Source: a virus. From it: a stretch of DNA of 24,772 bases. This document shows positions 1-24,772 of this stretch, one piece after another. The notes under the pieces were generated by a model. The model saw only the letters and a program-made list of their open reading frames with translations. It searched no databases and was not told the DNA's origin. Within the stretch, counting starts at the first letter, position 1. Each line of letters opens with the position of its first letter. The position numbers and the translations under genes were made by a program. The stretch spans positions 1-24,772 of the IMG/VR virus record IMGVR_UViG_3300025088_000019; one strand, given 5' to 3'.

Positions 1-2
1 TT

Positions 3-56
3 CCAGAGGAACTGAAAAAAGATATCGGCATTAGATTAGCCCGAGGTGTGGTATAA
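3..56 (+). CDS. HNH homing-type endonuclease, 3' end only (cut by window edge)
   Basis: The reading frame entering from the left edge encodes PEELKKDIGIRLARGVV followed by TAA at 54-56. This is identical to the C-terminus of the complete HNH gene at 7102-7683 on the other strand, and the DNA is identical too. The catalytic part would lie to the left of the window and cannot be seen. It sits directly before the primase, 38 bp away. In the right-hand copy the HNH gene is preceded by a tail gene, so this fragment may be a second HNH copy, or the same gene seen twice through a rearranged or chimeric contig. Confidence 0.75.
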   Translation, partial: PEELKKDIGIRLARGVV

Positions 57-59
57 CCC

Positions 60-88
60 TTGACAAATGGTGATCATTTAGATAACTT
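60..88 (+). promoter_or_regulatory. Possible sigma70-like promoter before the primase
   Basis: A perfect TTGACA lies at 60-65, with a weak -10 candidate TAACTT at 83-88 after a 17-base spacer. It falls in the 38-bp gap between the HNH stop and the primase ATG. The -10 matches consensus at only three of six positions, and the start point would fall very close to the primase ATG. The same sequence is repeated in reverse at 7070-7098. Only the -35 box is convincing. Confidence 0.25.
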
Positions 89-94
89 ACGAGT

Positions 95-1000
95 ATGACT
101 CTACTCACACTACTCCAACAAATTATAGGGAATTACACCCAGCAAGGCGATGAATACTTGTTTCATTGTCCGTTTTGTCATCATAGCAAAAAGAAACTAT
201 CTATTAATATATCAAATAATAAATGGAAGTGTTGGACATGCGGAAGTAAGGGCGGCCATATCATTTGGTTACTAAAAAAACTCAATATCTCAAAAGAACT
301 TATTAATCAGTTTAAAGAAGTATTGGGTGATGAAGATATCAAAATCTATAAATCTACAACGGCAGATATTAAGTTATATCTTCCACATGAATATCAACCG
401 CTGTGGAAAACACAGAAAAGTTACGCATATTTAAATGCAACCTCGTATTTGAAACACCGAGGAATTCGATCAGATGATATATTGCGATATCGCATGGGAT
501 ACTGTGAAACTGGTGCATATGCCGGTCGTATCATTGTCCCGTCTTACGATCACACCAACCAATTAAATTATTTTACTGCACGGTCTTTTTACGAGGGTGG
601 GATGAAATATAAGAATCCTCCTGTAACAAAGAATATTGTGTGTTTTGAAAATATGACAAATTGGGAGGATCAAATAATTTTATGTGAGGGCATGTTTGAT
701 GCTATATCTCTTAGGAGAAATGCTATACCGTTACTTGGCAAAACGATCCCGAAGAATTTGGAAAAGGCATTATTACAAAACAAAGTAAAAGATGTAATTA
801 TTTTCTTGGACGAAGATGCACAATCTGACGCTATGAAATTGGAACAACATCTTAAACAATATGAAATGAATGTCAGCATCGTCTTAACGAAAGGTAAAGA
901 TGCAGCTGACATGGGGTTCGAAACTGCGTGGGAAGAAATCAGCAAATCTCGTAGTACAAATTTTAAAGAATACATTGAACAACGGTTATTAAATATATGA
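95..1000 (+). CDS. DnaG/gp61-type DNA primase
   Basis: This 301-residue protein has the two-part design of phage primases. An N-terminal CHC2-type zinc site shows C25-x2-C28-H29-H30 and C46-x2-C49. A Toprim catalytic domain has its acidic motif at ILCEGMFDA (E198) and the metal-binding DxD at FLDEDA (D239, D241). T4 gp61 is 342 residues, so the length fits. Primases of this family make short RNA primers for lagging-strand synthesis together with a replicative helicase, which is not in this window. The ATG at 95 has no strong Shine-Dalgarno sequence. The stop overlaps the next start as ATGA, suggesting translational coupling with the Mre11-Rad50 gene. The first six codons lie inside the inverted repeat and occur again as a dead fragment at 7046-7063. 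Confidence 0.9.
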   Translation: MTLLTLLQQIIGNYTQQGDEYLFHCPFCHHSKKKLSINISNNKWKCWTCGSKGGHIIWLLKKLNISKELINQFKEVLGDEDIKIYKSTTADIKLYLPHEYQPLWKTQKSYAYLNATSYLKHRGIRSDDILRYRMGYCETGAYAGRIIVPSYDHTNQLNYFTARSFYEGGMKYKNPPVTKNIVCFENMTNWEDQIILCEGMFDAISLRRNAIPLLGKTIPKNLEKALLQNKVKDVIIFLDEDAQSDAMKLEQHLKQYEMNVSIVLTKGKDAADMGFETAWEEISKSRSTNFKEYIEQRLLNI

Positions 1001-4000
1001 TTATACCAGTACATTTTGATACACTAAAATCAATAGTTCACATTGCGGATACGCATATAAGATTATTCCGCCGTCATGAAGAATATGAAGCGGCATTTGA
1101 AACACTGTACGCAGATATTCGCAAAAAGAATCTCAGAGATTTCATCATTGTATTGGCCGGAGATATTGTCCATGCAAAGACCGATATGTCACCAGAAATG
1201 GTGGAAGTTACTTCACGATTCTTATCTAACATTGCCAACATTGCCCCTACGATTTTAATTGCGGGTAACCACGATTGCAATCTCGCAAACACCAATAGAT
1301 TAGATAGTCTAACCCCAATCGTCAACAGTCTACAACACCCAGACTTACATTACATTAAATATTCGGCAATCGTCACCGTTGCTGATACTAATTTTGCAAT
1401 CATGTCTATTTTTGACGAGGCAACAGAATGGCCTCGTGCGCAAGAATGTGATGCACCAAATAAAATTGCACTGTACCACGGACCTGTACACGGTTCAACG
1501 ACCGATGCGGGATTTACGATTACAAATCGACACGTGCATGTGGATACATTTAATGGATTCGACGCTGTACTTTTAGGAGATATTCATAAACACCAAGTAC
1601 TCCAAGAGAGTAATCCTATTATCGTATATGCATCGAGCCTAATCCAACAGAATCATGGCGAAAGTCTTGAGAATCATGGATGGTGTTTATGGAATGTTCC
1701 CAATAGGTCATTTGAGTTTGTTCCACTTAATAATGATTATGGATATGTAACTTTAGAGGCGTCAAACGGAAATATTACCTATCCGTCACATATGCCGAAA
1801 AACGTTCGCATGCGATTGTTTACGGGTGACCTTGATAACACACAAGTAAAAAAGATTATTACCACGCTCCGCACCAATCACAACATCATTGAACTCAGTG
1901 TCAATAAAAGTCGGTTTAACAAAACGATTAATCGGTCTACCACGGTTGCCCATGACGCAATGGATCTCACCGATGTGTCATTGCAGAATACGTTAATCAC
2001 CGATTGGTTGACACGAAATAATACGTCATTAGATGTGGATGTGTTAACTGCTGTCCATCGCATTAATAAAGACCTCAATAGTAAAATTCACCACGATGAT
2101 CAGTCAAGAAATATTCACTGGCGTCCGCTGAAATTTACCTTTTCCAATATGTTTTCATATGGAGAAGATAATGAAATTAATTTTACCGATATGAAGGGAT
2201 TGTATGGAATATTTGCCGCAAACGCCAGTGGTAAAAGTTCCATCATGGATTCGTTGATGTTTTGTCTATACGACAAGACTCCACGGGCATTCAAGGGCGA
2301 TCATATTATTAATAATCGCAAGGATACGTTTGAATGCGAACTCACCTTTGAAATCAATAACGAAGTGTATGGTATCAAGCGAAATGGTACTCGTAAGAAA
2401 AACGGAGATGTCAAGGTTGATGCGCAATTCTGGAAGGTTACTTCTACTGGTAATGTTTCTTTAAATGGCGAAGACCGTCGAGATACGAATGCTAATATTC
2501 GTAATTATGTGGGATCATATGAAGACTTTGTAATGACGGCATTGAGTGGACAAACCAGTAATGCTTTGTTCATTGATAAGTCACATTCGGAACGGAAAGA
2601 TTTGCTTATTCAGTTTATGGGATTGAATATCTTCGATAAATTATTTGATGCTGCCCACGATGAAGCAAAGGAAATTACGGGGGTTCTTAAACGATTTAAA
2701 AAATCAGAAGTCACCGATAATATTGCGTCTACACATAATCAACTGACTACGGCACAACAAGAAGTGTCGCACGTTGAAGTAGAACATATGGAACTCAAAG
2801 AAAGTCGTGAATTACTTGATGATGTATTAATTTCTACACAAGAATTAAAACGTCCCGTTCCACCAACGTCTGGTAATCTTGTTGATTTAACTGCTGCATT
2901 AACTAAGGCAACCACCAATCGTAAGATAGCGCAAGAAGATGTAGCCATTGCAGAATATGCATTGACTAATAGTAACGCAGATTTAACTGATGCGCTAGGT
3001 GACTTTGAGCAATATAATATGGTTGCTCTTAAGGAATCCGTTGCAAACTGGAATAAGTTAAATGATATTTTGGTAACGGGTAATAGTGCGCTTCGTGTTG
3101 TTAATACCAAGATTGATGAAAAGACAAAGTTCAAGAATAAACTGTCCAGTTACAAGTATAATTTAAATTGTGATGTATGTGTCACCAACAATGCATCGGT
3201 TATTGAAGATTTGGGTGCGGTAAATAATGAATTAGATGAGTTAAATGCAAAACGACTTATCCAAGAAGATTCCATCACTCAGATTATTGATAAGATGAAA
3301 CCGTTAGAAGCGGATAAAGAACTATATGAAGAAGCACTTGTTGCACAAAAAGAAATTGAAGTATGTGGGTTTACCGTCGAAAAGTCAAAAACTGTGCTGG
3401 CAAACTGCAAGGTAGTTCTTGAAAAGATAGAAATTTCTATTCCTAATATTGAAAATGAGATTGTTGTTTATAAAACCAATGAAGAAAACATCCTACACAA
3501 TCAAACTATTGATACAGACATTGCACAGATTCAAGAAAAGATTACTACGAACAAAAAAATGATGCAATCGGTAGAACAGAATCTTCGTACTCTGCATGGT
3601 AATATTAGTGTATTAGAATCAAAGAAGCAAGAATTGGTCAATAAGTTAAAAGAAGCAGAGGAACTGGAAATTACTTACGAAGCATACAATCAATATATGA
3701 CGGCGGTGGGCCGTGACGGTATTCCCTACGAACTTATGAGTAAGGCAATTCCTAATATTGAATCTGAGATTAATTCAATCCTCTCACAGATTGTAGACTT
3801 TACCGTGGCATTGGAAGTAGACGGCAAGAATATTAATGGTAAATTAATTTATGACTATGACCGTATTTGGCCATTGGAAAATTCTTCTGGCATGGAACGA
3901 TTTGTGAGTAGTCTTGCCATTCGCATTGCACTCATGAATGCGAGCAATCTTCCGAAGTCAAACTTTATGATTATTGATGAAGGCTTTGGTGTATTGGATG

Positions 4001-4155
4001 CGGAACATATGCATTCTATGCAAACGCTATTCAATTTACTCAAAACACACTTTGATTTTATATTAATAGTAAGTCACTTGGAAACTGCCCGTGATATGGT
4101 GGATACTCTAATTGAAATTAAACGAGAGGATGGGTATTCGCAAATCTCAATTTAA
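997..4155 (+). CDS. Fused Mre11-Rad50 (T4 gp47-gp46 / SbcD-SbcC) recombination nuclease
   Basis: A single 1052-residue frame carries both halves of the SbcCD/Mre11-Rad50 complex. Residues 1 to about 375 are an Mre11-type metallophosphoesterase: IADTH (H20), AGDIVH (D56), AGNHD (H92), YHG (H161) and LGDIHKHQ (D195, H197, H199). From about 376 a Rad50-type ATPase follows: Walker A AANASGKSS (408-415), coiled coil on both sides of a CDVC zinc hook (C725, C728), ABC signature region SSGMERFVSS (963-972), Walker B FMIIDEG (990-996), D-loop VLDAE (999-1003) and H-loop VSHLE (H1027). T4 encodes gp47 (339 aa) and gp46 (560 aa) separately; they process DNA ends for recombination-dependent replication. 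The signature SSGME deviates from the usual LSGGE. The coiled coil is short compared with cellular Rad50. The start overlaps the primase stop (ATGA). No frameshift or internal stop is present. Confidence 0.93.
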   Translation: MIIPVHFDTLKSIVHIADTHIRLFRRHEEYEAAFETLYADIRKKNLRDFIIVLAGDIVHAKTDMSPEMVEVTSRFLSNIANIAPTILIAGNHDCNLANTNRLDSLTPIVNSLQHPDLHYIKYSAIVTVADTNFAIMSIFDEATEWPRAQECDAPNKIALYHGPVHGSTTDAGFTITNRHVHVDTFNGFDAVLLGDIHKHQVLQESNPIIVYASSLIQQNHGESLENHGWCLWNVPNRSFEFVPLNNDYGYVTLEASNGNITYPSHMPKNVRMRLFTGDLDNTQVKKIITTLRTNHNIIELSVNKSRFNKTINRSTTVAHDAMDLTDVSLQNTLITDWLTRNNTSLDVDVLTAVHRINKDLNSKIHHDDQSRNIHWRPLKFTFSNMFSYGEDNEINFTDMKGLYGIFAANASGKSSIMDSLMFCLYDKTPRAFKGDHIINNRKDTFECELTFEINNEVYGIKRNGTRKKNGDVKVDAQFWKVTSTGNVSLNGEDRRDTNANIRNYVGSYEDFVMTALSGQTSNALFIDKSHSERKDLLIQFMGLNIFDKLFDAAHDEAKEITGVLKRFKKSEVTDNIASTHNQLTTAQQEVSHVEVEHMELKESRELLDDVLISTQELKRPVPPTSGNLVDLTAALTKATTNRKIAQEDVAIAEYALTNSNADLTDALGDFEQYNMVALKESVANWNKLNDILVTGNSALRVVNTKIDEKTKFKNKLSSYKYNLNCDVCVTNNASVIEDLGAVNNELDELNAKRLIQEDSITQIIDKMKPLEADKELYEEALVAQKEIEVCGFTVEKSKTVLANCKVVLEKIEISIPNIENEIVVYKTNEENILHNQTIDTDIAQIQEKITTNKKMMQSVEQNLRTLHGNISVLESKKQELVNKLKEAEELEITYEAYNQYMTAVGRDGIPYELMSKAIPNIESEINSILSQIVDFTVALEVDGKNINGKLIYDYDRIWPLENSSGMERFVSSLAIRIALMNASNLPKSNFMIIDEGFGVLDAEHMHSMQTLFNLLKTHFDFILIVSHLETARDMVDTLIEIKREDGYSQISI

Positions 4156-4204
4156 ACGGGGAGTAAACTATTTATACATACCCACGGATATAACTGAGAA
4201 GTGA

Positions 4205-6559
4205 ATGGCACGTACCAGAAAATCTATACAACCGTTAAATCTTTATAAATATGATGTTCTTATAGAAGATAAGGCCGCCAGATCAGATTACTTCAAAGTC
4301 ACACAATTTGATGGTAATTTTTATGGCGGCCGTAATGCGTTTCTACTGGCAGGAAATGTGGCGTTACGTCCAAATTCAAAAATACTCGCCGAAATATTAA
4401 ACAAAGATGGAAATACTGTATATAGCGCCCCGGTTGCATTTTTCATAGAAGGCAACTCACGACTTGTACAAATTGAAGTATATAATGATACACCTATTGG
4501 ACCTGGAAAAATTGTATTGTTGGGGAGTGTTGATACGTACTTAGATGGAACGCCGATTCCTGATATCTGGCGCGGTAAATATAATGTTCGGTGGACGGCA
4601 GACGTAGCAATTTCTCCACTGATAGAAAATAAAACACCCATTCGATTTCAAACTCCCCCGTCAGTGGTGGTAGAGGAAAAATTCTACTTTTCACCCAGCT
4701 CATCATTGTTTACAGAGCAACTTGCGGCGACGGCAAGTATTGAACTTACGCCAAAATATTATAATGTATTTCCAAATGGATATTTAGCAAAGATTCGTGG
4801 AGCTGGGCAATATGAGGCTGATTATTTGAACGGCTTCATCACAGGAACAATTACGTTTAGTAGTGCCACCGTCTCCGAAACGGCGAGTGTTAGTATACCA
4901 ATCACTAAAATTTATAACAAAGACCTTGCAGAATCCAACGGAACATTAATTTATACTAATAACGGAACACTAATATTGGGTGGTGTGATAAGTAGTAGCG
5001 GAATATATACTACCGAAATTCAACCACTGGGGTCAGTTTTAGTGAGTAGTAGTATCAATATTCAATATGGTAAATTAACCACTGCTAATTTAGGATCAAG
5101 TGTGTCATTTGCAAAACTCCGACTAGTAGATCTAAAAACAATATCTGGTGAAATTAACAAAATTAGATTGTCTTATAAACCCACCACTGAACCCGGTGAG
5201 TTTGTATCACTGGGAGATATAAATACCACCGTTACTGAATTGGTGGCGGTAGACAGCGGTAGTAAAATTGTAAACACTGGCAACTTTGGTGATGTAACAA
5301 TTGCTGATTATTGGTATAGCGAAACCATGTCATTACAAAAAAATGACTATGAACCAATTTTACCTTTATATTACATCTCTTCGTCGCTGTCATCTTCATA
5401 TCTTCCCATCGTGTACTCGTCTAATGTGTTATTAGATGCAATAACTGCAACTCCACAAATTGTTAGTAGTAGTTACATTAACAATGTTTCATACTTTATT
5501 GGAACAAAAACTACTAATGCAATACAACTATTCCCCCGAGGAGAATATACACTTGCATTTGATGCAATTGTAAGTCGTACATCGGCATCAATTACACTAA
5601 ATCAAAATGATTATTCATTAGAAGTATATTTAGTAAAAGAACCAGGCGTTGGAGGGAAAATACTAAATACGGATTCCCGTGGACAATTGCTGGGCACGTT
5701 ATCACCAACATCTACCTTTCAACGACAAAATTTTGAAAGCACGGAGTTCAACTTCATACCCAAAATTATTAATACTGGTAATTTTGGATTGCGATTTGTG
5801 GCATATGGTGGATTTTGGAACATTGCAAACGTATCAGTAAAACCTGCACAAGAACCGTTCTTCAGTCCAGATGAAATTGATGTACTTATACCTAATATCA
5901 ATTATGTCAATAAAATATTAACTTTTAAGGCACAATATTTAGATGTTAATAACAACTCCATTGGATTAGCTACACTTTCAGTGCCCACATATTTCGTTGG
6001 ATCATCTATTAGTGCATCGAATAGTATAACGGGTGGAGTTACAAATTATATTCCTTTGTGGACAAGTTCAACGGCATTATCATCTAGTATATTATATCAA
6101 AGCGGTAGTAATATCGGTATTGGAACAACGGTTCCAAGTGCATCCTTGCACGTGTCGGGTACCGTAATGGTACAATCAATAATTGAAAGAGTGGCAGTAA
6201 CTGCCTCGGCACCACCAACCACATTAAATTATAATGTGCTAGATCAAGCAATATTGTTCCATAGTGCAAGTTCAACCACAAATTGGACATTAAATTTCCG
6301 TGGTAACGCAAACACAACACTAAATAGCACGATGTATTCGGGGCAAAGTTTAACGGCAACCGTGTTAGTATTAAATGCAGCAACTGCATATTCTGCATCG
6401 GCATATCGAATTGATGGTGCGGCAATTACGCCACGGTGGCAGGGAGGAACATCTGGTTCGGCAAACATCAACAGTCTTGATGCACATACGTTCACCATCA
6501 TAAAAACGTCGGCGTCGGCGTCATATATATTGCTGGGATCAATTACCAAGTACACATAA
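4205..6559 (+). CDS. Tail-fibre / virion structural protein
   Basis: This 784-residue protein is rich in Ser, Thr, Asn and Val, with no signal peptide or membrane segment, as expected for a beta-structured fibre. The N-terminal 160 residues (starting MARTRKSIQPLNLYKYDV) probably form the virion-attachment part. Two stretches beginning NTGNFG (the second near residue 520) look like related jelly-roll modules. Near 633-655, GSNIGIGTTVPSASLHVSG is the stalk motif common in trimeric phage fibres, often just before a tip or chaperone domain. A tip domain of about 125 residues (660-784) contains AYRIDGAAITPRW and ends LLGSITKYT. No peptidase S74 chaperone is visible. It follows the recombination gene by 49 bp and precedes the Gly-rich fibre by one base. 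Fibre identity is inferred from motifs and composition. Confidence 0.75.
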   Translation: MARTRKSIQPLNLYKYDVLIEDKAARSDYFKVTQFDGNFYGGRNAFLLAGNVALRPNSKILAEILNKDGNTVYSAPVAFFIEGNSRLVQIEVYNDTPIGPGKIVLLGSVDTYLDGTPIPDIWRGKYNVRWTADVAISPLIENKTPIRFQTPPSVVVEEKFYFSPSSSLFTEQLAATASIELTPKYYNVFPNGYLAKIRGAGQYEADYLNGFITGTITFSSATVSETASVSIPITKIYNKDLAESNGTLIYTNNGTLILGGVISSSGIYTTEIQPLGSVLVSSSINIQYGKLTTANLGSSVSFAKLRLVDLKTISGEINKIRLSYKPTTEPGEFVSLGDINTTVTELVAVDSGSKIVNTGNFGDVTIADYWYSETMSLQKNDYEPILPLYYISSSLSSSYLPIVYSSNVLLDAITATPQIVSSSYINNVSYFIGTKTTNAIQLFPRGEYTLAFDAIVSRTSASITLNQNDYSLEVYLVKEPGVGGKILNTDSRGQLLGTLSPTSTFQRQNFESTEFNFIPKIINTGNFGLRFVAYGGFWNIANVSVKPAQEPFFSPDEIDVLIPNINYVNKILTFKAQYLDVNNNSIGLATLSVPTYFVGSSISASNSITGGVTNYIPLWTSSTALSSSILYQSGSNIGIGTTVPSASLHVSGTVMVQSIIERVAVTASAPPTTLNYNVLDQAILFHSASSTTNWTLNFRGNANTTLNSTMYSGQSLTATVLVLNAATAYSASAYRIDGAAITPRWQGGTSGSANINSLDAHTFTIIKTSASASYILLGSITKYT

Positions 6560-6560
6560 T

Positions 6561-7127
6561 ATGACGCCGGTATTAGGAACATTTAGTGCTGGATCAGCAC
6601 GAGGATATAGAGGAAACGTGGCGGCCGCAACACCGACGCCAACGCCAACACCAACTGTAACCCCAACGTTAACTCCAACGTTAACACCAACACCCACGGT
6701 TACGCCAACACCAACGCCCACGGCAACGCCAACGCCAACACCCACGGCACCAGCATTTGCTATAACTTATTTAGTAGTAGCCGGTGGCGGCGGTGGTGGA
6801 AATAACCGTGGCGGCGGGGGTGGAGCCGGTGGGTTATTACAAGGAACAACATCTCCATCCATTGGCTTCAGTTACGCAGTTTCCGTGGGCCCAGGTGGTG
6901 GCTCTCAAACAAACGGAACAAATTCTAGTGCAATTGGATTCACTGCAACTGGAGGTGGTGCAGGAGGTACCCATTCAAGTCCTGCCAATGGATCATCCGG
7001 TGGGTCTGGAGGAGGATGTGCTATGTGCTATGGTGGACTTTCTTTTAGTGTGAGTAGAGTCATACTCGTAAGTTATCTAAATGATCACCATTTGTCAAGG
7101 GTTATACCACACCTCGGGCTAATCTAA
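6561..7127 (+). CDS. Pro/Thr-linker, Gly-rich tail-fibre protein, 3' end replaced at the repeat junction
   Basis: Residues 1-23 are a short head, 24-63 a Thr-Pro linker, and 64-160 a Gly-rich domain beginning AFAITYLVVAGGGGGG, the usual opening of Gly-rich fibre-tip proteins in tailed phages, which normally run much longer. Residue 162 spans base 7046, where the inverted repeat begins. The last 26 residues (SVSRVILV onward) are the non-coding strand of the HNH/primase region read out of context. The native C-terminus is therefore missing. The ATG follows the upstream fibre stop by one base, implying a cotranscribed fibre pair. It could be a fibre truncated by a real rearrangement, or intact in the phage and cut only in this contig. 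Confidence 0.7.
   Translation: MTPVLGTFSAGSARGYRGNVAAATPTPTPTPTVTPTLTPTLTPTPTVTPTPTPTATPTPTPTAPAFAITYLVVAGGGGGGNNRGGGGGAGGLLQGTTSPSIGFSYAVSVGPGGGSQTNGTNSSAIGFTATGGGAGGTHSSPANGSSGGSGGGCAMCYGGLSFSVSRVILVSYLNDHHLSRVIPHLGLI
6630..6751 (+). repeat. Tandem hexamer repeat encoding a Thr-Pro linker
   Basis: About twenty imperfect copies of a 6-base unit of the type ACNCCA/ACGCCA encode alternating Thr-Pro, with occasional Val, Leu or Ala. Such linkers are extended and flexible, and here join the head of the fibre protein to its Gly-rich tip. Shorter relatives occur twice in the minus-strand gene at 15825-17672. Repeat length may vary by slippage. Confidence 0.9.
7031..7063 (-). pseudogene. Dead 5' fragment of the primase gene
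   Basis: On the minus strand the primase start is repeated exactly (MTLLTL, 7063 down to 7046), with its upstream spacer. It then runs into antisense fibre sequence, giving KESPP and a TAG at 7031-7033. The 11-codon frame cannot encode a primase. It shows the direction of the event: the right-hand arm is the copy whose gene context is broken, while the left arm has an intact primase. Confidence 0.85.
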
Positions 7128-7157
7128 TGCCGATATCTTTTTTCAGTTCCTCTGGAA
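7046..7157. repeat. Right arm of the inverted repeat (partner 1-112)
   Basis: Exact reverse complement of 1-112. On the minus strand it contains, in order, the end of the HNH gene, the TTGACA-containing spacer (7064-7101) and primase codons 1-6. The identity breaks at 7045/7046, inside the Gly-rich fibre frame. The stop codon of that hybrid frame (7125-7127) lies within the repeat, as does the primase start in the left arm. Confidence 0.97.
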
Positions 7158-7683
7158 CAGTTTCTAGCCAGTCTAGTAATAATTGAAAGTTATCTTCGTG
7201 TAATGATCCTTTCATTCCGTTACTTGTTTTACATATTAACTGTATATTATTTATATTACTCGACCCACCCTTTGATATGGGAATAATATGATCGAATACA
7301 AAGGTGTTAATATTTAATATCTTATCACAGTATTTACATTGTTGCCCATAAAAATTATACACCAATTCTCTAAGTTCTTCGACGGTAATATTACATTCAA
7401 CATTGTGTTTTTTTGAACGTGCTACCATTGCAACTTTAGTCGAATCTATTCGTTTTAGAATTTTATTCACCACTTTATTTAAATTGCGTTTATGACACGA
7501 TTTTATTTTTTCCAGAAATTTTTCTTGCCACTCTGTTCGGATAGCGGTTTTTTGTACGGCTTGTGCCGATGGCGTTCGTGGTTTAGGTAAACGCAATTGA
7601 GCCACATCATCGGTTGTTCCATTAAATATAGCATGGACATCCGACGAGTGGCTCAATTTGTTAATGCGTTTTTTCATAACCAT
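7102..7683 (-). CDS. HNH endonuclease (free-standing homing type)
   Basis: This 193-residue protein has a basic, helical N-terminal half, likely for DNA binding, and a C-terminal HNH domain. CKYC (C116, C119) starts the domain, FDHIIPISKGG (D131, H132) is the first catalytic segment, and NNIQLICKTSNGMKG (145-159) supplies the later Asn residues. The second zinc knuckle is incomplete: C151 is followed by KTSN rather than the usual pair of Cys. Free-standing HNH genes in T4-like phages are usually mobile, cutting unoccupied sites and spreading with their flanks. It is the last gene of the minus block, 11 bp after the tail gene at 7695-8135. The start at 7683 (MVMKKR) has no clear Shine-Dalgarno; the Met two codons later is an alternative. 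Its last 18 codons lie in the inverted repeat. Confidence 0.85.
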   Translation of the reverse strand: MVMKKRINKLSHSSDVHAIFNGTTDDVAQLRLPKPRTPSAQAVQKTAIRTEWQEKFLEKIKSCHKRNLNKVVNKILKRIDSTKVAMVARSKKHNVECNITVEELRELVYNFYGQQCKYCDKILNINTFVFDHIIPISKGGSSNINNIQLICKTSNGMKGSLHEDNFQLLLDWLETVPEELKKDIGIRLARGVV

Positions 7684-7694
7684 TTATAGTAAAA

Positions 7695-8135
7695 TTAACC
7701 GTTTATACCTGCAGGCCCAGGTCCATATCCACTACTATTGGGATTTGCTCTTGTCTTTGCAAATTCTGATAGTCCACCAGCTGCAAAGAATGATTTATCT
7801 ACTAATTGTGAGAATTTGTGTAGTATTGTTCCTGGTGCGTTTCTTACATCACTAATTGTGGTGAACCGAGAATTTGTAAGATATGCGTCACCCTTTTGAA
7901 CTCCTACTGGCAACCAACGACTTAATGGATACGTTTTATTGTTGGTCGCTGCAGGGGTAGTTAATGTACCCGCCTCGTTGGGAGTAAATTCTTTCTGCAC
8001 GGTATCTACGGCCGGTGTTCGTGTTCGTGGCCCACCGTCCCAGAAATTTACTCCAGGTGAGGCTGCAGTGCCTATAGTTTTGACCTGTACTATGGTCGGT
8101 GAGGTGGCGGCTGTGTATCTCGTTAATAAGTCCAT
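7695..8135 (-). CDS. Small virion-associated protein of unknown function
   Basis: About 146 residues starting MDLLTRYTAATSPT. I chose the ATG at 8133-8135 because GGAG stands six bases before it; a longer frame from a TTG at 8147 would read through that site. The sequence has no recognised domain. It contains FWDGGPRTRTP and ends in a Gly/Pro-rich tail SGYGPGPAGING. Position at the end of the tail operon, 15 bp after a paired virion protein, suggests a minor tail or fibre-associated component; this is inference from context only. It directly precedes the HNH gene. Confidence 0.65.
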   Translation of the reverse strand: MDLLTRYTAATSPTIVQVKTIGTAASPGVNFWDGGPRTRTPAVDTVQKEFTPNEAGTLTTPAATNNKTYPLSRWLPVGVQKGDAYLTNSRFTTISDVRNAPGTILHKFSQLVDKSFFAAGGLSEFAKTRANPNSSGYGPGPAGING

Positions 8136-8150
8136 ATAAATCTCCAAGTA

Positions 8151-9080
8151 TTAGGTATCAAACCTAACTATAAATGTTTGGTTAACATCAAAAGTTCTCT
8201 GAATTGGTTCGCTTGTTTTTGCCACTGCTAACAATTCATATTTATCGTTATATAACCCAATTGTGGTAACGTATGGTTTGATTACCCCGGCCCTCATTAA
8301 ATTATATAAATTCCATGTTGAACTTCCGCTGGATGGCTTGATGTTCATTTGATTAAACGATTGCGTAACACTACCCGTTGTGGCCGTATATGTGGATAAT
8401 ATTGACGGATTAAATGGCGAAAAGTTAAAGTCCATAGGACGCAACTTTACATTTACTTGGTGTCGATTGAGCAGTACATCACTACTATAATCCACATATA
8501 AATTCGTGCCGCTTACTATTTGTAATCCAATTGATGATATAGAAGTGTTTACCGACCCCGTATTATGTTTTATAACTGCTATACCCTTTTTATAAAAAAT
8601 ATTACCCAAGTATACATTAACAGATGCGCTTACATGATATAAATTTCCTTTACTATCGTCTCGTATATATGTATTTGCAATTTCAGTACTTAATTCGAAT
8701 GATCCAGGCTTTATACGTTCTCCATAAAAATTCTGTCCAATGCTAAGTACATACGAATCATTGGACAGTCCTGCTAAACTAGAAGTAACTAATACCGATC
8801 CACTATAGAAATTTCCGCTATTGTAGAACAAATGTTTTATAGAAGAATATAAAATATATTCATATACTCCCGAGTCTTGATTTATTTTGGGAAAATCGCT
8901 TCCATAAAAATCTACAGTGTCATTTGTGGCGCGGTCGATGGTGACCGCACCAACTAAATTATCCGGAGAAGTAATATTTATTCCACTTGATCCTGATTGT
9001 AATTCCCAAGACATAGGTGCAGATGCATATATGTCTTCTACTGTATAATCTTTTGAATCTAATGTACTAAATACTTTCAT
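8151..9080 (-). CDS. Virion structural protein, paralogue of the 9097-10296 product
   Basis: This 309-residue protein is rich in Ser, Tyr, Asn and Val. It shares a core with its upstream neighbour: FYGERIKPGSFEL with YIRDDSKGNLY (about 118-148), then GNIFYKKGIAVI (159-170). Its last 43 residues, around VTTIGLYNDKYELLAVAK and ending VRFDT, closely match the neighbour's C-terminus. Tandem duplication followed by divergence is the simplest reading. Similar patterns occur in structural proteins of T4-like aquatic phages, from memory and not checked. GGGAG and AGG precede the ATG at suitable distance. The role is probably tail or baseplate periphery. Confidence 0.7.
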   Translation of the reverse strand: MKVFSTLDSKDYTVEDIYASAPMSWELQSGSSGINITSPDNLVGAVTIDRATNDTVDFYGSDFPKINQDSGVYEYILYSSIKHLFYNSGNFYSGSVLVTSSLAGLSNDSYVLSIGQNFYGERIKPGSFELSTEIANTYIRDDSKGNLYHVSASVNVYLGNIFYKKGIAVIKHNTGSVNTSISSIGLQIVSGTNLYVDYSSDVLLNRHQVNVKLRPMDFNFSPFNPSILSTYTATTGSVTQSFNQMNIKPSSGSSTWNLYNLMRAGVIKPYVTTIGLYNDKYELLAVAKTSEPIQRTFDVNQTFIVRFDT

Positions 9081-9096
9081 GTATTACCTACTCCCG

Positions 9097-10296
9097 TTAA
9101 AAATCGAGTCGCACCCTTAACAAAACTTCCTCGTCAAAGCTTTTACGAACTGGCTTACTAAGTTTTGCCACCGCTAGTAATTCGTTGCTATCATTATATA
9201 ATCCTATCGTGGTAATATATACTTTTGGATCATTTTTAAATTCCGATTGTACTAATACTCCCGTGGATGCATTTGAAAACGTTGGGTTATTAGAATAATT
9301 ATATTCTTTATTTCGCAACCGCACGAAGTAGTGGGTTGATGCTATCGTTTCGGCCGAACGTGCTCTAAATCCTTTATTAGAACCAGATGCATTTGATGCA
9401 TTTCTAATTGACACAAATAATCCCGTGTGATTATATGCCGATCCGTTTGTACTCCAATTAGCTTCGGTAAGCTCATGTATAATGGGTGCAAATGGAGATG
9501 TTTCAGAATTAAATGCCGTTGCCGATGAATAAAATAATGTTGTACGTGACGATGTTGCCTCACTACCCGTTATTAATACCGACGAAGCAGATGTAAAAAA
9601 TCCAACCGCCGGTCCAATTGCATTGGGGTTTAATACGATAATGCCCAAATCGGGATACACTAATCCATATCCAGGTCCACTGGTTCCGAATGTGGTAGCA
9701 TTGGTCGATGATGAAATTGATCCCGATATAGTTGATAGTGCGCCAGAAATTATATTATACACTCGGCCTGCTTTACTGTTTGCCGTCAATGCACCCAGTG
9801 TTTGCCCACTATCGTCGATGAATGTTCTAATACCATTGGCACCAGACAATGGAAGTTCCCAATTGCCAGGATCAAGTTGTTCACGAATTCGCGAGCGTTG
9901 AAAATTGATGACATAAATGTGATCAGACTCTACGCCCTGAAAGGAGAACTTCGTGTCTTCTGGGTTTAGTAATAAATTTCTATATTGACTGTATATTGCC
10001 TTGGTCGGTAATTTTGATTGTTCATTTACGTCGAGTGTTGGTGAGCCTCCGCCGTTTATATGACCATACGTAAGAGCAAATTGCACTTCTGCTAATTCAC
10101 CACTTGCGCCACCGGGATCAATATTATATACATCGAAATAATATTCACCGCTAATTTTAGTTTGTTGCCCAACGGCGACATTAACATATAGTAATCCCTC
10201 AAATGATCCAGTATCACCGGAAAATAATCCGGTGGTTACGGTTGTGGGATTTGCTGGTACTATGTCGTCATTTTGAAGCGTAGTATAAATAGTCAT
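9097..10296 (-). CDS. Virion structural protein, larger paralogue of the 8151-9080 product
   Basis: This 399-residue protein has RIREQLDPGNWEL with FIDDSGQTL (136-167), GLVYPDLGIIVLNP (211-224) and a C-terminal module VYITTIGLYNDSNELLAVAK...VRLDF (about 356-399). All three regions align in order with the smaller neighbour. The first 100 residues and a Ser/Asn-rich middle (190-340) are extra. No enzymatic motif is seen. AGGA lies about eight bases before the ATG. The shared C-terminus may be an oligomerisation or attachment module. Annotated as a structural protein from context and composition. Confidence 0.72.
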   Translation of the reverse strand: MTIYTTLQNDDIVPANPTTVTTGLFSGDTGSFEGLLYVNVAVGQQTKISGEYYFDVYNIDPGGASGELAEVQFALTYGHINGGGSPTLDVNEQSKLPTKAIYSQYRNLLLNPEDTKFSFQGVESDHIYVINFQRSRIREQLDPGNWELPLSGANGIRTFIDDSGQTLGALTANSKAGRVYNIISGALSTISGSISSSTNATTFGTSGPGYGLVYPDLGIIVLNPNAIGPAVGFFTSASSVLITGSEATSSRTTLFYSSATAFNSETSPFAPIIHELTEANWSTNGSAYNHTGLFVSIRNASNASGSNKGFRARSAETIASTHYFVRLRNKEYNYSNNPTFSNASTGVLVQSEFKNDPKVYITTIGLYNDSNELLAVAKLSKPVRKSFDEEVLLRVRLDF

Positions 10297-10315
10297 ATGT
10301 ATATCCTAGTGTTGA

Positions 10316-10963
10316 TTACGTTGTCGTTGCTGGGAGGATAACCACGGGAATTACTTTTGTTGCGCCCGTTTCATTACCAATAATAACTAACTGTGTTTCT
10401 GTTCTTGTGCTTACATTTTTTGGTGTAAGTGTAAACTGTGTTCCTGTTAGTACGATGGCATTTTGTGATGTTGCCGAGGAAGTTTCTCCGACAAACGTAG
10501 GCACCGTAGCGCTTCCAGCCACCCCGTTACTTGTTAATGTTGCGGCTTCTCTGTCATAAAGAACTGCGGTGTATCCAAGGCTTTGGTCAAGGTTGGTACC
10601 ACCCGTAGTAATTACTGTTATTTGTTGACCCAACGCATTCGTAGAATAACTGAGTTCTATGGACAGTGGCGCAACTTGTAATAAAGGAATTGTATTTTGT
10701 CCACGACCAAACGTGACCAGTTTATATCGTAAATTTTGTGTTTCGTCCACCGATGCTTCTACTATGGGCATATTTTCAATGGCCGATCCGTAATATTCTG
10801 TGCCGAGCGGGTGAGCTGGATCGAATAGTGAATAATCAATCTCGTCGTCTGCCACCGCAAACTGTGTGATATTGAATGCCGAGCGGCCGCGAGACAGTAA
10901 TTCCCGTCCTTTTTTTGTTAAGATAGCGTCAACGGTAACGCTTGCTTTATTTAAATATCCCAT
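10316..10963 (-). CDS. Tail/baseplate-associated structural protein
   Basis: This 215-residue protein has a distinctive N-terminus: KKGRELLSRG, FNITQFAVADDEIDYSLF and DPAHPLGTEYYG within the first 60 residues. I associate this pattern with virion proteins of aquatic myoviruses, without being able to verify it. The rest is Thr/Val-rich and predicted beta, ending in VVILPATTT. It lies between the giant wedge protein and the paralogous pair, so it may link baseplate and fibres. GGAG precedes the ATG by nine bases. A 58-bp leader upstream (10964-11021) contains no clear promoter or terminator. Confidence 0.65.
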   Translation of the reverse strand: MGYLNKASVTVDAILTKKGRELLSRGRSAFNITQFAVADDEIDYSLFDPAHPLGTEYYGSAIENMPIVEASVDETQNLRYKLVTFGRGQNTIPLLQVAPLSIELSYSTNALGQQITVITTGGTNLDQSLGYTAVLYDREAATLTSNGVAGSATVPTFVGETSSATSQNAIVLTGTQFTLTPKNVSTRTETQLVIIGNETGATKVIPVVILPATTT

Positions 10964-11021
10964 AAATAATAACTCCGAGTAATAAGAGGTCTGATATACA
11001 TATATAGTATTGTTTGTTTTG

Positions 11022-14000
11022 TTACGTTACGTTTAGTGTTCCGCCGCCGCCGGTCGTTATTTCTGTGTTGGTTATAGTACGTGCCACGGTAATTTCCGTT
11101 CCCTCACTTACAAATATTTCTACCGGATCTTTTCCGTCAATCGTTGTGTCCTTTGTATTTAAACACCCCACATAATTTCTACGTTTAGTTGCGGTAGAGT
11201 TATCTCTAAAAAACCTATAGTGCTTTCGCAGATGTCCAAATGGGACTCTTGGTTCAATCTCTAGTGCATAATAGTATAATAATAATGTAATATTTTTACT
11301 AATTGCGTCTTGATTATCTATGGTGTAAAAAAGTTTCCCCAACGGAGGATTACTGTCTGCTACTAACGTGGCAATTGGTCCTATGTTTTCTATTCCATTG
11401 GTAGATGTAACTGCGTCTAATAATACGCCATGTGAACCGGTCGGCTGCGTCACAATAGCTCTGTTTATATCTTGATTACGTAAAATTTCAGTTCTATATA
11501 ATCTAACTCGTAACCCAGAAACTCCAGTTTGCAAACCGAATAATAGTGCAATATTTTGTACCGATAATTCTCCTGTGATATATGTGTTACCTGCTATTGC
11601 TGGCAAATTGAACAAATCTACATATCGGGCAGGCGTATCTATGAGTTTATCTATTGATATTGTTGTAGTTTTAAAATTATTTAATTCTGGCTTTGCTACG
11701 GTATACGTATCAAATACAATTCTACGAGGAACTCTTTTTTGTATTGGTAAAAATTGTAATAATTCCCAATTTTCTTTATCTAGAGACGGCGGCAAATACG
11801 ATGGAACTCCGTCAATATAAAATGCAGTTCCATCCGTTGGCGGCCGATACGATGCTCTTGTTGTAAATACATAATATTTTCCATTTCCAGCGGCTGCAGT
11901 CTTTATAGAACCACTCACACTTGTAAACGTAGAATCTACTGATTGATATACTACATCATATATATTATACCTTGCACCCGATGCCCACGTTTTCTGATTA
12001 TCGAATGTTTGATTTTCCATATTCCATGTTGCATTCAATGGTCTGGTATATACTGGTTTTTTTATAATGACTGGAAAATAGTAAATTCCCTGTGTATCAT
12101 TAAAATATGTGTACACGCCAACATCTCTGAAATCAGTGGATGGCGGTATATCATATATTGCGGGTATAAATACACTTGTTACTCCGCCGGGGCGGGGTGT
12201 TTCAATTTCTGTTGTAAATAATTTTCTAGTGTACAATCTATTATATGGTTCTGCCCCAACACTTCCGTAATTTATATCGTTGTATGAAATTTTATTTAAA
12301 TTGGACAGTTGTAAATCAATATTTGATGGTCTTTCTGGCTTAGATGAACTGATGTCCGTGTAATTCCATTGTTCGTGTCGTTTAGTATACGTGCGACTTT
12401 CTGCATTTACATTGCGTATAGGTTCTATTGCAATTGCTTGTAAGTTTGAATAGCTACCCGTCATTAATGTAGGTTGCATATCTAGCAATGCGGTATACTT
12501 AATAGTATTTGCTGTCATTGGAAACGGCAGCGTCACTGGTTCTTGTATTCTATATGTTGGATAAGCTCCTTCAACCTTTGCAACAGCAGATTCTATTGTA
12601 TCAGATACATTAAATGTTGCTCCATAATCTGGTTTACTACTTGATAATGACCCCGCTGCTGCTAACGTTTTTTTCGTACCCGTTCCATAGAAACGAATAT
12701 TTTTTACTGGTGGTATTTTTACTTGTTCTAGAATATTAGGTTCTATAAGTATTCCATCCAATACCGCTGCCTTTGAAGGAATGAAATAGTCAAGTACTTG
12801 ATTTAACACCGACGCCACATCCGATGCAATTCGTATGAACTTATTCGTATTGACCGTTACATAATGATACTGTTGATAATGTTGTTTTAAAGTTTCTAAG
12901 GACTTGTCAAATGTCGTATATAATGTTGTCGGTGATCCTAGTACCGCATTAATATTTTCCAATCCCAAATTACGAATTATATTTTGATTGACAATTTCAG
13001 TTGGTGACATAGCCAATATGACTTTGTTACGTCCCGCACGAAGTTTTTTTGTTTGTGGTTGAACAATACTTTGTGTTCTATATAATCTTGATCCTTTGCT
13101 ATTGTCTATGAATATTGGCGGTGCCGCCACTTTTATTTTATTTGATATGTATCCGCTAGATCCAACCAATGGCATTTCTTGCCGCACCGTTCTATTATAT
13201 CGTACAAAATCAGATCCACTAATATTAACGGCTGTTAAATTTTGTAGCGACGGGGACACTGATATATTTTTGTACGGCGATTCATTTGCAATCTGTGATG
13301 CCGCAAGAGATGCGGTATTAATTTTATTAAAGGATAACTGCGCTATTAAATTGTCTGCTGCAGAAGAATATGTATCTCCCGCATTTGAACCCGCATCAAA
13401 TGCGGTATTTAAAATTACTTCATCTGATAGAGTGTCATTCCATAAACGTACCTCGTCCACGGTCCAGTTTGCTCTAGCAATTACTCTACTACCAACTCCA
13501 CCAATACCCAAAAATCCAGTATTTTGCCACAATGATGCAAATTTCGATGACTCACTTGATATAGAATTAAATATTACGTCTTCCCCATCAACCTGAGTTA
13601 CGTATAGCGATGCGGTTGATGCATAAACCTGTATAGTTACACTTACCCGTTCATTCAAAAGTTCTTGAAAACTACTTGACAATAATACTATATTACCGCT
13701 TCCCGATGTAAGTTGAATTTTACTAAGAGTTGGTATAGTAGGATGTTTTGCCAAATGCAATCCCCACCTTGCGTCACCAGTAACCAACGTGGCTATACTT
13801 GATGTAATTGCCGAAGGCACGCACGTAAATTGCAGTGTGGTCGGCGACCGCAACGATGCTGAAACGGGTATAGTTACGTATGATGTTTTTGTTGTATTGA
13901 ACTTCAATCCATTTGTATACTCATCGTATATATGGTATGAGCTTGATTCTGGCGTACCCGTTTCCTTTACACTGAGTAATTGCGGACCAATGCCAAAAGT

Positions 14001-15425
14001 TTTTAATAACGTTTCTAATGCAGTCTTTGTACCCTTTGCCTTTGCAAAAAACGGTAAATTATGTAATAATCTTTTATAAATTTCCGCCGACATATCTCGT
14101 CGCGGAATTTCTGAGTCAGTTCCGATGATATTGTCCGCCAAATTATATACGGAATTTAACGTGGGTAGTTTAAATCCAATGGATTCTGCAATTTCATTCA
14201 CTAAATCTTTGGAAAGTTCTTTATTAGGATCTAACTGTCTGCTGTAGATATTCGGGAATTGATCAACGAACGGTTTAATAGTATCAAAGAAATGCCCTAT
14301 CATAGAAACAAACGTGATATATGCTCCAGAACTATCATCTTCCCGCAGATGTGATGGGATTGTATTAACTAAATTATTTTCGTTAAACTCATCAAATCGT
14401 TGTGCAATTAGACTTTGCGTTTCATACCAATTCGTGATCGTATTACTACTAACGGACCACAAGCTACTTCCAGACTTTGGCCAATATCCAATTGAATTAT
14501 ATTCTTGCCCCGTGTCTGCATAATGGGCAGACGCAGAATATGGACTATTAGATCCTGATGGAGTAAAATACAAATACTGTTCATACCGATCAAATCCACG
14601 AATGATATCTTCTTGCTGTTTTGCAAATGTTGCCGATTGATCTTGTACGTAAATTAATCCAACGGATGCAGTATTTGATGTATATGTAGATAAGAATTGT
14701 TTACGGCTACTCTCCAATATTTCTACCTGACGAACTTTTTCCTTAAACGTTTCAAGTCGCATAGCAGCAGACCCGTAAAACATAAAATTATTATAATCCG
14801 TAAAGTCTATATTCAACTCCGATGAATTAAAATCATAAGAATACCACTGTCTAAAGATTTCATCTTCAAATGATTTATTTTGAAATGTATCCGTTAGTCC
14901 CACCGAACCCGATTGCAATGACAGTTTTTGCAATGTCATATTGCTCAGAGATTTTCCAGTATCTAAATCTGCTTGCACTGCTAAATTTTTTGGACGTAGG
15001 TATGGCGTTGCATCTAATTCAGGCGCAAACCGAACGCGAACTTTGTCAATTAGTGTTTTGGTAACTTCACGACTTAAGAATACCGAAGAACTGACGTTAA
15101 TATTATCTGGAACTGGTTGTAATAATTTTAATTGTATTCGCAAAATATTATTTTCGTCAGTTGCACCGTACCGATATGCCAGTGCCACGGATTGTCTATC
15201 TTCACCATAGTTCAATAATGTTTTTAAAGTACGTTCTTCATCTACGTAATTATCTATAGCCGTTTGTAAAAATTGTAATGCTGACGCAATCAATGGCTGT
15301 GAAATATTGACATTAATCAGTGTAGGATTAATTGCTATATTATAATTTCTTGTAAGTGGCTGCGATGGCGTTACTGATGGCGATATAATTACTCGGATAG
15401 CAGCCTGTATTGTCGTATTATACAT
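11022..15425 (-). CDS. Giant baseplate-wedge protein, gp7-like, with a LamG/ConA-type lectin domain
   Basis: This 1467-residue protein is the largest in the window. Residues 400-485 contain LSKDLVNEIAESIG, then AEIYKRLLHNLPFFAKAKGTK and ALETLLKTFGI, a pattern of phage tail protein I/gp7-type wedge proteins. Directly after this, about 505-680, comes a concanavalin-A/LamG-like domain: GLKFNTTKTSYVTIP at its start and WTVDEVRLWNDTLSDE near its end. The remaining 780 residues are Asn/Thr-rich with no recognised domain. T4 gp7 is 1032 residues. Position downstream of gp25 and gp6 supports a wedge role. The inserted lectin-like fold could bind sugars or serve as structure; that is inference. Its start overlaps the previous gene's end by eight bases. 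Confidence 0.7.
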   Translation of the reverse strand: MYNTTIQAAIRVIISPSVTPSQPLTRNYNIAINPTLINVNISQPLIASALQFLQTAIDNYVDEERTLKTLLNYGEDRQSVALAYRYGATDENNILRIQLKLLQPVPDNINVSSSVFLSREVTKTLIDKVRVRFAPELDATPYLRPKNLAVQADLDTGKSLSNMTLQKLSLQSGSVGLTDTFQNKSFEDEIFRQWYSYDFNSSELNIDFTDYNNFMFYGSAAMRLETFKEKVRQVEILESSRKQFLSTYTSNTASVGLIYVQDQSATFAKQQEDIIRGFDRYEQYLYFTPSGSNSPYSASAHYADTGQEYNSIGYWPKSGSSLWSVSSNTITNWYETQSLIAQRFDEFNENNLVNTIPSHLREDDSSGAYITFVSMIGHFFDTIKPFVDQFPNIYSRQLDPNKELSKDLVNEIAESIGFKLPTLNSVYNLADNIIGTDSEIPRRDMSAEIYKRLLHNLPFFAKAKGTKTALETLLKTFGIGPQLLSVKETGTPESSSYHIYDEYTNGLKFNTTKTSYVTIPVSASLRSPTTLQFTCVPSAITSSIATLVTGDARWGLHLAKHPTIPTLSKIQLTSGSGNIVLLSSSFQELLNERVSVTIQVYASTASLYVTQVDGEDVIFNSISSESSKFASLWQNTGFLGIGGVGSRVIARANWTVDEVRLWNDTLSDEVILNTAFDAGSNAGDTYSSAADNLIAQLSFNKINTASLAASQIANESPYKNISVSPSLQNLTAVNISGSDFVRYNRTVRQEMPLVGSSGYISNKIKVAAPPIFIDNSKGSRLYRTQSIVQPQTKKLRAGRNKVILAMSPTEIVNQNIIRNLGLENINAVLGSPTTLYTTFDKSLETLKQHYQQYHYVTVNTNKFIRIASDVASVLNQVLDYFIPSKAAVLDGILIEPNILEQVKIPPVKNIRFYGTGTKKTLAAAGSLSSSKPDYGATFNVSDTIESAVAKVEGAYPTYRIQEPVTLPFPMTANTIKYTALLDMQPTLMTGSYSNLQAIAIEPIRNVNAESRTYTKRHEQWNYTDISSSKPERPSNIDLQLSNLNKISYNDINYGSVGAEPYNRLYTRKLFTTEIETPRPGGVTSVFIPAIYDIPPSTDFRDVGVYTYFNDTQGIYYFPVIIKKPVYTRPLNATWNMENQTFDNQKTWASGARYNIYDVVYQSVDSTFTSVSGSIKTAAAGNGKYYVFTTRASYRPPTDGTAFYIDGVPSYLPPSLDKENWELLQFLPIQKRVPRRIVFDTYTVAKPELNNFKTTTISIDKLIDTPARYVDLFNLPAIAGNTYITGELSVQNIALLFGLQTGVSGLRVRLYRTEILRNQDINRAIVTQPTGSHGVLLDAVTSTNGIENIGPIATLVADSNPPLGKLFYTIDNQDAISKNITLLLYYYALEIEPRVPFGHLRKHYRFFRDNSTATKRRNYVGCLNTKDTTIDGKDPVEIFVSEGTEITVARTITNTEITTGGGGTLNVT

Positions 15426-15825
15426 TTTTAAGTACCACTGTGCCGTTTAGTAAATTTTTTACTGTAAACTGTATGGGTAGCATCGTAGGTGTGATACTAG
15501 ATCGTTGATCTAAAAATGAAGTTTTTAATTGGACGGGAAATGAAGTTTGTATATTTGGTGCCAATGTAAATACATATGGACTAGTTGTATTATTTGTATT
15601 TATATCAAGAATTTTATCGTTAAATTCTATAGTAACTTCCAATGGCGCATTTAATGTCGTGTTACGGACAATGATTGTATCATTATATTGCTGTTCTGCT
15701 CCTATTACATAATTAATTTCAGACGGTGGATTGAAACTAATTGTTACCATATCATTTATAGAACTAACAACCTGAGTTCCTGTTGATGGTCTATATGGTT
15801 CATAATTAAGTAAAAATGGAATCAT
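15418..15825 (-). CDS. Small beta-rich tail protein of unknown function
   Basis: This 135-residue protein starts MIPFLLNYEPYRPSTG and is predicted mainly beta, with alternating hydrophobic and Thr/Asn residues resembling an Ig-like or jelly-roll fold. No known motif is recognised. Its ATG overlaps the preceding stop as TAATG and its own end overlaps the giant wedge gene by eight bases, so its product is likely made in step with both. A structural role beside the wedge is inferred from this coupling. Confidence 0.65.
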   Translation of the reverse strand: MIPFLLNYEPYRPSTGTQVVSSINDMVTISFNPPSEINYVIGAEQQYNDTIIVRNTTLNAPLEVTIEFNDKILDINTNNTTSPYVFTLAPNIQTSFPVQLKTSFLDQRSSITPTMLPIQFTVKNLLNGTVVLKNV

Positions 15826-17672
15826 TATAATTCTCTGATGCCGACTGACATTTGCAATCTAGATGTGCCGTCACCCAATTGATTTAGTAAAGCAGGCGTG
15901 GTTTGCACAACAAATTGTACATCACTTCTTGGGGCAATTATAAATTTATTGGGAGTGACTGCAATATCCGTGTTGGTTATTATTTGTATTTCGTATGTTA
16001 ATTGTGTTGATGCGTTAGTTGCTGTTATTACTTGTGACATAGGATACTGAGTAGACCCACGTTGATATTGAAATGTCAATTCATTATTTAAATCAGGAGT
16101 AAACGTGATTTGTGTTAGTGGCTCCCAACATGTTCCCCCACCAGGTCCGGTATACACTACTTCACGGCGATTATTTGGAACGCCGGTATATAATTCTTCA
16201 GAAATGCAATCTCTCCACCGTAAGATTATTTCTTCTGTTGGAGTTGGAGTCGGTGTTGGCGTTGGCGGTGGTGGCGTATTACAAGTTTGCTCATTTGAAC
16301 AATCTGTGCCAAGATTTTGAGGTACTTGTGCGTTTCTACCGGCTTGTGGAATATCGGCCGAACAAATGTTTGTAAATGAGGTAAACGTTTCTGTTGTTCG
16401 AATTGATCCCGCTACACATGGTCGGTATGTTACTTCAAATGGTTGTCCTTGCGCAGTTGGTGCTACGAAATAACATTTACATGCGTCTTGTGTGGCGTTT
16501 CTTGCAAATCTTGCTTCATATACATTATCTTTATCCGACAAAATGGCGGGAGAATAATTAGTAGACCATAGAAGACCGTTTAAATACCACCCCACAAACG
16601 TATATCCAGAATTTGCAGTTGCTTGAAAATTAGTTCTTTCACCAACTCTTGACACGATAACGGTGCTAGGGATTGGCGTTAACAAGCTTGTTCCACTAAC
16701 CACTCCGCCTTCAACCGGGGCTGCCACCAAAGTAGTAGTATATCTAGTTGACGGCGGTGGAGCAACTATTAATTCAAAAAATGCAGTTACCGTTCTATTC
16801 CCATCGACTATAAAACTTATTGGCGTAGTTGTCTGTGTACTTATGAGGTTGTCTGTTGTACCATCACGCAATTCAAATCTATTAAAGGTGTGTGTATTTG
16901 CAGGTACAGCATTAATTCTAACAGTTCTTCTTGCAGAACCAACTAAATCTCCAGATGCAATATTTATTGATCCGCCAATTGATGGCTCTACAGCCAATGT
17001 AACAGCGGTAAGTAGTGGGGTAGCTGTTAATTCAAAAAATGCAGTTACCGTTATATTTTCATCAACTGTAAAGTTTATTGGCGCAGTTGTTTGTGTACGT
17101 ATCAAATTGTTCGTTACACTGTCACGCAATTCAAATCTATTAAAAGTGTGTGTTCTTATAGGAAATGCGTCAATTGTAACACTTCTTCCCGGAGCTCCAA
17201 CTAGAACTCCCGCTGTAATATCTACTGATCCACCATTGAACGCATCCAATGTAACGGCGGTGAGTGATTCCGGTAAAGTTAAATCACATGCGGCAATATT
17301 AGTAACGCTGATTTGATATGGACCAGCTGTTATACTTGGTTGTGACTTCGAACAGATGGTTGTAGAAAATAATTGCTGTCCTGCCGCATCAGGATCGGCC
17401 GACGCTTGTTGTATTAAATTTATGACTCCCGTTGAGTTTACAACATTATTACCGCAGTCTGTATAGATTACCGTTACTGTAACATCACTACCTGCTTGAG
17501 CAATTGTTGTGAGAGAGTATTCTCTACAAATACCACTGAAATCTGAAGCGGGTGTGGCTGTAGGTGTGGGTGTGGGCGTAAACGCCGTTCCACCTCCTAA
17601 CTGACCAGTAGTTCCTGCGCCATCGGTTTGTTCATCATTTAAAAAAAATTGAGAATTGAACGGAATTGTCAT
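15825..17672 (-). CDS. Modular virion protein with Cys-paired modules, internal repeats and Thr-Pro linkers
   Basis: This 615-residue mosaic is read as follows. A Thr-Pro linker (about 31-40) leads to Cys module 1 (C49 to C129). Two near-identical repeats follow at 138-215 and 222-303, each with HTFNRFELRD and ending VTAFFEL. A third, diverged copy at 310-390 has GYTFVGWYLNG and YEARFA, typical of InlB-type B-repeats. Cys module 2 (C398 to about C464) is followed by a second linker (467-479) and a C-terminal beta domain. The Cys modules share spacing of the form C-x-Y, later Y-x2-C, then IC. Such repeats are beta-folds found in surface adhesins. Host-surface binding is plausible but inferred. 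A weak AAGG precedes the ATG. Confidence 0.7.
   Translation of the reverse strand: MTIPFNSQFFLNDEQTDGAGTTGQLGGGTAFTPTPTPTATPASDFSGICREYSLTTIAQAGSDVTVTVIYTDCGNNVVNSTGVINLIQQASADPDAAGQQLFSTTICSKSQPSITAGPYQISVTNIAACDLTLPESLTAVTLDAFNGGSVDITAGVLVGAPGRSVTIDAFPIRTHTFNRFELRDSVTNNLIRTQTTAPINFTVDENITVTAFFELTATPLLTAVTLAVEPSIGGSINIASGDLVGSARRTVRINAVPANTHTFNRFELRDGTTDNLISTQTTTPISFIVDGNRTVTAFFELIVAPPPSTRYTTTLVAAPVEGGVVSGTSLLTPIPSTVIVSRVGERTNFQATANSGYTFVGWYLNGLLWSTNYSPAILSDKDNVYEARFARNATQDACKCYFVAPTAQGQPFEVTYRPCVAGSIRTTETFTSFTNICSADIPQAGRNAQVPQNLGTDCSNEQTCNTPPPPTPTPTPTPTEEIILRWRDCISEELYTGVPNNRREVVYTGPGGGTCWEPLTQITFTPDLNNELTFQYQRGSTQYPMSQVITATNASTQLTYEIQIITNTDIAVTPNKFIIAPRSDVQFVVQTTPALLNQLGDGTSRLQMSVGIREL
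16771..17286 (-). repeat. Two tandem ~255-bp DNA repeats inside the modular virion gene
   Basis: Units beginning at 16771 and 17029 share long identical stretches: both open AATTCAAAAAATGCAG on the plus strand and both contain CACGCAATTCAAATCTATT. They encode the two HTFNRFELRD repeats. Spacing is 258 bp at one end and 252 bp at the other, so one small in-frame indel separates them. The high DNA identity suggests recent duplication or gene conversion. Confidence 0.85.
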
Positions 17673-17684
17673 ATAATATATACC

Positions 17685-18548
17685 TTAACTTACGTTAATG
17701 CGCATGTCCATAATTTGGCGCAGATTTGATATTTTATCCGTTACAACAGAACGAATAATTTGCTCGTATTCATCTTGTTGGATTCGATCATCTCCATTAA
17801 TAACTATTTCTTCACTGATGAAAGTGTACAGTTGTAGAAGGAAGTCATTTATTTGTGCGTCAAAAGATTCACGCAAATTTAATACATCAATCCGCGCTAT
17901 AGTATTTGCATATGTTTGGTTTATTTCTGGAATTTCTATATTCTGTGTGATAGTATCTGCTGTTATTCCTTCGGTCGGGTCATTTAATTCTACACCAGAT
18001 TCAAAGATTTTTTGTGCCACACCAACCGCATCCGATTTATTAAATGATGGTTCAACAAATTCTCTAAGTAGATATACATCATCGTTTCGTGTTACAGCAT
18101 CAATAATATTATTGAACGTTAATTGAACTTCGGTACGTGACGGTGATATAGTATCTATTGTCAATCGTCTATCTGTGTAACTACCAATTTCATCTGAGAA
18201 GAAGTTTAGTACAAGTTTGTAATCTCCGGGAACTAGTATTAAGTTTTTATCTATAAATAATTTTGTAAAATCTATTCTAATATAATTTTTATAGGAATTA
18301 TCGCTATATGAAACAATGTGCGACTTAATAATTTGGTCAGACAATGTAATAGTTGTACTTAACAATAATTGATTTCCTGGAATGGTGTAGAAATGTACTT
18401 CTACCGTATCCTGTGCATCGAATGCAAAACTTGCTGGAACTTCTTCAAACAAAATTAGTTCATTTGGATTACTTACAATTCTTGATGCCGCAAATCGTGG
18501 CTCAGTTTGCGTAGTAATATCACTTCTAAAATTTGCTTGATTTGGCAT
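17685..18548 (-). CDS. Tail-operon protein of unknown function
   Basis: This 287-residue protein begins MPNQANFRSD. The first 140 residues appear beta-rich (LILFEEVPASFAF, YKLVLNFFSDEIG), while the last 130 appear helical and acidic (FNKSDAVGVAQKIFESG, NDFLLQLYTFISEE, DEYEQIIRSVV). No family is recognised. It starts one base after the preceding stop and ends 12 bp before the modular Cys protein, so it belongs to the same transcript. A beta head with a helical tail would suit a connector between baseplate and fibre, but nothing in the sequence proves it. Confidence 0.6.
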   Translation of the reverse strand: MPNQANFRSDITTQTEPRFAASRIVSNPNELILFEEVPASFAFDAQDTVEVHFYTIPGNQLLLSTTITLSDQIIKSHIVSYSDNSYKNYIRIDFTKLFIDKNLILVPGDYKLVLNFFSDEIGSYTDRRLTIDTISPSRTEVQLTFNNIIDAVTRNDDVYLLREFVEPSFNKSDAVGVAQKIFESGVELNDPTEGITADTITQNIEIPEINQTYANTIARIDVLNLRESFDAQINDFLLQLYTFISEEIVINGDDRIQQDEYEQIIRSVVTDKISNLRQIMDMRINVS

Positions 18549-18549
18549 A

Positions 18550-18939
18550 TTATAAATTTGACCCAGTAGTTAGTTCGGTGAATCTCGTATCTATATTTCG
18601 TATAACGTCAGCATTGTACCGTTCAAAGTAAATAGGGACATAATATCCCTGCGATGCGGTGGGTTGAGTAGTCATACTTGGACTTTGTAACATTGTTGAA
18701 CCATCAAAATCTAACGGTGTTACAATTTTAAACGGATACACTGTTGAAATTTCCGGTCGCAATTCTTGCAATGACTGTGTGGTTTGCACTAAATTGGGAG
18801 ATATTGTACGGGTATCTAATTCATATATGTCACCCTCTGGAGAGAAATACGAAGAAGACACTATTATAATATCTTCGTTATCCTTATTAAGATCTACCAA
18901 AAATTTTGGAATATATGAATTAAATATACTATGCATCAC
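18550..18939 (-). CDS. Small tail-operon protein of unknown function
   Basis: This 129-residue protein has no recognised motif; it contains SSYFSPEGDIYELDTR and ends YFERYNADVIRNIDTRFTELTTGSNL. The first codon is GTG at 18939 with an ATG immediately after (18934-18936), so the exact start is uncertain. It overlaps the end of the upstream DNRLRE-like gene by about eight to eleven bases, depending on the start. Position suggests a small baseplate or fibre-attachment subunit. Confidence 0.6.
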   Translation of the reverse strand: MMHSIFNSYIPKFLVDLNKDNEDIIIVSSSYFSPEGDIYELDTRTISPNLVQTTQSLQELRPEISTVYPFKIVTPLDFDGSTMLQSPSMTTQPTASQGYYVPIYFERYNADVIRNIDTRFTELTTGSNL

Positions 18940-19969
18940 TGTCTACTTTAAATGTGTAATTAAATTCTGGGAAAAATACTAACCCGCTGGATTTTATTTT
19001 TAAATCCAAGGTGTAATATCGGTTAACTTCCAACCCCGACGTATCCAATAATATATATGATCCTGAAGTATCGCAGTTTACTGCAGAGTATTGATCAAAC
19101 TCATATAATACCATATCTGCTACTTGATCCCGCACTCTATAGTATGATTCCGAGGGTAGGAAATATACATTTCTATATCGACTCGTTGCATCAAATTTTC
19201 TATCAGGATATGGTTCTCTTACTACCAAGTATACCTTATCGACTTCTCCTAACGTATATGCTTCTTTTATATTTTTTGGTACAATTGTAACATTGCCGTT
19301 GGGAATACGTTTTAGACTTCCCGTGACAAATGTCTGGTCTACTTGTACAATTTCCAGTTTTGGAGCAAATATAGTATGCGTATTTCCCGAAAAAAACTTA
19401 ATGTTTCCAATGTTAGTAGAGTCTAATTCGTCTGCATCTGGAAATTTTATTATTAATCCATTCCACGGCGTTATATTTGAACCAGATACAACAGGCGCAA
19501 TTAAATCAGTGACATCAATTTTTACATCTTCAATGGGAACTTTTGAAAAAGTATATGATGCAGAGATTGTTGTGGTATAATTACTGCCCGAAGTTGCCCA
19601 CACATCTGTAGTACTTCTGTCAATCCACGTTACACCATCTTCCGCATTCTGCGTATCTTGATAAAAATATCCACTTCCTTCTACCCAACTTTGTGATATT
19701 GGATATATTTCCAATGTCTGATAACGGTTGACATTTGTTGCATTTGCAATTCGTAGATTTAAATAATACACCGAAGATGTTGGATATTGCTGTAGTGAAG
19801 GAATATCAAACGTTATCAACATTCTCGTTGACCCCGAGGCATATTCATTGGGCCCATCTAATGATTTTATTATTTTTCCCACTTCAATAATTTCATCAAG
19901 TCCAGTATTTAATGTTGGAAATTTTTCGTAGATAGTTGCGTCTTCTGACGTTGGTAGAAAAGTTCTCAT
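18929..19969 (-). CDS. DNRLRE/CBM-like adhesin-type tail protein
   Basis: In this 346-residue protein the first 200 residues resemble the DNRLRE/carbohydrate-binding-like fold of secreted surface proteins. The elements are DATIYEKFPTLNTG (10-23), STRMLITFDIP (47-57), YYLNLRIANA (68-77), LEIYPISQSWVEGSG (86-100) and GVTW (112-115). That fold normally has the order 'D-A-x-I ... N-x-G ... R-x-L-x-F-D ... V ... W-x-E-G'. The C-terminal part (about 215-346) is a separate beta region with YLVVREPYPDR and LEVNRYYTLDLKIKSSG. It follows gp6 by 12 bp, where T4-type clusters carry wedge genes, so it is probably a baseplate-anchored receptor-binding or decoration protein. The domain call rests on pattern recognition only. 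Confidence 0.6.
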   Translation of the reverse strand: MRTFLPTSEDATIYEKFPTLNTGLDEIIEVGKIIKSLDGPNEYASGSTRMLITFDIPSLQQYPTSSVYYLNLRIANATNVNRYQTLEIYPISQSWVEGSGYFYQDTQNAEDGVTWIDRSTTDVWATSGSNYTTTISASYTFSKVPIEDVKIDVTDLIAPVVSGSNITPWNGLIIKFPDADELDSTNIGNIKFFSGNTHTIFAPKLEIVQVDQTFVTGSLKRIPNGNVTIVPKNIKEAYTLGEVDKVYLVVREPYPDRKFDATSRYRNVYFLPSESYYRVRDQVADMVLYEFDQYSAVNCDTSGSYILLDTSGLEVNRYYTLDLKIKSSGLVFFPEFNYTFKVDSDA

Positions 19970-19981
19970 ATATTATCTCAA

Positions 19982-21967
19982 TTATTGACGAGCAAATCCA
20001 ACAATATCCGTTTCTGGATATCGTATTTCGAATATACTTGGGTCAAGTGACGGGTATATTACATCGTCCACCGTTGCTTCTTCAATGGGATATCTATATT
20101 CAAAATAATCACGGCCATCTTTAAATCTATATTTGTTCGTAACAATTACATCAGACACAGTTTGTACTCCTTCTACCGAACCAATAGTCAATCGAAGATC
20201 ATTCATAATAATTGGTTGATTAATTTGCCAGTTTGTAATATCGAAGAAACTTTTAATTGCATCAATACACCGTGCAATAACATCGTTCATATTATAACTG
20301 CGATACGCAACAATATGAAATTCTACTCCAATATTTACCACGAAGGCATCTAAAATATTAACATCATCGGTTAATACTCTATATTGTTCTAAGTATTTTG
20401 CTAAATTCTTTTTGACTAATGTATTCAAGGTAGCTAAATTTTTATTTTCATCATGCCCGAGCACATATAAATTAATTGAATTTGGTGCTACTGGATCTAC
20501 CACATACGTGCGGTTATTAAATGGATTTTGATCATTGTTTAGTTGTAATGACCCCGAATCTTGTCGTGCAATTGCATTAATTTGTTCATCGCGTACCACA
20601 AATACTTTTGACACCGATCCAAACTGCGCCGGCATTGCATAACTTCGTACCAGATAATCCTTGTCAGTTACCACACGATTTTGTGCGTTAAAAAAGGCCA
20701 GTGCGTTCTCTCGTATTTCTTCAACAGACTCGGTATCGCCACCGCCACGTGCTGGTTCTTCATTGATAATTGCCACACTTGATACTACTTGATTGTACAA
20801 TCCTTGTTCTGCAGTAGCATAATCGGTAATATTATTTGCAATCTGTGCTACGTCTACTTGCGTAATGGTATTGGACGCAACGTTTGATTGCACTCCACCG
20901 CCTACTAAATAGGTCACTGTTAATGTAGTATTAGCAGGTGCCAATCCAAATGTATCCGTTGATATAAAATCTGCCGGATCTAGAGATGAATTACTAATGA
21001 CTTGGTTGTATTTTGAATTTGCAATTTGTGTGGAATTTAGCGTTACCAGTTCATCACTGGTGTCGCTTGTTCCCGACCCGAAACACAGTTCTAATTTCAT
21101 ATCAGAATTAATTCGTGTTACAAATCTTCTTGGTTTTTTGCGAAAGATTGCAAGTTTTGCAGGAGACAGTGATCCAGACTGCATAGTTTCGCTAGAGAAA
21201 AATCCATCAGATCCTCTAACTGCTGTATCACGTTCTTCTACAATTAAATCTTGACCTAAATAATCTACTTCATAAAACAAATTACCATTAGAGTCTTCTA
21301 CCGAAATAATAGAAATTACGTTTGTATCTGTGATTTCTATTTTAGAAAATTTCTGCGCCGATCCAAATGAAAATGTTGCAATTTTTACATCAGCCGACAC
21401 CAGTTTTATTTTTTTTGATACTACATACATAGTCGGTGCATTTGAACCGTCTCGGGCCAATACACGAATGTTTCTATTAGTGGGATCGGCAAAATCTACA
21501 TTATCAATAGATCGAAAATTCTGAGTTGGTGGTGTATTTGTAGAAAATTTTGAATTTGCTAATATTTTTAAAAAGAATTTTTTATCTGGTTCGTAATTAA
21601 ATGTTACGCCAAGTGCGGGAACCATTTGATATATATCCGCTTCCACTGTTGCAGTTGCTGTAAGTTTGGGTTTATATCCCAATGCCTGTGATATGCTCAC
21701 TACATTATTTCGTTCCTTTGCAAATAACAGTAAATTTTCCTTAAACTGATTATCAATATAAAAGGACATAACATCCCCAACGTATGCTGCCATTTCGACA
21801 AACATCATGCCCGGAGATGCTTCGTTGAAATCACTATACGTGTTGGGATAATATGATTTAGCAAATTCTATTAAGTTCTGCCGATATTCAGAGAAATTTT
21901 TTGCTAAATAACTAACGTCCTTGAAGTTTGGATTAAATTTTTTTGTAATGGATTGATTTACTGCCAT
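19982..21967 (-). CDS. Baseplate wedge protein, gp6 / baseplate J family
   Basis: This 661-residue protein matches the T4 gp6 type by its N-terminal block, SPGMMFVEMAAYVGDVM (51-67), FKENLLLFAKERNNV (75-89) and QALGYKPK, and by a baseplate-J core, GGDTESVEEIRENA (409-422) with RVVTDKDYL (431-439) and SVSKVFVVRDE. T4 gp6 is 660 residues, almost identical in length. Gp6 dimers form the inner ring of the baseplate and transmit the conformational change that triggers sheath contraction. The start is secure: AGGAG stands seven bases before the ATG. It follows gp25 by 10 bp, the order expected for contractile injection systems. Confidence 0.93.
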   Translation of the reverse strand: MAVNQSITKKFNPNFKDVSYLAKNFSEYRQNLIEFAKSYYPNTYSDFNEASPGMMFVEMAAYVGDVMSFYIDNQFKENLLLFAKERNNVVSISQALGYKPKLTATATVEADIYQMVPALGVTFNYEPDKKFFLKILANSKFSTNTPPTQNFRSIDNVDFADPTNRNIRVLARDGSNAPTMYVVSKKIKLVSADVKIATFSFGSAQKFSKIEITDTNVISIISVEDSNGNLFYEVDYLGQDLIVEERDTAVRGSDGFFSSETMQSGSLSPAKLAIFRKKPRRFVTRINSDMKLELCFGSGTSDTSDELVTLNSTQIANSKYNQVISNSSLDPADFISTDTFGLAPANTTLTVTYLVGGGVQSNVASNTITQVDVAQIANNITDYATAEQGLYNQVVSSVAIINEEPARGGGDTESVEEIRENALAFFNAQNRVVTDKDYLVRSYAMPAQFGSVSKVFVVRDEQINAIARQDSGSLQLNNDQNPFNNRTYVVDPVAPNSINLYVLGHDENKNLATLNTLVKKNLAKYLEQYRVLTDDVNILDAFVVNIGVEFHIVAYRSYNMNDVIARCIDAIKSFFDITNWQINQPIIMNDLRLTIGSVEGVQTVSDVIVTNKYRFKDGRDYFEYRYPIEEATVDDVIYPSLDPSIFEIRYPETDIVGFARQ

Positions 21968-21977
21968 TGATTATCTC

Positions 21978-22358
21978 CTAAAACGTTAGAATAATAGTGT
22001 CTCTGATATTTGGATTCTGTCTTAATCTGTAACCAACATATAACTGAAGTCTATTATTATCCAAGTCGTTTGGTGACGCATTGAGTTCAAATTGTACCAG
22101 TTCTAAAAATGGCATCCAACGTTCTACTGCATTTACTACCGAGAGTCTTGCCCCTTCAATATTTTCTGGAGTGAGTTGTTCAAATAAATAATCATGAATG
22201 CCGCACCCAAACTCTGGTTGGTGGACACGCTCCCCCTTTCTAGTAAGTATCAAATTTATAAAGTTTGATTTAACTTGAGTTAATGTATCAAATGCTTGTT
22301 GAAAATATCCCATATTTCCAATTTGTATTGGTAATGTAATACCAATTGCTTGTGCCAT
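21978..22358 (-). CDS. Baseplate wedge protein, gp25-like (GPW/gp25 family)
   Basis: This 126-residue protein has the family signature LILTRKGERVHQPEFGCG followed by IHDYLFEQLTPENI (36-66), and a C-terminal strand pattern LYVGYRLRQNPNIRDTIILTF. T4 gp25 is 132 residues. In contractile tails gp25 is at the junction between baseplate wedge and the first sheath ring and starts sheath polymerisation. Despite old 'lysozyme-like' labels, the family is structural. GAGA precedes the ATG. It stands directly before gp6, as in most contractile systems. Confidence 0.95.
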   Translation of the reverse strand: MAQAIGITLPIQIGNMGYFQQAFDTLTQVKSNFINLILTRKGERVHQPEFGCGIHDYLFEQLTPENIEGARLSVVNAVERWMPFLELVQFELNASPNDLDNNRLQLYVGYRLRQNPNIRDTIILTF

Positions 22359-22366
22359 ATCTTATC

Positions 22367-22696
22367 TCAAGTTAATTTCATCGCTTTCATCATTGCAGAA
22401 TAATCTCTTGTAATTGCCTTTACCACTTCTGGATCTGCATTGGCTGGTATGTTATCAGGAAGTCTTGATGGTAAATTGTTTGTGGTCGCCCGCAATGTAC
22501 TACCGTCATATGTTACTCCCATCAATTCTGCCAGTTTACTACGGTCAAGTTTTGGCGCAGTTCTTGTTGGTTCTGTTACATTTTCTTTGAGCTGCTTAAT
22601 TTCTGACACTGCTTCGGACAACATTTGTGGCAGAATTCTAGAAACTTCTTCCTCAACAATTGTGCGAATGTATGCTTTAAGTAATTGTCTATCCAT
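22367..22696 (-). CDS. Small conserved-looking protein upstream of gp25, function unknown
   Basis: This 109-residue, mainly helical protein starts MDRQLLKAYIRTIVEEEVSR with a long amphipathic helix (up to about residue 40), followed by a Pro/Asn-rich linker with LAELMGVTYDGSTL and a short C-terminal helix ending AMMKAMKLT. No family is recognised. It sits between a coiled-coil protein and gp25, eight bases before the latter, so a small baseplate hub, chaperone or assembly factor is possible. A GAGAG about seven bases before the ATG supports this start. Confidence 0.65.
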   Translation of the reverse strand: MDRQLLKAYIRTIVEEEVSRILPQMLSEAVSEIKQLKENVTEPTRTAPKLDRSKLAELMGVTYDGSTLRATTNNLPSRLPDNIPANADPEVVKAITRDYSAMMKAMKLT

Positions 22697-22768
22697 AAAA
22701 CACTCTCTATATAAATGGTGGTAAGTTAAACTTTACGGTGATTTTGAAGTTATAATTTTAATATTTTA
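22697..22768 (-). other. 72-bp non-coding gap in the tail operon
   Basis: This is the longest non-coding stretch within the minus block. It is strongly AT-rich and contains an imperfect palindrome (plus strand GTAAGTT / AACTTTAC at about 22721-22736). I see no U-tract after a strong stem and no credible promoter hexamers, so it looks like a plain leader, or at most a weak processing site. Confidence 0.35.
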
Positions 22769-23275
22769 CTATTCTTGTTTTAACGCATTGGGTAATTTTG
22801 GTATTTCTGGAATTTTGGTTGTTGCCAATTCCGTTAACTTCATTGGATACTTATATGCGTCTTTTCCTTTTTTCAAATTTTCTTTACTTAGTGATTGTTT
22901 TAATTCCCGCAATTCCTTTTTTGTTTTTTCATATGCCTTTTTTGCCAACGCCTTTGGATTACTTGCGGGCAACTTTGGCGGAAATGACAAATATAATGTT
23001 AATAATAATGTTAGTTTTTCCGCAACCTGTTTTTCTATTTCAGCTTTTTGTGCTAATACTTCTTGTTGCTTGTCAGCAGTCAATGCCATTACCTTGGCCT
23101 CAGCTTCTTTTTTTATTAATTCCAGATCTTTATACTTTGCTAAATTATTTAGATTTGTTTGTGCAGTATCTACCGTGCGCATTACAGATGTAACGTTTAC
23201 TGGAATAGGAGCATTGGAAGCTGCGGCCTTGGTGGCATCCATTGCGGTTTTTAAAGGATCGGTCGGTATAATCAT
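22769..23275 (-). CDS. Coiled-coil protein following the spike gene
   Basis: This 168-residue protein is rich in Lys, Ala, Glu and Gln. Residues about 45-95 form a likely coiled coil (LELIKKEAEAKVMALTADK, then EIEKQVAEKLTLLL). A Pro-rich break (FPPKLPASNPKA) follows, then a very basic helix with YEKTKKELRELKQSLSKE. The end is Pro-rich (IPEIPKLPNALKQE). Its ATG overlaps the spike stop as ATGA, so expression is coupled to it. No family is recognised. A helper, plug or chaperone of the spike, or a minor hub protein, would fit the coupling, but this is inference. Confidence 0.65.
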   Translation of the reverse strand: MIIPTDPLKTAMDATKAAASNAPIPVNVTSVMRTVDTAQTNLNNLAKYKDLELIKKEAEAKVMALTADKQQEVLAQKAEIEKQVAEKLTLLLTLYLSFPPKLPASNPKALAKKAYEKTKKELRELKQSLSKENLKKGKDAYKYPMKLTELATTKIPEIPKLPNALKQE

Positions 23276-24772
23276 AATACTTTATAGTAATCATCGGTAA
23301 GTTTCCATTTATTATTTTCGACTTTTGTTTGTTCACCAGTTTTAAATTCGTTCTTTTCAATAAGAAGATTTGTATCTTCGTTAGACATACCAACAAATGC
23401 ATCTAAACTATTGAAGGGAGCGCCTGAAAATGGTAGTTTTTTTATTGCTCCTGCATTTGGTGGCATCAATTCAGCATATAATGCTGTTAGAGCTGTCACT
23501 ATTAATGGTGATAGCATTGCTGGGCCCACTGGTGTTATTACGTGTGCCATCGTCGCTGGGCCGGGTACCAATGGAGGAATCACGGTAGTTGGTATTGGTG
23601 ACCCTATAGATTGGTATGTCGGAACTTGTGGTGGTGTCACACCGATTCCCATCAATGCATGAATTAGTCTTGCAAGAAACATGGATAAACTTGTGCCGCC
23701 GACCATAGGTTCTACATCATTATCAATACCACCAAAATGTATTTTTCCTCCAACCAATGATAGTGTACCTAATGCAGCAATTGATATATCCTTGCCGGAT
23801 ACAATTGTAACATCTGCATCTGCGCCAATATCTACACTACGACTTGATTTTAGTTCTATATCTAAGTTAGCAGTCAATATAATACTGCTGTCAGTATCTA
23901 TTGCTGTATTTTTGAAGCTATTTAAATATATTTCTTCGTTAGAATATAGTGATATGTGTGTTTTTTTAGAATCTAAGACAATTGAATCTGAGTTCATTAT
24001 GATTTGTGCACCGCTATATTTTTGTGGCGGTGCTTGCATTGAACGATTGAACGATCCCGCTTTGATTGTTATCGGTTCAAACGGCACATTTTGATCTGCC
24101 GTCATCCATATAGAAGAGGCATCTTTGTTAATATCCTCCAATATCAATCCAAATACACTATCTTTTGTTGCATCAGTCTTTTCTATGTCCTTTCCTTGAC
24201 CCGTGCGAAGTATTATATTTGGTGCCATGCCAGGGCTTGATAGTTCCATTTGACTTGATCCAAATCGAATAGATTGACCCATTCTCCCTTGGATTAATAA
24301 ATCACCCTCAAAATGTTTTAATGGTCGGACTCGACTATCTGGTTTAAAATACTCGCCAAATTTATACTTATCCGATGCCAATTCTTGTTTTGTAGTGGCA
24401 ATCTTTGATGTAAGTTTTTCACTTCTAGAATTTAAAGCATTATTTAATTGCAACATACCGTTTTCTTGTATTCTGTGTGCAAGAAAAATTTTTCGTGTGT
24501 AATAAAAAATTCCAAGAATCTTGTGTAATATTACCAATTCACCAATCAATGGCATTTCTAATATAGAAGATTCTATGGGATCTGCATAATCAAGAAGATC
24601 GTCACTTCTGCCATTGTGTACAGAAAAAATACGAATTTTAATGGTGCCTACATTATACCCATCCTTTTTAGCATACTCAGGATGGTGGTGATCCAATATC
24701 ACATCGACAACAATTGCTTCGTAAAATTCACTAGTGAGTGGACGAGCTGCCGCGGCGGCATCCGTAGTAGAT
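23272..24772 (-). CDS. Baseplate central spike protein, gp5/VgrG-like, 5' end beyond the window
   Basis: The frame stays open to the right edge, giving at least 499 residues. A GTG at 24700-24702 is internal, since YEAIVVD upstream continues the same domain, so the true start is outside. The visible order is an OB-fold-like region (EAIVVDVILDHHHPEYAKK, YNVGTIKIRIF, MPLIGELVILH), an acidic helical linker, then GDLLIQGRMGQSIRFGSS. Next comes a repetitive beta region (SDSIVLDSKKTHISLYSNEE, DIELKSSRSVDIGADADV, DISIAALGTLSLVGGKI) like the triple-stranded beta-helix of gp5/VgrG spikes. No lysozyme domain is seen between OB fold and helix, unlike T4 gp5. A Pro-rich hydrophobic C-terminal extension of roughly 150 residues follows. 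It overlaps the next gene at ATGA. Confidence 0.78.
   Translation of the reverse strand, partial: STTDAAAAARPLTSEFYEAIVVDVILDHHHPEYAKKDGYNVGTIKIRIFSVHNGRSDDLLDYADPIESSILEMPLIGELVILHKILGIFYYTRKIFLAHRIQENGMLQLNNALNSRSEKLTSKIATTKQELASDKYKFGEYFKPDSRVRPLKHFEGDLLIQGRMGQSIRFGSSQMELSSPGMAPNIILRTGQGKDIEKTDATKDSVFGLILEDINKDASSIWMTADQNVPFEPITIKAGSFNRSMQAPPQKYSGAQIIMNSDSIVLDSKKTHISLYSNEEIYLNSFKNTAIDTDSSIILTANLDIELKSSRSVDIGADADVTIVSGKDISIAALGTLSLVGGKIHFGGIDNDVEPMVGGTSLSMFLARLIHALMGIGVTPPQVPTYQSIGSPIPTTVIPPLVPGPATMAHVITPVGPAMLSPLIVTALTALYAELMPPNAGAIKKLPFSGAPFNSLDAFVGMSNEDTNLLIEKNEFKTGEQTKVENNKWKLTDDYYKVL

Follow-up and report, generated by a model that had tools for sequence, protein, structure and literature searches.

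A perfect inverted repeat around primase, Mre11-Rad50 and fibre genes in a viral contig is very probably a fold-back chimera

The window analysed here is a complete IMG/VR record of 24,772 bases, with base 1 at the terminus of the assembled contig and not at an arbitrary cut. The gene content is ordinary for a tailed phage and includes a DnaG-type primase, a fused Mre11-Rad50, an HNH endonuclease and a baseplate wedge protein (Table 1). An earlier note, made from the letters alone, had described an HNH gene, a primase gene and a truncated fibre gene at this locus, and all three descriptions are borne out.

Table 1. Features of the window, with the arms of the inverted repeat and the junction between the two blocks.
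Feature	Position	Strand	Remarks
Left arm of exact inverted repeat	1-112	+	About 56 nt of the HNH 3' end including the stop codon, a 38-nt spacer and six primase codons
DnaG-type primase, CHC2 zinc finger and Toprim, intact	95-1000	+	
Fused Mre11-Rad50 (SbcD-SbcC), 1052 aa	997-4155	+	Known kind (PMC3175470)
Large structural or fibre-like protein	4205-6559	+	Identical in UViG_3300046003_005507 (784 aa)
Gly-rich fibre ORF, very probably an artificial truncation, 188 aa	6561-7127	+	348 aa in UViG_3300046003_005507
Junction, very probably chimeric	7045-7050		TAGTG at 7046-7050, present in the fibre gene and, on the opposite strand, at the primase start
Right arm	7046-7157	-	Same genomic sequence as 1-112, linked here to the side of the tail operon
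HNH endonuclease gene, intact, single copy	7102-7683	-	
Tail/baseplate operon	7695-24772	-	Collinear with UViG_3300044522_000902 to the record end

The wording of the same note would fit either one or two genes for Mre11 and Rad50. The domains that it named are present, and the wording is settled in favour of a single fused ORF. Fusions of an Mre11-type phosphoesterase with a Rad50-type ATPase, 1052-1074 aa long, are encoded in the window (997-4155, + strand) and in two of the relatives described below, UViG_3300046003_005507 (501-3659) and L005 (11061-14285), and the protein carries a CxxC motif (CDVC) in the predicted hook region. Mre11/Rad50 fusion proteins are a known, sporadic kind (Yoshida et al. 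2011, PMC3175470). They share with the present protein the combination of a metallophosphoesterase and a Rad50-type ATPase in one polypeptide, which is found here in a phage contig beside a primase. This likeness concerns the gene within the segment, not the repeat.

Two further elements lie on the tail side of the window. A long, strong hairpin sits just within the 5' end of the HNH coding sequence (7595-7658, - strand; RNA fold z-score -8.0), and it is also present in the relatives L004 (8526-8620) and L005 (9387-9480), with z-scores of -5.7 and -6.4 in the two. This hairpin could be a candidate restraint on translation of the endonuclease or a candidate end of the tail transcript. Two 221-nt direct repeats (78%; 16757-16977 and 17015-17235) fall within the ORF at 15825-17672 (- strand). 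They recur in UViG_3300044522_000902 and correspond to a repeated domain of a tail-region protein.

The most conspicuous element of the window is the perfect inverted repeat to which the note had drawn attention. Positions 1-112 and 7046-7157 are indeed exact reverse complements, with 112-nt arms (100% complementary) and 6933 nt in between. A chance origin is excluded, because the next-longest inverted pairs within the window reach only 37-38 nt at 71-84%. On the inner side, the arms stop matching at the first base past them (C versus A); on the outer side, a comparison is impossible since base 1 is the record end. The note had further singled out the right arm as the broken one, and this holds on both counts. 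That arm carries six primase codons (7046-7063), which are the codons of 95-112 met a second time, and the Gly-rich fibre is truncated at the join. The resulting hybrid ORF (6561-7127) consists of about 163 genuine codons and about 25 spurious ones, the latter from the antisense of the primase/HNH boundary. Both genes that meet at the junction are broken there, a point in favour of a chimera.

Relatives were sought in IMG/VR, the primase and HNH proteins serving as queries, and six records were obtained. Two of these, UViG_3300044522_000902 and UViG_3300046003_005507, are the same virus as the window, recovered in other datasets. The first differs from window 7046-24772 by one mismatch in 17,727 bases (99.99%) and from window 1-2264 by three mismatches (99.87%). 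In that record the two matched stretches adjoin each other directly, with the arm as their sole overlap; tail operon, HNH, primase and Mre11-Rad50 succeed one another on a single strand, and there is one HNH and no inverted repeat. The second record is 100% identical to window 498-7050 and runs on past 7050 into an intact Gly-rich fibre gene, followed by further genes. Its whole 35-kb length gave no match to an arm-plus-HNH query, and the part of it examined for inverted repeats holds none of at least 45 nt.

The remaining four relatives (L004-L007, two near-identical pairs) show 81-93% identity over the arm-plus-HNH region. In all four, the HNH gene closely precedes the primase in the same orientation; its usual position is directly upstream on the same strand. 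Each of the five relatives that include HNH has one copy of it, the arm sequence is likewise single in each relative covering that region, and no inverted repeat of at least 45 nt was found in the six stretches examined, which come from four of the records. The collinearity that the note had expected on joining the blocks through the repeat is therefore borne out, the same order being present in the near-identical UViG_3300044522_000902. From these alignments, the real order on one strand reads as tail operon, HNH, primase, Mre11-Rad50, large fibre and complete Gly-rich fibre. The left arm is the one real copy in the genome, in its native setting beside the primase, and the right arm duplicates it only because the contig traverses the locus twice.

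One reading in the note was that the HNH gene and its flank had truly been duplicated through homing, which would leave a second, inverted copy beside the truncated fibre gene. Homing-type genes may act at this locus, as L004 and L007 carry a nuclease-like ORF between HNH and primase together with a duplicated primase start, but that duplication is in direct orientation and not inverted. A homing duplication also needs two endonuclease copies per genome, and each covering relative has one. Moreover, the supposed second copy in the window comes with all 17.7 kb of the tail operon, placed as usual, and the fibre site is uninterrupted in UViG_3300046003_005507, where neither an HNH copy nor the repeat follows position 7050. 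Such a duplication is hardly credible.

In L004 (UViG_3300009183_005162, 9146-10906), a 277-aa ORF with a weak, sub-cutoff match to DUF559 (nuclease-like) interrupts the primase gene at about codon 27, within the part that encodes the zinc finger, and L007 aligns likewise. A stub of 27 codons remains of the original primase start in L004, and a new, diverged primase N-terminus overlaps the end of the inserted ORF. It is possible that this ORF represents a homing insertion that re-supplies the part it displaced. Between primase and Mre11-Rad50, L004 has a 74-aa ORF (10903-11127) and L005 about 220 extra bases; in the window, the two genes overlap by 4 nt instead.

An invertible 6.9-kb segment between inverted repeats, with UViG_3300044522_000902 as the flipped isomer, was another reading. 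The tail side of that record does show the orientation expected from a flip of 113-7045. However, both isomers should keep the same two repeats, so that a flip must retain a repeat copy past the fibre end. UViG_3300046003_005507, identical to the window as far as 7050, has none: past that point it departs from the window and completes the fibre gene, and the 35-kb record contains no HNH or arm sequence. In addition, scans of ten window proteins against Pfam and PHROGs brought out no conspicuous recombinase, and a flip would alter no protein. Inversion can be given next to no probability. It fails for the same reason as homing duplication: under either reading the repeat should follow the fibre at 7045, and in UViG_3300046003_005507 it does not.

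The junction itself can be read base by base. After TAGTG, UViG_3300046003_005507 continues with GGGGATC and the window with TGAGTAG; the window exchanges the path of that record for the path of UViG_3300044522_000902 within the five bases, which are present in both parents. Among simulated random fold-back joins in the window sequence, at least 5 nt in common occurred in 0.6% (probability about 0.006). Each parental word at the junction was found once in IMG/VR, and the junction word was absent from the other IMG/VR viral contigs searched. Uninterrupted parents thus exist elsewhere, and the join is inverted, with partners less than 10 kb apart (6,933 nt) and 5 nt of complementarity, as befits a fold-back chimera.

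These properties have close counterparts among chimeras formed during multiple displacement amplification (MDA) with phi29 polymerase. In that setting, 406 of 475 chimeras were inverted, 337 of the 406 had partners less than 10 kb apart, and 93.5% of the inverted joins below 10 kb showed at least 2 bp of complementarity (Lasken and Stockwell 2007, PMC1855051). The present join is likewise inverted, connects segments less than 10 kb apart and has few complementary junction bases, and its geometry agrees with re-priming of a growing strand on a displaced one farther downstream. It differs in being known from an assembled contig and not from a read. An inverted join, a distance below 10 kb and few common bases together form the published signature of MDA template-switch chimeras (PMC1855051).

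A rare but genuine rearrangement in vivo, through inverted duplication or deletion during replication, could have been assembled from this one sample. Microhomology joins of the same kind can form in vivo, and sequence alone cannot tell the two origins apart. Such an event would nevertheless break the fibre gene, leave a junction absent from all other viral contigs and coincide with a record whose end falls precisely at the arm. Nothing speaks for it, and we regard it as very unlikely. The same low expectation applies to a real inverted-duplication variant circulating in the source sample, made by the phage replication or recombination machinery at the 5-nt microhomology.

The inverted repeat is almost certainly a fold-back chimera, that is, an amplification or assembly artefact and not a feature of the genome, because near-identical contigs from two other datasets show the normal arrangement on both sides of the join. 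This had been the first of the readings in the note, and it gains support from the collinear order in UViG_3300044522_000902 and the intact fibre in UViG_3300046003_005507. The comparisons establish directly the genuine order, the single copy, the intact fibre, the breakpoint and the common five-nucleotide word. While the DNA was amplified or made into a library, a strand that had passed from the tail genes through HNH to the primase start would probably have lost its template after base 112. Five matching bases (CACTA/TAGTG) would have let it prime again on a displaced, same-sense strand of that region, some 6.9 kb farther downstream. Synthesis would then have copied back through fibre, Mre11-Rad50 and primase. 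A contig formed in this way crosses the HNH/primase boundary twice, once in each direction, and therefore displays a 112-base "repeat". Its stop at base 1 may reflect the end of the template or read, or an assembler that halted at the fork.

As to the cause, we infer that a polymerase switched templates and that the join did not arise in computation alone. An assembler mis-join or another kind of template switch would yield an identical sequence; we know of no assembler word size that gives 112.

The main import of these findings is one of data hygiene. The public viral record should be split at 7045/7046, and the 188-aa fibre ORF should not be annotated. This ORF (6561-7127) is a by-product of the join, as is the second "primase start". 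Gene order and strand across 7045/7046 are uninformative, statements drawn across it are wrong, and no biology should be read into that point. The locus also illustrates neatly that a pair of relatives from separate datasets can tell a chimera from an invertible element.
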